Assembly: GCF_900109515.1 (NCBI RefSeq)
Contig: NZ_FOBD01000003.1
Coordinates: 124,001-188,000, forward strand
DNA length: 64,000 nt
Direction: 5' to 3'
Source: Paenibacillus sp. OK003
Lineage (GTDB): Bacteria; Bacillota; Bacilli; Paenibacillales; Paenibacillaceae
The translations under genes were made by a program, and so were the position numbers. The first letter of the stretch is position 1. Each line of letters begins with the position of its first letter. Of the stretch, positions 1 to 64,000 are shown one piece after another. The notes under the pieces are model-generated. The model had not been told where the DNA came from. It searched no databases and worked only from the letters and a program-made list of their open reading frames with translations.

Positions 1-1
1 A

Positions 2-40
2 GCACAACAGCTGATCGCTCTCATGACATCAAATTCTTAA
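2..40 (+). CDS. C-terminal tail of an upstream gene (partial)
   Basis: Twelve in-frame codons run from the window edge to a TAA at 38-40 and encode [12 protein letters not shown]. The stop lies 26 bases before the next start codon, so this could be the end of a gene in the same operon. In known genomes the next gene's family is often preceded by a Tm-1-like (UPF0261) ATP-binding protein. That identity is only inferred, because the visible tail is too short to recognise. Confidence 0.3.
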
Positions 41-66
41 TGAATTCAATAAGGAGGATATACGAA

Positions 67-897
67 ATGAATAAGCTGAACAGATCAGATATTATGGACA
101 AATTCAGGGAAGAGGTAAAGCAGGGTAAAATTCTACTAGGTGTCGGGGCAGGTACAGGCATTACGGCCAAGAGCAGTGAAGCAGGCGGAGCAGATATGTT
201 GATCGTATACAATTCCGGCCGGTATAGAATGGCAGGCCGTGGCTCGCTGGCGGGCTTGCTCTCCTATGGAGATGCCAATCAAATCGTCGTTGAGATGGGT
301 GCCGAGGTGCTGCCCGTCGTCAAGCATACACCTGTTCTGGCAGGGGTATGCGGTACCGACCCTTTTCGAATAATGGAGGTATACCTGAAGCAACTGAAAG
401 AGCAGGGCTTCAGCGGAGTTCAAAATTTCCCAACCGTTGGTTTGATCGATGGGGTGTTCAGACAAAACCTGGAGGAAACCGGTATGGGGTACGACCTGGA
501 GGTTGAAATGATCCGTGTCGCCCATGAATTGGATTTGCTGACGACGCCGTATGTTTTTGATCCTGCTCAGGCAAAAGCTATGGCGGAGGCGGGGGCTGAC
601 ATTTTGGTTGCGCACATGGGGTTGACGACCAAGGGCTCCATTGGTGCAAAAACAGCGCTGACCCTGGACGACTGTGTACAACGAATTGAAGCTATTATTG
701 AAGCAGGGCGGGCTGTGAACCCGGAGATCATGATTATTTGCCACGGTGGACCCATTGCAGAGCCGGAGGATGCGGCCTATGTCATTGAGAGAACGAAGGA
801 CATCGATGGATTCTTCGGCGCATCCAGCATCGAGCGCTTTGCGGCAGAGAAAGGCATTACACAGCAGACGGAGTCCTTCAAGTCGATCCGGAAATAG
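67..897 (+). CDS. TIM-barrel phosphoenolpyruvate-hydrolase-like protein
   Basis: This 276-residue protein belongs by eye to the PEP-hydrolase-like / TIM-barrel signal-transduction family (PF09370), whose exact reaction is poorly established. Family-like segments are [19 protein letters not shown] with NSGRYRM near the N-terminus, [13 protein letters not shown] mid-protein, and a glycine-rich [13 protein letters not shown] near the C-terminus. There is no signal peptide or membrane segment, so it is cytosolic. An earlier in-frame ATG at 40 exists, but AAGGAGG at 51-57 sits ten bases before the ATG at 67, which decides the start. The gene probably belongs to an operon entering from the left and ends at a strong terminator at 991. 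In fungi and plants, related domains are fused to Tm-1-like domains. Confidence 0.8.
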
Positions 898-990
898 CAT
901 CAGCAGCAGTCTGTATGCAAAACAGGGGTTGCCGAATGTTCTACATGATCGGGAACCCGTATTCTATGTCAACCTACACGTAAAATATAA

Positions 991-1040
991 CCCCCTACTA
1001 GAGCAAAACGATAAATTGCTCTAGTAGGGGATTTTTTTTT
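991..1040 (+). terminator. Rho-independent terminator
   Basis: A 15-bp perfect stem pairs 992-1006 (CCCCTACTAGAGCAA) with 1016-1030 around a 9-base loop, followed by A and nine T. It ends the operon of the PEP-hydrolase-like gene. Confidence 0.93.
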
Positions 1041-1095
1041 TAGCCGAATCCAGTAGCAACAAGCCAACTCCAAATTCCTTTTTTAAATAAATGAT

Positions 1096-1126
1096 TTGAC
1101 TTACAGTTAACTCTATGTCTTATACT
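1096..1126 (+). promoter_or_regulatory. MerR-type promoter with 19-bp spacer
   Basis: TTGACT at 1096-1101 and TATACT at 1121-1126 are separated by 19 bases, too long for an ordinary sigma-A promoter. The spacer region carries an imperfect dyad, CTTACAGTT/AACTCTATG, centred on GTTAAC. Lengthened spacers with a central dyad are the hallmark of promoters activated by MerR-family proteins. No full-length MerR gene is adjacent. The start of the MFS gene is about 160 bases downstream, so the leader is rather long. Confidence 0.55.
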
Positions 1127-1289
1127 CCGAAGAGGAAGAAAAATAAGTGGTTTTTCTGGAGTAGGGCATTTACAATTAGTTAGAATCAATAGGATGTGGG
1201 GTGTGAACAAGGTATAGGTAATGCTAAATGGATTGTAATGAAGATTCAAATAAACTAAATCACGTAATGAATTGGAGATTTAATCAACA

Positions 1290-2528
1290 ATGATGAAGAG
1301 CAAGAGCAATAATTGGAATGTATTTGGCCTGGCATTGCTGCTGGGTTTATTCTCAACATTAGGTCCATTTACGATTGATATGTATTTACCGGCTTTCCCT
1401 GAGATTGCAGGGAATTTCAATACAAGCGCATCACTTGTTCAGTTTAGTCTTACGGCTTGTTTATTAGGTCTAGGTATGGGACAACTCGTTATGGGTCCTT
1501 TGAGTGATGCTCACGGTAGACGTAAACCGTTGTTAATCTCCATGGCAGCCTATATTATTTGCTCCTTGGCGTGCGCTTTTGCTCCTAATATCGGACTATT
1601 AATTTTGTTTCGTTTCACTCAAGGATTTGCGGCTTCAGCAGGGATTGTCATTTCTCGTGCGATAGCTAGGGACCTTTATAGTGGACATGAACTTACTAAA
1701 TTTTTCTCTTTGCTGCTGCTTGTAGGGAATTTAGGGCCTTTGGCAGCCCCGATCGCTGGAAGTGGCATTCTTTCATTCACGTCATGGATTGGTGTGTTTA
1801 TCTCACTCTCATTTTTGGGCGTTTTCTTATTAATAATGACAAAGTGGGGCTTGAAGGAGTCCAATCCGCCTGAACGACGTATGGCTCCCGACTTTAAGCA
1901 GCAGTTGGGGAATTACAAAACGCTTCTGCGTGACCGCAAGTTTGTTGGCTACATGCTGGCACAGGGAATCATGACCGCGGGTGTCTTTGCATATGTAGCA
2001 GGAACACCGTTTATTTACCAAAATATTTATGGAGTCACACCAACTGTATTTGCGATATTGTTTGCCTCGAACGGGATCAGCTTGATCATCGGTTCTCAAA
2101 TCGTGGGACGGTTGGCACAACGTATACCGGAGCAGACCCTTCTATTAGCTGGACTCTGGCTTGCTTTGGCGGCAAGCGCTGCTGCTTTGGTGGTAACTAT
2201 AGTTCATGGTCCGCTGTTCGCTTTGGTCATTCCATTGTTCTTCTTCGTTTGCTCCATAGGGATTACGTCTACTGCGGCTTTCCCGCTTGCCATGGAGAGT
2301 CAAGCCAAGATGGCTGGAAGTGCGGCAGCACTACTCGGAGTTGTTCCTTTTCTTCTAGGTGCCCTGGTTGCCCCTCTGGTTGGTATCGCAGGTGAAGACA
2401 CTGCTGTCCCGTTAGGACTCACTCTATTAATGACGAGTTTCGTTGCGATTCTTACTTACTTCCTACTCGTTAAAAACATCTCGCATCAAACCCCACAACA
2501 TGTTCAGTCTGATCCTGACTTTAACTGA
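1290..2528 (+). CDS. Bcr/CflA-type multidrug efflux MFS transporter
   Basis: This 412-residue integral membrane protein shows about twelve hydrophobic segments. The DHA1 signature TIDMYLPAFPEIA lies in the first segment, and a loop-2 motif A variant, GPLSDAHGRRKPLL, lies between segments 2 and 3. Length and motifs fit the Bcr/CflA branch of proton-driven drug exporters (bicyclomycin, chloramphenicol and similar). Substrate cannot be read from sequence. GGAG at 1274-1277 precedes tandem ATGs at 1290 and 1293, so either could be used. The gene stands alone between terminators, behind a promoter of MerR-activated geometry, which suggests inducible expression. Confidence 0.88.
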   Translation: MMKSKSNNWNVFGLALLLGLFSTLGPFTIDMYLPAFPEIAGNFNTSASLVQFSLTACLLGLGMGQLVMGPLSDAHGRRKPLLISMAAYIICSLACAFAPNIGLLILFRFTQGFAASAGIVISRAIARDLYSGHELTKFFSLLLLVGNLGPLAAPIAGSGILSFTSWIGVFISLSFLGVFLLIMTKWGLKESNPPERRMAPDFKQQLGNYKTLLRDRKFVGYMLAQGIMTAGVFAYVAGTPFIYQNIYGVTPTVFAILFASNGISLIIGSQIVGRLAQRIPEQTLLLAGLWLALAASAAALVVTIVHGPLFALVIPLFFFVCSIGITSTAAFPLAMESQAKMAGSAAALLGVVPFLLGALVAPLVGIAGEDTAVPLGLTLLMTSFVAILTYFLLVKNISHQTPQHVQSDPDFN

Positions 2529-2560
2529 GAATATGAGGGTTCGACCCTATTAGATATAGA

Positions 2561-2600
2561 AAACCGTTGAACTTTAATTTAAAGACTCAACGGTTTTTTT
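2561..2600 (+). terminator. Rho-independent terminator
   Basis: AAACCGTTGA (2561-2570) pairs with TCAACGGTTT (2587-2596), with a second short stem (CTTTAA/TTAAAG) stacked inside. A T-run follows. It ends the MFS transcription unit. Confidence 0.88.
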
Positions 2601-2645
2601 TATTATGTGTAATGAAGGGAAAACGGCAAAGAAATTTCGAAAAGG

Positions 2646-3542
2646 CTAGCCCTTCGGGATCTTCCGATAGCTGGAAGGGGAGTATCCTGATATCTTTTTG
2701 AAGAGCCGGGAGAAATAATAGGGATCACTAATGCCCACTGCATAGCTGACTTCCTTAATACTCAGTTCGGTAAGATCGAGAAGATGACCAGCCCGCTGAA
2801 TCTTGAGCCGCAGGAAATATTCGATCGGAGCGACGCCCGTTTCAGAATTAAACAGAAAGATCAGATGCTGTTTCGACACCCCGACATGCTTAGCCAACTC
2901 CGTAAGAGAAATAGAGTCGCTCATATGTACATTCATGTATTGAATGGCCTGTTCCAGGTAAGATTCACGTTTCTTCTCTTGTGCCGATTTGACGGCATTT
3001 AAGCCAATCCGGGAGAGCAACTGTCGTGTAGTTTGGGCCACATGTACATGGGTAGTCAGGGCATATGTCCGCTCGGCCAGCATTTCATAGGTAGGTACGA
3101 ACCATTCCATTAAACGGGCCTTGCCGCTTGGGGATAAAGCGAGGGATGCATTAGACAAACCAAACATTTTCACCAATCGATTCGCATGGCTTCCTTTGAA
3201 ATGAAACCAGTAGATACTCCATGGATTCTCATACATTGCCCCGTAACGATGTGCAGTTTCGGGTGAGATTATCATCATATCTCCCTGCTGCACCATCATT
3301 CGCTCTCCATGATTCAGCTCAACCCATCCTTCTCCCGCTTCGCAAAAGATGAAAATATGCGATGGGCTGCCTTCCAGACGCTCCCTGAAATGATACTGAG
3401 CGTTGGGGAAATAGCCGATATCCGTAATAAATAAGGTAGAGGTCAGTTCTTCCTGTTCCAGTTCTTTCATCCAGTATTCCGGAAGCACATATAGCTTCTG
3501 CTCTACAAATCCTTCACGCTTGCGTATATGGTCAGGACCCAT
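2646..3542 (-). CDS. AraC-family transcriptional regulator with cupin-like sensor domain
   Basis: This protein has about 298 residues. The N-terminal half is a beta-rich AraC ligand-binding (cupin-like) domain with HIFIFCEAGEGWVELNHGE and QQGDMMIISPETAHRYG. The C-terminal 100 residues contain two helix-turn-helix motifs (LTELAKHVGVSKQHLIFLF and IKEVSYAVGISDPYYFSRLF) typical of AraC/XylS activators. It probably senses a sugar and controls the divergent DUF5107-TPR gene that starts about 130 bases away, and perhaps the following cellulase-like gene. Two starts are possible, 3557 and 3542. A GGGGG tract 8 bases upstream favours 3542. Confidence 0.87.
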   Translation of the reverse strand: MGPDHIRKREGFVEQKLYVLPEYWMKELEQEELTSTLFITDIGYFPNAQYHFRERLEGSPSHIFIFCEAGEGWVELNHGERMMVQQGDMMIISPETAHRYGAMYENPWSIYWFHFKGSHANRLVKMFGLSNASLALSPSGKARLMEWFVPTYEMLAERTYALTTHVHVAQTTRQLLSRIGLNAVKSAQEKKRESYLEQAIQYMNVHMSDSISLTELAKHVGVSKQHLIFLFNSETGVAPIEYFLRLKIQRAGHLLDLTELSIKEVSYAVGISDPYYFSRLFKKISGYSPSSYRKIPKG

Positions 3543-3669
3543 TCCAGTTACCCCCATAATTCATAATCAGAATAAGAATATAATCCATCACTTCCCGCAT
3601 TTCGTCAATTGGAACCTGCCTTGCCAGAATATACAGTATAACTATCAAGCCAAGGGAGGCAGTTCTAAC

Positions 3670-6600
3670 ATGAAGCATGAGGCTGTGGATCACAAGCTGG
3701 AGGTGGATCCAACCGGGTCCAGTCAGGTAAGAGTGTGGGAGACAAGCGTGCTGATACCTACATATGAAGCGGGTGAAGCTGACCCGAATCCGATGTTTCT
3801 GGAGAACAGAGTCTATCAGGGAAGCTCTGGTCGTGTGTATCCGCATCCAGTGATCGAGAGTATCTCGGATGTGAAGCATGATAAAAATTACAAATTGGTT
3901 ATTCTGGAGAATCAATATATCCGTATTGAGATCATGCCGGAAATCGGCGGTAGAATCTACCGCGCGCTTGACAAGACGAACCATTATGATTTTGTCTATT
4001 ATAACCGCGTCATTAAGCCTGCGCTGGTGGGCCTTGCGGGTCCTTGGATCTCCGGAGGCATTGAATTTAACTGGCCGCAGCACCACCGTCCTAATACATT
4101 TGGCCCGGTTGAATACAAATACGAAGCAACTGGCGACGGCAGTGCTACAGTATGGGTAAGTGAGATTGACCGGATGTACGGTACAAAAGTTACAGCAGCC
4201 TTCAAGCTCTATCCCGACAAGGCCTATTTGGAGATCCATGCTCAATTGTACAACCGGACACCTGAGCCGCAGACCTTCCTATGGTGGGCAAATCCCGCTG
4301 TAGCGGTTAATGAATATACGCAATCCGTGTTTCCTCCAGACGTAACGGCTGTATTTGATCATGGCAAAAGGGATGTCTCGCGTTTCCCAATCGCTACCGG
4401 AACCTATTACAAACAGGATTATTCGGAAGGCGTAGATATTTCGCGGTATAAAAACATCCCGGTTCCGACCTCGTACATGGCTTATAAATCCGATTACAAT
4501 TTCGTCGGCGCATATGATCACGGAGTAGAGGCCGGATTGCTGCATGTGGCAAATCATCATATTTCTCCTGGTAAGAAGCAATGGACCTGGGGGAATGGCG
4601 AGTTCGGCCAAGCGTGGGACCGTCAATTGACGGATGAGGATGGCCCGTACATTGAACTCATGACTGGAGTGTACACAGACAATCAGCCCGACTTCACTTG
4701 GCTACAGCCCTACGAGGAGAAGACCTTTACCCAGTATTTCATGCCTTACAAAAACATCGGTGTCGTAAAAAATGCCTCCATCGAAGCAGCCATCAATCTG
4801 GAAGTTGATGCTGAAGCCGGAGAGGCAGTGATCAAGGTATATGCAACATCTAAACTCGAACATGCCGTTGTGGAGTTGAGTGGGGCGGCAACCCGGTATT
4901 TGCAGGAAACGGTTGAATTGTCCCCGGTAAAGGTATATCAGAAGGTTATACCGCTGGAGGGCGGAGAGCAGGAGTGTAATTTGAAACTTTCTGTCCGAAA
5001 TAGGGAGGGCAGGCTGCTGATTTCCTATCAACCGAAACGTAAGGATATTGAGCGCGTCCCTGAAGCTGCTAGACCACTGGCCGCACCCGAAGAACTGCGT
5101 TCAACTGAAGAACTGTATCTGGCTGGTCAGCATCTGGAGCAATATCGTCATGCCACGTTTGAGCCTGAAGCCTACTATCTGGAAGGCTTGAAGCGGGACA
5201 ACGGAGATATCCGGTTGAATGTAGCTTATGGAACGTTACTGCTTCGCCGTGGATTATATATAGATAGCGAGCCGTATTTCCGCAAAGCGGTTGAGCGGTT
5301 GACCTGGCGTAATCCGAATCCTTATGACAGCGAGGCCTACTACCAGCTGGGGGTAGCACTGCGTGGCCAAGGCCTTTTGGATGAAGCGTTTGCTGCTTTT
5401 CACAAATCGGTATGGTCGGCAGCATGGCAGGATGCAGGGTACTTCTCACTTGCTCAGATTTCCAGTTTGAAAGGCCAGTACGCCGAGGCAATGGAACAGG
5501 TTGAGCGTTCACTCATCCGCAATTCCCGAAACTACAAAGCACGTAATCTGAAAGCCGCATTGCTGCGCAAGCTTGGGTTGTTTGATAAAGCAAAGGGCTA
5601 TGCACTTGAAACCCTGGAATTGGATGTTGCGGATTTTGGAGCTTATAATGAGTTGGCGTTGGCTCATAAAGCTTTGGGAGACAAAGATGCTGCTCAAGGT
5701 ATTCTGACTGAGTTGCAGCAATTGATGAGAAATGATGCCCACAACTATTTGAATGTCATCGCAGACTATATGGACAGCGGTCTCTACGAAGAAGCCATTG
5801 CAGTAGGGGAAAGAATAGTGAATCCAGAGAATTCCGTCTATCCGATGCTGCATTATGCACTCGCTGAATTATATGAACGTTGCGGACAATATAAACATGC
5901 TCAAGAAGCTCGCCGTAAGGGACAATTCGCTGATCCAATCTATTGTCTCCCGAACACGTTGTATGAACTTGAGCTGCTGGTAAGTGCAGTTCATGCGAAT
6001 CCGGAGGACGACAAGGCTCATTACTATCTGGGGAATTTCTATTATGACAAAAAACGATCTATCGAGGCGATTGCGAGCTGGGAGAAATCCCGCGAACTGC
6101 GGGATGATTATCCGACGGTACACCGAAACTTGGGGTTGGCTTATTACAACAAGCAGAACAATCCGCAAGCGGCCCTAACTTCGCTTGAAAAGGCCTTTAC
6201 TTGTGCACCGGATGATGGGCGTATTTTCTACGAACTGGACCAGCTGCGTAAGAAGCTAAGGTGGTCAACAGACGAACGCCTCCATATCCTTGAAGAGCGG
6301 CGAGATCTGGTTGAGAAGAGGGATGATCTGTATGTGGAATACGTAACCCTGCTAAACAATCTTGAATGTTATCAAGAGGCCATCGCTGCCCTGTCTCTGC
6401 GCAATTTCCATCCGTGGGAAGGTGGAGAGGGGAAAGTAACGGGACAATATAAGTTGGCTCATACTGAGCTTGGCAAACAAGCGCTGCAGAACGGTCATTA
6501 TGAAGCAGCGGCTCAGCATTTACAACAAGCATTAGTCTATCCGCTGAATCTGGGTGAAGGGAAGTTGGAAGGAACTCAGGAGAACAATATTTATTATTAT

Positions 6601-7065
6601 CTCGGCATGGCCTACGAAGGTCTGCAGCGGGAAAAAGAAGCCATCGCTAGTTACACCATAGCTTCACAGGGTTTGGCAGAGCCGACAAGTGCGTTGTTCT
6701 ACAACGATCAGCCGCCAGAAATGATCTTTTACCAAGGGTTGGCCTGGTTGAAGCTCCGTAACGAGAAGGAAGCCAAGCGTCGCTTCAATAAACTGATTGA
6801 TTATGCTGAAAAGCATATTTTTGACGATATCCAATTGGATTATTTTGCTGTATCCTTGCCGGATTTCCTGGTATTTGAGGATGATTTGAACCAGCGCAAT
6901 GTAATCCATTGCCGATACATGAGAGGCTTGGGACTTCTGGGGCTTGGCCGTGACGAAGAAGCCGGAACCGAACTTGAGTTGGTTCTGAAAATGGAGCCAG
7001 CTCATCAAGGGGCAATGGTTCATAGAGGGTATCCCCGGCAATGGCGTGAAGGATTTCAACCTTGA
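3670..7065 (+). CDS. DUF5107 domain protein with long TPR array
   Basis: This 1131-residue protein has an N-terminal DUF5107-type beta-rich domain (about residues 20-340). It carries family-like stretches IMPEIGGRIYRALDK, GPWISGGIEFNWPQHHRP and PQTFLWWANPAVAVNEYTQ, reminiscent of the aldose-mutarotase fold. From about residue 530 onward tetratricopeptide repeats follow, for example EPYFRKAVERL, EAYYQLGVALRGQGLLDEAF and AHYYLGNFYYDKKRSIEAI. There is no signal peptide, so it is probably cytosolic. The open frame extends upstream to 3520, but AGGGAGG at 3653-3659 followed by ATG at 3670 decides the start. Family members lie in polysaccharide-utilisation loci. A role in handling sugar oligomers is inferred, and its reaction is unknown to me. 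It is co-directional with the cellulase-like gene 80 bases on. Confidence 0.85.
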   Translation: MKHEAVDHKLEVDPTGSSQVRVWETSVLIPTYEAGEADPNPMFLENRVYQGSSGRVYPHPVIESISDVKHDKNYKLVILENQYIRIEIMPEIGGRIYRALDKTNHYDFVYYNRVIKPALVGLAGPWISGGIEFNWPQHHRPNTFGPVEYKYEATGDGSATVWVSEIDRMYGTKVTAAFKLYPDKAYLEIHAQLYNRTPEPQTFLWWANPAVAVNEYTQSVFPPDVTAVFDHGKRDVSRFPIATGTYYKQDYSEGVDISRYKNIPVPTSYMAYKSDYNFVGAYDHGVEAGLLHVANHHISPGKKQWTWGNGEFGQAWDRQLTDEDGPYIELMTGVYTDNQPDFTWLQPYEEKTFTQYFMPYKNIGVVKNASIEAAINLEVDAEAGEAVIKVYATSKLEHAVVELSGAATRYLQETVELSPVKVYQKVIPLEGGEQECNLKLSVRNREGRLLISYQPKRKDIERVPEAARPLAAPEELRSTEELYLAGQHLEQYRHATFEPEAYYLEGLKRDNGDIRLNVAYGTLLLRRGLYIDSEPYFRKAVERLTWRNPNPYDSEAYYQLGVALRGQGLLDEAFAAFHKSVWSAAWQDAGYFSLAQISSLKGQYAEAMEQVERSLIRNSRNYKARNLKAALLRKLGLFDKAKGYALETLELDVADFGAYNELALAHKALGDKDAAQGILTELQQLMRNDAHNYLNVIADYMDSGLYEEAIAVGERIVNPENSVYPMLHYALAELYERCGQYKHAQEARRKGQFADPIYCLPNTLYELELLVSAVHANPEDDKAHYYLGNFYYDKKRSIEAIASWEKSRELRDDYPTVHRNLGLAYYNKQNNPQAALTSLEKAFTCAPDDGRIFYELDQLRKKLRWSTDERLHILEERRDLVEKRDDLYVEYVTLLNNLECYQEAIAALSLRNFHPWEGGEGKVTGQYKLAHTELGKQALQNGHYEAAAQHLQQALVYPLNLGEGKLEGTQENNIYYYLGMAYEGLQREKEAIASYTIASQGLAEPTSALFYNDQPPEMIFYQGLAWLKLRNEKEAKRRFNKLIDYAEKHIFDDIQLDYFAVSLPDFLVFEDDLNQRNVIHCRYMRGLGLLGLGRDEEAGTELELVLKMEPAHQGAMVHRGYPRQWREGFQP

Positions 7066-7145
7066 TGATACCTCAAATAGCATTGTCCATTGGTTGGGTC
7101 ACAGAGGGAAAAATCTGTATTGCTAAAAACTAAAAAGAGGGTGTA

Positions 7146-8438
7146 ATGATAATGGATGTAGCGCTTAGCAGGTTACCAAGCAAACTAACCATCACAATGT
7201 GGGATTTCTCCTGGTACACCATGACCTTACCGGGAGAACCATACAGCGACCTAGAGACGAGATTTAAGGAAGCGGTGGAGAGAGGCTACAATACGATCCG
7301 AATCTGTGCGATGCCCTTCTTATTATTTACGGCGGAAGGCAAACGGTCGGGCCCCCTACACTTCGGTAGCCTTGGTGAGATCGGACAGCGGACACGCTGG
7401 TACAACTGCCGGGGCGGCGCCGAGCTGGATGGTCATGCGCATTTACTGGAGTTGTTCAGACAGGCCAAGGCCCATGGCTGTTATATCATGCTGTCTTCGT
7501 GGGAATATCAGCAGAGCCCCAGTTTCCTGGCTTTTCCCGGGTTGCGCGACGAACTGGCCGCCATTGCTCCGGAGAAGCGTTTTATGGCTATTGCCAAGTC
7601 TATGGATCAGCTTATTCGATATATAAAAGCGGAAGGATACGACGAACAGATCATTTACGCAGAACTGCATAATGAGGTGGAGTTCGGGCAACTGACCGAG
7701 ATTGGAACCGCTCAAGGCATTGCCTCGTCCAATGTACCGGCACTGGTGGAAGCCATGCAGCCTTACATTGAAGAGGCCGTAGGTTATCTTAGAAGTGTGC
7801 ACCCCGATATTCTGATGACAGCAAGCTATACACTAAATGAAGCCTATCCCAAATCCTATGTAGCGGGAAATTTACAGGTTGCGCATTTTCATCTCTATAT
7901 CAAAGGGGTATTGAATGAATTAACCGAAGCGGCAGGACTGGATGATGAGCAGGCAGTTTTTCCCGGCGCATTCGTCCAATCGCTCCTGAGGGAGGATGCG
8001 CCTCCATTTGAAGAGTACTCGCTACCCCGTGGCCAAGAATGGAGGATGGAAGGAAATCCGGTAGGGCTAAGGCTGCTTTATCTGCATGACTGGGTGGAGC
8101 CAGACCAATGGGATCTTTTTTTATACGACAATTACAGTAAACATAAGCTGGCAATGCTGCAAAAGGCAGATATGCGCTTGGAGGAAGCTCATGAATGGGC
8201 GGCTCATTCCGGGTTACCAGTCGTTATAGGGGAAGGATATGTTGGTTATACGCCGCTGTTAGCGGGATTCGAGGAAGGGCCTGTCGGTAAATTTATTGCA
8301 GAGTACGCGCTGCGAAAAGGAATGGCTCTTGGCTTCTGGGGAATGACGCTATGCTCTAACTGTGCACCGCATCATCCCTTCTGGGATGATATCGCCTGGC
8401 AACAGAAATGGAACCGATATATTCTTGAATCGAAATAG
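7146..8438 (+). CDS. Cellulase-like clan GH-A family protein
   Basis: This 430-residue protein has no signal peptide. It has the layout of a (beta/alpha)8 clan-A glycosidase. Strand-4 motif IIYAELHNEVEFG carries an Asn-Glu pair (N176, E177) as the expected acid/base. A late PVVIGEGYVGY carries the expected nucleophile Glu. This matches proteins annotated as cellulase-like family, whose substrates are mostly uncharacterised. GAGGG at 7136-7140 lies 5 bases before the ATG at 7146 and 11 before another at 7152, so the exact start is uncertain. It follows the DUF5107-TPR gene by 80 bases and probably shares its transcript and AraC control. A cytosolic oligosaccharide hydrolase is the best guess. 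Confidence 0.78.
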   Translation: MIMDVALSRLPSKLTITMWDFSWYTMTLPGEPYSDLETRFKEAVERGYNTIRICAMPFLLFTAEGKRSGPLHFGSLGEIGQRTRWYNCRGGAELDGHAHLLELFRQAKAHGCYIMLSSWEYQQSPSFLAFPGLRDELAAIAPEKRFMAIAKSMDQLIRYIKAEGYDEQIIYAELHNEVEFGQLTEIGTAQGIASSNVPALVEAMQPYIEEAVGYLRSVHPDILMTASYTLNEAYPKSYVAGNLQVAHFHLYIKGVLNELTEAAGLDDEQAVFPGAFVQSLLREDAPPFEEYSLPRGQEWRMEGNPVGLRLLYLHDWVEPDQWDLFLYDNYSKHKLAMLQKADMRLEEAHEWAAHSGLPVVIGEGYVGYTPLLAGFEEGPVGKFIAEYALRKGMALGFWGMTLCSNCAPHHPFWDDIAWQQKWNRYILESK

Positions 8439-8648
8439 CTGTTATATTGGGCAAGAACCAAACTTTATGTTCTGCTTTTATCAGAAACGTCGTACATCAG
8501 AGTGAACACTTTACTATATCCGTAAACTACGACTAAAGGAAGAAAATAAGAAAAAAAGTCACTCCCCTAGATTTTCATCTGAATTAATTTCTTATTATTG
8601 ACCAAATTTGAAATTTCATAAGGGCTACATCCCACTTTTGCATGATCA

Positions 8649-8679
8649 GGTTAGCCAGAATCTTCTGGTTGGCCTTTTT
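8649..8679 (+). terminator. Probable terminator
   Basis: GGTTAGCCAGAA (8649-8660) pairs, with three G-U wobbles, with TTCTGGTTGGCC (8663-8674). TTTTT follows. It lies 210 bases past the cellulase-like gene; the bases between (8439-8648) show no other feature. Confidence 0.7.
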
Positions 8680-8715
8680 GTCGATTGAATAACGTGGTAC
8701 TAGATGATAATGTGA

Positions 8716-8838
8716 ATTAAGGGAGAGGCTTCCTCATTGGAGGGAATGAGCCTTGGGAGAGCTCGTCGATGCTATGTCCGTGATCCATTTGGCAAGTTAA
8801 TCAACATTCTAGCTTATAGACATGGCTGTTCAAATTAA
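8716..8838 (+). pseudogene. Remnant of a VOC/glyoxalase-fold protein (C-terminal end)
   Basis: An in-frame stretch ending at TAA 8836-8838 encodes RCYVRDPFGKLINILAYRHG. This is the conserved last beta-strand region (usually a YVRDPFGNLINI-like block) of vicinal-oxygen-chelate proteins such as glyoxalase or fosfomycin/bleomycin-resistance proteins. The rest of the domain, about 100 residues, is absent; a stop at 8713-8715 bounds the fragment. It lies in a 584-base gap otherwise holding only a terminator at 8649. This is a relic, not a functional gene. Confidence 0.65.
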
Positions 8839-9022
8839 AGCATTTTCTTTAAAAAGTATTGTTTATTGACTTGAAGTATTGGTATTCTTTACTAGGATGT
8901 TATGATTGAATAAATATCTTAATTTCGAGGAGTATGCTGACATATAATTGAATCAGAATGATTAATGTTGGTGTCCAAGGTAAAAGCAGATTATTCATCA
9001 CTATTAACGGGGGGAAACGAGA

Positions 9023-10549
9023 ATGATGAATGTTTTGTTGGTGGATGATGAGCCGTGGGTACTGGAAGGTCTGCGAACAATGGTCAATTGGAACAAATAC
9101 GGTTTTCAAATTTGTGGAGAGGCCGAGAACGGAAACGCTGCTTGGGCCATTATTGAGGATCTTCAGCCAGACCTGGTATTTACAGATGTTCATATGCCTT
9201 CCGTGAGCGGACTTGAGCTGATTGGCCGTTCGATGCAAAAACTAGCCAAACCGCCCCGATTTGTCATATTAAGCGGATACGATAGCTTCGATTATGCGAA
9301 AACAGCGCTGGAACAGCGTGTGGAGGATTATTTACTCAAACCCATTGATGAGGTTGAGATTGAAAACGTATTAGAACAGATGAGTCTTAAAATTCAGAAC
9401 GAGCTTGTCTCAGAAAAATTGCATCAACACGAGCGTACTTTATATGTAAATTGTTTGTTCAACCGTCTGTTTCAAGGGGAGGACAGCAGCGAACTGCAAG
9501 CCGAAGTGGAACGTTTGTTGCAAATGGAAGGTCATGAGAACATGGCCTGTCTTTTAATTCAGACGGATTCATGCAATGAGGACATACAGTCACACGTACA
9601 GCGTTTTGCAAGCGCTCATCACTATGAATTTTTTATGGATGCTGAAGGAAGAATGGGTGTGTTTGCTGCTGAAATTGAAGATTCTTTGAGCTGGCTTGAG
9701 AGGCTGGGGGGAACCCTGTATGAGATGTATTCCAGTCAGGCATCGATCATTGTGGCATTTGGATATCATTCAGGTGGAGTAGTCGGAATGCGGCCGGCAT
9801 TTGAAAAAGCGTTATCTGCGTTGGAATGGAAGCGTTATCAAAAAGGGAGCGGTATTATCCACGATCAAGATTTGCCACGGAACGGTAGCATGGCGACCGT
9901 GAACCAAAAAGCGTTGACGAACCTGTTTAAAACCATTTTAACGGGTGAAGAGGATGGACTGGAGATAAAGGTTCACGAACTGCTTGCAAATCCAGATTCA
10001 GGGCTGTCTGTGTCTGCTATAGAATATGTTCGGGTGCAGTTGCTTGCCCTAGAAATGGGAGTTCTCAAGCAGCTGAAGGAGCTGGATGGAGATGTAGACA
10101 GATTTGTGTTGCAGCTACAACAGATGTTGGGCGACTTAACCGACATTGACTCCTATCCTGCATTTCAGGAATATGCACTTATATTAAGTGTCAACGCTTT
10201 GAGAGCTCTGCAAGAGCAGCGGAAAGAAAAGGAATGCAGTACGATTTTCCGTGTAGTGCAGTATGTTAACCATGAGTTTCGGGAAAAGCTGCAGCTCCAG
10301 GAACTTGCACAGAAATTTCATATGAATGCCAACTATTTGGGGCAAGCCTTCAAACAGCAGACGGGCAAGTCTTTTCGGGAATATCTGAATGATAAACGGA
10401 TGGAGGAAGCCAAGAGACTGCTGCGACAGAGCTGTTCCAGCATAGCCGAAGTTGCGGTCCATTCAGGGTACCCCAATGCCGATTATTTTGTAAGTCAGTT
10501 CAAGCGAATGACGGGGATGGCTCCTTCTGCATATCGGAAACAACCATAG
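9023..10549 (+). CDS. AraC-type response regulator (YesN-like), first of two
   Basis: This 508-residue protein has an N-terminal receiver (LLVDDEPWVLEGL with the acidic pair, phospho-acceptor Asp in LVFTDVHMPSVSG, conserved Lys in YLLKPID). A central helical linker follows, then a C-terminal AraC DNA-binding domain with two helix-turn-helix motifs (LQELAQKFHMNANYLGQAF and IAEVAVHSGYPNADYFVSQF). It is presumably phosphorylated by the YesM-like kinase encoded 34 bases downstream and would activate the sugar-uptake operon starting at 14059. GGGGGG at 9010-9015 precedes tandem ATGs at 9023 and 9026. It is unusual that a second complete response regulator follows the same kinase gene. Confidence 0.9.
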   Translation: MMNVLLVDDEPWVLEGLRTMVNWNKYGFQICGEAENGNAAWAIIEDLQPDLVFTDVHMPSVSGLELIGRSMQKLAKPPRFVILSGYDSFDYAKTALEQRVEDYLLKPIDEVEIENVLEQMSLKIQNELVSEKLHQHERTLYVNCLFNRLFQGEDSSELQAEVERLLQMEGHENMACLLIQTDSCNEDIQSHVQRFASAHHYEFFMDAEGRMGVFAAEIEDSLSWLERLGGTLYEMYSSQASIIVAFGYHSGGVVGMRPAFEKALSALEWKRYQKGSGIIHDQDLPRNGSMATVNQKALTNLFKTILTGEEDGLEIKVHELLANPDSGLSVSAIEYVRVQLLALEMGVLKQLKELDGDVDRFVLQLQQMLGDLTDIDSYPAFQEYALILSVNALRALQEQRKEKECSTIFRVVQYVNHEFREKLQLQELAQKFHMNANYLGQAFKQQTGKSFREYLNDKRMEEAKRLLRQSCSSIAEVAVHSGYPNADYFVSQFKRMTGMAPSAYRKQP

Positions 10550-10583
10550 ATCTGACTACACAAGTAACGAATGAAGGATGGCG

Positions 10584-12431
10584 ATGGAAGACATGTTTAA
10601 GAAATTCCGATTTCGCGGCATCGTGAACGATATCCCTTTGAACTACAAGTTTATGCTGATCTATGTTATCGGTATTTTGCTTCCGATCATAGCAAGCAAT
10701 TATTTGTTCATGGATCGTATGTCGGGGCTAATCAAGGAACGGGAAGAACAGAATTTGCAAATCTCGCTGGAGCGAGCCAGAAAGGACATTCACACCATGA
10801 TTGACGGGGGGATCGCTGTCAGTCACGCCTTAATCACGGACAAGCTGTTGTCCGAATCCATGGATCGTGTATACAACGGCCAACTGGATTTCTACAATAC
10901 GTTCGATGAACAGCTTCGCCATCGGATGACTTCTTATATTCCTGTGAACAATCAGATCCAGCGAATCGGCATCTATACGGATAACCCAACCATCGTGTCT
11001 GGAGGGGATTATTATTACCTGGATAGCTCCATGAATGCCAGTGCCTGGTTCAGACAATGGGAAATGGCAGGGGAATCACTGAGTGTGCTCGCTTATCGCG
11101 ATCAGGCAGTGAATGATCGCGCGGCGACCTCATCGTATTTTAGCGTAATTGAAAAAATGGACTATTACAACGTAGACAACTCCTACAAGAAGCTGGTGCG
11201 CATTGATTTTTACCTGAATCGATTCTATGACGTTATTGCGAGAGAGAAAAGTTCGCTGGACCTGTATCTGGTCAACGCCAAGAATCAGATTATCGTATCC
11301 GCAGATGACAAATATCAGGGTGAGATAGATAGTGATTATGCGTTATTTGATACGAGCAAGGCGGCGGACAAGGACCTACATATTGTTCCGATTGGCAATG
11401 CCAGCTATGTGAAAGGTTGGAAGCTCATTGGCGTGCCTCAGGAAACACGTGTCAAACAAGCAATGCTTTCCATGAAGCTTTATTTCGGCATGTTGGCCGG
11501 TATCATTACTTTGGTTACCTCCATCTTCATCTATGTCATGCTGCGTTCATACAATCATCGAGTGAAGCGTCTGTCCAGACATATGCAAAAGGTGGGGAAT
11601 GAGAAATTTGATCTGATCAATATTGATGGTGGACAGGATGAGATAGGTCATCTCATTCGTAATTTCAATATGATGACCGCTCAGATCCATTCCTTAATCA
11701 ATAATGTGTACAAGCTTGAAATTCAGCAGCGGAGCCAAGAGGCTGAGCGCATTCGCGCTGAGCTGAATTTGCTGCAAAGCCAGATGAATCCCCATTTTTT
11801 ATTCAATACACTCAATGCGCTGTTGGTGGTCAGCACCAAAAACAATTATGCGGATGTCAAGGATATTATCAAGGACCTATCCAAGCTGCTTCGCCGTCTG
11901 TTGAATTGGAAGGACGATGTGGTCACGCTGGAAGAGGAAATGAGTTTTACGGTCATGTATCTGGGGATTGAAAAATTCCGTTTTCGAGACAAGTTTGAAT
12001 TTTACATTGATATTAGCGATGAGGCGAGCCAGTATAGAATTCCAAAGATGAGTATCCAGCAATTGGCCGAGAATGCATGTAAACATGGAATTCAGGCTAT
12101 TGAGGGGCTCGGTTATGTGAAGATTAAAGCGGAGGTTGTGAGCGAGCGCTTGCGTGTTGTTGTATCTGATAATGGTAAGGGCATGGACAAGGAACGGCTG
12201 CAAGAGGTTCTGTATCATATGCGAAGCAAGGAGGAGAGCGGGGGGAGTAATATTGGCATACGCAACGTATATCGCCGTCTTGAATTGTATTATGACGATA
12301 AAGTGGATTTTAACCTGGTGAGCAGAATAGGTGAGGGGACCGAGGTTTCCTTTGAGATTCCATTGCAACTGCTAGAGCATCAGGGTAAAGAAGGAGGTAG
12401 GAACAATGGCATTCAAAGTGCTGCTGATTGA
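10584..12431 (+). CDS. YesM-like sensor histidine kinase
   Basis: This 615-residue membrane kinase has one membrane segment near residues 17-40 (FMLIYVIGILLPIIASNYLF). A large extracellular sensor of about 250 residues follows, then a second segment (LAGIITLVTSIFIYVM), a HAMP linker and a His_kinase domain (LLQSQMNPHFLFNTLNALL, with the phospho-acceptor His). An HATPase ends the protein (N box QQLAENACKHG, G box VVSDNGKGMD, GSNIGIRNVYRRL). It likely senses xylan-derived sugars outside the cell, alone or with the solute-binding protein. ATG 10578 overlaps the AAGGA ribosome-binding site (10574-10578), so ATG 10584 is preferred. The 3' end overlaps the next gene by 26 bases, which implies translational coupling. 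Confidence 0.9.
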   Translation: MEDMFKKFRFRGIVNDIPLNYKFMLIYVIGILLPIIASNYLFMDRMSGLIKEREEQNLQISLERARKDIHTMIDGGIAVSHALITDKLLSESMDRVYNGQLDFYNTFDEQLRHRMTSYIPVNNQIQRIGIYTDNPTIVSGGDYYYLDSSMNASAWFRQWEMAGESLSVLAYRDQAVNDRAATSSYFSVIEKMDYYNVDNSYKKLVRIDFYLNRFYDVIAREKSSLDLYLVNAKNQIIVSADDKYQGEIDSDYALFDTSKAADKDLHIVPIGNASYVKGWKLIGVPQETRVKQAMLSMKLYFGMLAGIITLVTSIFIYVMLRSYNHRVKRLSRHMQKVGNEKFDLINIDGGQDEIGHLIRNFNMMTAQIHSLINNVYKLEIQQRSQEAERIRAELNLLQSQMNPHFLFNTLNALLVVSTKNNYADVKDIIKDLSKLLRRLLNWKDDVVTLEEEMSFTVMYLGIEKFRFRDKFEFYIDISDEASQYRIPKMSIQQLAENACKHGIQAIEGLGYVKIKAEVVSERLRVVVSDNGKGMDKERLQEVLYHMRSKEESGGSNIGIRNVYRRLELYYDDKVDFNLVSRIGEGTEVSFEIPLQLLEHQGKEGGRNNGIQSAAD

Positions 12432-13941
12432 TGATGAGCCATGGGCACTAGAGGGCTTGCAGCTGTGGGTTCCATGGGAAAGTCTTGGCTTTGAGGTATG
12501 CGCGATGTGTGGCAACGGTGTGGAAGGGTTGGAACGAATGGAAGAGCTAAAGCCGGATCTTGTCATGGTTGATATTCAAATGCCGATCATGAATGGACTG
12601 GAAATGATTGAAGAATGGCGGCGTAGAGGCAACTGGTCGACCAAGTTCATTATTCTTACGGGGTACAGCGATTTTGAGTTTGCGCGAAAAGCGCTTAAAT
12701 TCAAAGTTTCCGGTTATTTGTTAAAACCATTGGACGAGGAACAGGCGGAGTCCGAGATTCGCATGATGGGCATGGAACTGATGAAGGAGCAAGAGCAGCT
12801 TTATATTGGACAGATTGCATGGAGAGAGCAGGAAATGTTGACGATGAAGCAGGCTTTATTAGGCAAAGTGCTGTCTGCAGAAGGCACTCAACTAATGCAA
12901 TCCCTGTCCCGGTCAGCTGAATCCTGGAATGTATGCCTGGTTCAGGTCTCCGAGAAAGAGTTTGGCCGGTGGAGCCGTCTTGCTTCAGAGGTTCTGAACG
13001 GACAGCATGTTATTTATATCATTCGTATGCGAAAAGATCTCGTATCCATTGTGTTCGGCGATGTTTCCCCCGGACAGCAGAGAACGAGTGAGAATTTAAG
13101 AAAACAATTAGAAACACTGGCTCGCCGTCTGGCGGGCTTTCGTACATATATGGCGATTGGCTCAACCGAATCATCTCTTCATCACATCAGCAACTCCCGA
13201 ATAACAGCAGAGAAGGCGTTGCTGCACGCCTTTTATGAAGTGGAGGGGAACAGCATATTGGATTATGCCGATCTCCAGAACCACGATTTTCAAAGGCATA
13301 ACCAACAGGTTGAACTGATCGAGCGAGTGCTGGGAGCACTTCAGCTCATTGATTACGCCAACTACCAGTCCGCTGTGGAGTTTATAGAGCAATCCTTTCG
13401 ACAGATACGGGTCCACCCGGATGAGGCTCGAAAATTTGTGATTTACCTTCTTCATGAAATTCGGGCTTACATGAGGGCGCAAATGGCAGAAGATTCAGAG
13501 AATTACCGTTCGTTCGAAATCCCGGATCTGGATGAAGCACTGTTAACCTTTGATGATTTGATCGGCATGCTGCATTCGTGCGGTAGAGTCTGCTTTGAGT
13601 TATTGCTTAAAGAGAGTGTCTTCGAAGCGCAGGGTATTGTGCAGGATATCAACGACTACATTCATACGCATTTCCGGGATGCATTGACGATTAAGATGCT
13701 TGCGGAACGTTTTTTCCTGCATCCGGCTTACTTGGGACAACTGTTGATACGCAAAAATGGGATCGGCTTCAATGAGCTGCTTCATAACCTGAGGGTTGAG
13801 GAGGCATGTCGGTTGCTACAGATGAATCAGTACAAAAATAGCGAGGTCTCGGAAAAGGTTGGATACGCCAATTACCATCATTTTTTAAAACAATTTGAGA
13901 AACGTATTGGCATGTCTCCTAACGAATATAAGAAAACCTGA
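12406..13941 (+). CDS. AraC-type response regulator (YesN-like), second of two
   Basis: This 511-residue protein has the same architecture as the regulator at 9023. The receiver has LLIDDEPWALEGL, phospho-Asp in LVMVDIQMPIMNG and Lys in YLLKPLD. A diverged linker follows, then an AraC domain (IKMLAERFFLHPAYLGQLL; SEVSEKVGYANYHHFLKQF). Its start overlaps the kinase gene by 26 bases, behind AAGGAGG at 12391-12397. All receiver residues expected for phosphorylation are present, so it should be functional. The two regulators differ clearly in sequence, so this is not a recent duplication. They may control different promoters in the locus (the ABC/xylanase operon and the DUF5107/cellulase-like genes). 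Confidence 0.9.
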   Translation: MAFKVLLIDDEPWALEGLQLWVPWESLGFEVCAMCGNGVEGLERMEELKPDLVMVDIQMPIMNGLEMIEEWRRRGNWSTKFIILTGYSDFEFARKALKFKVSGYLLKPLDEEQAESEIRMMGMELMKEQEQLYIGQIAWREQEMLTMKQALLGKVLSAEGTQLMQSLSRSAESWNVCLVQVSEKEFGRWSRLASEVLNGQHVIYIIRMRKDLVSIVFGDVSPGQQRTSENLRKQLETLARRLAGFRTYMAIGSTESSLHHISNSRITAEKALLHAFYEVEGNSILDYADLQNHDFQRHNQQVELIERVLGALQLIDYANYQSAVEFIEQSFRQIRVHPDEARKFVIYLLHEIRAYMRAQMAEDSENYRSFEIPDLDEALLTFDDLIGMLHSCGRVCFELLLKESVFEAQGIVQDINDYIHTHFRDALTIKMLAERFFLHPAYLGQLLIRKNGIGFNELLHNLRVEEACRLLQMNQYKNSEVSEKVGYANYHHFLKQFEKRIGMSPNEYKKT

Positions 13942-13968
13942 GCTTTTCTCGGAAAGAGCTATAATTCG

Positions 13969-14029
13969 AATATAGTTTCCATGTAGATGTAAATTTATAA
14001 TTAAATTATTCAAATGAAAGGGCTTTCAT
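13969..14029 (+). promoter_or_regulatory. Two dyads upstream of the xylo-oligosaccharide uptake operon
   Basis: A near-palindrome CTATAATTCGAATATAG lies at 13969-13985. A perfect 7-bp inverted repeat with 2-base centre, ATGAAAG-GG-CTTTCAT, lies at 14014-14029, 30 bases before the solute-binding-protein start. Both are in the only gap before the operon and could be regulator sites. Function is inferred from position only. Confidence 0.3.
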
Positions 14030-14058
14030 ATAGTGAGATCAAATTTTGGAGGTGCTTT

Positions 14059-15732
14059 ATGGGGGACAGTAAAAAATCATTCTTTCGTATGGGGGCAACA
14101 CTGTTATTGTCGTTGAGCGTTGTGCTAGCAGGTTGCTCAAGTGGCAATTCAGGCAGCGGAGAGGAGAGCAGTAAAGGTAGTGAGGTGGGGGCTGACAATC
14201 CGTTAGAAATCTCGGTATTCCTGAACGAGGCCGGACAACAGCCAACTGCTGACAACAAAATCTACAAAAAAATCAAGGATGAGCTTGGCGTTACATTCAA
14301 ATTTGAATTTTTGGCTGGTGACAAAAACCAGAAGCTCGGCGTCATGATCGCCGGTGGAGACTATCCGGATCTGATCTCAGCCGATACCAAACTTACGGCA
14401 GCCGGTTCAGTCATACCGCTGGAAGATCTGATTGAAGAACACGCGCCTAATTTGAAGAAGCATTACGAGAAGTATTGGAATCAAATGAAGGACCCGAATG
14501 ATGGACACATTTACTACCTGCCAAACTACGGTGCATACAACGGCGAAGTGGCTGATACGTACTACAGCGGACCTGCCTTTTGGATTCAAAAAGCCGTGTT
14601 GAAAGAGTTCGGTTATCCGACGCCAAAAACACTGGACGAATACTTTGACTTGATCGCGAAATACAAGGAAAAGTATCCAACCATTGACGGCAAACCGACA
14701 GTCGGGTTCGAGGTATTGAACTATGATTGGAAAAACTGGGGCTTGCTGAATCCGCCGCAGCATTTGATCGGTCATCCGAATGATGGTGGAGTGGTCGTCA
14801 ACGATGGCAAAGCGGAGATCTTTGCAGACAAGGATTATGCCCAAAAGTACTATCAGAAGCTGAATGAAATCAATGCCCAAGGCTTGCTTGATAAGGAAGC
14901 GTTTGCACAGAACTACGACCAATATATGGCCAAATTGTCCAGTGGGGCCGTACTCGGCATGTTCGATCAACACTGGAATTTCCAAAGCGCGGAAGATTCA
15001 CTCATAACGCAAGATAAAATTGAACGCACTTATGTAGGTTTCCCGCTCGTGTATGACAGCAGCACCAAAGACTATTATCGCGACCGCGCAGCACTGAATC
15101 TCAACAATGGTTTCGGTATTACCGTGAGTGCCAAAGACCCTGTAAAAATCCTCAAAGCGCTCGACAAACTGATGGAAGAAGATTGGCAGAAAACACTCAC
15201 TTGGGGCATTCAGGATGAAGACTATTATGTCAATGAAGAAGGCCGCTTCATGAAAACCCAAGAACAACGCGACAATGCAGCGGATGCTGCCTGGAAACTG
15301 GCCAACAAAGCAGATGCATTCTATGGAACCGCACCGAAGATTGAAGGTTACTTTAGCGATGGCAACGCCACTTCAGCAAGCAATCAGCCAGAAGAATATC
15401 AAGCCAGCTTGAGACCGTTTGATAAGGAAGTTTTGGAGGCTTACGGTTTCAACAGCTATGTCGATTTCTTCAGTGCTCCACCTGAGAATCCGGTGACTTA
15501 CCCTGCTTGGTCTGTCGATGTGGTAGAGGGATCTCCAGCCAAGATTGCCAATACGAAGTTGAACGAGTTGTCAACCAAATATTTGCCGAAAGCGATTTTG
15601 GCTAACCCGTCTGAATTCAGCAGTGTATGGAGCGAATACGTTTCCGAAATTCAAAAGCTGGATATCAAAGCGTATGAAGATCGTATCAATGAAGTATTGC
15701 AGTGGAGAATCGATAACTGGTCTGTGAAATAA
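14059..15732 (+). CDS. Extracellular solute-binding lipoprotein (LplA-like), sugar ABC transporter
   Basis: This 557-residue lipoprotein has a positively charged N-terminus, then LLLSLSVVLAGC with a lipobox Cys, then a Ser/Gly-rich linker. The body is a family-1-type solute-binding protein (LplA/YtcQ size class) with stretches such as IAGGDYPDLISADTKL and DPNDGHIYYLPNYG. It delivers oligosaccharide to the two permeases downstream. GGAGGTG at 14049-14055 fixes the start at 14059, although the frame is open back to 14014. The ATPase partner is not encoded here, as usual for this family, which shares an MsmX/MsmK-type ATPase. A strong hairpin follows immediately, which should make this protein more abundant than the permeases. 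Confidence 0.9.
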   Translation: MGDSKKSFFRMGATLLLSLSVVLAGCSSGNSGSGEESSKGSEVGADNPLEISVFLNEAGQQPTADNKIYKKIKDELGVTFKFEFLAGDKNQKLGVMIAGGDYPDLISADTKLTAAGSVIPLEDLIEEHAPNLKKHYEKYWNQMKDPNDGHIYYLPNYGAYNGEVADTYYSGPAFWIQKAVLKEFGYPTPKTLDEYFDLIAKYKEKYPTIDGKPTVGFEVLNYDWKNWGLLNPPQHLIGHPNDGGVVVNDGKAEIFADKDYAQKYYQKLNEINAQGLLDKEAFAQNYDQYMAKLSSGAVLGMFDQHWNFQSAEDSLITQDKIERTYVGFPLVYDSSTKDYYRDRAALNLNNGFGITVSAKDPVKILKALDKLMEEDWQKTLTWGIQDEDYYVNEEGRFMKTQEQRDNAADAAWKLANKADAFYGTAPKIEGYFSDGNATSASNQPEEYQASLRPFDKEVLEAYGFNSYVDFFSAPPENPVTYPAWSVDVVEGSPAKIANTKLNELSTKYLPKAILANPSEFSSVWSEYVSEIQKLDIKAYEDRINEVLQWRIDNWSVK

Positions 15733-15742
15733 GAGATTGCTG

Positions 15743-15778
15743 TCAGGAAGGAAGGCTACCTTCCTTCCTGATTTTTTT
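15743..15778 (+). terminator. Intra-operon terminator/attenuator after the binding-protein gene
   Basis: A perfect 12-bp stem, CAGGAAGGAAGG (15744-15755) with CCTTCCTTCCTG (15759-15770), has a 3-base loop and is followed by A and seven T. It sits between the solute-binding protein and the first permease. Partial read-through would set a high binding-protein to permease ratio. Confidence 0.9.
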
Positions 15779-15838
15779 GAAGAACATATCGCTGGACGTT
15801 ATTCCGTTCAATATAAAGATGGATAGGAGCCTGATATT

Positions 15839-16804
15839 ATGGAGGAAATTGTAGTGGGAACCAAGCCGCTCCGCCCGAAGAAAAAACCGAAAATTAGGCA
15901 GATTACTTGGCAAAATATCAAAGCACAGAGACAGCTCATATGGATGTCTGTTCCTCTGCTTGCGTACATTATCATCTTTGCTTATGTGCCTGTATGGGGC
16001 TGGACGATGGCCTTTCAGGATTACAAACCGGCCAGAAGTTTCTCGCAGCAAACGTGGGTAGGGTTCAAGCATTTTCAATTTTTGTTCACGGATGACAATT
16101 TCTTGCGTGTGCTTCGCAATACGCTTGCCATGAGTATCATTAACATGATTTTAGGTTTCGTTACAGCCATTGTTTTGGCATTGTTACTCAATGAGATTAA
16201 GAAGATCATGTGGAAGCGGACGGTACAAACCATCTCTTATCTTCCTCACTTCTTATCATGGATTATCGTTACCGGCATCGTGGCGACATCGCTTGCTTCT
16301 GACGGCATTATCAACGATATCCTCATGAAACTACACTTAATCAACGAGCCGATCTTGTGGCTGACGGAAGGAAAGTATTTCTGGGGCGTTGTTGCAAGTT
16401 CTCATATTTGGAAAGAAGTCGGATGGAGCACCATTATTTATTTGGCGGCGATGGCCTCTATTGATCCGGCACAGTATGAAGCTGCCGATATTGATGGAGC
16501 CAATCGATATCAAAAAATGTGGAATGTCACTTTACCGGGAATCAAGCCTACCATTGTCATCCTGTTGATTATGTCGATTGGACATATTCTAGAAGCCGGC
16601 TTCGAGGTTCAGTATTTGCTGGGTAACGGGTTGGTTGTAGACTGGGCAGAAACGATTGATATCTTCGTGCTCAAATACGGGATTGCACAGGGCAACTATT
16701 CGCTCGCAACTGCAGGCGGAATATTCAAGACCGTGGTCAGCATTACAATGTTACTTGTAGCGAATTGGACCGCCAAGCGGCTTGGGGAAGAGAGGCTGTT
16801 ATAA
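15839..16804 (+). CDS. Sugar ABC transporter permease (LplB/YteP-like)
   Basis: This protein has 321 residues and six predicted membrane segments. The ABC-permease EAA loop reads YEAADIDGANRYQKMWNVTLPGI, facing the shared cytosolic ATPase (longer than 20 only as whole loop; key residues are EAA, DGA and LPGI). It forms the heterodimeric channel with the next gene. The ATG at 15839 has only a distant AGGAG. A GTG at 15854 in the same frame has GGAGG at 15841-15845 and may be the true start. It is separated from the binding-protein gene by a terminator and from the second permease by a one-base stop/start overlap. Confidence 0.88.
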   Translation: MEEIVVGTKPLRPKKKPKIRQITWQNIKAQRQLIWMSVPLLAYIIIFAYVPVWGWTMAFQDYKPARSFSQQTWVGFKHFQFLFTDDNFLRVLRNTLAMSIINMILGFVTAIVLALLLNEIKKIMWKRTVQTISYLPHFLSWIIVTGIVATSLASDGIINDILMKLHLINEPILWLTEGKYFWGVVASSHIWKEVGWSTIIYLAAMASIDPAQYEAADIDGANRYQKMWNVTLPGIKPTIVILLIMSIGHILEAGFEVQYLLGNGLVVDWAETIDIFVLKYGIAQGNYSLATAGGIFKTVVSITMLLVANWTAKRLGEERLL

Positions 16805-17757
16805 TGACGAAAAAAACACCATTGTCTGGTTTAGGAAATACAGCGGCGCTTTCCGTGCGCCGCCCAGGTGGCAGAGGCATGGAACCGTTTCTGTTCAACA
16901 CCTTTAACACCATCTTCATGGTTCTGCTGGTGATTGTGACGTTGTATCCATTTTTGAACACCATTGTGGTTTCGTTTAATGCAGGGAATGACACCATTCG
17001 AGGAGGCTTATATTTGTGGCCCCGCGATTTCACCATGCAGAATTACAAAGCCGTATTTGCATCAGGCACAATTTATAACGCATTTTTGGTTTCCGTTGCA
17101 CGTACAGTATTATCCACCGTTCTGAACATTTTCTTGACCACCATGCTGGCTTATACGCTGAGTCGGCGCGATTATATTTTCCGCAAGCTGATTACGACCA
17201 TTTTTGTGCTGACGATGTATTTCAATGCAGGGCTTATTCCGGGGTACTTCTTGATGAAGGACCTGCACTTAATCAATTCGTTCTGGGTGTATGTCTTACC
17301 ATCGCTGATTAGTGCGTTCAACCTGATCGTTATTCGTACCTATATTTACACGATTCCCGAAAGTTTGATTGAATCAGCCAAAATTGACGGAGCAGGAGAT
17401 TTCAGAATTTTCTGGAGAATTATTTTTCCACTGTGCAAACCTGTGCTGGCGACCATTGCGCTCTTTGTCGCAGTCGGCGCATGGAATTCCTGGTTCGATG
17501 CTTTTCTGTACACGTCATCACGTCAAGAGCTCAGTACACTGCAATACGAACTGATGAAACTGTTGTCTTCCAGTATGAACGCCAATAGTAATCCTTCCGT
17601 TGCCAACGGCGTGGGGGTGGAGCATTCAACACAGGTAACTCCAATTTCCATTCGTGCTGCAGTTACAATTGTCGCTTCTGTTCCGATCTTGCTGGTGTAT
17701 CCGTTTATGCAAAAATACTTTGTCGTTGGACTAAATGTAGGGAGTGTGAAGGAATAG
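16804..17757 (+). CDS. Sugar ABC transporter permease (YtcP/LplC-like)
   Basis: This 317-residue second permease has six hydrophobic segments, LYPFLNTIVVSFNAG near the N-terminus, and an EAA-type loop (ESAKIDGAGDFRIFWRIIFP). The C-terminal VVGLNVGSVKE is typical of the YtcP/LplC branch. The start ATG at 16804 overlaps the preceding TAA (TAATG), which indicates translational coupling. An in-frame upstream codon at 16765 would overlap the first permease and is rejected. The stop at 17757 abuts the next start with no gap. Confidence 0.89.
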   Translation: MTKKTPLSGLGNTAALSVRRPGGRGMEPFLFNTFNTIFMVLLVIVTLYPFLNTIVVSFNAGNDTIRGGLYLWPRDFTMQNYKAVFASGTIYNAFLVSVARTVLSTVLNIFLTTMLAYTLSRRDYIFRKLITTIFVLTMYFNAGLIPGYFLMKDLHLINSFWVYVLPSLISAFNLIVIRTYIYTIPESLIESAKIDGAGDFRIFWRIIFPLCKPVLATIALFVAVGAWNSWFDAFLYTSSRQELSTLQYELMKLLSSSMNANSNPSVANGVGVEHSTQVTPISIRAAVTIVASVPILLVYPFMQKYFVVGLNVGSVKE

Positions 17758-19314
17758 ATGAAGCAGCTTCAAGCGAATACGATCTGTTATGCCAACCCGA
17801 TCCTTCCCGGATTCTATCCGGATCCCAGCATCGTGAAGGCGGAAGAATATTTTTACCTCATATGCAGCTCGTTTGAATATTTTCCCGGAGTGCCGATCTT
17901 TCGGAGCCGGGATCTGATTCACTGGGAGCAGATTGGCAATGTATTGGATCGGGTCAGCCAGCTGGATTTGACCGGGCAGAAAAGCTCAGACGGGATTTAT
18001 GCTCCTGCACTGCGTTACCATGAAGGTACATTTTATATGATTACGACAGATGTGAGAGGCATCGGCAATTTCTACGTTACGGCAACCGACCCTGCAGGCC
18101 CCTGGTCTGATCCGATTCGTATCCCATACGGGGGAATCGACCCATCGCTGTTTTTTGACGACGATGGCAAAGTGTACGTGACCGCCCAACAAGGCGCCGA
18201 TTACGATTCTCATGCCATCCAATACGAGATTGACATCACCACAGGTGAAGCGCTCTCTGAACCACAAGTTGTCTGGCATGGGGATGAAGGGCCATGGACC
18301 GAAGGACCGCATCTTTACAAAATCAATGGGTTGTATTATATGATGTCTGCTTCAGGCGGGACGGCGAAGGAGCATCGTGAGATCATCGGTCGAAGCGATC
18401 GACCTTATGGTCCGTTTGAACGCTATCCTGAGCCCATCCTGACCCATCGCCATCTGGATCATCCAATTCAGTATCTGGGTCATGCCGATCTGGTGGAGGA
18501 TCATCAAGGAGACTGGTGGGCCGTTTTCCTTGGCGTGCGTTTGACGGAGGACGGTTATAGCGTGCTTGGACGTGAAACCTTCCTCGCACCGGTCGTTTGG
18601 AACGAGGGGTGGCCCCATATTGATAACAATGAAGGAATCGTGAGTCTGGATATGAAGGTCCAGCGTTTGCCAATGGCATCACCTTCTTTGTCCCAGAGCC
18701 ATACGGCCATCGTTGTCGGCCGGGACGAATTCGACGGAGAACTTGGGCCGCAATGGATGTTTGTGCGTAACCCGACAGAAGGGACATGCTCGCTTACGGA
18801 AAAACCAGGTTTGCTAACGCTGTATGGTCAGGCAGGAGGGCTTGGAGATGTAGGTCAGATTACGTTTGTTGGCCGCAGGCAGCAGCATATTCATGCCTGC
18901 TTTACGACCTGTCTGACATTCATGCCAGTTGCGGATGGAGAAGAAGCGGGACTGTGCGTTCGTCGGGATGAAGATGCGCACTATGAGCTTGGCATAAGCA
19001 GGTTGGATGGGCGAAACGTACTCTTTGCTCGCTTAACGGTGCGAGGAGAGTCGAACATGGTGCACGAGAGCGAGATTGCAACGGAGCAGTTATGGCTTCG
19101 AATCGAATCGACAGAGAAGGAATACAGATTGATATGTTCTGAGGATGGACAGGACTGGACAGTCTTGTGTGCAGGCTCGGCACGTGCCATATCTCCCGAG
19201 GATTTTGTACGCAAAATGTGCTTTACCGGATCAGTGGTCGGACTATATGCTACCGGCAATGGTCAGGCAAGCAGCACACCTGCATATTTTGATTGGTTCG
19301 AGTACTCGGTCTGA
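17758..19314 (+). CDS. GH43 beta-xylosidase / alpha-arabinofuranosidase
   Basis: This 518-residue cytosolic enzyme has no signal peptide. The five-bladed propeller of GH43 shows its catalytic set: base D22 in GFYPDPS, pKa modulator D128 in GGIDPSLFF, and acid E182 in WTEGPHLYK. The last 190 residues form the beta-xylosidase C-terminal concanavalin-like sandwich (DEFDGELGPQWMFVRNP onward), as in XynB-type enzymes of this length. It should remove xylose and/or arabinose from imported oligomers. It starts directly after the permease stop with AAGGA in the permease's last codons. It occupies the place where aldouronate clusters usually carry a GH67 alpha-glucuronidase. Confidence 0.9.
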   Translation: MKQLQANTICYANPILPGFYPDPSIVKAEEYFYLICSSFEYFPGVPIFRSRDLIHWEQIGNVLDRVSQLDLTGQKSSDGIYAPALRYHEGTFYMITTDVRGIGNFYVTATDPAGPWSDPIRIPYGGIDPSLFFDDDGKVYVTAQQGADYDSHAIQYEIDITTGEALSEPQVVWHGDEGPWTEGPHLYKINGLYYMMSASGGTAKEHREIIGRSDRPYGPFERYPEPILTHRHLDHPIQYLGHADLVEDHQGDWWAVFLGVRLTEDGYSVLGRETFLAPVVWNEGWPHIDNNEGIVSLDMKVQRLPMASPSLSQSHTAIVVGRDEFDGELGPQWMFVRNPTEGTCSLTEKPGLLTLYGQAGGLGDVGQITFVGRRQQHIHACFTTCLTFMPVADGEEAGLCVRRDEDAHYELGISRLDGRNVLFARLTVRGESNMVHESEIATEQLWLRIESTEKEYRLICSEDGQDWTVLCAGSARAISPEDFVRKMCFTGSVVGLYATGNGQASSTPAYFDWFEYSV

Positions 19315-19364
19315 TTCAGTCGCTAATAAACGATGCGAAAAAGGCAATTCAGAGGAGGGAAATC

Positions 19365-20387
19365 ATGGGTACGTTTCGAGAAGAGGCACCACTGAAGGAA
19401 TTATACAAGGATGCGTTCCACATTGGAGCAGCAGTGAATCCGAAGACAATTGAAAGCCAGCGTTCATTGCTTGCCTATCACTTCAACAGCCTGACGGCAG
19501 AAAATGAAATGAAATTCTCCAGTGTGCATCCAGAGCAGGAAAAGTATACGTTTGAGGATGCGGATGTCATCGCTTCTTTTGCCAGAGAGCAGGGCATGGC
19601 GCTGCGCGGTCACACGCTGGTCTGGCATAACCAGACTCCGAATTGGCTGTTCGAGAATGAAACTGGGGGACAGGTGGAACGAAGTGTATTGCTGGAGCGA
19701 TTGAAGGCGCACATTCAGACCGTCGTTGGCAGATATAAGGACGTTATCTATGCTTGGGATGTTGTAAACGAGGTTATATCCGATGATGCGGATGACGAAA
19801 ACGCATTCCTGCGCCCATCCAAATGGCTGGATATCGCCGGAGAGGATTTTATTGCGAAAGCGTTCGAATTCGCCCATGAAGCAGATCCGCAGGCGCTTTT
19901 ATTCTATAACGATTATAACGAATCCGATCCGCATAAGCGGGAACGCATCTATCGGCTTGTTCGTTCATTACTCGATCAAGGCGTGCCGATTCATGGTGTC
20001 GGTTTGCAGGCACACTGGAATCTGTATGATCCGTCCCTGGATGATATGCGCGCCGCGATTGAGCGGTATGCGCAGCTTGGCCTGCAGCTTCAGCTCACCG
20101 AACTGGATGTATCGGTATTTCGCTTTGAGGACAGGCGTACAGATCTCGTTCAGCCATCGCAAGAAATGCTGGAATTGCAAGCTGAGCGATACGAATCTAT
20201 CTTCCGCCTTCTCCACGAATATAAGGAACATATTAGCGCCGTGACCTTCTGGGGGGCTGCCGATGACTACACATGGCTCGACCATTTCCCTGTCCGAGGG
20301 CGGAAAAACTGGCCATTCCTGTTCGATGAGCTGCATCGTCCCAAGGAAGCCTACCAACGTGTTGCGCGAATTGCTCTACCCAAGTGA
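19365..20387 (+). CDS. Intracellular GH10 endo-1,4-beta-xylanase
   Basis: This 340-residue single-domain GH10 enzyme has no signal peptide or binding module. Acid/base E136 is in WDVVNEVI and nucleophile E246 is in LQLTELDVSV. Substrate-subsite residues appear in TAENEMK and RGHTLVWHNQTP. Cytosolic GH10 enzymes of Paenibacillus and Geobacillus aldouronate clusters cut imported xylo-oligosaccharides. The frame is open back to 19293, overlapping the GH43 gene, but GAGGAGGG at 19352-19359 sets the start at 19365. It lies in one operon with both GH43 genes. Confidence 0.93.
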   Translation: MGTFREEAPLKELYKDAFHIGAAVNPKTIESQRSLLAYHFNSLTAENEMKFSSVHPEQEKYTFEDADVIASFAREQGMALRGHTLVWHNQTPNWLFENETGGQVERSVLLERLKAHIQTVVGRYKDVIYAWDVVNEVISDDADDENAFLRPSKWLDIAGEDFIAKAFEFAHEADPQALLFYNDYNESDPHKRERIYRLVRSLLDQGVPIHGVGLQAHWNLYDPSLDDMRAAIERYAQLGLQLQLTELDVSVFRFEDRRTDLVQPSQEMLELQAERYESIFRLLHEYKEHISAVTFWGAADDYTWLDHFPVRGRKNWPFLFDELHRPKEAYQRVARIALPK

Positions 20388-20471
20388 GATGAACGGATCA
20401 ATATCGTTTAACCCCTAGCAGTCTCGAAGAGATGTCCGAGGTTGCATATCTTTTTGGAAGGAGCTATTTGT

Positions 20472-21458
20472 ATGTCCGAATTGCCTAAACCGCATCAACC
20501 TTTAGTTAAGCATATGTTTACTGCTGATCCTTCAGCGCATGTGTTCGAGGATCGCATTTATATTTATCCATCCCATGATCTGGATCACGACGGTCCGGTG
20601 AATGACAATGGAGATCAGTACAAGATGGAGGATTATCATGTGCTGTCTATGGCGGACACAGATTCACCCGTGACGGATCATGGCGAAGCATTGCATGTGA
20701 AGGATGTCCCTTGGGCGTCCAGTCAGATGTGGGCCCCGGATGCTGCGTATAGAAAAGGCACCTATTATTTGTTTTTCCCGGCTCGGGACCATGATGGCAT
20801 TTTCCGCATTGGCGTGGCTACGTCTTCTTCTCCGGCAGGACCATTCAAGCCGGAAGAGCAATATATGCAGGGCAGTTTCAGCATTGATCCCGCTGTGTTC
20901 GTGGACGAAGATGAGCAGGCTTATATGTTCTTTGGCGGGTTGTGGGGTGGACAGTTGGAGAAATATCAGACTGGAAGCTACATCGAACATGCGGAAGGAC
21001 CTGCTCCAGATGCTCCGGCGATCGGACCGAGAGTTGCGAAGCTGAGTGAAGATATGCTCTCAATGGCGTCGGAGGCGTTGGAGATATCCATCGTGGATCA
21101 GGAAGGAAAGCCGCTGACCGCAGGGGACGAGGATCGCAGATATTTTGAAGGACCATGGATGCACAAGTATAACGGGAAATATTATCTGTCTTACTCCACA
21201 GGAACGACGCACAAGCTGGTGTACGCCATGGGTGACAATCCTATGGGACCGTTTACGTTCCAAGGTACGATCTTGCCTCCGGTCATGGGCTGGACAACGC
21301 ATCATTCAATTGTACAATTCCGGGAGAAGTGGTATTTGTTCTATCACGATTGTTCCCTTTCCGGCGGCGTCGATTACAAGCGCTGCGTCAAATTTGCCGA
21401 GTTGACGTACAACCCGGACGGCACCATTCGCATGATTGAACCATATCCAGAGAAGTGA
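20472..21458 (+). CDS. GH43 arabinofuranosidase/xylosidase (single domain)
   Basis: This 328-residue cytosolic GH43 enzyme has catalytic residues D19 in FTADPSAHV, D139 in FSIDPAVF and E226 in YFEGPWMHK. It lacks the C-terminal sandwich of the other GH43, so it belongs to a different subfamily, likely the one annotated as arabinosidase or exo-oligoxylanase. AAGGAG at 20458-20463 points to ATG 20472 rather than the earlier in-frame codon at 20442. It is the last gene of the xylan operon and ends at a bidirectional terminator. Confidence 0.88.
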   Translation: MSELPKPHQPLVKHMFTADPSAHVFEDRIYIYPSHDLDHDGPVNDNGDQYKMEDYHVLSMADTDSPVTDHGEALHVKDVPWASSQMWAPDAAYRKGTYYLFFPARDHDGIFRIGVATSSSPAGPFKPEEQYMQGSFSIDPAVFVDEDEQAYMFFGGLWGGQLEKYQTGSYIEHAEGPAPDAPAIGPRVAKLSEDMLSMASEALEISIVDQEGKPLTAGDEDRRYFEGPWMHKYNGKYYLSYSTGTTHKLVYAMGDNPMGPFTFQGTILPPVMGWTTHHSIVQFREKWYLFYHDCSLSGGVDYKRCVKFAELTYNPDGTIRMIEPYPEK

Positions 21459-21598
21459 AATGGCTGTGAATAGGAACGGTAACCCGTATCCCTTATCCTT
21501 TTCCCTGTAACCGTAGATCCGTGCTGAAACAGAAGTGATATTATATCGTGCATTTCAGCTATAATCAGGAAAAATTCTAAAATCAATTAAAAGCAACT

Positions 21599-21633
21599 AA
21601 AACTCCGTGCACAAGCACGGAGTTTTAGTTTTC
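21599..21633. terminator. Bidirectional terminator between convergent genes
   Basis: AAAACTCCGTGC pairs with GCACGGAGTTTT around the loop ACAA (21611-21614). T-rich on the plus side, A-rich flank gives a T-tract on the minus side. It separates the xylan operon from the amidohydrolase gene. Confidence 0.88.
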
Positions 21634-21657
21634 ATTATGCGAGGAGGTTGAATCAGA

Positions 21658-22968
21658 TTAACCTGGTTGCTGCGAACCATTAAACCACACGGATTTGATC
21701 GACAAGGTATCCGAAATATCAGTGGTTGGATCACCGTCTACGAGAATAAGATCAGCACGCGCACCTTCGGTAATACGGCCGCGATCGTGAAGGCCAAAGC
21801 AACGGGCCGGTTTCGAAGTGGCCGACTGAAGAGCTTCGATCGGAGTGAACCCAGCCTTGACCAGCAGCTGCATTTCGTGGTGGACACTTGCCCCATGAGC
21901 AAGGCCGCCAAGGTTTGGAACGGGAACTGGCGCGACATCCGTCCCTACCAGAATATCAACACCGGCTCGGTGAAGGTCCATCACATTCTTAAAGCTGTTC
22001 TCCATATTGCTCTGCGGGAACGTATTGAAGCTTGAGTTCAAAATATCGATCCAGTCTGGGCTTAATTTGGAATGAACACGGGGATCATTGGCCAATTCGG
22101 ATGCCGGATTTCCGATAATCGATGAATTCAACACCAAGCACGGTGTAACAAAAGCGCCTGAACCAGCTATGGATTTCACTAACTCGGAGGTGTACTCGGG
22201 TCTGTCGATAAACAAATGGCCCAAACCGTCGACCCCAAAATCAATGGCTTGTTGTGATGAAAGGGCCGTCAAGACGTGGGCGATAACCAGCTTCTCGAAC
22301 TTGTGGGCTTCTGTCACGGCTGTTTTTAGAATCTCATCGCTTAATACAGGCAGGCCAGGTGCACCCATGACCGTTCCTTCTTCAATCATGATCTTAATAT
22401 AGTCGGCCCCATTCTCTACTTGGGTATGCACATGTTTAATCGCTTCTTCGACTGTTGTCACTTGCGGTATTTCATCGTGATCGTGAGCGTATGCGGCTAA
22501 CATTGCTTCGCGATCTTCCTCCGATAACTTCTCTAGTTCCTTTAATACGAATTCAGGTATTTCATCTCCATCCGGAAGCAATTCATCCGGATGTCCGCCC
22601 GGAGCGGTGATCGCTGTGCCAGCAGAACGGACATCTGCGATGTCGTTCACGTTTTTTAACTGAATTTCGCGCCCTCGTTTAGTAAAATCACCGTTCATTT
22701 CGAGTTCAGTGGTAACGCCGAATTTTAGAGCATCTCGTAAACCGCCGATGGAAGTGTGGACATGTGCATCAATCAGACCAGGCATTAAAGTCGCATTTTC
22801 TCCATCGATAATCGTTGCATCATCCGGAAGGTCTCCACCGACTGAAACGATAGACTCCCCTTTAATGACGACATGTCTGGGCGCAATGATTTGCTCTCCA
22901 TCAAAGATACGTACATTTGTAATCGCCGTAACTTGTTCTAACGCAGCATTTTGAGTTACCTTCTCCAT
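21658..22968 (-). CDS. Amidohydrolase-superfamily metal-dependent hydrolase
   Basis: This 436-residue protein begins MEKVTQNAALEQVTAI. It has the amidohydrolase N-terminal strand followed by the metal-binding HxH in GLIDAHVHTS (H69, H71). DYIKIMIEEG carries a possible bridging Lys. Two further His regions follow (VIAHVLTALS; DGLGHLFIDRP), then the late Asp in LVGTDVAPVPVPN and a C-terminal GADLILVDGDP strand. This layout matches imidazolonepropionase-like/prolidase-type members. Substrate is unknown and no signal peptide is present. GGGAGGG upstream of 22968 overrides the longer open frame to 23001. The gene is divergent from a MarR regulator and has a MarR-like dyad inside its promoter spacer. 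Confidence 0.85.
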   Translation of the reverse strand: MEKVTQNAALEQVTAITNVRIFDGEQIIAPRHVVIKGESIVSVGGDLPDDATIIDGENATLMPGLIDAHVHTSIGGLRDALKFGVTTELEMNGDFTKRGREIQLKNVNDIADVRSAGTAITAPGGHPDELLPDGDEIPEFVLKELEKLSEEDREAMLAAYAHDHDEIPQVTTVEEAIKHVHTQVENGADYIKIMIEEGTVMGAPGLPVLSDEILKTAVTEAHKFEKLVIAHVLTALSSQQAIDFGVDGLGHLFIDRPEYTSELVKSIAGSGAFVTPCLVLNSSIIGNPASELANDPRVHSKLSPDWIDILNSSFNTFPQSNMENSFKNVMDLHRAGVDILVGTDVAPVPVPNLGGLAHGASVHHEMQLLVKAGFTPIEALQSATSKPARCFGLHDRGRITEGARADLILVDGDPTTDISDTLSIKSVWFNGSQQPG

Positions 22969-23006
22969 TTGAAACCCTCCCAAGTGTTTGTTTGTGAACA
23001 ATTCGA

Positions 23007-23035
23007 ATAATAACTGTTAGTTTTCTAACTGTCAA
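23007..23035 (-). promoter_or_regulatory. Amidohydrolase promoter with operator dyad in the spacer
   Basis: On the minus strand, TTGACA (23035-23030) and TATTAT (23012-23007) are separated by exactly 17 bases. The spacer contains the dyad GTTAG-AAAA-CTAAC (23029-23016). A repressor bound there would exclude RNA polymerase. Confidence 0.8.
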
Positions 23036-23050
23036 CAAGATAATGTTTTT

Positions 23051-23105
23051 TTGACAAGCCAATAGGAACGTTGTATAGTTTATTACTTACAATTAGATTT
23101 CTAAC
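23051..23105 (+). promoter_or_regulatory. marR-type gene promoter with second operator dyad
   Basis: TTGACA (23051-23056), a 17-base spacer and TATAGT (23074-23079) form a near-ideal promoter. At 23093-23105 the sequence TTAGATTTCTAAC repeats the dyad of the divergent promoter (TTAGTTTTCTAAC) with one change. It lies just past the expected transcription start. Confidence 0.8.
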
Positions 23106-23124
23106 AATCACTGGGGGGACGATT

Positions 23125-23553
23125 ATGAAATCCCGAAAGGAAACACCTTATCTGGATTTATTTCAGATTATCGGTCTTAAGTTAAAGAAAAGAGCGGACG
23201 AGAGTATAAAAGTGCTGGGCTTAAACGCTCAACAAGGGAAAGTAATCGATTATATTTACGAAAACCAAAATAGTCATATTATTCAAATGGATCTCGCAGA
23301 TCGGTTTCATCTAAGTCGGCCCAGCATTACAAGTATGCTTCAAGCTCTAGAGCAAAAAGGGTTAATCGAGCGTAAAATCCCTGCCAATAATGAACGACAA
23401 AAAAACATATACGTACTGCCAAAAGCGGTTGAACTGATTGAAGACTTCCAAGACTCTTTCCAAAAGGTGGAGGAAGAAATCGTTCAAGTCCTTACCGACG
23501 AAGAGAGGCAAGTATTAAAGAAATTATTGATCAAAATTAATGAGACGATATAA
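23125..23553 (+). CDS. MarR-family transcriptional regulator
   Basis: This 142-residue winged-helix protein has a MarR recognition helix region (MDLADRFHLSRPSITSMLQ) and wing (QKGLIERKIPANNERQKNIYV). A GGGGGG tract at 23113-23118 precedes ATG 23125; the frame opens earlier at 23071 inside the promoter, so that start is rejected. It is divergent from the amidohydrolase. Matching CTAAC/GTTAG dyads lie in both promoters, so autorepression and repression of the hydrolase are likely, relieved by an unknown ligand. Confidence 0.88.
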   Translation: MKSRKETPYLDLFQIIGLKLKKRADESIKVLGLNAQQGKVIDYIYENQNSHIIQMDLADRFHLSRPSITSMLQALEQKGLIERKIPANNERQKNIYVLPKAVELIEDFQDSFQKVEEEIVQVLTDEERQVLKKLLIKINETI

Positions 23554-23734
23554 AGAAGGCGATATTTAATTCGCTTGTATTGCGCTCCAACAACCGTCTC
23601 TGGTTATCGTCAATGAAATGATTATCCGCCTATTGATCCCACGACCGACAAAGTTACCCCAGATTGATTGGATCGGATTGGGTCGGACTAAACTCAGCCT
23701 TAGTGAAAGCTCGTTACTGCATGCAAAAAATGAA
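23554..23734. other. Gap with no intact gene
   Basis: No frame here has a start, ribosome-binding site and recognisable product. A plus-strand open stretch (23593-23745) reads like degraded coding sequence but matches no family I know. It lies between the MarR gene and a truncated phnE and is probably deletion debris. Confidence 0.4.
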
Positions 23735-23786
23735 AAGGGGCCAAGATGACATTGTGGTTTACCATAAAATGTCATCTTGGCCTCTT
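23735..23786. repeat. Long perfect hairpin, possible minus-strand terminator or miniature element
   Basis: GGCCAAGATGACATT (23739-23753) pairs perfectly with AATGTCATCTTGGCC (23768-23782), extendable to 19 bp. The 14-base loop holds a TGGT/ACCA mini-stem. Read on the minus strand it is followed by CCTTTTCATTTTTT, as a terminator would be. A 7-base direct repeat CTGCATG flanks it (23717-23723 and 23787-23793), which could be a target duplication. Confidence 0.6.
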
Positions 23787-23860
23787 CTGCATGTCTCCCA
23801 CACCTATTAAAAATGACCAGTTGTGAGCATTCGTTCTCTGGACAGACGTGTGAGCGATAG

Positions 23861-24298
23861 CGCAACTTCCTGGGCGGAGTCATAATCCTGATTCTGGTGG
23901 CAGCATTCGGATTGGGTGCAGTTGTCGGCACGATGTCTCTGATTCTAATCTCGATCGGTATGCTGACTCGTTCCTTTGCTGAGGTGCTTGAAGAGATTGA
24001 CATGGGGCAGGTGGAAGCCGTTCGGGCAGCTGGCGGGAGTTATTTTCAAGTGTTGTCTCAAGCTGTAGTTCCTCAATTTTTACCCGGATTTATCGGCTGG
24101 AGCCTATACAACTTTGAAATCAACGTACGCGCCTCTACGATTGTCGGAATGGTTGGAGGCGGAGGTCTCGGATTTATTTTGCAATCGAAATTGAAATTGT
24201 TCCAGTACCAAGAAGCAAGCATGGCGGTTCTACTCGTGCTCGTTATCGTCCTCATTGTTGAAATGATCACCAATCGCGTAAGGGAGCGAATTATATGA
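23861..24298 (+). pseudogene. Truncated PhnE-type ABC permease (N-terminus missing)
   Basis: From a stop at 23858-23860 the frame stays open for 145 codons to TGA 24296-24298. It encodes the C-terminal half of a phosphonate/phosphite-type permease. The EAA loop reads MGQVEAVRAAGGSYFQVLSQ, followed by FEINVRASTIVGMVGGGGLG. About 120 N-terminal residues (the first membrane segments) are missing, and no ribosome-binding site precedes any possible start, although a GTG at 23897 exists. The normally upstream phnC/phnD-type genes are absent. It overlaps the next phnE by 4 bases, so the original operon order is preserved to the right of the break. Confidence 0.78.
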
Positions 24299-25134
24299 GT
24301 ACGCAAATGAATGATTTTAAACCGTCCTTTACTGTGCTCACTTCAATGGCAGAACCGCCTAAGCCGAAAAAAAACAAGTTGGTTACGATGGGGCTCCCGC
24401 TTATCGCCGTTCTGTTTGTGTTCAGTCTTGTTCAGCTTCATTTCGACTATTCCAAAATCGCACAAGGCTTTACGAAGCTTGGCGGTTACATGGGTACCAT
24501 GTTTCCTCCGGGTGTCTCGGCTTGGCGCCATGTTTTGCTTGCTGCCATAGAATCGTTGCAAGTCGCCATTATCGGATCGGTGCTGGGGATTGTCGTCGCA
24601 TTCTTTCTGTCCTTTTTAGCTGCGAGCAATTTGACGCCACATCCAATGATCGCCTGGATCATCCTAAGCACTGCATCTCTGCTTCGGGCGATTCCTACGA
24701 TCGTGTGGGCCCTTATATTTATCGTGTCCGTCGGTCTTGGACCGCTTCCCGGTGTTCTTGCAATTGCCGTTTCTGCATCAGGCATGCTTGTTAAGGTGTT
24801 TGCCCAGTCCCTTGAAGAAATGGACAAAGGCGTGCTCGAAGCTATGCAGTCTACTGGTGCGAGCTGGCTGCAAATTGTCATGCAAGGCATTTTACCTACA
24901 GTAAAAACAGCTTTCATTGCCTGGTGTGTGCTGCAGCTGGAAGGAGGTATCGCTGAATCTACTATTCTAGGCGCAGTTGGTGCGGGCGGTATCGGATATG
25001 AAATGACTCATGCGATGAAATCATACAATTTCGCAGCCGCTTTGTTTGTGGGCTTGGTCGTTTTTGTTATGGTGTTCAGTGTTGAATTCGTGGCAAACCG
25101 CTATAAAATGAAACTCAAAATACGACAGAACTAA
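24295..25134 (+). CDS. phnE: PhnE-type phosphonate/phosphite ABC permease
   Basis: This 279-residue permease has about six membrane segments. The EAA loop reads DKGVLEAMQSTGASWLQIVM and is followed by the family block EGGIAESTILGAVGAGGIG. Such permeases act as a pair with PhnC ATPase and PhnD binding protein to import phosphonates or phosphite. Here the partner permease gene is truncated and no ATPase or binding protein is in the window, so transport is probably lost unless complemented from elsewhere. ATG 24295 overlaps the preceding stop (ATGA) with AAGGGAG upstream. Confidence 0.85.
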   Translation: MSTQMNDFKPSFTVLTSMAEPPKPKKNKLVTMGLPLIAVLFVFSLVQLHFDYSKIAQGFTKLGGYMGTMFPPGVSAWRHVLLAAIESLQVAIIGSVLGIVVAFFLSFLAASNLTPHPMIAWIILSTASLLRAIPTIVWALIFIVSVGLGPLPGVLAIAVSASGMLVKVFAQSLEEMDKGVLEAMQSTGASWLQIVMQGILPTVKTAFIAWCVLQLEGGIAESTILGAVGAGGIGYEMTHAMKSYNFAAALFVGLVVFVMVFSVEFVANRYKMKLKIRQN

Positions 25135-25181
25135 GTTGAAATATCATCACAGAAGCGAAAGCTCTACGAGGAGGAAATATG

Positions 25182-26174
25182 ATGTCAACATCTAAACCAC
25201 TTTTACAAGGTCCACTAGTACAGGCAAAATACAGTGACAATAACGTAATTACCCTTGCTTGGAATACAGCAGAGAATGTAAAAGCAGAGGCGATCTACCA
25301 TTCCAATCAGCCGGAATTCGATGAACTCAGCAGTACGCTGCTGGAGGTACATATCGAGCCCATTGGAGCAACTTTTACAAGAACACTGTCGCTTGGCCGC
25401 AGCTATTACCACGTGAAGTTCAAGGACGGTTCTGTGTCCACGATACAAGATCGTATGATTTATACGGATGGCATTATTAATTTTCGTGATATGGGCGGAT
25501 ATCACACAGAAGATGGACGAACGACCCGATGGGGCATGCTGCTGCGTTCTGCTGATCTGCATGAGCTCAGTGACCAGGATCTTCAGACTGCTGAAGCTCT
25601 CGGCATAGATTGGATTTGTGATCTGCGAAGCGAATTCGAAGTGGCGAGTCGTCCAAGCCCTGTAATCGGAAAAGCAATGAACTCGAACATTCCTTTTATG
25701 GCAGAAGCAAACCCAGAAGAAATGCAAAAGATTGCGTTTGACTTAAACGTAGGCTATAAAGCTATGATTTTAAATACGGAAAAATGTTCGCTTATCCTTC
25801 AGGAGCTATTAAAAGAAGGCCGCAGCACCTCCTTGTTCCACTGCGCCGCAGGTAAAGATCGGACAGGTGTAGTATGTGCAGTTATCCTTCTCACCTTGGG
25901 CGTACCTCGGGAGGTAGTTATTGAAGACTACGAGCTAACGAATCTGGCGGTGGACGGGCTTATGCAGCGCTTCCTGTCGGATACTAACAAAGTGTACATG
26001 GACCAGATACCTGAATTAGAGGGCAATATTCCGGATATGATGAAAGCAGCCTTTATACAGGCTGCACTTGAAGCTATTGATGAGAACTATGGTTCTTTCG
26101 AAAAATATCTTCACGAGGGACTTGGCATCACGGAGCAAGAAAGAACTACGCTTCAAAATAGATATTTAGTTTGA
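25182..26174 (+). CDS. Tyrosine-protein phosphatase (DSP-like)
   Basis: This roughly 330-residue protein has an N-terminal beta-rich region of about 85 residues, then NFRDMGGYHTEDGRTTRWG and LHELSDQDL. The catalytic P-loop is FHCAAGKDRTGVV (CX5R with the nucleophilic Cys), followed by a helical C-terminus. This is the Y_phosphatase3 family, which removes phosphate from phosphotyrosine or related esters. Tandem ATGs lie at 25179 and 25182. GAGGAGG at 25168-25174 gives better spacing (7) to 25182. It sits 47 bases after phnE and likely shares the transcript; a link to phosphonate or phosphate ester use is inferred. Confidence 0.87.
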   Translation: MSTSKPLLQGPLVQAKYSDNNVITLAWNTAENVKAEAIYHSNQPEFDELSSTLLEVHIEPIGATFTRTLSLGRSYYHVKFKDGSVSTIQDRMIYTDGIINFRDMGGYHTEDGRTTRWGMLLRSADLHELSDQDLQTAEALGIDWICDLRSEFEVASRPSPVIGKAMNSNIPFMAEANPEEMQKIAFDLNVGYKAMILNTEKCSLILQELLKEGRSTSLFHCAAGKDRTGVVCAVILLTLGVPREVVIEDYELTNLAVDGLMQRFLSDTNKVYMDQIPELEGNIPDMMKAAFIQAALEAIDENYGSFEKYLHEGLGITEQERTTLQNRYLV

Positions 26175-26198
26175 TAGTAGATTTAACGCTATGCATAC

Positions 26199-26250
26199 CA
26201 GTAGCAGACTTTTCCCCTTCTTACCGAGAAGGGGGGGAAGTCTGCTACTG
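26199..26250. terminator. Long hairpin without T-tract
   Basis: CAGTAGCAGACT (26199-26210) pairs with AGTCTGCTACTG (26239-26250). A second C-rich/G-rich stem (TTCCCCTTCT/AGAAGGGGGGGAA) lies inside. No T-run follows, so it may protect mRNA ends rather than terminate. Confidence 0.55.
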
Positions 26251-26325
26251 TTGGATTGAACTAACGAGTGGGATAGTTTAAGCTTATTCACACTGGTTTA
26301 TCATAGATCGTATTTAAACACATTA

Positions 26326-26366
26326 AAAAGCCGATTCTTTCCTTATGGAGGAATCGACTTTTCTTT
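26326..26366 (+). terminator. Probable terminator
   Basis: AAAAGCCGATTC (26326-26337) pairs with GAATCGACTTTT (26351-26362) with one mismatch. T-rich bases follow. It separates the phosphatase from the regulator at 26416. Confidence 0.65.
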
Positions 26367-26415
26367 ATCAAAAAAACATGATGACAATCCAATTAAATTG
26401 AAACAGGGTGGGAAC

Positions 26416-27852
26416 ATGGATAAAGGATTTACATTAGCTAATCAACTATTAACGCTGCTTGATACGGAACAAAGATGGTTTACCTTAGCCGAAGTTGAAA
26501 AAAGTTTAGGTATCTCCGATAAAACCATACGTAAGATGGTTGAGGAAATCAGCAAGCAATTACCCCCTACGGTAACCATAGAAGTTTCTAGAGGAAAGGG
26601 AATCGTTCTTCGGCGAGATGGACGAAGTGAGACGATGAGTGAAGTGATTTCTTCGATGTTCAGACAAACCGTCTTTTATCGACTGATGAATGTTTTGTTC
26701 ACGAATGTGGATCGACTGTCCGTGGAGGAGCTTGCCGGAGTCATGTTTATGAGTACCTCGTCATTGAAGAAACTGATCGTGCAATTAAATAATAATGATC
26801 TCAAAGCGTATAAGTTACGCATTACATATTCAACCCCGATGATCAAAGGGAATGAAATGAATATTCGATATTTCTATTGGAAGTTATATGGTGATGCGTA
26901 TGAGTTCACAGGATGGCCCTTTGCGAATGTCGATTTTGCATATATCAATCAGTTAATCACAAATACAGAGAATGAGAAAAATATTGTGTATTTTATCAAT
27001 TCCAAACGGAGATTATCCTTTTTGTTGGCCATTGTTGTGGAAAGAGTCGCTAAAGGGAAGTGCGTAAAAATCGACGGAAGTGGTTACCCCTGGGAAAAGG
27101 GGATGTTTTATATGCCTGTGAAGACCCTTGCAAAGAGTCTTGAAGAGAAGTTTTCCATTCATTTTCCTAATAGTGAGATTTGCTTTATACAATCCCAGGT
27201 TAGTCTCAGCCAATATCATTATTACGAAGGATCAGAAATTACGCCGATGAAAGAAGTCGAATTGCATAAAGACAAAGAAGAATATCAAATGGGGAATCAG
27301 CTTCTAAAACTACTGGCTAACGTATATCCCAACTTGGAGATGGAAGAACGATTTGTATTGGAGATTTACGCATTCTTTGACAAGTTATTAATCGATAATG
27401 CAATTCCTGAATGGATGATGATTTCACAAAGTAATTTAACGGCTTATGTTCAAAAGGAATGCCAGCAGCTTTATCAAGAACTGCAAACCTGCATGCAAAC
27501 GTGGAGTAAAGCTTATCCTGCCGTCTTATACAATCATTTTCATTTAACCAAGCTAACCTTAATTGTTCGTTCCAGTTTACGTTATAAAAGGAAAAGGGCC
27601 TTCTTGGTAATTGGAGAAGAATTTTCAATTCGTCATTACATAGCGGATTTGATCAAGAAGGAAATTGGGGATCAGCTGATTATCAATACTTCCATAATGA
27701 AAGGGCTCTCCGACGAAATGATGCAGAAACATCAGATTGATTTTGTCATTAGTAATATCCCGGTAACATTGCAGACCGTGCCTGTTATTATTATCTCTAC
27801 GATCCCGTCTAAAAGAGATCTGGACAATATTCGTAAAGAACTGCTTTTATAA
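26416..27852 (+). CDS. Mga/BglG-like helix-turn-helix regulator
   Basis: This 478-residue regulator has an N-terminal winged helix (FTLAEVEKSLGISDKTIRKMVEEI), then a second, Mga-like HTH (LSVEELAGVMFMSTSSLKKLIVQ). A long helical middle region of PRD type follows. A C-terminal PTS-EIIB-like fold (FLVIGEEFSIRHYIADLI; IDFVISNIPV) lacks an obvious phospho-Cys. Such proteins control sugar or nucleoside genes in Firmicutes. GGTGGG at 26408-26413 favours ATG 26416 over the TTG at 26398. It precedes deoD and nupC on the same strand, so it probably regulates nucleoside uptake and cleavage. The inducer is unknown. Confidence 0.8.
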   Translation: MDKGFTLANQLLTLLDTEQRWFTLAEVEKSLGISDKTIRKMVEEISKQLPPTVTIEVSRGKGIVLRRDGRSETMSEVISSMFRQTVFYRLMNVLFTNVDRLSVEELAGVMFMSTSSLKKLIVQLNNNDLKAYKLRITYSTPMIKGNEMNIRYFYWKLYGDAYEFTGWPFANVDFAYINQLITNTENEKNIVYFINSKRRLSFLLAIVVERVAKGKCVKIDGSGYPWEKGMFYMPVKTLAKSLEEKFSIHFPNSEICFIQSQVSLSQYHYYEGSEITPMKEVELHKDKEEYQMGNQLLKLLANVYPNLEMEERFVLEIYAFFDKLLIDNAIPEWMMISQSNLTAYVQKECQQLYQELQTCMQTWSKAYPAVLYNHFHLTKLTLIVRSSLRYKRKRAFLVIGEEFSIRHYIADLIKKEIGDQLIINTSIMKGLSDEMMQKHQIDFVISNIPVTLQTVPVIIISTIPSKRDLDNIRKELLL

Positions 27853-28011
27853 TTTGATCAATTATTTCCCGTATCCTCCGTAAGATTTTGGTCTAGTTTG
27901 TTATGCTGAAAAATCTTATGCTCAATGTACTTTCCGAACAGATTTTCTTGAAGGCAAGCGGAAGAGATTTCGGTAAGCCTGAGTTCAACATTGAGAGTGG
28001 GAGGCAGAAAT

Positions 28012-28719
28012 ATGAGTAGGCATTTAGGCGCAAAAAAAGGAGACATAGCGGACATCGTTTTGCTTCCGGGAGATCCTTTACGTGCAAAATTTGTAGCAGA
28101 ACACTTTTTAGATGAGGCCAATTGTTATAACGAAGTAAGAGGCATGTATGGGTACACTGGATTATACAAGGGGATACGGGTATCAGTTCAGGGGACAGGG
28201 ATGGGAAATCCATCGATGAGCATCTATGCAACGGAATTGATTGTCGATTATGAAGTGAAGAAATTGATTCGTATTGGTACATGTGGCGCGATGCAGAAAA
28301 ACATTAATATCCGCGATATTATAATAGCCCAATCCGTGTCTTCGGATAGTAATATGACGGATAAGATCTTCCATGGCTGTAATTATGCACCTACAGCAGA
28401 TTTCTCATTGTTAATGAAAGCGTATCAACAAGCACAAGCTAAACAAGTAAATGTCATTGTCGGCAATATCTATAACTCCGATGAATTCTATCGTGAGAGC
28501 TTAGATCGACTTCACAAGTTTATGGATTTTGGTGTATTAGGGGTAGAAATGGAAAGCACAGCCCTATATACGTTAGCCGCTAAATATGGTGTGAAAGCGC
28601 TATCCATTTTGACAGTAGGCAGTCAACTGTTAACACAGGAGCACTTAACTCATCAAGAAAGTGAACAATCATTTTATGAAATGGTCGAAATCGCTCTTAA
28701 CACAGCCATTGAAAGCTAG
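28012..28719 (+). CDS. deoD: Purine-nucleoside phosphorylase (DeoD type)
   Basis: This 235-residue protein is the normal length for the hexameric NP-I family enzyme. It starts MSRHLGAKKGDIADIVLLPGDPLRAK, with the phosphate-binding GDPLRA region (given whole as position 1-26). Further motifs are GTGMGNPSMSIY, IRIGTCGAMQ, the ribose/base block GVEMESTALY and the catalytic-loop region ILTVGSQLL. Canonical DeoD has an Asp in the last block (TVSD); here it reads TVGSQ, so the base-protonating Asp may be replaced. GGGAGG at 27999-28004 sets the start at 28012. It cleaves purine nucleosides with phosphate and is linked here to nupC and a regulator. Confidence 0.88.
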   Translation: MSRHLGAKKGDIADIVLLPGDPLRAKFVAEHFLDEANCYNEVRGMYGYTGLYKGIRVSVQGTGMGNPSMSIYATELIVDYEVKKLIRIGTCGAMQKNINIRDIIIAQSVSSDSNMTDKIFHGCNYAPTADFSLLMKAYQQAQAKQVNVIVGNIYNSDEFYRESLDRLHKFMDFGVLGVEMESTALYTLAAKYGVKALSILTVGSQLLTQEHLTHQESEQSFYEMVEIALNTAIES

Positions 28720-29251
28720 GCTTCTGGACTCATCCAGAGCACACTAATCACTTTAGGAATAGCTGGATTTTATCAAGGCTTCATCGGCCATAAATTCCCT
28801 ATTCATGAAGGTCCAGCAGGGTTATGGTGGAGCATTTTCACCATTTACGCCAACGGTCACCTTTTTATATTTGCTCTTATTGATCTTTCAATTAAGCGGT
28901 TCTTTTATGAAAGGTATGATGGGGATCACGTCAAGCCACACCTAGTTAGATGTTAAAGTGTTCGTGCTGAGTGTGATTGTGATTTGCATTACCTTTGGGT
29001 TAGGGAACAGTCGCTTTGTTTTGCTGCGCCAATTTTCAGTAATAATCAGTATATCGATAGGCTGCTTATTGTTTATCATATGCGACAAGATGCCGGTGAT
29101 TTCACCGGCGGATACACTATTTAAACTGCCAAAACTATTTCCTATTGGAAGTCCAAGATTTGATAGCAGGACAGTCACAACTGCCTTGCGGCAGTCTATT
29201 GGCGATTATTTTGGAACAAGGGTTAATGTGGAAAGATGCAAATCGATATGA
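28720..29251 (+). pseudogene. Decayed NCS2 purine/pyrimidine permease
   Basis: Three pieces of one membrane protein lie in successive frames between deoD and nupC. Piece A (28720-28830) reads LIQSTLITLGIAGFYQG then HEGPAGLWWS. Piece B (from about 28832 to TAG 28942) reads FTPTVTFLYLLLL and LSGSFMKGMMGI. Piece C (28958-29251) reads VFVLSVIVICITFG, then LPKLFPIGSPRFD and QSIGDYFGT, which align by eye with the NCS2 block LPxPFPFGxPxFD and the following EStGDYFA helix. Frameshifts, an internal deletion and missing ends make it non-functional. Piece A continues in the deoD frame right after its stop, so a deletion fused it there. It was probably a YwdJ- or PbuX-like nucleobase permease. Confidence 0.65.
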
Positions 29252-29291
29252 GGATTCCAAAAAAATGTATCGATAATTTGGAGGGTTAATT

Positions 29292-30473
29292 ATGCATTAT
29301 CTAATTTCTGTTGTTGGTCTGGTTATTGTTCTATTGTTGGCCTGGCTTGCGAGTAATAATAAGCGGAAAATCAAATATCGTCCAATCATCATAATGATTG
29401 TTATTCAGTTAGGTTTAGGCTTAATTATACTAAAAACGAGTTTAGGCGAATTCTTAATTAAAGGGTTTGCCGATAGTTTTTCGAAATTACTTGGATATGC
29501 CAACGAAGGAACGAACTTTGTTTTTGGTGGGATTGCCAATGAAGGAGCTCATACCTTTTTCCTGTTTGTGTTGATGCCAATTGTTTTCATGTCCGCATTA
29601 ATAGGAATCCTGCAACATTACAAAATATTGCCGTTCATTATCAAGTATATTGGTCTGGTGCTAAGTAAAGTAAATGGCATGGGGAAATTGGAATCTTATA
29701 ATGCGGTTGCAGCCGCAATTGTAGGACAGAATGAAGTATTTATTTCTGTGAAAAATCAGCTTGGATTATTGCCAAAACATCGCTTGTATACATTATGTGC
29801 ATCTGCAATGTCGACGGTATCGATGTCCATTGTTGGTTCATATATGACGATGCTGGAACCTAAATATGTAGTAGCTGCATTAATTTTAAACCTATTTGGC
29901 GGCTTTATCATTACATCCATCATTAATCCGTATGAAGTTACAGCTGAAGAAGATATTGTTGAAGTTCGGGAAGAGGGCAAACAAACGTTTTTTGAAATGC
30001 TGGGCGAATATATTATGGATGGATTTAAAGTAGCCATTGTAGTTGGGGTAATGTTAGTTGGTTTTGTTGGAATCATCGCTTTAATTAACGGAGTCTTCAG
30101 CGGCATATTTGGTATCTCGTTTCAAGGAGTTCTAGGGTATATCTTCGCACCAATTGCCTTTATGATCGGAGTGCCGTGGAGTGAAGCGGTTCATGCGGGG
30201 AGTATCATGGCAACGAAGCTGGTTGCGAATGAATTTGTTGCGATGCTTGACTTTGTTAAGATTCAAGACGGTTTAAGTGGGCGTACTACAGCCATTGTTT
30301 CCGTTTTTCTAATCTCATTTGCTAACTTTGGGTCCATTGGTACTATCGTGGGTGCGGTAAAAGGGCTGAATGAAAAACAGGGGAATATTGTTGCTCGCTT
30401 TGGATTGAAGCTGTTATATGGCGCAACACTTGTAAGCGTTTTATCCGCTATAATTATCGGAATTATATTTTAG
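29292..30473 (+). CDS. nupC: Concentrative nucleoside transporter (NupC family)
   Basis: This 393-residue membrane protein is the usual length for bacterial CNT transporters, which couple nucleoside entry to H+ or Na+. Typical blocks are [46 protein letters not shown], and the conserved [23 protein letters not shown] near the end (as positions 293-315). [11 protein letters not shown] is also present. GGAGGG at 29280-29285 precedes ATG 29292. It completes the nucleoside module with deoD and the regulator, and would supply nucleosides after loss of the neighbouring nucleobase permease. Confidence 0.92.
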
Positions 30474-30568
30474 TTGCATCATTTCTATTTTGAATCCCAT
30501 TGAACTCGAAATGGAGCTGTTCCAAAAAGACAGTTGATGTCAGAGGGACATAAAAATTGTCACATTGA

Positions 30569-30596
30569 AAGTCGCTAATGTTAGCGGCTTTTTTTC
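30569..30596 (+). terminator. Terminator; copy 1 of a dispersed repeat family
   Basis: AGTCGCTAA (30570-30578) pairs with TTAGCGGCT (30581-30589) and seven T follow. The same GTCGCTA..TAGCGGC core recurs at 31333, 36854 and 47573. It ends the nupC unit. The rest of the 333-base gap to 30764 shows nothing else recognisable. Confidence 0.8.
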
Positions 30597-30764
30597 CGTC
30601 TGTTTGCTCATAAGATAAAATTTATCATTTTCCACATATAGACCTCCCTTCCATTGATATAGTACATTTTTACAAATATACATTAAGCTGATTTTAAACC
30701 ACTTTTAAATCTGTATATCAAAGCAGGACAATTCAAGAATTGTGTGGAATAAATATACATATTT

Positions 30765-30806
30765 ACTGAAATTGGAGGCTGTAAAACTGAAATTGGAGGC
30801 TGTAAA
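30765..30806 (+). repeat. Perfect 21-bp tandem duplication of a ribosome-binding site
   Basis: The unit ACTGAAATTGGAGGCTGTAAA occurs at 30765-30785 and again at 30786-30806, directly before ATG 30807. Both copies contain GGAGG. Only the second is at working distance from the start; the first may act as a ribosome standby site. Confidence 0.9.
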
Positions 30807-31295
30807 ATGGCGTTCCCGACACATATTGTCTCATCAGGTGGAATTGTTGAAGATGGAAATGGAAATATCCTATTAGTAAAAGCCCATGATGATGGTTGGG
30901 TGTATCCTGGTGGGATAACTGAAGTTGGAGAAAATCTGATTGATGGTGTGATTCGTGAAATTAAAGAGGAAAGTGGAATTGACGCCGAGGTTAGCCATTT
31001 AATTAGTGTTGTTTCGAATACAGCGATACATAAGTGGTATGACGGTGTGACTGATGTTCCTACGAAGGTTATGTTTGATTTCGTATGCAAAGCTGTAGGT
31101 GGAGAGTTAGCGACTTCTGATGAAACGAGCGAATGTAGGTGGGTTCCCAAGGGAAATGTTCTGGAATGGATTACATTACCCGCCATCCGCATGCGTTTTG
31201 AAGCTTATTTGAACTTTAATGGCTCTGTGAATTATTTCGAATATGTCACTGGGACTATGTCAGAGTGTGATGTCAAGCTTCAAAAGCGTGTTTAA
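30807..31295 (+). CDS. NUDIX hydrolase
   Basis: This 162-residue protein has a complete Nudix box, GGITEV GENLIDGVIREIKEESGID (residues 32-55). It carries the GX5EX7REUXEEXGU pattern whose glutamates bind the divalent metal. The family hydrolyses nucleoside diphosphates linked to another group; the substrate here is not readable. GGAGG at 30793-30797 lies 9 bases before ATG 30807. The gene is single and ends before a dispersed terminator-like repeat. Confidence 0.9.
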   Translation: MAFPTHIVSSGGIVEDGNGNILLVKAHDDGWVYPGGITEVGENLIDGVIREIKEESGIDAEVSHLISVVSNTAIHKWYDGVTDVPTKVMFDFVCKAVGGELATSDETSECRWVPKGNVLEWITLPAIRMRFEAYLNFNGSVNYFEYVTGTMSECDVKLQKRV

Positions 31296-31309
31296 TTTTA
31301 CAAAGGATC

Positions 31310-31379
31310 GAACAAGAACATAGCTCCAACCCAAGTCGCTATAATAGCGGCTTTTTTTTGTAGGACCAAGTTCTTGCTC
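31310..31379. repeat. Dispersed terminator-like repeat, copy 2 (full length)
   Basis: Outer arms GAACAAGAAC (31310-31319) and GTTCTTGCTC (31370-31379) enclose an inner terminator stem AAGTCGCTAT/ATAGCGGCTT (31333-31352) plus T8. The order and intervening bases (TAGCTCCA) match copy 4 at 47550, so this is one repeat family and not two chance terminators. Confidence 0.8.
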
Positions 31380-31441
31380 CAAACTAAGAACAAGACAGCA
31401 CAGGATACCTCCTGAGAAGAAATTTCGATTAGGAGATGTTA

Positions 31442-31570
31442 ATGAAATTATCTGCAATTCCGATAAAAATACCTGAGGGGATTATAGAATATGGCTCTGG
31501 GCAGGCTAGGTGCAAAACGATTCATATACAGTTCATAAATGCATTTTACAATAAGATGAATTCTTGTTAG
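31442..31570 (+). CDS. Hypothetical 42-residue ORF
   Basis: An ATG at 31442, about 7 bases after AGGAG, opens a 42-codon frame starting MKLSAIPIKIPEGIIEYGSG. There is no recognisable family or membrane segment. It may be a small gene or a relic. The following bases to 31838 contain no gene; they are AT-rich leader of ilvE, with a TATACT at 31760 but no clear -35 box. Confidence 0.25.
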   Translation: MKLSAIPIKIPEGIIEYGSGQARCKTIHIQFINAFYNKMNSC

Positions 31571-31838
31571 ACACCTGTTTTACGAAATGCTGCTCATTGC
31601 AGATAAATATGGCGGTAAGGTTCGTTTTGGAATTGTTTGAATTTATTTTATTGATGCTGGTAAAATAGATAGAAAAACTATTTTATCTATGAATGTTCGA
31701 AATAAAGGACATTTGGTGAGCAAACTGTAATTTTTTTAACGATTTTTATAAAACTGCTCTATACTTAATATTATTTTGAATTTATTATGAATTGAGAAGT
31801 GATTACATTATTCGATAATATAAAGGTATGGTGACAAA

Positions 31839-32876
31839 ATGGAAAAGCAAAACTTGGACTGGAGTAACCTCGGATTCAACTACAGAAAGACGGAGAAACG
31901 ATATGTGTCAAATTTTATAGATGGAAAATGGGATGATGGATTTTTAACAGAGGATACCAATGTAGTGCTCAACGAATCGGCAGGTGTTCTACAATATGCG
32001 CAGACATGCTTTGAAGGTTTAAAAGCCTATACGACCCAAGACGGACAAATTGCTATTTTTCGTCCCGATTTAAATGCACAGCGCATGGAGGATTCCGCTA
32101 TAAGACTTCATATGCAACCCTTCCCAAAGGATAGGTTTATAGATGCTATTGTCGAGACAGTCAAAGCAAATGCATCATATGTACCACCGTATGGCTCTGG
32201 TGCTACTCTATACATACGACCTACTCTATTCGGAAGTGGTCCTGTTATTGGGATTAAACCTTCTGAAGAGTATCAGTTTAGAGTATTTACTACACCAGTA
32301 GGCCCTTATTTTAAAGGAGGAGCCAAGCCCCTTACCCTCTGTGTTAGTGATTATGATCGTGCTGCGCCTTATGGTACAGGACATATCAAAGCAGGATTGA
32401 ATTATGCCATGAGTCTTCATGCGCTAAGGACAGCCCAAAAAAATGGATTTGATGAAAATATGTTTTTGGATGCTGCAACCAGAACCAAGGTTGAAGAAAC
32501 AGGCGGGGCCAATTTTATCTTTATAACCAAAGACAATAAAGTTGTTACACCTAAGTCAGAAAGTATTCTTCCATCCATCACCAGAAGATCTTTAATGGTC
32601 GTTGCTGAGAAATATCTCGGCCTTGAAGTTGAGGAAAGGGAAGTTCTTTTCGAAGAGGTAAAAGATTTTGCAGAATGTGGTTTATGTGGAACTGCAGCTG
32701 TTATTTCTCCTGTGGGTAAAATAGATGACCATGGTAAAGAAATATATTTCCCAAGTGGTATGTCAGAAATGGGACCTATTTCAAAGAAACTGCTAGAAAC
32801 TCTTACTGGTATCCAGATGGGAGTTCTCCCAGCGCCTGAAGGCTGGATTACAAACATTACTATTGGCGGGGCTTAA
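31839..32876 (+). CDS. ilvE: Branched-chain amino acid aminotransferase
   Basis: This 345-residue fold-type IV PLP aminotransferase exchanges the amino group between Leu/Ile/Val and 2-oxoglutarate. Visible blocks are QYAQTCFEGLKAY, RPDLNAQRM, and YIRPTLFGSGPVIG. The PLP lysine region is GTGHIKAGLNYA; further blocks are EETGGANFIF and the late ECGLCGTAAVISPVG. Length fits the type II BCAT family. AAAGG at 31822-31826 precedes ATG 31839. The stop codon lies in the loop of its own terminator and overlaps that of the convergent methyltransferase gene. Confidence 0.93.
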   Translation: MEKQNLDWSNLGFNYRKTEKRYVSNFIDGKWDDGFLTEDTNVVLNESAGVLQYAQTCFEGLKAYTTQDGQIAIFRPDLNAQRMEDSAIRLHMQPFPKDRFIDAIVETVKANASYVPPYGSGATLYIRPTLFGSGPVIGIKPSEEYQFRVFTTPVGPYFKGGAKPLTLCVSDYDRAAPYGTGHIKAGLNYAMSLHALRTAQKNGFDENMFLDAATRTKVEETGGANFIFITKDNKVVTPKSESILPSITRRSLMVVAEKYLGLEVEEREVLFEEVKDFAECGLCGTAAVISPVGKIDDHGKEIYFPSGMSEMGPISKKLLETLTGIQMGVLPAPEGWITNITIGGA

Positions 32877-32890
32877 TGCCCCGCTTTTTT
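32867..32890 (+). terminator. Terminator with both convergent stop codons in its loop
   Basis: GCGGGGC (32867? -32872 region) pairs with GCCCCGC (32878-32884), followed by TTTTTT. The loop TTAAT (32873-32877) contains ilvE's TAA (32874-32876) and, on the other strand, the methyltransferase TAA (32875-32873). Confidence 0.85.
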
Positions 32891-33352
32891 CATTTGTAGA
32901 GAATATTGAAAAGCAATAAACTGTCCTCCAGGTTTTAAAGCATGGTAGATCTGTTCGATTAAAGTGTCTCTTAATGTACGCTCAAAATTAAAAAAAGGTA
33001 AACCACTAAAAATATAGTCGAGCTCATGTATGCCTTCGTTCTTCATTGTATTCAGTAAAGTCGCAGCGTTTGGGTGTGAAGTGAAATTTGGATATTCATT
33101 TTGTAACATGCTTCTCATCGTCTGATCCATTTCAAATAACATAACTTTTGTGTTTTCATGTGCATTTTTTTGAATGTACCGGGTAATGGCGCCAGTCCCT
33201 GCCCCAAGTTCAGCAACTGCCGTAGCTTCTTGCCAAATTGCTTGTTTAACCATCGTCTTGGCCAAAAAACGCGAACTCGGAACAATACTCCCTACAATTT
33301 TGGGGCTCTTCACAAAACTTCTTAAAAATAGCAGACTATCATTTGATTTCAT
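32873..33352 (-). CDS. Small class I SAM-dependent methyltransferase
   Basis: This 159-residue protein has a SAM-binding motif I AVAELGAGTGAITRYI near residue 45, a following acidic MLFEMD, and YIFSGLPFFNF as motif IV. It resembles the KsgA/phospholipid N-methyltransferase group. The substrate is unknown; rRNA adenine and phosphatidylethanolamine are known targets of relatives. GGAGG seven bases upstream of 33352 fixes the start, although the frame opens at 33430. No signal peptide is present. Convergent with ilvE. Confidence 0.8.
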   Translation of the reverse strand: MKSNDSLLFLRSFVKSPKIVGSIVPSSRFLAKTMVKQAIWQEATAVAELGAGTGAITRYIQKNAHENTKVMLFEMDQTMRSMLQNEYPNFTSHPNAATLLNTMKNEGIHELDYIFSGLPFFNFERTLRDTLIEQIYHALKPGGQFIAFQYSLQMKKAGH

Positions 33353-33657
33353 TTTATATCCTCCAGCATGGATAAGATTGGGGTTCCAAAGAAATTGCCT
33401 AAAGCAAAAAAAAGTAAACCGCATGACCATGTTGGATAAACATTGGCCATGAGATTCATTAAGGTCTCAATTACTATCTAAAGATGTATTAAAACTTCAT
33501 AAATTCCTTCGTTTTTATACCAGAGATTTTTCATTTAGATTGTGTATGATGGTCTAATGAAACGAAAATGGAAAAATGTATTCGCTCTACGTATCTGGTG
33601 CGTCTGCAGAAAGTATTGTAGAGTTGTAGGAGCAATTACGCGATGAAGGTGAGAAAT
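33353..33657. other. Intergenic region
   Basis: Contains the leaders of two divergent genes. A TATGAT at 33545-33550 could be a -10 box for the response-regulator gene, but no good -35 box matches it. No gene, repeat or strong hairpin is seen. Confidence 0.4.
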
Positions 33658-34356
33658 ATGGAGATCAATAATATTCTTGTTGCAGACGATGAACCGGAAA
33701 TTCGAGAAGCTCTCGTTATTTACTTAAAAAGCAATGATGTAGATGTGTTTACGGCCTCTAACGGAGTGGAGGCATCGGAGATCCTTGAACAAGAAACGAT
33801 TCATCTTATTATCATGGACCTCATGATGCCGCAGCTTGATGGAATCAAGACGACTTTCAAAATTCGTGAAGATAAAAATATACCGATCATTATGCTTTCC
33901 GCCAAATCGGAGGATAGTGACAAAATTTTGGGACTCAACGTTGGAGCCGACGATTATATAACGAAACCGTTTAACCCCTTGGAATTGGTCGCTAGAGTCC
34001 GATCTCAGCTACGCAGGTTTACGAATTTGGGTTCCTTTCACTCCATCGGGGAAGAGATCATTCAAGTAAAAGGACTCGTGCTGAACAAAAGCTCGAAGAC
34101 TGTTGAGGTGGATGGAGAGGACGTTAGACTGACCGCGAAGGAATACAAAATTTTGGAGCTGTTAATGGAGAACAAGGGCCGAGTTTTCTCGATTGAAGAG
34201 ATTTATGAGCGCGTGTGGAATGAACCGGTATTTGCTTCAGAGAATACGGTTGCCGTACATGTGAGAAACATTCGTGAAAAAATTGAGATCAATCCTAAAG
34301 ACCCAAAATATTTGAAGGTGGTATGGGGAATTGGATACAAAATCGAGAAAAAGTAA
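33658..34356 (+). CDS. OmpR-family response regulator
   Basis: This 232-residue regulator has a receiver (ILVADDEPEIREAL; phospho-Asp in LIIMDLMMPQLDG; Lys in YITKPFNPLEL). A winged-helix output domain follows (VRLTAKEYKILELLMENKGRVFS given as residues 152-174; NTVAVHVRNIREKIE). AAGGTGAG just upstream makes ATG 33658 better than 33643. It overlaps the kinase gene behind it by 26 bases, so the two form a two-component system. The branch resembles VanR-like regulators; the signal and targets cannot be read. Confidence 0.92.
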   Translation: MEINNILVADDEPEIREALVIYLKSNDVDVFTASNGVEASEILEQETIHLIIMDLMMPQLDGIKTTFKIREDKNIPIIMLSAKSEDSDKILGLNVGADDYITKPFNPLELVARVRSQLRRFTNLGSFHSIGEEIIQVKGLVLNKSSKTVEVDGEDVRLTAKEYKILELLMENKGRVFSIEEIYERVWNEPVFASENTVAVHVRNIREKIEINPKDPKYLKVVWGIGYKIEKK

Positions 34357-35632
34357 AGCAGATCGAACAATTGGAATCGACCCTCTTGTCCTCGTCATCG
34401 CAGTTATTTTAGGGATTTTCTTACTTATTAACGAGTATTCATACTTGGGGGTGGGTCTGAGATTTTCAACTTCACGTTTTATTTTGGGACTGCTTTCCAT
34501 TATTGTCTTGGGCTTGTTGTTAGCCAGACTGTTTCGTTATTATAAGGCACCTCATAATAAACGTTCCTTCTGGAACGGCAGTGTGCTGATAGATTATTTT
34601 CATATTTGGAGAAGCGGCTTTAGAGCCAGTCTGCAAAGCAGGAGACTAACGTTTGGCCTGATTATTATGTTTCTGCTGATTGCATTAGCCGGCATTTGTT
34701 TGTGGGAGGCAGTCACATATTATGGAGAGGGATGGCTCATCCTTTATTTGGTGCTATTTGTGCTGTTTGTGGTTCCTTATATGCTCTCCAAGCTTAGACG
34801 TTTCATCGCCATCATCAATGGAAGTAAAGAGATTGCCGAAGGGAATATTCAAAATTCAATTCAAGATGTCGGCAACGATTCCCTATCTGAACTTGCTGGT
34901 TATATTAACAATATGAAAGCCGGGTATCAAAGCGCGTTGGAACATCAAATGAAAAGCGAGCGGTTAAAAACTGAACTGATTACCAATGTATCGCATGATC
35001 TGAAGACTCCGCTTACTTCGATTATCAACTATGTCGATTTATTAAAAAAAGAAAATCATTCTTCGGAAACAATCCTAGGCTACATTGAAACGCTGGAGCG
35101 CAAGTCGCTTCGACTGAAACTGTTAATCGAAGATCTGTTCGATATTTCTAAGATGGCCAGCGGTACAATAGAGCTGGATATAGAGCACGTCGATGTGGCA
35201 ACGTTATTGACACAAGCGATAGCAGAATCCAACACCCATATGGGACAAGCGTCGCTCGAAATACGGGAGAGGATTGCCAAGTTCCCGATTCATGCGTATT
35301 TGGATGGTAATAAGATATGGCGTGTATTTGAAAATCTAATTAGCAACGCGCAGAAATATTCGCTTCCAGGAACCCGCATCTATATTTACTTGGACGAGAC
35401 TGATGATCTGGTAAGATTTAAAATTCAAAATACCTCTGCCTATGAGATTGATTTTGATGCGGAAGAACTGTTCGAACGTTTCAAAAGAGCCGACGAATCC
35501 CGCCAGACAGAGGGCTCGGGACTAGGGCTGGCTATTGTAAAAAGCATCGTTGAGTTGCACGGAGGGCAGATCAAAGTCGAGATTCACGGCGATCAATTCA
35601 ACGTTATTGTGCATTTACCCAAAAAGCGCTGA
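34331..35632 (+). CDS. Membrane sensor histidine kinase (OmpR-system partner)
   Basis: This protein has about 433 residues. Four hydrophobic segments fill the first 160 residues with almost no extracellular domain, suggesting an intramembrane-sensing type. The phospho-acceptor box is TNVSHDLKTPLTSIINYVD, followed by N box IWRVFENLISNAQKYS and G boxes (RFKRADESR, GSGLGLAIVKSIVELHGG). The start is a TTG at 34331 with AAGGTGG at 34315-34321. No ATG occurs before the first membrane segment, so this or another non-ATG codon is required. Translation is coupled to the response regulator. Confidence 0.86.
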   Translation: MDTKSRKSKADRTIGIDPLVLVIAVILGIFLLINEYSYLGVGLRFSTSRFILGLLSIIVLGLLLARLFRYYKAPHNKRSFWNGSVLIDYFHIWRSGFRASLQSRRLTFGLIIMFLLIALAGICLWEAVTYYGEGWLILYLVLFVLFVVPYMLSKLRRFIAIINGSKEIAEGNIQNSIQDVGNDSLSELAGYINNMKAGYQSALEHQMKSERLKTELITNVSHDLKTPLTSIINYVDLLKKENHSSETILGYIETLERKSLRLKLLIEDLFDISKMASGTIELDIEHVDVATLLTQAIAESNTHMGQASLEIRERIAKFPIHAYLDGNKIWRVFENLISNAQKYSLPGTRIYIYLDETDDLVRFKIQNTSAYEIDFDAEELFERFKRADESRQTEGSGLGLAIVKSIVELHGGQIKVEIHGDQFNVIVHLPKKR

Positions 35633-35659
35633 AAGAAAAATAAGCTAAATTCAAAGTTA

Positions 35660-35770
35660 CTAACTCAATAACCCCCAACGAAAAGCACAGGCAACGACCT
35701 GTGTCCAATTTTTTGCACGCAGCTTGGTCATCAAGCTGCTTACGTTGTTCTTAGCGAGTGATGATGCTAG
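35660..35770 (-). pseudogene. Remnant of a LuxR-type response regulator (HTH end)
   Basis: The minus strand between 35770 and the stop at 35662-35660 reads SSLAKNNVSSLMTKLRAKNW then TQVVACAFRWGLLS. This is the recognition-helix end of a GerE/LuxR domain (usually NHVSNLLxKLGVxNRTQAV). An in-frame stop at 35773-35771 bounds it. The receiver and most of the output domain are gone. Confidence 0.7.
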
Positions 35771-35836
35771 CTAGTGTCCAATATTAAGGGGTTGAACCGT
35801 GAATGTTATAATTATGAATATTGAACAAATGGAGGG

Positions 35837-36013
35837 ATGAACATAGATAAGAAAAAGTACTTTATCCTGATGCCACCGATGTTAATAATTGGACTGTTTA
35901 TAATGTATTTTCTTCCAGTAAATCAGAGAGCTTATGTATTCTTAGTTCCTATTGTATTTTGGTTGACGTACTATATCTGGGTATTTGTTGAGAGAAAAAA
36001 ATATAAAAAATAG
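35837..36013 (+). CDS. Small two-helix membrane protein (58 residues)
   Basis: The frame MNIDKKKYFILMPPMLIIGL continues to VERKKYKK and has two hydrophobic segments (about residues 9-26 and 31-50) with Lys-rich ends. GGAGGG lies immediately before the ATG with almost no spacing, so the start is uncertain and a non-standard downstream start is possible. I recall similar small conserved membrane proteins in Bacillales but know no function. It lies 30 bases before the GNAT gene and may share its transcript. Confidence 0.6.
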   Translation: MNIDKKKYFILMPPMLIIGLFIMYFLPVNQRAYVFLVPIVFWLTYYIWVFVERKKYKK

Positions 36014-36043
36014 AATAGAAATTATAGTTTGCGAGGTGTTAAA

Positions 36044-36844
36044 ATGGTTTCGCATCAATTGCTTACTCACGATACAATTCTTGAATTATTGCCCCACATT
36101 AATACAGAACAGAATTTGCTTTTTTATAGTTATTTAACGCAACGTAAGGATAAGGCTCAATATGTTGGTCAATTTAAGAATAGTCAACTTACAGCCGTAT
36201 TAGCTTATTTTAGCGAACTATCCTTTCCTGCATTTTCTTTCTTCCGAGTTGAAGATCGTGATATCTTTTTTCCAGAACTCATTGCTTTTACAAGAGAAAA
36301 TATCCAACTTGACGAAAATGCTGTATGTGGCACGATACTCTGTAAACAGGACCTTGAACTTTTTCAATCCTTCGGTCTCATCAAAGGAATTCCTCAACGT
36401 TTTCTAACGATGAAACATCAGGATGAATCGAAACTCCTTGAATCTAACATTGCAAACAAGATAAATGAAAATGAATATTCTAAGGTAATTGATTTTTTAC
36501 ATAGTGGGGAAATGAGGTTTTTCACAAGGAGTGAGTTGGATGATTATCCTTTTATTAGAATAAGGGAAGGGGAAGATTTCATAGCTGTGGGCGGCTACCA
36601 TTTTTATGACTCTCAGCTAGTAGAGCTTGGGAACATTGTTACCAGGTTAGATTACAGAGGACGAGGATTAGCTAAACGCCTAACAAGTGAATTGACACAC
36701 CTCGGTAAAAAACGGTCACCAGATGTCTATCTGGGCGTATTGGCAAATAACTTGCCAGCTGTTCGCTTATATGAAGGCTTAGGGTATCAAACAACAATGG
36801 AACTTTCTATTGTGAATTTTACTTTATCCACGACAAAAATATAG
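36044..36844 (+). CDS. GNAT-family N-acetyltransferase
   Basis: This 266-residue protein has a C-terminal GNAT domain: LVELGNIVTRLDYRGRGLAKRL contains the acetyl-CoA pyrophosphate loop (Q/RxxGxG/A as RGRGLA, residues 199-220). NNLPAVRLYEGLGYQ is motif B. The N-terminal 120 residues form a less conserved second half, as in two-domain GNAT proteins. The acceptor substrate is unknown. GAGGTG at 36031-36036 precedes ATG 36044, preferred over the earlier in-frame TTG at 36029. Confidence 0.83.
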   Translation: MVSHQLLTHDTILELLPHINTEQNLLFYSYLTQRKDKAQYVGQFKNSQLTAVLAYFSELSFPAFSFFRVEDRDIFFPELIAFTRENIQLDENAVCGTILCKQDLELFQSFGLIKGIPQRFLTMKHQDESKLLESNIANKINENEYSKVIDFLHSGEMRFFTRSELDDYPFIRIREGEDFIAVGGYHFYDSQLVELGNIVTRLDYRGRGLAKRLTSELTHLGKKRSPDVYLGVLANNLPAVRLYEGLGYQTTMELSIVNFTLSTTKI

Positions 36845-36852
36845 TCCTAATT

Positions 36853-36880
36853 ATAGTCGCTATTTTAGCGGCTTTTTTAT
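36853..36880 (+). terminator. Terminator; copy 3 of the dispersed repeat
   Basis: TAGTCGCTA (36854-36862) pairs with TAGCGGCTT-type bases (36866-36873), followed by six T. The core is identical to copies at 31333 and 47573; the outer arms are not recognisable. It ends the GNAT unit. Confidence 0.78.
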
Positions 36881-37081
36881 TTTATCGGTATAAGTATTTA
36901 AAGGAATGGGCTTCTTTTGCCGTATATCGGCGCTTTCTTTAATCGCCGTAATTAAAAACATGTAAGCAAATACATGCGAATTGGGAATTGAATTCAGTGT
37001 AACTTATTCCACAAAAACGAATGAATACTTAACATTATCTCTATATAGTTCGCGAATAACTGTGAACATTACGTTAATTCG

Positions 37082-37240
37082 TTGACAATGAGTATTTTAT
37101 TTATTAAAATTCGTAAGGGCATCAGGGTAAAGCAGATATGAGTATCCTTATCATTGGTTTAGAATCTTAGCTTTTTAATCCTAATGACGAATATAGGAGC
37201 GGTAATATTACAATCCTATTACGATGATTAGGATTTTTTT
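37082..37240 (+). promoter_or_regulatory. pbuG promoter and attenuator-like leader
   Basis: TTGACA (37082-37087), 17 bases, TAAAAT (37105-37110). About 60 bases into the leader a large hairpin starts: AATCCTAAT (37177-37185) pairs with ATTAGGATT (37227-37235), with inner stems ATAGGA/TCCTAT and GTAATATTAC, followed by T-rich bases to 37240. It is a terminator placed before the coding region. Upstream TCATTGG (37151-37157) can pair with CCTAATGA (37180-37187) and so compete with the terminator. No purine-riboswitch consensus is seen. The earlier bases 36881-37081 hold nothing recognisable. Confidence 0.6.
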
Positions 37241-37288
37241 GTTTTTAGCTTTGGTGAATAATTTGAAGGTTGGAGGCTGGCTTTAATC

Positions 37289-38587
37289 ATGGACAATTGG
37301 TTCAAACTAAAAGAAAGAGGTACGACCGTATCAACGGAGATCATCGCAGGGATTACGACTTTCTTCACAATGGTATACATAGTTATCGTAAACCCAGGAA
37401 TACTCAGCAGCACGGGGATGGACTTTAACGGAGTATTCATTGCTACGGTGTTGGCGAGTATTGTGGCGACGCTGATTATGGGAATTGGGTCCAATTATCC
37501 GATTGTCATAGCGCCTGGCATGGGTCTAAATGCATTCTTTGCTTATAGTGTAGTTGCCGGATATGGCGTGTCTTGGCAGGTTGCACTAGGAGCCGTATTT
37601 ATAGCAGGGCTTTTGTTTATTATTTTATCGCTAACTTCATTTCGTTACATGCTGCTTGATGCCATTCCTGCGAGTCTTAAGCACGCGATAACAGCAGGGA
37701 TTGGATTGTTTATTACTACGGTTGGGCTGCAAAATTCAGGGATCATTGCTGATTCAGAATCCAATTTGATTACGATCGGCAACTTGGCAGAGCCTATGAC
37801 TTACCTGACCATTATCGGATTAATTATCACGGTTGTGCTTATGGCTTACAATGTAAAAGGTTATCTGTTCATCGGAATGGTGATCACAGCGTTTCTTGCC
37901 TGGATCATGGGACTATTTCAAATGCCGGAGTCGATTGTATCCTTGCCGCAAGGCCTCACGTCAACGGCTTTCCAACTGGATTTGGCAGGCGTATTCTCTA
38001 ATGGCCTGTATACCATCATATTTACGTTCCTGTTGATCACGCTGTTTGATACGACGGGGACCATGCTCGGCGTTGCTGAACAAGCAGGACTGCTGAAGGA
38101 AGGTAAATTTCCGCGCTCACGGGGCGCCCTATTGGCAGATGCTGTAGGGACTACCACTGGCGCTTTGCTTGGAACGAGCCCAACATCGGCTTATATCGAG
38201 TCCAGCACAGGGGTGGCTGCAGGAGGAAGAACAGGACTGACGGCGGTCACGGTGAGTGTGCTGCTTGCTCTTACGTTGTTCTTTACACCGATCGTAAGCG
38301 TCATATCAGGTATCCCGGCGATCACTTCTCCGGCACTGATTATTGTGGGTTACTTTATGATTAGCGTAATCAGCAAAATCAATTGGAAGGATCTCGAAGA
38401 AACATTTCCTGCCTTCCTGATTATCATACTTACTCCGTTGACGCACAGTATTGCGACAGGCATCGGCGTAGGCTTCATTTTCTATCCGGTACTCAAGCTG
38501 CTTCGCGGAAAGGGCAAGGATGTTCATCCGATATTCTACATTTTTGCGGTATTGTTCTTCATCCAGCTTGTATTCCTGGACCACTAA
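37289..38587 (+). CDS. pbuG: Guanine/hypoxanthine permease, AzgA-type NCS2
   Basis: This 432-residue permease has about 12-14 membrane segments. AzgA/PbuG blocks are RGTTVSTEIIAGITTFFTM, APGMGLNAFFAYSVV, ITAGIGLFI, and LFDTTGTMLGVAEQAGL. GTSPTSAYIESSTGVAAGGRTG (residues 291-312) is the signature of this branch. It imports guanine, hypoxanthine or adenine. GGAGG at 37272-37276 lies 12 bases before ATG 37289, which is a long but usable distance. A leader with a terminator lies upstream and a strong terminator downstream, so it is a single-gene unit. Confidence 0.92.
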   Translation: MDNWFKLKERGTTVSTEIIAGITTFFTMVYIVIVNPGILSSTGMDFNGVFIATVLASIVATLIMGIGSNYPIVIAPGMGLNAFFAYSVVAGYGVSWQVALGAVFIAGLLFIILSLTSFRYMLLDAIPASLKHAITAGIGLFITTVGLQNSGIIADSESNLITIGNLAEPMTYLTIIGLIITVVLMAYNVKGYLFIGMVITAFLAWIMGLFQMPESIVSLPQGLTSTAFQLDLAGVFSNGLYTIIFTFLLITLFDTTGTMLGVAEQAGLLKEGKFPRSRGALLADAVGTTTGALLGTSPTSAYIESSTGVAAGGRTGLTAVTVSVLLALTLFFTPIVSVISGIPAITSPALIIVGYFMISVISKINWKDLEETFPAFLIIILTPLTHSIATGIGVGFIFYPVLKLLRGKGKDVHPIFYIFAVLFFIQLVFLDH

Positions 38588-38605
38588 GAAACGGTTTAAT
38601 CCCAC

Positions 38606-38645
38606 AAAGGAGAACTGCTTATTTAAAGGCAGCTCTCCTTTTTTA
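38606..38645. terminator. Terminator between convergent genes
   Basis: AAAGGAG..CTGC (38606-38617) pairs with GCAG..CTCCTTT (38629-38641), followed by T's. It ends pbuG and lies just before the end of the convergent MerR-like gene. Confidence 0.85.
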
Positions 38646-38660
38646 TATGAAACCTTCCTT

Positions 38661-38906
38661 TCAATCCTGTAGAGAAGAATTATTCTTCGAATTTAATACT
38701 TCAAATGCTTCTTTTAAAAATTCCATAGTATGCTTAGGCAACAATAGTTGGATTTCATGAAGCCTTTTAAAATCCGCATTCACATATATATAATGATTTT
38801 TTTCATTTTTATGTGGGGGCACTAATATTCCAAGTTGTCGATAATGTCGTAATGTACGAGCCATCGTATCTGCCAGCTTTGCAAATTTACTTGCCGTTAA
38901 TCTCAT
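38661..38906 (-). CDS. Minimal MerR-type DNA-binding protein
   Basis: This 81-residue protein consists of little more than the MerR winged-helix domain: TASKFAKLADTMARTLRHYRQ, then LGILVPP, a wing with NHYIYVNADFKRL, and a short C-terminal helix. Regular MerR proteins continue with a long dimerisation helix and effector domain, which are absent. GAGGAAC about 8 bases upstream of 38906 supports translation. It is encoded just after a CPBP membrane protease on the same strand, a plausible two-gene unit. It could be a naturally short regulator or a truncated one. Confidence 0.72.
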   Translation of the reverse strand: MRLTASKFAKLADTMARTLRHYRQLGILVPPHKNEKNHYIYVNADFKRLHEIQLLLPKHTMEFLKEAFEVLNSKNNSSLQD

Positions 38907-38928
38907 CCAAAGTTCCTCTTTTCAAAAA

Positions 38929-39540
38929 TCATTTCTTGTATTTTTTCGCCAGAATAATTCCAATAGAGATATTATAAATCCCATGGGCAAGCATTGACGG
39001 GATTAACGACCCGGTAAAATAAAAGAGTAGTGCAAAAATCAAACCATTTACAAACACACCAGTAAGGATCCCGGTGGCTCCTTTATATTGGGGAACATGT
39101 ATTACCCAAAATAGAAAAGTGCTTATTATGATAACGAGCCAATCTACTATTATAGAGTATCCAATACATAATCCGATCAGGACACCTCTATAAAAGAATT
39201 CTTCAAATACACCACCACCTATTGCAGATAAAGCTATACCACTTGGTTGGATCATTATTTTTTTAATCAGATCTGATCCTTCGGTTTTGGGGAGTTCTGT
39301 TCTTGTTTTGATGAATGCAACTAGAGCAATAGCTGTTATAACGAAACTAGAAATAAGACCAATGAGTACTGCGGATAAAACACTAATCTCGTTTGGTATA
39401 AATAAGTCAGCTATAAATGGTAACATATCTCCCTGTTTGAATATCCAAATAAAAACCGATCCGATAAAAAGAAATGAAATTAGTGTGAGTGATGCTCTCG
39501 ACAGTAATTTGTACTGTTCCTGTCCCGTGGTTTCAGTCAT
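38929..39540 (-). CDS. CPBP-family intramembrane metalloprotease
   Basis: This 203-residue membrane protein has about six hydrophobic segments and the CPBP (Abi) motifs. Motif 1 is GGVFEEFFYRGVLIG (EExxxR), motif 2 is FWVIHVPQY (catalytic His), and motif 3 is AHGIYNISIG. The family includes Rce1-like CAAX proteases and bacteriocin self-immunity proteins. No bacteriocin gene is visible nearby. AAGGAG 9 bases upstream supports ATG at 39540. It is followed by the minimal MerR-like gene 22 bases later. Confidence 0.87.
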   Translation of the reverse strand: MTETTGQEQYKLLSRASLTLISFLFIGSVFIWIFKQGDMLPFIADLFIPNEISVLSAVLIGLISSFVITAIALVAFIKTRTELPKTEGSDLIKKIMIQPSGIALSAIGGGVFEEFFYRGVLIGLCIGYSIIVDWLVIIISTFLFWVIHVPQYKGATGILTGVFVNGLIFALLFYFTGSLIPSMLAHGIYNISIGIILAKKYKK

Positions 39541-39839
39541 AATTAAACACTCCTTTTATCTGTTTTTTCATTATAGATTGTGACGTAGCGTCCCCCGCAA
39601 CAATTGATTTTTGTTTAAAAAAAACAAAGTTCCTGTCCCAAATGGAGGAGAGAAACGTTGTCTCATCACGGAATAGTTGTAAAAAAATTCACTCAGCATC
39701 GGAATGAATAAATACCAAGCTGAACTTGATCCATAATTTACAAGTTTACTAGAAACTTTTTCCTGAATCTAGCGTCTAATAATATGAGTTTTTGAGAGGA
39801 TAACAATTACTTGGAAGCAGAAGGAGCCAAAGACAGCGC

Positions 39840-42140
39840 ATGAATATGAAGAAGAAATTGTCCATTTTTACCGCTTTAGCCGTTTTTCAAGCATTTGCAG
39901 TCGGTTCTGTGAATGCGCAATCAGCACCGCAGGATGACACCGTGTCAGTAAATACAGCCAAAGTAGAATCGGTTGAGGTGCTGAAGAAAGAGCAACCGAT
40001 TGCAGAGAGTGAAGTGAAAACGGGTAGCAGTAACGCATCCAGCACTACTCCGTCCACTAAAGGAAAAGAAACCGGAACTTTAGCAGGTACTGAGGCAACA
40101 CCTAAAACAGATATCGAAAAACCCGCCACAGATGGGGGAGAGACGACTACAAATGAAACGAGTACGAAACCTGTAACTCAAGAGGGAACTCCGGAGGATG
40201 TTGAAACACCAGCTACACCTGCTCAAATAGAGCAACCATCCATTGGTGGAAATACTGCGGTAGCAGCAGGCGGAAATCTGACGTTGTACATGAATAGCAA
40301 CAAAATGGAGCAGGATGGGAAAACGTATCTTGCTGGCCAGCCAATGACTGTAAAAAACGGCGTATCCTATGTTGCGATCCGTGCACTGGTGGACCGTGTG
40401 GGATACGGGGTCAAATACGATAACAAAACCAAGGAAACGATCATTATCAGTGGTGATAATGAGCTCCGATTCAAAACCAACAGCAAGGATTATACCGTAA
40501 ATGGGGAGTCCAGAACGATGAAGGGCCCTGCTTATCAGCAAAAAAATACGTTCATGGTGCCGTTAACTTCCATTACTCAAGCTCTGAATATCACCTATAA
40601 AGTGAATCAGTCGGCTAAAACGGTTGTGCTGAATCTCAATACTAAACCCGTTGCAAGCTTTGTGATTACACAAAAGGAAATTTTTGCGGGCGATAAAGTG
40701 GACTATGTGACTTCTTCCAGTTCTCCAAATGGTCTGGATATCCTGGACGAACGCTGGACAGGTCGTCAGGATTCGTTTGATCAAGCGGGTACATATACGA
40801 TTTCATATCAAGTACAGGATTCCAACGGTCAATGGAGCGATCCCTATTCGATGACGATTCAAGTTTTGAGTCCTAATCTTCCTCCTGTTGCCATGTTCAC
40901 CACAGACAAGGAACAATATAAAATGGGTGAAAAAATAACATACATCGACCAAAGTACAGATGATGAAAACAGTATTGATAAAACGGTATGGGAAAACAAC
41001 TCGCTGGCCTTCTTTGAACCCGGTCCCAAAACGGTGACACTCACTGTTACTGACAATCACGGCGCGACGAACACGTACTCCAAAGTTATAACCATAACCA
41101 ATGAGACATTATATTCATTTTCCGATTTCAATTTACTCTTCATACCGGTAGGGCAGAAATTCACTTTTAACGGTGGCGAAGTAACTTCGATGGAAAAAGT
41201 GCCTTATACGTACAAGGATGAGCCAAGTCTGTTGATCCGCAGCAACAGTCCGGAAACGGTTAATACGGAAGGCATCGTGTATAAAGAATCATCTTCGGGG
41301 CAGACCCGTTTCATGATTCATCACGTGAACAATACAGGCAAAAGAGTAAAAATGTATGTGATTGCAACCAATAACAACCCCAATCCGGCAGTATTCGAAC
41401 AACAAAATATGGGCTTTGCAGGACCTACTCCATATGCTACCGTAGCTGGGAAATTGTCGATTGATAAATGGTTCAAATCGATTCAGACCGGAGCCGATCA
41501 GAAGAAAGAGGTTATTCAACCTGGAGAAAGCAAACTGATTTTGACCGAGCTAAATAAAATTCCGATGAAAGAAGGACAAGTGATCTCACTCTATTCGGAT
41601 GCTTATAGTGATTATTCCCTGGACTATAACGTTATCCTCGTCGAAGAAAATAAAGATCCGTTCGAGACTTTGCCGATGCTACCTGTGCTTGATCGTGACG
41701 GTGTGCACAACCGTGGAACGTACCCGAATGCGACTCGTATCATTACGTATGATCAGCTAGTGGGAGTCAAACCTGCTCGTCTGCCACTGGGTGATAACGC
41801 AAGCGATCCCAATCTGGTTGGAACAGATCCAATGGCTTACACAGACGCATCCAACGCGGGTAATTTTGGCGTATTGTACAAAATCACGCTGAATAATGTG
41901 GCTCCGCGTACGTTAATCTCATTTAACCCTCGTGGAGGGAAATACTCAGGAGTGGCTCTAGTGAACAATCAGGTTGTATCCATTGCCGATGGTAACGTTG
42001 CTGTTAGCAATTCAAGTGAACAAAGCGTTCTTTACCGCACAGGGGCATATGGAGAGAGCGTAACGATTCTTTTCTCTGCCGCGCCAGGAAGCAACCTGCC
42101 GGTTAATCTACTCTTTACACCGCTCCCATCGGAGAAGTGA
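39840..42140 (+). CDS. Secreted stalk-domain protein with PKD-like repeats
   Basis: This 766-residue exported protein has a signal peptide (MNMKKKLSIFTALAVFQAFA, cleavage likely after VNA at residue 26). A Thr/Ser/Glu/Pro-rich linker follows to about 140. A copper-amine-oxidase N-terminal-like stalk domain spans 145-262 (YVAIRALVDRVGYGVKYD; TFMVPLTSITQALN). Two PKD-type beta-sandwiches follow (PVASFVITQKEIFAGDKV; PPVAMFTTDKEQYKMGE), then a 340-residue C-terminal region with no recognised domain. There is no anchor motif. It is probably a cell-surface adhesion or matrix protein. AAGGAG lies 13 bases before ATG 39840. It lies directly upstream of a SecA2-like gene and may be its export substrate (inference). 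Confidence 0.83.
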   Translation: MNMKKKLSIFTALAVFQAFAVGSVNAQSAPQDDTVSVNTAKVESVEVLKKEQPIAESEVKTGSSNASSTTPSTKGKETGTLAGTEATPKTDIEKPATDGGETTTNETSTKPVTQEGTPEDVETPATPAQIEQPSIGGNTAVAAGGNLTLYMNSNKMEQDGKTYLAGQPMTVKNGVSYVAIRALVDRVGYGVKYDNKTKETIIISGDNELRFKTNSKDYTVNGESRTMKGPAYQQKNTFMVPLTSITQALNITYKVNQSAKTVVLNLNTKPVASFVITQKEIFAGDKVDYVTSSSSPNGLDILDERWTGRQDSFDQAGTYTISYQVQDSNGQWSDPYSMTIQVLSPNLPPVAMFTTDKEQYKMGEKITYIDQSTDDENSIDKTVWENNSLAFFEPGPKTVTLTVTDNHGATNTYSKVITITNETLYSFSDFNLLFIPVGQKFTFNGGEVTSMEKVPYTYKDEPSLLIRSNSPETVNTEGIVYKESSSGQTRFMIHHVNNTGKRVKMYVIATNNNPNPAVFEQQNMGFAGPTPYATVAGKLSIDKWFKSIQTGADQKKEVIQPGESKLILTELNKIPMKEGQVISLYSDAYSDYSLDYNVILVEENKDPFETLPMLPVLDRDGVHNRGTYPNATRIITYDQLVGVKPARLPLGDNASDPNLVGTDPMAYTDASNAGNFGVLYKITLNNVAPRTLISFNPRGGKYSGVALVNNQVVSIADGNVAVSNSSEQSVLYRTGAYGESVTILFSAAPGSNLPVNLLFTPLPSEK

Positions 42141-42207
42141 TGAAGTTGTCTCTCATAAGCTAGAGCGGGAATGAATGATTGGGTTGGCGTATTAACTATC
42201 GAAGTGA

Positions 42208-42234
42208 AGGACTCCATAAGGAGTCTTTTCTTTT
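42208..42234 (+). terminator. Terminator after the stalk-domain gene
   Basis: GACTCC (42210-42215) with GGAGTC (42220-42225), tetraloop ATAA, then TTTTCTTTT. An outer AGTGAA/TTCACT pair extends it. It separates the stalk-domain protein from the SecA2-like gene. Confidence 0.82.
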
Positions 42235-42323
42235 CACTGGGGATATGAGGATATACGGAATGGATGCTGCTTAAAAAGCCACTATAGAACCGCTTATTTC
42301 TACTGAGGAGGAATCAAATTCCG

Positions 42324-44609
42324 ATGAATGTAGTCGTCAAGTTGATACGTGAATTCAAGGAGCGCGATACCCGGCGTTTGTTGAAAGATTATCGAGACAA
42401 AGTGGAGCTTATCAGGAAACGGAATTTGGAAGCTTGGGAAGATCAGCGTCTACAAGTGGAATCCCTTCGGCTGCAAGAAGAAGCACGATCAGGCACGCAT
42501 TTGGATGAGCTGCTTGTTGATGCTTATGCGTTAGTCTGCGAGGCTGCGAAGAGAACACTCGGATTACAGCCTTACGATGTCCAGATTATGGCTGCTATCG
42601 CTTTGCACGAGAGATTTTTGATCGAGCAGCATACCGGTGAAGGAAAAACACTCTCTGCTGTTATGCCTGCTTATCTCAACGCGTTGACAGGCGAAGGCGT
42701 TCATGTACTCACTTTTAACGACTACTTGGCAAATCGAGATGCGGAGTGGATGGGTCCGATCTACCGCTTCCTCGGATTAACGGTAAGCTCGGTTCAAGCG
42801 GGCATGAGCCTGTTGGAGAAACGGGAAGCGTACGCCAAGGATATAACCTATGTTACGGCTAAAGAAGCAGGGTTCGATTATTTGCGTGACACAATAGCAT
42901 TAAATGAAGCTGATACCGTACACCGTCCTTTCCACTACGTCATCGTCGACGAAGCGGATTCATTGCTTCTTGATGAAGCGCGGGTGCCGCTAGTCATTAG
43001 TGGCGATTCGAGCGCTTCCAAGAATGACGGTATTCTTTTCGCAGAAGTGGCCCGGCAGCTTCAGCCAGCAGAGCATTACGATTTTGACGAGTTCCAGCGG
43101 AACGTTTACTTGAATGATGCGGGTGCTGCGAAAGCGGAGTTGCTGCTGGGATGCGGCAATTTGTACGATAGCCATAATAGTCATTTGTTAACTTCATTGA
43201 ATTGTGCGCTGCATGTGGAAGCGTTATTAAAAAAAGACGTCGATTACATCTTCCGGGATGGTGAAATTGAGTTAATCGAAGAACATACCGGCCGTGTGGC
43301 TGAGAACAGGTATTTGCCGGACGGGCTGCAAGCTGCGCTGGTGGCGAAAGAAGGGTTGCAGTGGAAGGCCGGTGGTAGAATTCTCGGTACGATCACTATT
43401 CAACATTTCATTAGTCTGTATTCAGGAATTTGCGGGATGACGGCTACGGCGCTCGCTTCAGCAATGGAATTTGAAGATATCTATGCGCTGCAGGTCGTGC
43501 AAATTCCGCCGAACCAGCCAAATATACGGATCGACCACCAGCACCGAATTTACACCCATAAAGAAGGCAAATATAAGGCGCTTGTACAAGAAATCTCTTC
43601 CGTCCATAGGGTGGGACGCCCCATTCTTATTGGTACGTCAAGCGTCGAGGAGTCTGACATGCTGGCGGAGGCGCTTGCGATTGCCGGCGTACCTTGCCAG
43701 GTTCTGAATGCGAAAAACGATGCGAAAGAAGCCGAGATCATCGCCAAAGCGGGAGAAATCGGGGCCGTAACGGTATCTACCAATATGGCAGGACGCGGCG
43801 TCGACATTCGTCTCGGCGGCGGCAACCCAGCGCAGGCAGAAGTGGTCGCCAAGCTGGGCGGATTATACGTGATAGGTACATATGTGAACGAGAGCATGCG
43901 GATTGACAACCAGTTGCGCGGGCGTTCCGGCCGCCAAGGTGATCCGGGAGCTTCCGTATTCTATATAAGCCTGGAAGACGAGTTGATGCTTCGTTTCGGC
44001 ATTCATAGACTGTTTCGCGCTCCCAGGCAGGACGAGGTTCTTGAGGATGCGGCGATCCGCAGCAAAATCGAGCATATTCAGCGCGTGATTATAGGTCAAA
44101 ACTTCGATATTCAGCGGGAATTGAACGGTTATTCGGATATGGTGGAGGATCAGCGGCGAATTCTATACGAAGAGCGGCTCGAAATATTGAAAGGCGAGAG
44201 GAAGATGAGTCCTTCAGAGCAGCGGGTACGGCTTTTTTATATCGACGAGTTCTGGGCTGACCATCTGGCATACGTTTCTTACATTCGTGAAAGCATCCAT
44301 CTCGAAAGCATTACCAGTCGTAACCCGATGGACGAGTTTCATACGCAAATTACCCAAGCATTCGAGCAAATCCCAGCTAAAATAGATCATGAGTCGGAGA
44401 ATATGATTAGAAAACTTGGAGGTTCGAATGATCCGGTGAAATGGGAAGAGTTCGGTCTGAAGAGTCCTATTTCGACTCGGACTTATATGATCAACGATCA
44501 ATACAGCCAAGATAAGCGCAGCTCATGGACCGGAACGACGGTATTTGCTTTTTGGGGCAGTAAGATTTTGAAGCTGCTACTGAGGCCAGTATATAGGATG
44601 TCAAAATAG
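42324..44609 (+). CDS. secA2: SecA2-like preprotein translocase ATPase
   Basis: This 761-residue protein has the SecA motor. It shows Walker A EQHTGEGKTLSAVMPAYL, Walker B VIVDEADSLLLDEARVPLVI, a cross-linking region, and NBD2 motifs TSSVEESDMLAE and VSTNMAGRGVDIRLGGGNP. ESMRIDNQLRGRSGRQGDPG (residues 529-548) is also present. A helical scaffold follows with DEFWADHLAYVSYIRESIHL. It is shorter than housekeeping SecA (about 840) and lacks the C-terminal zinc-binding Cys tail, so it is an accessory SecA. GAGGAGG at 42305-42311 precedes ATG 42324. No SecY2 or Asp proteins are present, so it would use the normal SecYEG channel, as in the SecA2-only systems of Listeria or Clostridioides. Confidence 0.88.
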   Translation: MNVVVKLIREFKERDTRRLLKDYRDKVELIRKRNLEAWEDQRLQVESLRLQEEARSGTHLDELLVDAYALVCEAAKRTLGLQPYDVQIMAAIALHERFLIEQHTGEGKTLSAVMPAYLNALTGEGVHVLTFNDYLANRDAEWMGPIYRFLGLTVSSVQAGMSLLEKREAYAKDITYVTAKEAGFDYLRDTIALNEADTVHRPFHYVIVDEADSLLLDEARVPLVISGDSSASKNDGILFAEVARQLQPAEHYDFDEFQRNVYLNDAGAAKAELLLGCGNLYDSHNSHLLTSLNCALHVEALLKKDVDYIFRDGEIELIEEHTGRVAENRYLPDGLQAALVAKEGLQWKAGGRILGTITIQHFISLYSGICGMTATALASAMEFEDIYALQVVQIPPNQPNIRIDHQHRIYTHKEGKYKALVQEISSVHRVGRPILIGTSSVEESDMLAEALAIAGVPCQVLNAKNDAKEAEIIAKAGEIGAVTVSTNMAGRGVDIRLGGGNPAQAEVVAKLGGLYVIGTYVNESMRIDNQLRGRSGRQGDPGASVFYISLEDELMLRFGIHRLFRAPRQDEVLEDAAIRSKIEHIQRVIIGQNFDIQRELNGYSDMVEDQRRILYEERLEILKGERKMSPSEQRVRLFYIDEFWADHLAYVSYIRESIHLESITSRNPMDEFHTQITQAFEQIPAKIDHESENMIRKLGGSNDPVKWEEFGLKSPISTRTYMINDQYSQDKRSSWTGTTVFAFWGSKILKLLLRPVYRMSK

Positions 44610-44629
44610 TGATGGGAGCGTGACGATCG

Positions 44630-45385
44630 ATGAACAATAGAGAACGATTTTCGAGTCGGGTCGATTCATATTTAAAATACCGCCCGAGTTATCCCAAAGA
44701 GGCAATTGACCATTTGTACGACGTCGTTGGTTTACGCGTGAACAGTAATATAGCAGACATTGGTTCAGGTACTGGGATCATCTCAAAGCTACTTCTGGAA
44801 CGCGGAAGCTATGTAATCGCGGTCGAGCCAAATCAGGCAATGCGGGAAGCCGCCGAGCAAACGTTAGAAAGTAATCCGAAATTTCAAAGTACATCAGGTT
44901 CTGCAGAATCTACTGGGTTACCTGATCAGTCGGTTGATTTTATTGTCTGCGCTCAGGCATTTCACTGGTTCGATCGCTCCGCAGCCCAAATCGAGTTTCG
45001 CAGAATTTTACGGCCAGGTGGGAGAGTAATACTCATCTGGAATTCTCGTCTTACAAACGGTACTCCGTTTCGTGAAGAGTACAATCAACTGCTTCATACA
45101 TTTGGAACCGACTATGAAAAAGTCAATCATAAAAATATTTCTCAGACGATGCTGCTCTCTTTTTTCAAGGAAGGTTCAATGCATGAAATGCGATTCAGAA
45201 TGAGTCAGGAGTTCGATTTCGAGGGTTTGAAAGGCCGGTTGTTATCATCTTCTTACAGCCCTGTACCCGGGCATGCAAATTACGATCCTATGATGACAGA
45301 ACTGCGGAATCTATTTGATAAAAATAATCAGGATGGTATTGTTGAATTCGATTATGAAACTGAGATTTTTTGGGGAGAAGTATAG
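44630..45385 (+). CDS. Class I SAM-dependent methyltransferase
   Basis: This 251-residue methyltransferase of the Methyltransf_11 type has motif I NIADIGSGTGIISKLLL, the acidic end of strand 2 in VIAVEPNQAM, and motif IV VDFIVCAQAFHWFD. The LRPGGRVILIWNSR post-motif is also present. The substrate is unknown; relatives act on ubiquinone-like compounds, trans-aconitate or natural products. GGGAGCG at 44613-44619 precedes ATG 44630, only 20 bases after secA2, so both may be cotranscribed. Confidence 0.88.
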   Translation: MNNRERFSSRVDSYLKYRPSYPKEAIDHLYDVVGLRVNSNIADIGSGTGIISKLLLERGSYVIAVEPNQAMREAAEQTLESNPKFQSTSGSAESTGLPDQSVDFIVCAQAFHWFDRSAAQIEFRRILRPGGRVILIWNSRLTNGTPFREEYNQLLHTFGTDYEKVNHKNISQTMLLSFFKEGSMHEMRFRMSQEFDFEGLKGRLLSSSYSPVPGHANYDPMMTELRNLFDKNNQDGIVEFDYETEIFWGEV

Positions 45386-45398
45386 ATCAACAAAATGA

Positions 45399-45432
45399 TA
45401 CCCAGCTATATTATCAAGCTATAGCTGGGTAT
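45399..45432. terminator. Hairpin between convergent genes
   Basis: ATACCCAGCTATA (45399-45411) pairs perfectly with TATAGCTGGGTAT (45420-45432). The following bases are GTTTGTGG, a weak T-tract. Confidence 0.75.
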
Positions 45433-45487
45433 GTTTGTGGAGTTTACGTCCATAGAGCCTTTTAACGATTGTACGCCTAGATGTTGA

Positions 45488-45523
45488 TTCGTTGCCTAAG
45501 TGAAAAGTAAGCAACGATTTTTT
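45488..45523 (+). terminator. Second terminator between convergent genes
   Basis: CGTTGC (45490-45495) pairs with GCAACG (45511-45516), followed by ATTTTTTG. It backs up the hairpin at 45399. Confidence 0.7.
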
Positions 45524-45544
45524 GTTTTTAAATTTCGATCATGA

Positions 45545-46927
45545 TTAATCTAAACTATCCAAGAAGGCTAATTTTCTCTGAATATAAGTTCGAGTTGCTT
45601 TAGTATCAATCGTGTTCATATATCCATGAACTTCTTTGCTCTCATGGATATCAGGAATATATAAATCTGTCTTGACCCCTAATTCTTTTAAGCGGTTATA
45701 ATAATCTTCAGCCTGATCTGGGAATGTCCCCGTGTTGCCATCCGTTATAAAAGTTGGAGGGAAATTACTCGTCGCTCTTGGTATTACATTTAAGGATTGT
45801 AAGATATCTTTATCAGCGCTAACCACCGGCTGACCAATGTATGCACTTCCTGATTGAGCGAAAATATAGTCAGTCACGATGTCTTCGGTTACGGTTCTAT
45901 GGCCCCGACTAAAGTCAAGAATGGGTACTTCTAATACTAAAGCTTTGATATCCGTAAGCTCTATGACAGGATTAATATCGATTTCTTTCGCATACTCAGG
46001 GTTAGCTTGAATTGTCACAAAGTCTGCAGCGATAAATCCACCTGCGCTTCCCCCGCCAAAGATTACATTGTTCATATTAATTCCGTACTGTTTGCCATTT
46101 TGCTGCATATATTGCACCGCTTCTGATAATTGTTTTATGGGTGTAGGGTGTATATATTCTGGAGCTAAAGCATAATTTATGGTCACCACATTATAACCAT
46201 GATCAACCATTAATTCATAATGATATAACATTGTATTTGAAGCCGCTCCTGCGTTAGGATCACCTCCAATTGAATCTCCCGCTATAAAGCCACCGCCGTG
46301 CACATAAAAGTATGTTGGACGTTCTTCATCCAATTGACCATCGGGTGTAATGATATTTAAAAAACTTCTTGGATACTTTTCTCCGTATTGAATATTCGTT
46401 GTTAACTGATATTTACCATCAATAGTTGTGGTAGTAGATGGTTCTGCTGTGTAAGTATTTTCTGCTCCAGAACTGCTTTGCAAATATAAAGCAACTGGCT
46501 TTGGCGTAGCTGTAAATAATATTAATATGGATGTCCCCAACATTAAAACAAGGACGAGAACCCATTTGCTAATTCTCAACGTTAATGATTTGAAACTTCG
46601 ATTCATTTTCTTATGCATGCCTAATGCAAAAATAATTAATGCAAACCCGGTTACTGCAAATGAAACTTGTGCAACTACAAATAATCCGATTTTATCAAAT
46701 ATCATCCAGAAGATTTCAGTAGCTATAAACAAAGCCGAGATACCTAACCAGGCACGATAGAGCTTTTCATTTAAGTGCTTCTTAACGACTAGAATATGAA
46801 CTACAGACACAACCATGGCTGCGATTCCTAATGGGATAAGATAATTGATAAAAAATGACTGTGACCAAGACAATAAGATCGTAATTAACCCTACAATAAC
46901 TCCGCATAACCTCATACTAAATTTCAT
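45545..46927 (-). CDS. Membrane-anchored alpha/beta hydrolase (esterase-like)
   Basis: This 460-residue protein has five hydrophobic segments in the first 150 residues. An outward-facing alpha/beta hydrolase domain of the hormone-sensitive-lipase-like (fold-3) type follows. The oxyanion motif is YFYVHGGGFIAGD, the nucleophile elbow is FGGGSAGGFIAA (GxSxG), the catalytic Asp is probably in TFITDGNTGTFPDQ, and His in EVHGYMN. It should cleave small esters outside the membrane; the substrate is unknown. AAGGATATG lies just before ATG 46927. The start overlaps the end of the MarR gene by 11 bases, so it is the second gene of a MarR-controlled operon. Confidence 0.85.
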   Translation of the reverse strand: MKFSMRLCGVIVGLITILLSWSQSFFINYLIPLGIAAMVVSVVHILVVKKHLNEKLYRAWLGISALFIATEIFWMIFDKIGLFVVAQVSFAVTGFALIIFALGMHKKMNRSFKSLTLRISKWVLVLVLMLGTSILILFTATPKPVALYLQSSSGAENTYTAEPSTTTTIDGKYQLTTNIQYGEKYPRSFLNIITPDGQLDEERPTYFYVHGGGFIAGDSIGGDPNAGAASNTMLYHYELMVDHGYNVVTINYALAPEYIHPTPIKQLSEAVQYMQQNGKQYGINMNNVIFGGGSAGGFIAADFVTIQANPEYAKEIDINPVIELTDIKALVLEVPILDFSRGHRTVTEDIVTDYIFAQSGSAYIGQPVVSADKDILQSLNVIPRATSNFPPTFITDGNTGTFPDQAEDYYNRLKELGVKTDLYIPDIHESKEVHGYMNTIDTKATRTYIQRKLAFLDSLD

Positions 46928-47399
46928 TTTTAACCATATCCTTCTTTATATTATTTAATTGTGTATCAATAACAGATAAATATTGGTTTAATTCCTCCAG
47001 TTCTCTAACGGTGAGTTTGTTTCCTAAAGGCATCAATACAGCCAGTATTTTCTGTCTTTCTTCCAACACAATGTGCTGTCCTTTTTCTGTTAATTCAAGC
47101 CACACCACTCGTTTATCTTTCTCGTTATACTCACGTTTAATTAATTCTTTATCCGTTAATCGATTCACGATAGCAGTAATAGAACTTTTTTTGACATTAA
47201 GTGCTTTAGCCAAAAAACTGGCTGTGCAATGATCAGTCGTATTAATGACATTCAATAAATTAAACTGGTCTGGAGTAACACTGCTATCTTTAGAGATATT
47301 CTTCTGAATAGATTGCATGCTAATTGAGATTGATATGGCTCTCTGTGTATACAGATCAATATGTTGTTCTAATTGCTTTCTATCCACATCCATATCCAT
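46917..47399 (-). CDS. MarR-family transcriptional regulator
   Basis: This 160-residue MarR protein has helices FNLLNVINTTDHCTASFLAK and a recognition helix LNVKKSSITAIVNRL. The wing is DKELIKREYNEKDKRVVWLEL. Tandem starts exist; AAGGAG 9 bases before the ATG at 47399 favours this over 47420. A nested palindrome downstream of its promoter's -10 box (47421-47459) is the likely autoregulatory operator. It overlaps the alpha/beta hydrolase gene it probably controls. Confidence 0.88.
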   Translation of the reverse strand: MDMDVDRKQLEQHIDLYTQRAISISISMQSIQKNISKDSSVTPDQFNLLNVINTTDHCTASFLAKALNVKKSSITAIVNRLTDKELIKREYNEKDKRVVWLELTEKGQHIVLEERQKILAVLMPLGNKLTVRELEELNQYLSVIDTQLNNIKKDMVKNEI

Positions 47400-47420
47400 A
47401 GTTAATTGCTCCTTTATCAT

Positions 47421-47486
47421 ATTAGTTTCATTGTCTAACGGTTAGAGTGTGAAACTAATATTAACAGCATGTTTTTTGTAAGTCAA
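47421..47486 (-). promoter_or_regulatory. MarR operon promoter and nested palindromic operator
   Basis: On the minus strand, TTGACT (47486-47481), a 17-base spacer and TAATAT (47463-47458) form a promoter. Overlapping its start site is an outer inverted repeat ATTAGTTTCA/TGAAACTAAT (47421-47430, 47450-47459). Within it lies a perfect 13-base palindrome TCTAACGGTTAGA (47434-47446), fitting a MarR dimer site. Confidence 0.78.
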
Positions 47487-47549
47487 CAATTGAAAAAAAG
47501 GCAAATGTTATTGTTAGTTAAGATTCTTCGTTCTAAACACTTGTCGAGA

Positions 47550-47621
47550 GACAAGAACGTAGCCCCATTTGAAAGTCGCTATTTTAGCGGCTTTTTTTAT
47601 TTAGCGATACAAGTTCTTGTC
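47550..47621. repeat. Dispersed terminator-like repeat, copy 4 (full length)
   Basis: Outer arms GACAAGAAC (47550-47558) and GTTCTTGTC (47613-47621) are perfect inverted repeats. The inner stem AAGTCGCTA/TAGCGGCTT (47573-47592) plus T7 matches copies 1-3. It insulates the second carbohydrate locus from the MarR region. Confidence 0.82.
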
Positions 47622-47674
47622 CCACTTTCCGGGATGAGCTGTTGGAACGATCCAAGGCACACGTCCTTAATATC

Positions 47675-47728
47675 TTATAAGAAATTCTTGAAATTTCAGA
47701 AATTTATCCGATAGGGGGGTGCTAATAT
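47675..47728 (+). promoter_or_regulatory. Promoter of second carbohydrate locus with direct-repeat activator site
   Basis: AGAAATT occurs at 47680-47686 and again at 47698-47704, an 18-base period, within TTATAAGAAATTCTTGAAAT and the bases to 47708. A TAATAT -10 box follows at 47723-47728, with no -35 consensus. A nearly identical site precedes the giant gene at 58500. Direct repeats overlapping the -35 region are typical of AraC-type activators, and a YesN-type regulator is encoded in this locus. Confidence 0.62.
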
Positions 47729-47757
47729 ACAAATACAAACAAAGACGAGGTGATGAT

Positions 47758-48705
47758 ATGCACGTGAATTTGGCAGCGGACGCCATTCCCCTCTCCAAAA
47801 AGCGGAAGTCATGGATAAGGACGATCCAAAAATATAAAGTGATGTATGCTCTTTTATTACCAGCCTTAATTTACTTTGCCGTATTCAAATACATTCCTAT
47901 GGCGGGAATATTGATTGCTTTTAAAAACTACAACCTGGCTTTGGGCGTATGGGATAGCCCATGGGTGGGATTCAAAAATTTTACGGATTTTATGAACGGC
48001 GTTTATTTCTGGGACATCATGAAAAATACGATTGTTATATCGCTGTATAAGCTATTGTTCGGTTTCTCCGCTCCCATCTTACTTGCTTTACTGCTCAATG
48101 AAGTTCATACCCAATGGTTTAAGAAAATCGTACAAACCATTACTTATTTACCCCACTTTCTGTCTTGGGTCATTGTGTATGGATTGATGGTAGCCTTATT
48201 AGCCCCAGGTGATGGCCTTTTTAATATGATTTTGAAGGAAAGTGGTTTTCAGCCCATTTCATTTCTAACGGAGCCTGCTTGGGGGAGACTGCTGGTCATC
48301 GCATCTGAAATTTGGAAGGACATTGGATGGGGAGCGATTTTGTACCTCGCCGCATTAGCAGGTATTGATCCAAGCTTATATGAAGCGGCTCGAATGGATG
48401 GCGCTTCCAAATGGAGACAGCTCTGGCATATCACGTTACCAGGCATTCGAGGAGTCATTATTCTGATGCTGATTCTTAAATTAAGCCATATTCTGGATGC
48501 TGGCTTTGACCAAATATTCATGTTTGCCAACACCTTTAACCAGGAGAAGATCGACATTATCGACACATGGGTATACCGTGAAGGGTTGGAGCGTCTTAAG
48601 ATTGGCTTGGCTACTGCTGTAGGATTGTTTAAAGCTGTCATTGGATTTGGTTTAGTTTTGGCAGCCAATAAGCTCGCCAAAAAATTCGATGGGCAAATTT
48701 GGTGA
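47758..48705 (+). CDS. Sugar ABC transporter permease (LplB-like), second locus
   Basis: This 315-residue permease has six membrane segments. Typical LplB features are KVMYALLLPALIYFAVFKYIP at the N-terminus (residues 24-44), GILIAFKNYN, and an EAA loop YEAARMDGASKWRQLWHITL. GAGG at 47747-47750 points to ATG 47758. A longer frame from GTG 47719 would begin upstream of the predicted transcription start and is rejected. The first gene of a seven-gene carbohydrate locus; the ATPase is supplied elsewhere. Confidence 0.89.
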   Translation: MHVNLAADAIPLSKKRKSWIRTIQKYKVMYALLLPALIYFAVFKYIPMAGILIAFKNYNLALGVWDSPWVGFKNFTDFMNGVYFWDIMKNTIVISLYKLLFGFSAPILLALLLNEVHTQWFKKIVQTITYLPHFLSWVIVYGLMVALLAPGDGLFNMILKESGFQPISFLTEPAWGRLLVIASEIWKDIGWGAILYLAALAGIDPSLYEAARMDGASKWRQLWHITLPGIRGVIILMLILKLSHILDAGFDQIFMFANTFNQEKIDIIDTWVYREGLERLKIGLATAVGLFKAVIGFGLVLAANKLAKKFDGQIW

Positions 48706-48718
48706 GGTGGTTTTTAAA

Positions 48719-49588
48719 ATGATCCATTTGACAATCGGGGAAAAAGTCTGGCAATCCGTCGTTTATGTGATTCTTATTTTCTTATCACTACTTTGCTTAC
48801 TACCCTTTCTGTATGTGATTGCTGTCTCCGTGACGCCAGAATCGGAAGTGTTAAGAAGAGGGATTGTGATTATACCAGAATCTTTTACCTTTCTAGCCTA
48901 TAAAGAAGTATTCATTTCTCATGGGATCTGGCAGGCGTATAAAATTACGTTGTTTCGAACGATTGTAGGCACGGTGCTTAATGTGTTATTTACGGTCTTA
49001 GCAGCTTATCCGTTATCCAAAAAATATTTGCCGGGACGCAGTCCGTTTTTACTATTCATTGTGTTTACCATGATGTTCAGTGGGGGGTTAATTCCGACTT
49101 ATCTACTAATTCGCTCTCTAGGGTTGCTAAACAGTCCGTGGGTATTGATTATTCCAAATCTCATTAGTGCATTTAATCTGGTGATCATTAAAGGCTTTTT
49201 CGAGCAATTGCCTGGTGAAATCGAGGAATCAGCGAGGGTTGACGGTGCAAGTGAACTTCAATCGTTATGGCGGATCATTTTACCACTGTCTTTGCCCGTC
49301 ATTTCCACCATTTCTTTATTTTACGCAGTCGGGCATTGGAACAGTTATTTTGATGCTATTGTTTATATCAATGATTCCAACCTCATGCCGCTTCAAGTAG
49401 TCTTGCGAAACATCCTTCTTAACGTCGCAACACAAAGCGCTGAGTCGCTCGCCAATTCCGGAGCTGTAAGTACATTCGCTGTGCAGATGGCTACAGTTGT
49501 TGTGACTACGATTCCGATTTTGATCGTTTACCCATTTTTACAGAAGCATTTTACCAAAGGTGTGCTCTTGGGATCCGTTAAAGGTTAA
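48719..49588 (+). CDS. Sugar ABC transporter permease (YtcP/LplC-like), second locus
   Basis: This 289-residue permease has six membrane segments. Blocks are LPFLYVIAVSVTPESEVLRRG, an EAA loop EESARVDGASELQSLWRIIL and the C-terminal FTKGVLLGSVKG. GAGGTGG at 48703-48709 fixes the start at ATG 48719 rather than the in-frame ATG at 48689 inside the previous gene. It pairs with the LplB-like permease to form the channel. Confidence 0.89.
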   Translation: MIHLTIGEKVWQSVVYVILIFLSLLCLLPFLYVIAVSVTPESEVLRRGIVIIPESFTFLAYKEVFISHGIWQAYKITLFRTIVGTVLNVLFTVLAAYPLSKKYLPGRSPFLLFIVFTMMFSGGLIPTYLLIRSLGLLNSPWVLIIPNLISAFNLVIIKGFFEQLPGEIEESARVDGASELQSLWRIILPLSLPVISTISLFYAVGHWNSYFDAIVYINDSNLMPLQVVLRNILLNVATQSAESLANSGAVSTFAVQMATVVVTTIPILIVYPFLQKHFTKGVLLGSVKG

Positions 49589-49653
49589 AAGGTGTTCCAA
49601 CCTAACTTATTACGGGGAAACCGTGATAATATACAAGCAAAGGAGAGGTCAAT

Positions 49654-51240
49654 ATGCAGCATAAGAAGATTTCATTTGCTATTCTGTCGGCAATCTTAGG
49701 ATTGGGAACGCTACTGTCAGGATGTGGGGGAAATGAAGAAGTTACATCGATAGCTTCGGGTAATTCGCAAGGGCAGTCTGGCCAGTTTGCAACCAAAATG
49801 AAAATCTCAATGTTTAACCAAGGCACTTTCAACGCTGCTGCTCCGGTACCTCCACGTGATGAAGATGTTCAACGTCAAATGTTGGAAAAAGAGATGAACA
49901 TCGACTTGGATATGATGATTCCTCAAGCTGGGCAAGCAACAACCAAACTGAATACACTCATTGCAGGTGGAGATATTCCAGATTTGATCTTCTTGAAGAG
50001 TCGGGCTGATCTCGCGCAATATTACGACCAAGGCGTTCTTTCGGATTTGACACCGTATCTGGATCAATTCCCTGAATTAAAGAAACGGTTTGGCAACGAC
50101 TCATGGGATGCAATGTCCTATCAAGGAAAAACGATTGGAGTTCCAGGCTATGATAATGTTAACGGTATCAGTCGAAGCTTCTTCATCCGCAATGATTGGC
50201 TGAAAAAGCTGAATATGGAGGTACCAACGACACCGGATGAGTTGTTCGAAGTTATGAAAGCCTTTACAGAGAAAGATCCGGACGGGAATGGTAAAAACGA
50301 TACGTACGGATTTATCGGCGGTATGAATAAAGAAGGTAATCTGCAAACCTATGGCTTCGATAGCTTGATGTGGATGTTTGGTGTCAATCCTCCTTCGGCC
50401 GTTGAGATAAAAGATAATGAACCGGTATTTCTGTTTATCGATCCCAAAATGAAAGAGGCGCTTGCTTACATTAACAAAATGATGGCCGCCAACGTGGTAG
50501 ACCCAGACTGGGTGACGATGAATTCGCCCGATCTGTTGGACCAAAAGATGTTTAAGGGTAAAGTTGGCTTCATGATCAGAGATGCCCGTAGGCTGGAGCC
50601 GGATTATCAGCAGAAAATGAAAGAGATTAGTGGCGAGGTGCCGGAATGGATCGTCATTCCTCCGATGAAAGGTCCTTACGGGGATCAAATTGTAGAAAGA
50701 AAATCATTCCAAGGTAATTCATGGGCCATTTCCGCGAAAGCGGATAAGGACAAAATCATTCGGATCTTGTCCATGCTGAATTATCTCTTTACAGACGAAG
50801 AAGCTTATCCTAACTTTGCATACGGAATTAAAGGCATTCATTGGGATGTGGTGGACGGCAAGATCAAAAATAAAACTTCCGAGTTATCGAAGGAAATGAA
50901 AGAGAAGTACCTGTGGGTCGATCATTATAGAATGCCGCGCCGTGGTGATGATGCGGAGTACTTCAGCTTCCAGAATCCGAAGACGGCGGAGGCTTTCAAG
51001 GACAATCAGCAATATGTGGGGCCAACGTTGCCCGGAAATTTATTGACTCCAGACCCAAGCGATACTTTGGATGCTGACCGCACTCGTTTCATTAATGAAA
51101 GCTTAGTTAAATTTATGACGGGCAAAGAACCTCTTTCGAATTGGGACAATTTCCTCCAAACATTGGATACCAAGTTTGACATGCAGAAATATAAGGAAAC
51201 AGCAATCAAACAATTTAAAGAGGCCGGCCTTATCAAGTAA
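49654..51240 (+). CDS. Extracellular solute-binding lipoprotein (LplA-like), second locus
   Basis: This 528-residue lipoprotein has signal ISFAILSAILGLGTLLSGC with the lipobox Cys at about residue 24. The mature body has SBP family-1 features: IAGGDIPDLIFLKSRADL, FFIRNDWLKKLNMEVPTTP and DPDGNGKNDTYGFIGG. It is clearly different from the binding protein at 14059, so it binds another glycan. AAGGAGAGG at 49639-49647 precedes ATG 49654. It follows the permeases, the reverse of the order in the xylan locus. Confidence 0.9.
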   Translation: MQHKKISFAILSAILGLGTLLSGCGGNEEVTSIASGNSQGQSGQFATKMKISMFNQGTFNAAAPVPPRDEDVQRQMLEKEMNIDLDMMIPQAGQATTKLNTLIAGGDIPDLIFLKSRADLAQYYDQGVLSDLTPYLDQFPELKKRFGNDSWDAMSYQGKTIGVPGYDNVNGISRSFFIRNDWLKKLNMEVPTTPDELFEVMKAFTEKDPDGNGKNDTYGFIGGMNKEGNLQTYGFDSLMWMFGVNPPSAVEIKDNEPVFLFIDPKMKEALAYINKMMAANVVDPDWVTMNSPDLLDQKMFKGKVGFMIRDARRLEPDYQQKMKEISGEVPEWIVIPPMKGPYGDQIVERKSFQGNSWAISAKADKDKIIRILSMLNYLFTDEEAYPNFAYGIKGIHWDVVDGKIKNKTSELSKEMKEKYLWVDHYRMPRRGDDAEYFSFQNPKTAEAFKDNQQYVGPTLPGNLLTPDPSDTLDADRTRFINESLVKFMTGKEPLSNWDNFLQTLDTKFDMQKYKETAIKQFKEAGLIK

Positions 51241-51251
51241 AATAAATAAAC

Positions 51252-51285
51252 AAAGAGAGTGGCTATTCGTAGCCCCTCTCTTTAT
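51252..51285 (+). terminator. Hairpin after the binding-protein gene
   Basis: AAAGAGAG-GGCTA pairs with TAGCC-CTCTCTTT around a TTCG tetraloop (51252-51284), followed by ATTA. The T-tract is weak, so partial read-through into the kinase gene is likely. Confidence 0.7.
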
Positions 51286-51334
51286 TAGCATATGCTATTC
51301 TTAGTTTACTATAGAATTAAAAGGAAGATGATGG

Positions 51335-53074
51335 ATGCGAAGAAGAATCAGCTTGCCTTTAAAATTATTTTTTCTCGTGTTTGCATTTGTATTAGGGTGC
51401 ATCATCTTGATAAGCCAATTGTCTTATCGCTATGTCCAAAAGGAAATAAGAACCAATGACATTTTTTACACCAACCAAATCCTTGACAAGGTAGACCAGT
51501 ACTTCACTGTTAATTTTTCTTCCTTCCAGACGATTCTCTTCTCAGTCGAAACATCAGTGAAAGCCAATATTGACAATGCGGAAGTGATTAAAAAGCAATT
51601 AAGAGAACTGTATGAACTCAATAGTAGTTACGTCAGTAATATATATTTGATCAAAAGCGATTTATCCATTCTAGGCGGAAGTACAGCTACCCGAATATTC
51701 GATGAACCTTTATCTGAAAGAGCACCTTTGTTTGATGCGGCTGACAAGAACAGAAGGACTACCTTTGTTAGTGAACCTTACAAATCGAAGTATTCCGGCT
51801 GGACCGTTACGATGGTTCGATATCTGAACGGCGCTCCGTTTCCTATGGCCATTGCGGTTGACTTGGATCTAAATGCCATTGAAGAAACCTTGTTCAAGAT
51901 TAATAAACAAGAACAAATGAATCTGGCTCTGATCACAGCGTCAGGTAAAATCATTGCCGGATTTTCTGAAAATAAAGGACTACTGAATATTCAAGATCAT
52001 ACGTTTTCGATCGGGGAAACGTCAGCGGAACAAATTCTGGATACGACAGAAACAAATCTTCAACTGCATACGATGGATGGCATTCCGGTCTCCCTTCTAA
52101 AAAAACCGACGGAGAAATTCAACTGGACTATCATCTCAATCAATGATGAATCACGCTTGAAAGCAGCTTTGTCCAGATTAGAAACCTATTATATTGAGCT
52201 TTTAGCTGCAGGTCTTCTCTTAAGTTTGATCATTTCTTTTTTGGTTGCCAAATATATAAGGAAACCACTCTATACACTCAAAACAAAAATGAAGCAAGTG
52301 GAGCAAGGCTTACTCACAACGACAATTACGGTTAATCGAAACGATGAGTTTGGAGATCTTTCACGAGCATTCGATCGTATGCTGCAGCAAATTGTGGAAC
52401 TGATTCGGCGAGCGGAACTTCATAATGAACTTGAGCGGAAGTTGGAAATCCAGGTGCTGCAGTCTCAAATTAACCCTCATTTTCTGTATAACACACTTGG
52501 TTCGATCAGCAACGTTATACGTCTCGGACAAATAGAGAAAGTAGATGTGGTGATCGGATCGCTCATATCATTATTGGAATACGGGATAGACGATGCTTCA
52601 GAGAAGGTTTCCTTACGTCAGGAACTACGCAATGTAGCGGACTATATCGAGATCCAGAACATTCGGTATAACCGAAACTTCCACTTGATTGAACATATCG
52701 AAGCAGGGTTAATGGATTTTCCTGTTTTTCGAATGCTGCTGCAGCCTCTTGTGGAGAATAGCATCTTCCATGGTTATAACGGAGGGGGAATTGAGGGGCC
52801 TATTACGATTCATGCGTACAGGGAGGACAGTATCGTCATCATAGAAGTTGTTGATCAAGGCGAGGGAATTCCAGCTGATAAAATAAAGCATATTTTAACC
52901 TCAGAACCGAGTGAAATGGAACTAAAAAGGAAAAGAATCGGGCTAAATAATATTCATGGCCGAATAAGACTTCACTATGGCGATCAATTTGGACTGCAAA
53001 TCATTAGCATACCTAAGGAAATAACCCGTATACGCGCTGTATTCCCGGCCGAATTGCAAAAAGGAGATGCATAA
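51335..53074 (+). CDS. YesM-like sensor histidine kinase, second locus
   Basis: This 579-residue kinase has membrane segments at about 7-30 (FFLVFAFVLGCIILISQLSY) and 285-307 (LLAAGLLLSLIISFLVAKYI) enclosing a roughly 250-residue dCache-like sensor. HAMP follows, then the phospho-acceptor LQSQINPHFLYNTLGSISNV. The ATPase shows LLQPLVENSIFHGY, EVVDQGEGIP and RIGLNNIHGRIRL. It presumably senses an extracellular glycan fragment and phosphorylates the AraC-type regulator that overlaps it by one base. AAAGGA about 10 bases upstream precedes ATG 51335. Confidence 0.9.
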   Translation: MRRRISLPLKLFFLVFAFVLGCIILISQLSYRYVQKEIRTNDIFYTNQILDKVDQYFTVNFSSFQTILFSVETSVKANIDNAEVIKKQLRELYELNSSYVSNIYLIKSDLSILGGSTATRIFDEPLSERAPLFDAADKNRRTTFVSEPYKSKYSGWTVTMVRYLNGAPFPMAIAVDLDLNAIEETLFKINKQEQMNLALITASGKIIAGFSENKGLLNIQDHTFSIGETSAEQILDTTETNLQLHTMDGIPVSLLKKPTEKFNWTIISINDESRLKAALSRLETYYIELLAAGLLLSLIISFLVAKYIRKPLYTLKTKMKQVEQGLLTTTITVNRNDEFGDLSRAFDRMLQQIVELIRRAELHNELERKLEIQVLQSQINPHFLYNTLGSISNVIRLGQIEKVDVVIGSLISLLEYGIDDASEKVSLRQELRNVADYIEIQNIRYNRNFHLIEHIEAGLMDFPVFRMLLQPLVENSIFHGYNGGGIEGPITIHAYREDSIVIIEVVDQGEGIPADKIKHILTSEPSEMELKRKRIGLNNIHGRIRLHYGDQFGLQIISIPKEITRIRAVFPAELQKGDA

Positions 53075-54696
53075 TGGTGAGAGATTATACCTGCTTCATT
53101 GTTGACGATGAAGACCTGATCATTCAACGATTGGAATTGTTTTTTAATGAGCTCTCTCATAGGGATAAGCGATTTGTTCTAGTGGGCAAAGCGAATAATG
53201 GGCTGAATGGGATCGAGGAGATCATAAAACTGAAGCCGGACATCGTCATATCCGATATCGTTATGCCGCGAATGGACGGAATCTCCATGATTGAGCAGCT
53301 CAAGAGGGAGCTCCCCCATACGCAATACATACTTTTGACCGCCTATTCATCCTTTGAATACGCCCAGCGAGCGATTCAAGCCAACGTATTGGAGTACATT
53401 GTAAAGGTTCCGCTGAGGGAAGCGGATTTGAATCGAGCTTTGGATAAAGCAGCCGGGATTTTAAATGAGTTCAAGAAAAAAGAAGCGGAATTTCAATCGT
53501 TAAACGTATCCGTGCTTGAAAATAAATACAGAGTGCGCAAGCAATTTTTTAACGAACTGATCAGAGGCGAAATTCCTTCTCATCGGGCATCGGATTTTGC
53601 TAATCGCATACAGTTTCATTTCTTTCAAGCCAACTATTGCTGCTTCATCGTTGAGATGAATACGTATGAAAGTTTCCGAAACGAATACGCTGCCGCAGAT
53701 CAAAACATCTTGAAATATGCGATTACGAATATCATCGAAGAAACGGTGATGAATGGTGGTAGTGGGGTAGCTGCGGATCTGTCCGATAATCGTTTTATTG
53801 GCTTTCTATCCTGGGAAAATAACCGTAGTGATATGGAAACGGAATATGCTTGCCTATCCTTGGGAGGGCAGATCGTCTCTCATTTGCATCAATATTTGAA
53901 TCAAAGGGTATCTGTTGCTTTTGGCGGTCCACACCGAGGCTGGGAATCGATCAAACAGGCATACACGGAAGCTAAAAATGTGAGTGAGGATTTCTATTAT
54001 CATACAGAAAAAGTCGTAAAAACACCGATGCATCGGTTCCAATACGATAATGACAAAAAAGCAGACTTTCAGCAGAAGCTGGCTGATTTTCTTATACGGA
54101 TGAAACGAAAGATTTCCAAGGAAGAGCTGGAGGATGCACTTGCCGATCTGAGCCAATTTGTTACGGACCATAAAATCCACAAGTCCATTATGGCACCCAT
54201 GATTAGAGACTTGTACAGAGACATTACCGTAAAGTTTAAATCAGGGAACAAGATGGCCACGGAAGTCCCAGACTTTCCCATGGAATTTATATCTTTTCAG
54301 GAGCAGCTTGCCTATATTGGTGACTTCACATTCGAATACGTACACGCGGGCCAACGATTACATCGTGCAGAAATCATGAGTGCTATGCATTTTATCGAGA
54401 AAAACCTGAAACAACGCTTAACGTTGGAGGCCATTGCGGAGGAAGTGAATCTAGCGCCATCGTATTTTAGCAGCTTATTCAAAAAAACAATGAGCGAAGG
54501 CGTGATCAGCTACATCAACCGTAAAAAAATCCATCTCGCTCTCGAGTTGTTAAACGTCCGGGATTATTCTTTATTGGAATTGTGTGAGGAAGTAGGCATC
54601 GTCAATGAAGGTTACTTTTGCAAACTGTTTAAAGAATATACGGGTGATACACCTAAGCAATATCGGATAAAAATGACACGGTACGAATCCAAATAA
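53074..54696 (+). CDS. AraC-type response regulator (YesN-like), second locus
   Basis: This 540-residue regulator has a receiver (FIVDDEDLIIQRLELF; phospho-Asp in IVISDIVMPRMDG). The usual YLLKP motif is YIVKVPL, with the Lys kept but the Pro displaced. A central linker follows, then an AraC domain (LEAIAEEVNLAPSYFSSLF; LLELCEEVGIVNEGYFCKLF). ATG overlaps the kinase stop (TAATG at 53072-53076), so they are coupled. It is the best candidate to bind the AGAAATT direct repeats upstream of 47758 and 58500. Confidence 0.9.
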   Translation: MVRDYTCFIVDDEDLIIQRLELFFNELSHRDKRFVLVGKANNGLNGIEEIIKLKPDIVISDIVMPRMDGISMIEQLKRELPHTQYILLTAYSSFEYAQRAIQANVLEYIVKVPLREADLNRALDKAAGILNEFKKKEAEFQSLNVSVLENKYRVRKQFFNELIRGEIPSHRASDFANRIQFHFFQANYCCFIVEMNTYESFRNEYAAADQNILKYAITNIIEETVMNGGSGVAADLSDNRFIGFLSWENNRSDMETEYACLSLGGQIVSHLHQYLNQRVSVAFGGPHRGWESIKQAYTEAKNVSEDFYYHTEKVVKTPMHRFQYDNDKKADFQQKLADFLIRMKRKISKEELEDALADLSQFVTDHKIHKSIMAPMIRDLYRDITVKFKSGNKMATEVPDFPMEFISFQEQLAYIGDFTFEYVHAGQRLHRAEIMSAMHFIEKNLKQRLTLEAIAEEVNLAPSYFSSLFKKTMSEGVISYINRKKIHLALELLNVRDYSLLELCEEVGIVNEGYFCKLFKEYTGDTPKQYRIKMTRYESK

Positions 54697-54795
54697 GGAT
54701 ACAAAAAATGTATGATTTTTTCGTGAAATCCTGTAAAAAAAAAGAGGCCAAAACCATTACCATGATAGGAGCATCTAATCATGGAGGTTATCAAA

Positions 54796-57012
54796 ATGGA
54801 GCTTATGAAAGCAGATGTAACCGTCGTAGGTGGAGGTATTGCAGGGATATGTGCTGCCATTGCAGCTGCACGCCAAGGTCTGCAGGTTTCACTTATTAAT
54901 GATCGGCCGGTGCTTGGGGGAAATGCGAGCAGCGAGGTCAGAGTTCATATCAACGGGTCGGCATATCTCGGAAATAGTCCATCCTATTATGCCCGCGAGG
55001 GCGGGTTGGTAGAAGAACTCAAGCTGAAGATCTTTCATTATAATCCGTTATACAACAAGAAGCTTATGCTTTCGCTTTCGGATACGGTCTTGCTCGACAT
55101 GGTTTATGATGAGCCTAACATTTCTCTGTTTCTTAATACATGTGTACATGAAACGGGCATGGAGAACGGCAGAATTCAATGGGTGGAGGGCCTTCAATTA
55201 GCTTCCGAAAGAAAATTTCGTTTTGAAAGCCCAACCTACATTGATTGCTCCGGTGATGGAATAGTTGGATACCAAGCAGGTGCTGACTTCCGATGGGGAA
55301 GAGAAGCGAAGCATGAATACAAGGAGGAGCTTGCTCCAGAAGTGGCGGATCATTACACGATGGGCGATACGATTCTGTTTCAAGCCCGTGACGTAAACTA
55401 TGCCGTTCCTTACAAAAGGCCTGGCTTTGCGTATGATATCACGAAGCTGGAGTTTTTCGAAAGTATCCGAAAAGGATTAAACCATCGGTCTTTTCCAAGG
55501 AAAATCAACGGACTTGGTGGATTGTGGTGGCTGGAATACGGCGGACATATGGATATTATCAAGAATAATGAAGACATCGCATTGGAATTGCGGAAATTGG
55601 TGTACGGGATCTGGGATTATATCAAAAATAGCGGTGAGTTTGATGATGTAGACAATCTCATCTTGGATTATGTATGCCCGATTCCGGGAAAGCGGGAGTC
55701 AAGACGGTTTATCGGGGAGCACATGCTGTCTCAGAACGATCTTACAGCAAAGACTCATTTCGAAGATGCTGTATCCGTCGGGGGCTGGTATATGGATCTG
55801 CATGCGAATAAAGGCATCTACGATGAGGGGCCGGCTACAGCGTGGAATTTCGTGCCGGGATTGTATAATATCCCTTTCCGCAGCTTATTTTCACGTAATA
55901 TTCCTAATCTCATGTTCGCTGGCCGCAATATAAGCGCTACCCATGTAGCTTTTGGGTCTACAAGGGTGATGGCGACCTGTGGTTGTATGGGGCAGGCGGT
56001 AGGAACAGCTGCTGCGTTATGCGTAAAATATGACACAGACCCCGCGGACATCGTCAAAGCGCATATGGATGAGCTTCAGACGCAGCTGCTACGAGACGGG
56101 CAAACGATTGTAGGGCTTCAAGAGCCGTTGGATCCTTATTTTGCTGATGGATTAACGATTCGTGCCTCGTCTCAGCGAAGCTATGAACATCTTCATCCAA
56201 CCGAAGAGATCTCCTTGGAGAAAACGTTATGTTTGGTCTTGCCGATTCAGACATCCGTGGCTGAAAGTGTGCAGATCAAAATTAAAAATAGATCCGAGCA
56301 TTCGGAAACGTTGCAAGTGAAGCTATTTGGTGGGGAACGGAAGGAAAACTATATTCCTGCAAGCGAGCTGAAAGGATACAACTTAGTGATTTCAGCGGGT
56401 TATGATGACTGGATCACGCTGGAACTGGGCTGCGAGAAACCGGCTGATGACAAGGTCTACATCGTATTGGAAGGTGCGGCGAGCCTTGCCGTAGACGGCA
56501 ATGAAGAGAAAATGACTGGAGCGGTGAGCTTCTATTATAGACCAGAAGAGCCATCCAGACTGAAGAAGCTTAATAAGAGTATTTGCTTTAAAGACCTATC
56601 GCCATCCCAAAATATGTATAGCCCTGAGAATGTCGTCAATGGCTTCTCCAGACCTTATGGTCTACCGAACAGCTGGATTTCTGAACGTTCAGAAGGACAG
56701 GAGTGGTTGGAATTTGCTTTTGCAAGCCCCAAAAATCTGGATGAAATCCATCTTGTTTTCAATTCGCAGCTGAACTTGGAGCATTTCGACGATCCGATCG
56801 AGCCATTGATTCAAGATTATGATGTGACCTTAACCTTAGAAGACGGAACCGAGAGTGAAATGAATATCCGTGGGAATTATCTTTCGTTGAATAAACATCA
56901 GGTGCATGCAAAAGGTGTAACCCGAATCCGATTTGATTTCTGTGCAACGTTTGGTTCGCCTTATTATGAAGTGTTTGCTGTCAAATTTTTTGCTCCTAAA
57001 AACGCGAAGTGA
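54796..57012 (+). CDS. FAD-dependent oxidoreductase with discoidin-like C-terminus
   Basis: This 738-residue protein has no signal peptide. The Rossmann FAD-binding motif VTVVGGGIAGICAAIAAARQ opens the protein. RPVLGGNASSEVRVHINGS and TYIDCSGDGIVGYQAGADF follow, as in the FAD_oxidored family (PF12831). ATHVAFGSTRVMATCGCMGQ is the second FAD-contact region. The last 160 residues form an F5/8-type galactose-binding-like sandwich (NVVNGFSRPYGLPNSWISE; LEFAFASPKNLDEIHLVFN). A sugar oxidation in the cytosol is plausible, but the reaction is unknown. GGAGG at 54783-54787 favours ATG 54796 over ATG 54781. Confidence 0.86.
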   Translation: MELMKADVTVVGGGIAGICAAIAAARQGLQVSLINDRPVLGGNASSEVRVHINGSAYLGNSPSYYAREGGLVEELKLKIFHYNPLYNKKLMLSLSDTVLLDMVYDEPNISLFLNTCVHETGMENGRIQWVEGLQLASERKFRFESPTYIDCSGDGIVGYQAGADFRWGREAKHEYKEELAPEVADHYTMGDTILFQARDVNYAVPYKRPGFAYDITKLEFFESIRKGLNHRSFPRKINGLGGLWWLEYGGHMDIIKNNEDIALELRKLVYGIWDYIKNSGEFDDVDNLILDYVCPIPGKRESRRFIGEHMLSQNDLTAKTHFEDAVSVGGWYMDLHANKGIYDEGPATAWNFVPGLYNIPFRSLFSRNIPNLMFAGRNISATHVAFGSTRVMATCGCMGQAVGTAAALCVKYDTDPADIVKAHMDELQTQLLRDGQTIVGLQEPLDPYFADGLTIRASSQRSYEHLHPTEEISLEKTLCLVLPIQTSVAESVQIKIKNRSEHSETLQVKLFGGERKENYIPASELKGYNLVISAGYDDWITLELGCEKPADDKVYIVLEGAASLAVDGNEEKMTGAVSFYYRPEEPSRLKKLNKSICFKDLSPSQNMYSPENVVNGFSRPYGLPNSWISERSEGQEWLEFAFASPKNLDEIHLVFNSQLNLEHFDDPIEPLIQDYDVTLTLEDGTESEMNIRGNYLSLNKHQVHAKGVTRIRFDFCATFGSPYYEVFAVKFFAPKNAK

Positions 57013-57029
57013 GGGCGGGTGAAGTCACG

Positions 57030-58238
57030 ATGAAGGAATTTTTCCCTCGAAGAGGGCTGCCTAATGTCATTCAAAAGTTGGAAAATGGGGAAACAGTAAC
57101 AATTGTCTATTTTGGCGGCAGTAATACGCGTTCTGAAGGATACAGGGTCATGACGGCGGATTGGCTGCGAGGGCAATATCCCCATGCAGATATCCGCTCT
57201 GTGAACGCAGGCATTGATGGGACAGGATCGGACCTCGGCTGCGCCCGTTTGCAGACAGATGTACTGCGTCATCAGCCTGATCTCGTATTTGTTGAATTTG
57301 TTGGAAACGATGGGGGAGTTCCCGAATCCAAAGCGCGGATCGAAGGTATTGTCCGACAGATTCGCAAGCACAGCCGTTTTACGGATATCCTGTTTGTGTA
57401 TACGGTTAAGGAACGGGATTTGACCTCATTTCAATCCGGCCAATACCAGAAGGGCGCTCGTATGCAAGAGGAAGTCGCCGACTATTACGGCATTCCTTCG
57501 ATTCATCTGGGCGTAGCAGTCAGTCAATTGGTTTTGGATGGAAAGCTCATTTTCACCTTAAGAGCAGACGTATCTATTCCCGGAGCCGCTATTTTTACGC
57601 ATGATTCGATCCATCCAACGATTCCCGAAGGACATCAGATTTACACGGATACAATCACCCGGTCGTTTGAGAAAATCAGAGAGCTTCGAGATCACGTAGG
57701 AAAAGTCGAACATCACTTGCCGCAGGAGTCTTTGGTCACGGCCAATCCTTGGGAGTATGCAACCATGCTGCCACTGGATCGTCTTACTCATTTTTCCGCG
57801 GGGTGGTCTTACATGACCCCTGATGATTTTGCTTTAGTGCGCGAGTATGATTGGTTGTTCCCCGGTCTATGGCGAGCAGTCGATCCCGGAGAGACAATCA
57901 CAGTGGAGTTTGAGGGAACCCACATCGGATTATTCGATATTGGGGGGCCGGATTCCGGCAGATTGAAGGTGACGGTGGATGAGGGTGAACCCTTTCTTAT
58001 CGATCGATTCACTTCATATAACGATCATAATCGAAATCAATATGTTTACTTACCGGAGCTACCGAATGGGAAACATACGGTTCGCTTCGAAATTGATCAC
58101 AAGAAGACAGACAAAGCGGCCGTGTTTGAGGCAAGTGGCAATGAAAGAGGTATGGAACATGTTCGACAACATCCGGCTTGGTATGATCAAACGGTCATTC
58201 AGCTTGGGAAGTTGCTATTGGTGCAGCCGCCATTATAA
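57030..58238 (+). CDS. SGNH/GDSL-type esterase, cytosolic
   Basis: This 402-residue protein has an N-terminal SGNH hydrolase domain. The nucleophile S31 is in VYFGGSNTRSEGYR (GGSN replacing the classical GDSL). Block II has VNAGIDGTGSDLG, block III VEFVGNDGG (N93), and block V HDSIHP (D192, H195). A C-terminal 140-residue beta domain (VEFEGTHIGLFDIGGPDSG) resembles the accessory sandwich of carbohydrate esterases. No signal peptide is seen. It likely removes acetyl groups from imported oligosaccharides. A GTG at 57009 overlaps the FAD gene; ATG 57030 with GGTGA upstream is preferred. Confidence 0.85.
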   Translation: MKEFFPRRGLPNVIQKLENGETVTIVYFGGSNTRSEGYRVMTADWLRGQYPHADIRSVNAGIDGTGSDLGCARLQTDVLRHQPDLVFVEFVGNDGGVPESKARIEGIVRQIRKHSRFTDILFVYTVKERDLTSFQSGQYQKGARMQEEVADYYGIPSIHLGVAVSQLVLDGKLIFTLRADVSIPGAAIFTHDSIHPTIPEGHQIYTDTITRSFEKIRELRDHVGKVEHHLPQESLVTANPWEYATMLPLDRLTHFSAGWSYMTPDDFALVREYDWLFPGLWRAVDPGETITVEFEGTHIGLFDIGGPDSGRLKVTVDEGEPFLIDRFTSYNDHNRNQYVYLPELPNGKHTVRFEIDHKKTDKAAVFEASGNERGMEHVRQHPAWYDQTVIQLGKLLLVQPPL

Positions 58239-58326
58239 TTGATTGGTCTACTTGGAAGACCTATATTCTATCTGACTGCAATGAGCGCTCAATTAGGATG
58301 TAGGTTTCTTTTTTTACTTAAAATCG

Positions 58327-58380
58327 TATAAGAAATTCTTAAAATGAAAGAAATTTCACGGTGATGTGACATGCTAAGAT
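58327..58380 (+). promoter_or_regulatory. Promoter of the giant gene with the shared direct-repeat site
   Basis: AGAAATT at 58331-58337 and 58349-58355, again with 18-base period, lies in TATAAGAAATTCTTAAAATG and the bases to 58360. TAAGAT at 58375-58380 could be the -10 box. The distance from second repeat to -10 (26 bases) is almost that of the site at 47675 (25 bases). Confidence 0.62.
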
Positions 58381-58499
58381 AGAAACGACAGAGCGGGATT
58401 AGCCAGAATGTTAAGGTTAATTGCTTTTTTACGATCATTTGATTAAAGGGGTATTACTTTTTGGAAGCGTTATCATTAATAGGAGAGGCTGTGAGTTGT

Positions 58500-61400
58500 A
58501 TGGTCAAAAGGAAGCTTTTTTTCTTCATCGTTTTCATGTTGACGATCGTAGTTCCTTCCAGCCTGATCGGAATAAGGGCCGCTTATGCGGAGACCTTACC
58601 TTATCAGACCATTATCATCGATGACGGGAGTATTAAGATTAATGATGTTGTGACACCTGATGCGGGTAACGAGAACAATGGATATTCGGCTCCAAATTGG
58701 ACCACAAGCACAGGGGTGAAGGGGTATGATCTTTCCAGCACCCAATATACGAGTACAGCAGGCAGAACGATAACATGGAACCCACGCTTGGAAGCAGGAA
58801 CGGCGAAAATATCATTCTACAAGCTGGATTGGGCGGATAAGGCTGATAACAATGTAAAAATTGAAATTGCTCATAATGGAACGACGGATGTAGTCTTTAT
58901 GGATTTAAGACCCTCATCTGGCGCTCCAGCGGGTTGGGTTGATTTGGGAGAGTACTATTTTTCCGGAGTTGGTGAAGAATTCGTTAAATTGACCCGGTCT
59001 ACCGGCACCACGAATACGATCCTTACGCGTGCGGATGCGGTAAAGTTCGAAGGGAATATAAGGCAGAAAGAACCACACAAGACGATCATCATTGATGATG
59101 GAAGCCTCACAATTGATAATGTCGTCACTGTTGATTCAGGCAACGTCAATAACGGGTTCTCCGCTCCATATTGGACCACAAGCGCAGGAGTAAAGGGATA
59201 CAATAATTCCAGTTCCAAATATACGGATGCTGTAGGTAGAACGATCACATGGAATCCGCGCTTGGAAGCAGGGACGGCGAAAATATCGTTCTATAAGCTG
59301 GATTGGGCGGATAAAGCAGATAGTAATGTGAAGATTGAGATTGTTCATAACGGGATTACGGATGTTAAGTTTATGGATCTTAGACCTTCGTCAGGTCCAT
59401 CGGTTGGATGGGTGGATCTGGGGGAGTATGAGTTTAGTGGTGATGATAGCGAATTTGTCAGGCTGACTCGAACGCAACCTACGACGGGTACAATTATTAC
59501 ACGAGCCGATGCAGTCAAGTTCGAAGGTAATATCCGGCAGCAAGCACCACCGTTGCCCCCGCTACGGAGCCGCACCTTAGCGAATCTCAGTTACACGGAG
59601 AAAGGCAGCATCGAAAATGCGAACTATAAAGCGACCTTCTATGAAGCGGCATGGGATGGAGGCAAATCCATCGTTCGTGACATGTTCTACAAGAACACGG
59701 ACACGGGAAACTGGATGCCGATTAATAATGTATCGGAAAGACTTGAGGAGCAATGGGTTTTATTGGATGGGAATGCGGGCAGCCGAACCAATTACTACGA
59801 TACGATGAACAAACGCTGGATTACATTCGACGAGGTCCATTTTCCAGACAGCCACACGGCGGTGTTAACCGATTCTACGCATGGCAGTGATTACGATTTT
59901 GAAGTGAACTGGTCCATGGCAGGGGATAAACCAGATGTTTCCTTTGCCTTTACGCCTCGTCGCGACGGCAATTATGTGATTGGATATCAGTCCTTCACAA
60001 CAGAGGCAGTCTCGGGCATCAATGAAGTGTTAAATGGATTCAGGTCCCATGCCAAAATGGTAGGTACGGTGGAATCAACAAGCTTGAGAGAGCTGAGCGC
60101 TCCGATGAGCCTGGTTGAGAAAAATGATGGTTCGGGAAATCCATTAACGTATGGTCTATTTGTACCTTCGGCAGAGCTTCCGGTTGAATTTGAACCGACG
60201 GGAGGCGTTACGAAACAACGGCTTGGCATGAGTCTGGTTAACAACGAAGGCAGCGTGCAGCCAATCTTGTATGCGCCTCAATTAGGAACTTATTCGCAAA
60301 TGACCGCAGAAAGCACTTATCAATTTCATATGGGGCTAATCGCTCAAAAAAGCAATCTGTATGAATCCTACGCGGATATTCTTCGCAATGAGTACGGTTA
60401 TTCAGCATACCGCGAAAATGTGTCAGATCAGTCGCTTACTGACGCGATGTTTAATATGATCGATTTGCTTAAGATTGAGCCGCAAGGGGACGACTCTGTT
60501 AATTATGTTCCGTCACCCAGCGGGTGGTGGAGCCGTGCCAAGGGCTTTATTGATATCGAAAACGAGGATAGCGTCCGAACAAGCTCGAATGCGGTTCTTT
60601 TGGGGGCTTACTATTTGACTGGGGATGACCAGCTTTACGATACGAGAGCACTGCCGTCCGTCCAGTATGGCGTATCGCGAAATGGTATCGGTTGGTCGCC
60701 AACGCAGAAAAAAGTATACGGTGTGCCTTCGTTATGGAAAATGGCTACTCTGCCGTTCGATGTTTCAAGCGTAGCCGCCGTTAATCAGATGATGGGCACT
60801 TCGGCAGGAATTGGGGCGCTGGCACAGGAAGAGTACCTCATGCGAGACCCGGATCAGAAAGACAGGGGGCCTGTCATTCAACCCCTGATGATGTATCGGA
60901 TGACGGGAGATGCGAAGTATTTGCAAGCTGCGAAGGATGCAGCCGATAGTTATATCTTGCAATATATCGATACGCCTGCAACCGTGGATGTGAGTAAAAA
61001 TGAGTTCATTTATTATTATAGCAAGCTGTGGATGGAGATCTTGGAGCTATATGAGGAAACTCAGGATCCCAAATACTTGAATGCCGCTTATAAGGAAGCC
61101 AAACGGTATGCAACCATGTTTGTTGCTCGTCCAGTGCCTGAAGGTAACGTTACGATTCCTCAGCCTGAGACGTATAATTACGCGGAGTCGTTCCATTGGC
61201 CGGAAAGTGGTAAATTTCAATATCCTAGGCTCAAGCTTCCAGAAGATATAGCCGGAGGCGTTCAAGCGGATCGTTGGCTTGTTTCACCGAGCGGATTGAC
61301 GTTTGAAGCAGGAAGTACAACCGGCTATTATCGGATGAATGCTCAGGAAGCTCCATTCATGCTGAGATTGTCGCTCTATACAGGGGATAAACTGCTGCAG

Positions 61401-63563
61401 GATATTGCTCATAATGCGGTTATTGGCCGATATTCCAGTTATCCAGGTTATTACTATAAGGGTTTCGCCGTTAGCCAACTTGAACCGGACTTTCCTCTGG
61501 AAGGCCCCAGCGGGGCTACATCCATCTATTACCACCATATTCCGGGGCAGCTTGGGCAAACGATGGATTATTTGATCAGCGAACAATCATTAAAATCGAA
61601 TGGAAGCATTACATTTCCTTCCGTATTTGAAACGAATTTTTTATGGTTCAAATATCACCTCTATGGGAATAAACCAGGTCAATTTTATGGTAATTCCGAC
61701 GTTTGGCTTTGGATGCCCAAGGGGATCATTAAGACCAATCATTCTCAATTGAACTGGATCACAGGTGAGAGTGGAGATAAATTCTACATTGGGCTAAGCA
61801 ACGCATCGTCAGAAGAAATTCAGACTCCGATCGAATTGAATGAACAGATCATTGGGTTCAACCCGGCACAAGATTATACCGTAACGATCATCCGCGACAA
61901 TGGTACACCAGAGCAAGCAGTTATGAGTGGCGGAACCATTCAAGCCACGGTTTCAGGCAAGGGCATCACCGCTATCATTGTAGAAGGACTTAACATTGAT
62001 GTGCCGCTGCATCAGGTTAGAACGGCTGAACCATCGGATGCAAGCTATTTCTTTGATACTCACAGTCCAATTGATGCGGTTAAAGGCATGCTGATGGTTA
62101 AACCCGACGAAACGGTCTATGATGCATATGTGCAGGCCAAAACGACGAAACCCGCGACAATCCATTATTCCTTGGATGGCGGGGCTACGTATACGACCGT
62201 CCCAGATACGATATACCCGATGGAATGGTCGATACGGGTGAATGATTTATCCCAAACCTTCACGTATTACGTGGAATCAGAGGGGAAACAGACCCGCAAG
62301 CGGACACTTTATCTGCCTGATCAGGTTACGGAAACGCCAGTCCAACCCGATGGGCAGGAGAGTTCATCTATCATAGTGGATAATACGGAGGCGGAGACAG
62401 AAGGCGTCTGGATAAGGGATACGACGGCTGACAACTATTACTATGATAACTATGTGTATGCCAAATCTACGGCCGGCAACGCGACAAGCAAAATGAGATG
62501 GCGGCCTGAGCTGCCGGAAAGTGTCACTTATAGCGTGTATTATAAGATTCCGCAAATCACTGCTACGAGTGAAAATTGGGCAACGAATGCTTCTTTTACT
62601 GTTTATTATAGCGGGGGCTCCGAGACGGTTACTGTTGATGAGACAGCGGCGAATGGTACTTGGGTGCACCTAGGGGATTATCCTTTTGCTGCAGGCGATA
62701 GTGGGTACGTGGAACTAACCAATAAAGCCAACAAGTCCAGGGTCATTGCTGATGCGATCATGTGGGTGGACCCCAACAGGATACCGCAATTGGAGTCTGC
62801 TGTGATCCTGTCCGATCGGAACGAGCTGCAGATGACTCAAACCGCACAGCTGAGCGTAACCGGCTATTTGGATAACGGTTTGATCGGTGATCTAACACAG
62901 GCCAATGTACAGTATTTCGTTGATCGTATGGATCTGGCCGAAGTGGATAGCAGTGGCTTGTTGACCCTTCTTAATCTCGATGGGGACACGGATCACATTG
63001 AGGTATGGGCTACTGTCACGATTGACGGAGTGACCATAACCACACCATCTTTGAACATCACGATCAAGGACTTAACGGTTATCGTGGACAGTACAAATAC
63101 AACTGGGTTATACACGACAGAAGGGTCTTGGAGTCAAAGCAATTTAGCCGGATACAAAATTGGGGTTAAGTCCCGTTACTCTACAGTTCAAGGATCATCT
63201 GCAACGTGGAAAGGCCAGTTTCCAGAGGGGAAATATACAGTCTCGATCTACAAGCTCGTCCATACGACGGGAAACGATAATCATGTCAAAGTGGAAGTGA
63301 AGCATAAGACGGGTACTGAGGTCACCTATATCGATGCAACGGCCGGCTCATCGGGTTGGGTTAATCTAGGAACGTTCGACTTTACGGGTGACGGTAGCGA
63401 GTATGTCCGGTTAACCAGGGTTACGCCTACAACGATAGACCCGCCAACGCTTCCTGCAGATATGATCTATACGAGGGCTGATGCAGTTATGTTCGAAATG
63501 CATTCCGATGATTCGGAGCTGCTTGCAAATGAAGCGCAAGGTGAACCGACACTTTCTGAATAA
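58500..63563 (+). CDS. Giant secreted protein with four golvesin/Xly CBD-like domains
   Basis: This 1687-residue protein has a signal peptide (KRKLFFFIVFMLTIVVPSS, cleavage likely after AYA near residue 30). Two tandem golvesin/xanthan-lyase CBD-like domains follow at about 35-185 and 190-345; each starts with TIIIDDGS, contains AGTAKISFYKLDW and ends TRADAVKFEGNIRQ. A core of about 900 residues follows, with a beta-rich part (FYEAAWDGGKSIVRDMFY) and a helical, toroid-like part (PQTYNY-type aromatic segments, FEAGSTTGYYRMNAQEAP). Two more golvesin-type domains lie at about 1275-1420 and 1530-1670. The core looks like a lyase or hydrolase but I cannot assign a family. There is no SLH or LPXTG anchor. 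ATG 58500, with AGGAGAGG at 58481-58488, is preferred over the TTG at 58461. Confidence 0.8.
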   Translation: MVKRKLFFFIVFMLTIVVPSSLIGIRAAYAETLPYQTIIIDDGSIKINDVVTPDAGNENNGYSAPNWTTSTGVKGYDLSSTQYTSTAGRTITWNPRLEAGTAKISFYKLDWADKADNNVKIEIAHNGTTDVVFMDLRPSSGAPAGWVDLGEYYFSGVGEEFVKLTRSTGTTNTILTRADAVKFEGNIRQKEPHKTIIIDDGSLTIDNVVTVDSGNVNNGFSAPYWTTSAGVKGYNNSSSKYTDAVGRTITWNPRLEAGTAKISFYKLDWADKADSNVKIEIVHNGITDVKFMDLRPSSGPSVGWVDLGEYEFSGDDSEFVRLTRTQPTTGTIITRADAVKFEGNIRQQAPPLPPLRSRTLANLSYTEKGSIENANYKATFYEAAWDGGKSIVRDMFYKNTDTGNWMPINNVSERLEEQWVLLDGNAGSRTNYYDTMNKRWITFDEVHFPDSHTAVLTDSTHGSDYDFEVNWSMAGDKPDVSFAFTPRRDGNYVIGYQSFTTEAVSGINEVLNGFRSHAKMVGTVESTSLRELSAPMSLVEKNDGSGNPLTYGLFVPSAELPVEFEPTGGVTKQRLGMSLVNNEGSVQPILYAPQLGTYSQMTAESTYQFHMGLIAQKSNLYESYADILRNEYGYSAYRENVSDQSLTDAMFNMIDLLKIEPQGDDSVNYVPSPSGWWSRAKGFIDIENEDSVRTSSNAVLLGAYYLTGDDQLYDTRALPSVQYGVSRNGIGWSPTQKKVYGVPSLWKMATLPFDVSSVAAVNQMMGTSAGIGALAQEEYLMRDPDQKDRGPVIQPLMMYRMTGDAKYLQAAKDAADSYILQYIDTPATVDVSKNEFIYYYSKLWMEILELYEETQDPKYLNAAYKEAKRYATMFVARPVPEGNVTIPQPETYNYAESFHWPESGKFQYPRLKLPEDIAGGVQADRWLVSPSGLTFEAGSTTGYYRMNAQEAPFMLRLSLYTGDKLLQDIAHNAVIGRYSSYPGYYYKGFAVSQLEPDFPLEGPSGATSIYYHHIPGQLGQTMDYLISEQSLKSNGSITFPSVFETNFLWFKYHLYGNKPGQFYGNSDVWLWMPKGIIKTNHSQLNWITGESGDKFYIGLSNASSEEIQTPIELNEQIIGFNPAQDYTVTIIRDNGTPEQAVMSGGTIQATVSGKGITAIIVEGLNIDVPLHQVRTAEPSDASYFFDTHSPIDAVKGMLMVKPDETVYDAYVQAKTTKPATIHYSLDGGATYTTVPDTIYPMEWSIRVNDLSQTFTYYVESEGKQTRKRTLYLPDQVTETPVQPDGQESSSIIVDNTEAETEGVWIRDTTADNYYYDNYVYAKSTAGNATSKMRWRPELPESVTYSVYYKIPQITATSENWATNASFTVYYSGGSETVTVDETAANGTWVHLGDYPFAAGDSGYVELTNKANKSRVIADAIMWVDPNRIPQLESAVILSDRNELQMTQTAQLSVTGYLDNGLIGDLTQANVQYFVDRMDLAEVDSSGLLTLLNLDGDTDHIEVWATVTIDGVTITTPSLNITIKDLTVIVDSTNTTGLYTTEGSWSQSNLAGYKIGVKSRYSTVQGSSATWKGQFPEGKYTVSIYKLVHTTGNDNHVKVEVKHKTGTEVTYIDATAGSSGWVNLGTFDFTGDGSEYVRLTRVTPTTIDPPTLPADMIYTRADAVMFEMHSDDSELLANEAQGEPTLSE

Positions 63564-63633
63564 TGGCAGTGAATTGCGAATGGAAGTGGAACTAAGGTAA
63601 GTGATGTTAAACAAATGATTGTAAAATAACATA

Positions 63634-63672
63634 AGAGCCGAGTGGATGAGAACGATCCATTCGGCTTTTTTG
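63634..63672 (+). terminator. Terminator ending the second carbohydrate locus
   Basis: AGCCGAGTGGAT (63636-63647) pairs with ATCCATTCGGCT (63655-63666) with one G-T pair, followed by six T. Confidence 0.9.
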
Positions 63673-63731
63673 TTGAGTAATGGTGCGTATATCAGTATCT
63701 TCAGAAAGGATTCAGTTGCAAGAACCCTAGG

Positions 63732-64000
63732 TTAATCATTAAATTCAACAAATACATGCATATTTCGATCTACTCCTGCGATCCCGGTTGTTTGTTTAAT
63801 ATCCAAAAATTCAAGTCGTTCTTCCCATTCAACTCTTTCATGATCCGATTCATCTGCGTAATATTCAAAAATATACGTTAAGACAAATGCATTAATGGAA
63901 TTGGAGATGTAGATTTCTCTTCGGACGCAGCGCCGCTGGCGCTGAACCTTCAACAGGCCGCTGTTACCTATATCCACTACCATGTGGATTTGAATCATAG
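63732..64000 (-). CDS. C-terminal part of an unidentified gene (partial)
   Basis: A minus-strand frame is open from the window edge to TAA at 63734-63732 and encodes at least 88 residues ending MHVFVEFND. An ATG at 63998 is present but the frame continues to the edge, so the true start may lie outside. The sequence is rich in Glu/Asp (EYYADESDHERVEWEERLEF) with no motif I recognise. It is convergent with the giant golvesin-domain gene. Confidence 0.5.
   Translation of the reverse strand, partial: MIQIHMVVDIGNSGLLKVQRQRRCVRREIYISNSINAFVLTYIFEYYADESDHERVEWEERLEFLDIKQTTGIAGVDRNMHVFVEFND

Follow-up and report, generated by a model that had tools for sequence, protein, structure and literature searches.

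At the pBAD promoter of Escherichia coli, AraC binds a direct repeat of approximately 21 bp (I1-I2), the proximal half-site of which overlaps the -35 element, in a class II arrangement. In Bacillus subtilis, the YesM-YesN two-component system serves a rhamnogalacturonan locus, and we know of no operator map for this pair. AraC at pBAD is, however, a one-component sugar sensor, whereas the response regulator encoded at 53074 of the DNA studied here carries a receiver domain, and the 21-bp register is tentative in the present case. The YesM-YesN pair has the same domain layout as the kinase and regulator considered here, and the DNA-binding domains are relatives in sequence (3lsg).

The AraC-type two-component regulators of Caldicellulosiruptor bescii are encoded beside CUT1 transporters and, in the accessible portion of the account (PMC8579813), three of the five have tandem-repeat sites with large spacers upstream of the promoter and are predicted by comparative genomics to be activators, while the AviRS regulon also includes the gene of a secreted enzyme. 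That system belongs to another genus and to other genes, and its likeness to the present locus is one of gene and site arrangement. In Clostridium cellulolyticum, XydR is an AraC-type response regulator with a receiver domain that acts as an activator, and gel shifts revealed that it binds in front of two distinct target units (PMC3572039, accessible portion). The targets of XydS/XydR are genes of CBM6-containing proteins, for which that portion lists common sequences and maps no operator, and they have clear predicted -35 boxes, unlike the locus considered here. The accessible part of a review (PMC10766802) likewise gives no operator for such systems.

Judged from listings of the open-licence literature, no published account of this gene set was found, and to this extent the earlier sequence-only reading, which held that a site of this kind had not been described for this regulator type and gene set, still stands. 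Tandem sites of such regulators are, however, known from C. bescii (PMC8579813), as is the regulation of two targets from C. cellulolyticum (PMC3572039), as far as the accessible parts of both accounts go, so the kind of system is not new. The locus adds a well-supported but conventional gene switch, given that tandem activator sites and two-target control have already been described. The two sites are very probably operators of the YesN-type regulator encoded at 53074, through which it would drive its own transporter operon and the gene of a giant secreted protein.

The Locus and Its Genes

The locus lies in the window, that is, the whole stretch of 64,000 nucleotides from Paenibacillus sp. 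OK003 that was analysed, and its genes from the first permease onward are on the forward strand. These genes encode two ABC permeases (BPD_transp_1; 47758-48705, the first gene of the operon, and 48689-49588), an extracellular solute-binding protein (SBP_bac_1; 49654-51240), a YesM-like sensor histidine kinase (HAMP, His_kinase PF06580, HATPase_c; 51335-53074), a YesN-like response regulator with a receiver and a C-terminal AraC-type HTH, which is the proposed binder (53074-54696), an FAD-dependent oxidoreductase (PF12831; 54781-57012), a GDSL-like lipase/acylhydrolase (57009-58238), and a giant secreted protein with Golvesin_C domains (58500-63563). A MarR-like gene (46917-47420), the family of which was assigned from its sequence and not by the domain scan applied to the others, is adjacent and divergent. 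The two permeases and the family-1 solute-binding protein have the layout of a CUT1 carbohydrate transporter, and no transporter ATPase was found among the eight genes scanned. In the domain scan, the kinase and the regulator have the layout of the YesM/YesN type, and phosphotransfer from the former to the latter appears likely, given that their genes are adjacent and overlap.

From 47758 to 58238, neighbouring genes overlap or are at most 94 bp apart, which is consistent with a single operon. The likely start of the first permease is the ATG at 47758, and not the GTG at 47719 of the ORF list. The open reading frame of the giant (1700 residues) opens at a TTG at 58461, and the ATG at 58500 stands before a signal-peptide-like stretch. 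The AlphaFold model of its core (59556-61994; 20 sequences) has a mean pLDDT of 49, and no solved structure similar in sequence to this core was found (best E 0.17). A terminator-like hairpin stands 5' of the first of the two sites (47571-47595), with a weak one between the genes of the binding protein and the kinase (51261-51274), and terminator-like matches in the region show no excess (17, versus 15.5 in shuffled sequences). An Rfam search of 46000-64000 returned nothing at gathering scores, which indicates that no known RNA family is present there.

Two Similar Elements and Their Promoters

An element of approximately 40 bp, the conserved form of which is CTTAAnATCnTATAAGAAATTCTTnAAATnnnAGAAATTT, occurs on the forward strand both upstream of the first permease (site 1, 47666-47705) and upstream of the giant (site 2, 58317-58356). 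These predicted operators are delimited by their sequence and by conservation over 48 and 44 non-redundant loci, respectively, together with repeat tests in the case of site 1. The sites named in the sequence-only reading are present within them, as AGAAATTCTTGAAATTTCAGAAATTT at 47680-47705 and AGAAATTCTTAAAATGAAAGAAATTT at 58331-58356, with TAATAT (47723-47728) and TAAGAT (58375-58380) downstream, and the conserved element begins 10 bases 5' of the TATAAG with which that reading opened. The recurrence of AGAAATT at 18 bp, also pointed out there, is seen in both sites (47680 and 47698; 58331 and 58349). A further repeat, at 21 bp, pairs CTTAATAT with CTTGAAAT in site 1 (47666, 47687), and is perfect in site 2 (CTTAAAAT; 58317, 58338).

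Both -10 hexamers are preceded by TGC, and form extended -10 elements on the forward strand at 47720-47728 (TGC TAATAT, 36 bp after 47687) and 58372-58380 (TGC TAAGAT, 37 bp after 58338). The -35 consensus is absent at both promoters, its place being covered by the element, and the sequences found there, 17 bp before the -10, are AAATTT and AATTTC, inside the element or at its end. In distinct sequences of site 1, the distance from the box to the -10 is 36 bp in 71 of 82 and 37 bp in the remaining 11, while at site 2 it is 37 bp in 56 of 65, 36 bp in three, and 38 bp in one, with no -10 found in five. This comparison supports the earlier proposal of a class II activator geometry lacking a -35, in that the element would occupy the place of the -35, with the extended -10 next to it. 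If transcription starts at 47735, as assumed, half-sites spaced at 21 bp would span about -69 to -53 and -48 to -32, which would correspond to an AraC-like class II layout. The GTG at 47719 of the ORF list overlaps the first of these promoters.

The 6.72-Mb genome (G000, 44 contigs) was scanned for AGAAATTCTT-N8-AGAAATT with up to three mismatches, which gave 44 places, versus 33 for the reversed control. Two of these were exact, and are the two sites, while none had one mismatch, four had two, and 38 had three; no match of this short pattern with zero or one mismatch exists elsewhere in the 6.72 Mb.

Distribution and Conservation in Related Genomes

Orthologues of the regulator, accepted at E 1e-120 in 75 genomes of the genus and at E 1e-100 in 394 genomes of the family, were found in 27 and 64 genomes, respectively. 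The exact 21-base pattern common to both sites, AGAAATTCTTnnAATnnnAGAAATTT, was present in 25 of the 75 and 50 of the 394, and all 50 of these family genomes fall among the 64 with an orthologue, compared with none of the other 330 and none in the control. Genome by genome, the 75 exact matches in the family are the same as those inside the fetched loci. An extended pattern, with up to three mismatches, was found at 53 places in 27 of the 75 genus genomes (two in 26, and one in G070; control 0), and in none of the 48 without an orthologue. Within the genus, as searched, the two sites are the sole strong copies in the genome. Outside the genus, this pattern occurs in 33 of the 37 regulator-bearing genomes (two in 21, one in 12; control 0), and the four others have regulators that are 36-55% identical, one of which (G111, locus L131) retains weaker sites, with 27 and 26 of the 34 positions. 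The sites sit in the locus of the regulator itself, and the co-occurrence across genomes is therefore partly inherited linkage. Recurrence of the motif at many unrelated loci had been named as evidence against the sequence-only reading, and the genome-wide and family-wide searches found the motif confined to this locus.

Site 1, with at least 24 of 34 positions matched, was present in all 59 loci with a regulator at least 80% identical. A further set of 54 named loci (L135-L188, of 76 matches) comprised 52 from Paenibacillus and two from Bacillus sp., the regulator of P. taichungensis being at the top of these named loci, with 98% identity.

Phylogenetic footprinting, which had been suggested as a check, was run on loci retained only at 24 or more of 34 consensus matches (61 of 64 for site 1, with L132-L134 dropped), and the element proved to be conserved. 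In the non-redundant set, from which sequences at least 85% alike without gaps were removed (leaving 48 of site 1 and 44 of site 2), the commonest base averages 93% across the 40 columns of both sites, versus 39% and 40% across the preceding 54 columns. The next 14 columns downstream still reach 78% (site 1) and 76% (site 2), the -10 reaches 82%, and the sequence beyond the -10 falls at 80% toward the permease start at site 1 and 57% at site 2. Given this conservation downstream, the edge of the element is sharp on the upstream side only. Where both sites occur in one genome, they share 86% identity over 40 bp, compared with 26-36% in their flanks (49 genomes), which points to selection on the site, rather than recent duplication, as the source of their likeness; the flank identity rules out a larger or recent duplication. 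Conserved sites and confinement to the locus thus favor, by comparison, the earlier claim of a single local regulon with two promoters, with regulation itself as the predicted part.

Spacing of the Half-Sites

The favored register of the half-sites is 21 bp, as CTTRAAAT repeats, and 18 bp is possible. That the regulator at 53074 binds here through 18-bp AGAAATT repeats, instead of the 21-bp ones, is a serious possibility, albeit one that falls short of an even chance, since the AGAAATT pair stands 18 bp apart in both sites of this genome. In a first shuffle test of seven chosen sites (shifts 12-28), a shift of 21 was the highest or joint highest in all seven (z 2.4-3.4), with 18 bp scoring equally in this genome's site 1. 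In raw counts, without shuffles, the shifts 9, 10, 13 or 18 equal or exceed 21 in several sites.

A wider test, of 99 distinct sites and shifts of 7-30, gave a less uniform picture, in which no one register is the best fit for all sites. In the site 1 of close relatives (43 sequences), the mean z was 2.5 at 9 bp, 2.2 at 18 bp, and 1.8 at 21 bp, while in their site 2 (45 sequences) it was 2.2 at 9 bp, 2.1 at 18 bp, and 2.2 at 21 bp. The most frequent top shift was 9 bp in site 1 (30 of 43), and 21 and 9 bp equally in site 2 (21 of 45 each). Among 11 sites with regulators less than 80% identical, the top shift was 21 in five, 18 in four, and 8 or 10 in two. Given that 9 bp is common and that the diverged loci are split between 21 and 18 bp, 21 bp was dropped as a sole settled register.

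The most diverged loci nevertheless lean toward 21 bp. The 18-bp shift outscores 21 in the three sites of L181 and L182 (regulators 78% identical), in the second site of L130, and in site 2 of L188, but 21 bp outscores 18 in six of the eight sites from regulators 55-67% identical, five of these six having p values of 0.0007-0.015 at 21 bp, versus 0.06-0.44 at 18 bp. In site 2 of L131, the most diverged, there is an exact second copy of AAAATCnnATAAA at 21 bp, while AGAAATT is lost. A 21-bp spacing would also place both subunits on the same face of the helix, as for AraC. The 18-bp period emphasized in the earlier reading is therefore real in both sites, but competes with a 21-bp repeat that is preferred by the majority of the most diverged relatives.

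The Proposed Binding Regulator

In either register, the response regulator at 53074, named as the natural binder in the sequence-only reading, is by far the likeliest one, judged by co-occurrence and by its predicted recognition helices. Its DNA-binding domain matches solved AraC-type domains, including those of the response regulator 6swi, YesN (3lsg), AraC, and MarA. The second recognition helix, which we take to be placed as in AraC, reads NEGYFCKLFK in L130, L131, L181, L182, L185, and L188, all of which bear operators, whereas the operator-less L132, L133, and L134 have NEAYFCTLFK, NESYFCTLFK, and NERYFCTLFR, with at least two positions changed. The loss of the operator in these distant regulators tracks overall divergence as well as the change in this helix, and the first recognition helix does not separate operator-bearing from operator-less loci.

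A different regulator could be the binder, such as the MarR-type protein, the gene of which is adjacent and divergent, or a protein encoded elsewhere. This is improbable, as the MarR-like gene is found at only five of the 64 fetched loci, compared with 61 of 64 for site 1, direct repeats are atypical of MarR proteins, and the 48 genus genomes without an orthologue of the regulator have no strong site. The MarR neighbour is accordingly disfavored, and its rarity, together with the helix pattern and the AraC-type domain matches, leaves the regulator at 53074 as the predicted binder. It is more improbable still that the element represents an unusual class of promoter, that of an alternative sigma factor, despite the absence of the -35 consensus and an element that reaches up to the promoter, given that the conserved repeat of 40 bp is far longer than a standard pair of promoter boxes, the -10 is of the ordinary extended kind, and each genome has just two strong copies.

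Gene Loss and Rearrangement

The gene losses and the rearrangement found in relatives represent natural tests of the proposed operators. In 64 loci, site 2 is present in 48 of the 49 with the giant gene and in one of the 15 without it. The two exceptions are L115, in which the site (31 of 34 positions) is kept without the giant, and L122, in which the giant closely follows the GDSL gene but lacks site 2, and is perhaps expressed by read-through. The search for site 2 covered the region following the GDSL gene, and the 15 loci without the giant include L124 and L125, the sequences of which end early, L132-L134, with very distant regulators, and L130; neither L130 nor L132-L134 has a GDSL gene. 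The core of the giant was found nowhere (E 1e-30) in 11 genomes without the giant at the locus, one of which, G199, is 72% complete. In a core search of 16 genomes, matches were found in four, three of which are just 27-29% identical.

The region between the regulator and the oxidoreductase in L130 encodes a secreted protein of 1491 residues that shares 27% identity with part of the giant's core, and a site matching 30 of 34 positions begins 95 bp before the ATG of this distant relative, at a new position. In L181 and L182, the permeases are lost and the sites persist, that of L182 lying 190 bp before the kinase match. In L132 and L133, with regulators 43% and 40% identical, the 21-bp repeat has p values of 0.013 and 0.70, respectively. 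When the L132 regulator was used as the query (E 1e-150), just L132 and L133 were found in the 394 genomes, too few to footprint. By eye, both of these loci have a -10 located 36 bp beyond the aligned box.

Proposed Mechanism and Implications

In the mechanism proposed here, the kinase encoded at 51335 would phosphorylate the regulator, the subunits of which would occupy the 40-bp element in head-to-tail orientation. The downstream half would cover the place of the missing -35, and the regulator may therefore recruit RNA polymerase to the extended -10, a class II activation suggested by the geometry. Site 1 would drive the operon of the two permeases, binding protein, kinase, regulator, oxidoreductase, and GDSL protein, while site 2 would drive the giant secreted protein. 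As the operon of site 1 includes the kinase and the regulator, the system would boost its own production.

The YesN-type regulators of the family might share a promoter grammar, that is, a head-to-tail element of approximately 40 bp ending over a missing -35, with the second CTTRAAAT box and the extended -10 a fixed 36-37 bp apart, in which only the letters vary with the recognition helices. Such a general rule is unlikely. When the 21-bp rule was applied to sister transporters of this genome (54 candidate alignments, two offsets per -10-like box, upstream of 30 of 31 permease hits), at least nine of 15 matches were reached only here, so the rule gains no support, in what is a crude test, because a permease is not necessarily the first gene of such an operon. 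If the grammar were true, the operators of many orphan sugar loci would become readable.

This kind of two-component system is common in these bacteria and, to our knowledge, seldom mapped. The present locus provides a predicted operator for it that may be tested to within a few bases, and leads to the prediction that the uptake operon and the giant secreted protein would be co-expressed in dozens of Paenibacillus genomes.

Repeat structure and genomic distribution of the putative operator

In site 1 of the conserved 40-bp putative operator (window 47666-47705), the motif GAAATT occurs three times at a 9-bp spacing (47681, 47690, and 47699, within 47680-47705), and the repeat-shift test applied to site 1 of the close relatives returned nine most often as the best shift (30 of 43). 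A pattern search of the genome recovered only two copies of the 40-bp site.

The window also contains a second locus of similar style, of the xylan type, at 9023-21458, which encodes a kinase and a pair of AraC-type response regulators, as well as two permeases and GH43, GH10, and GH43 proteins. The 40-bp site was absent from its upstream stretches at 8430-9040 and 13840-14040, as read from the sequence.

Between the binding-protein and kinase genes of the main locus, a small hairpin whose T tail is weak (51261-51274) represents a possible step-down in expression.

The giant secreted protein and the regulator in related loci

The core of the giant secreted protein (window 59556-61994) retains 74% identity even in the relatives' loci L185 and L188. 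Golvesin_C was the sole family found in a Pfam scan of the whole protein, and a PDB search with the core returned zero matches. In another relative (L130, 8774-13249), a secreted protein of 1491 residues lies in a new position behind a predicted operator; it has zero Pfam matches, and bears only a distant likeness to the core of the giant.

In Paenibacillus sp. OVF10, the genome search (G054, locus L091) matched only residues 175-539 of the YesN-like regulator, whereas the match in the named-record search (L186) spans 1-539, a mismatch possibly due to a frameshift.

Decay of the locus

Decaying forms of the main locus are present in P. phytorum and P. alginolyticus (L181, 1-16500; L182, 1-18000), and no permeases were found in either of these stretches. 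The binding-protein, giant, and GDSL genes are reduced to fragments in L181, while the tail of the GDSL gene is all that is left of the three in L182. The reading frames of the kinase, regulator, and oxidoreductase are open in both, and the predicted operators have been retained.
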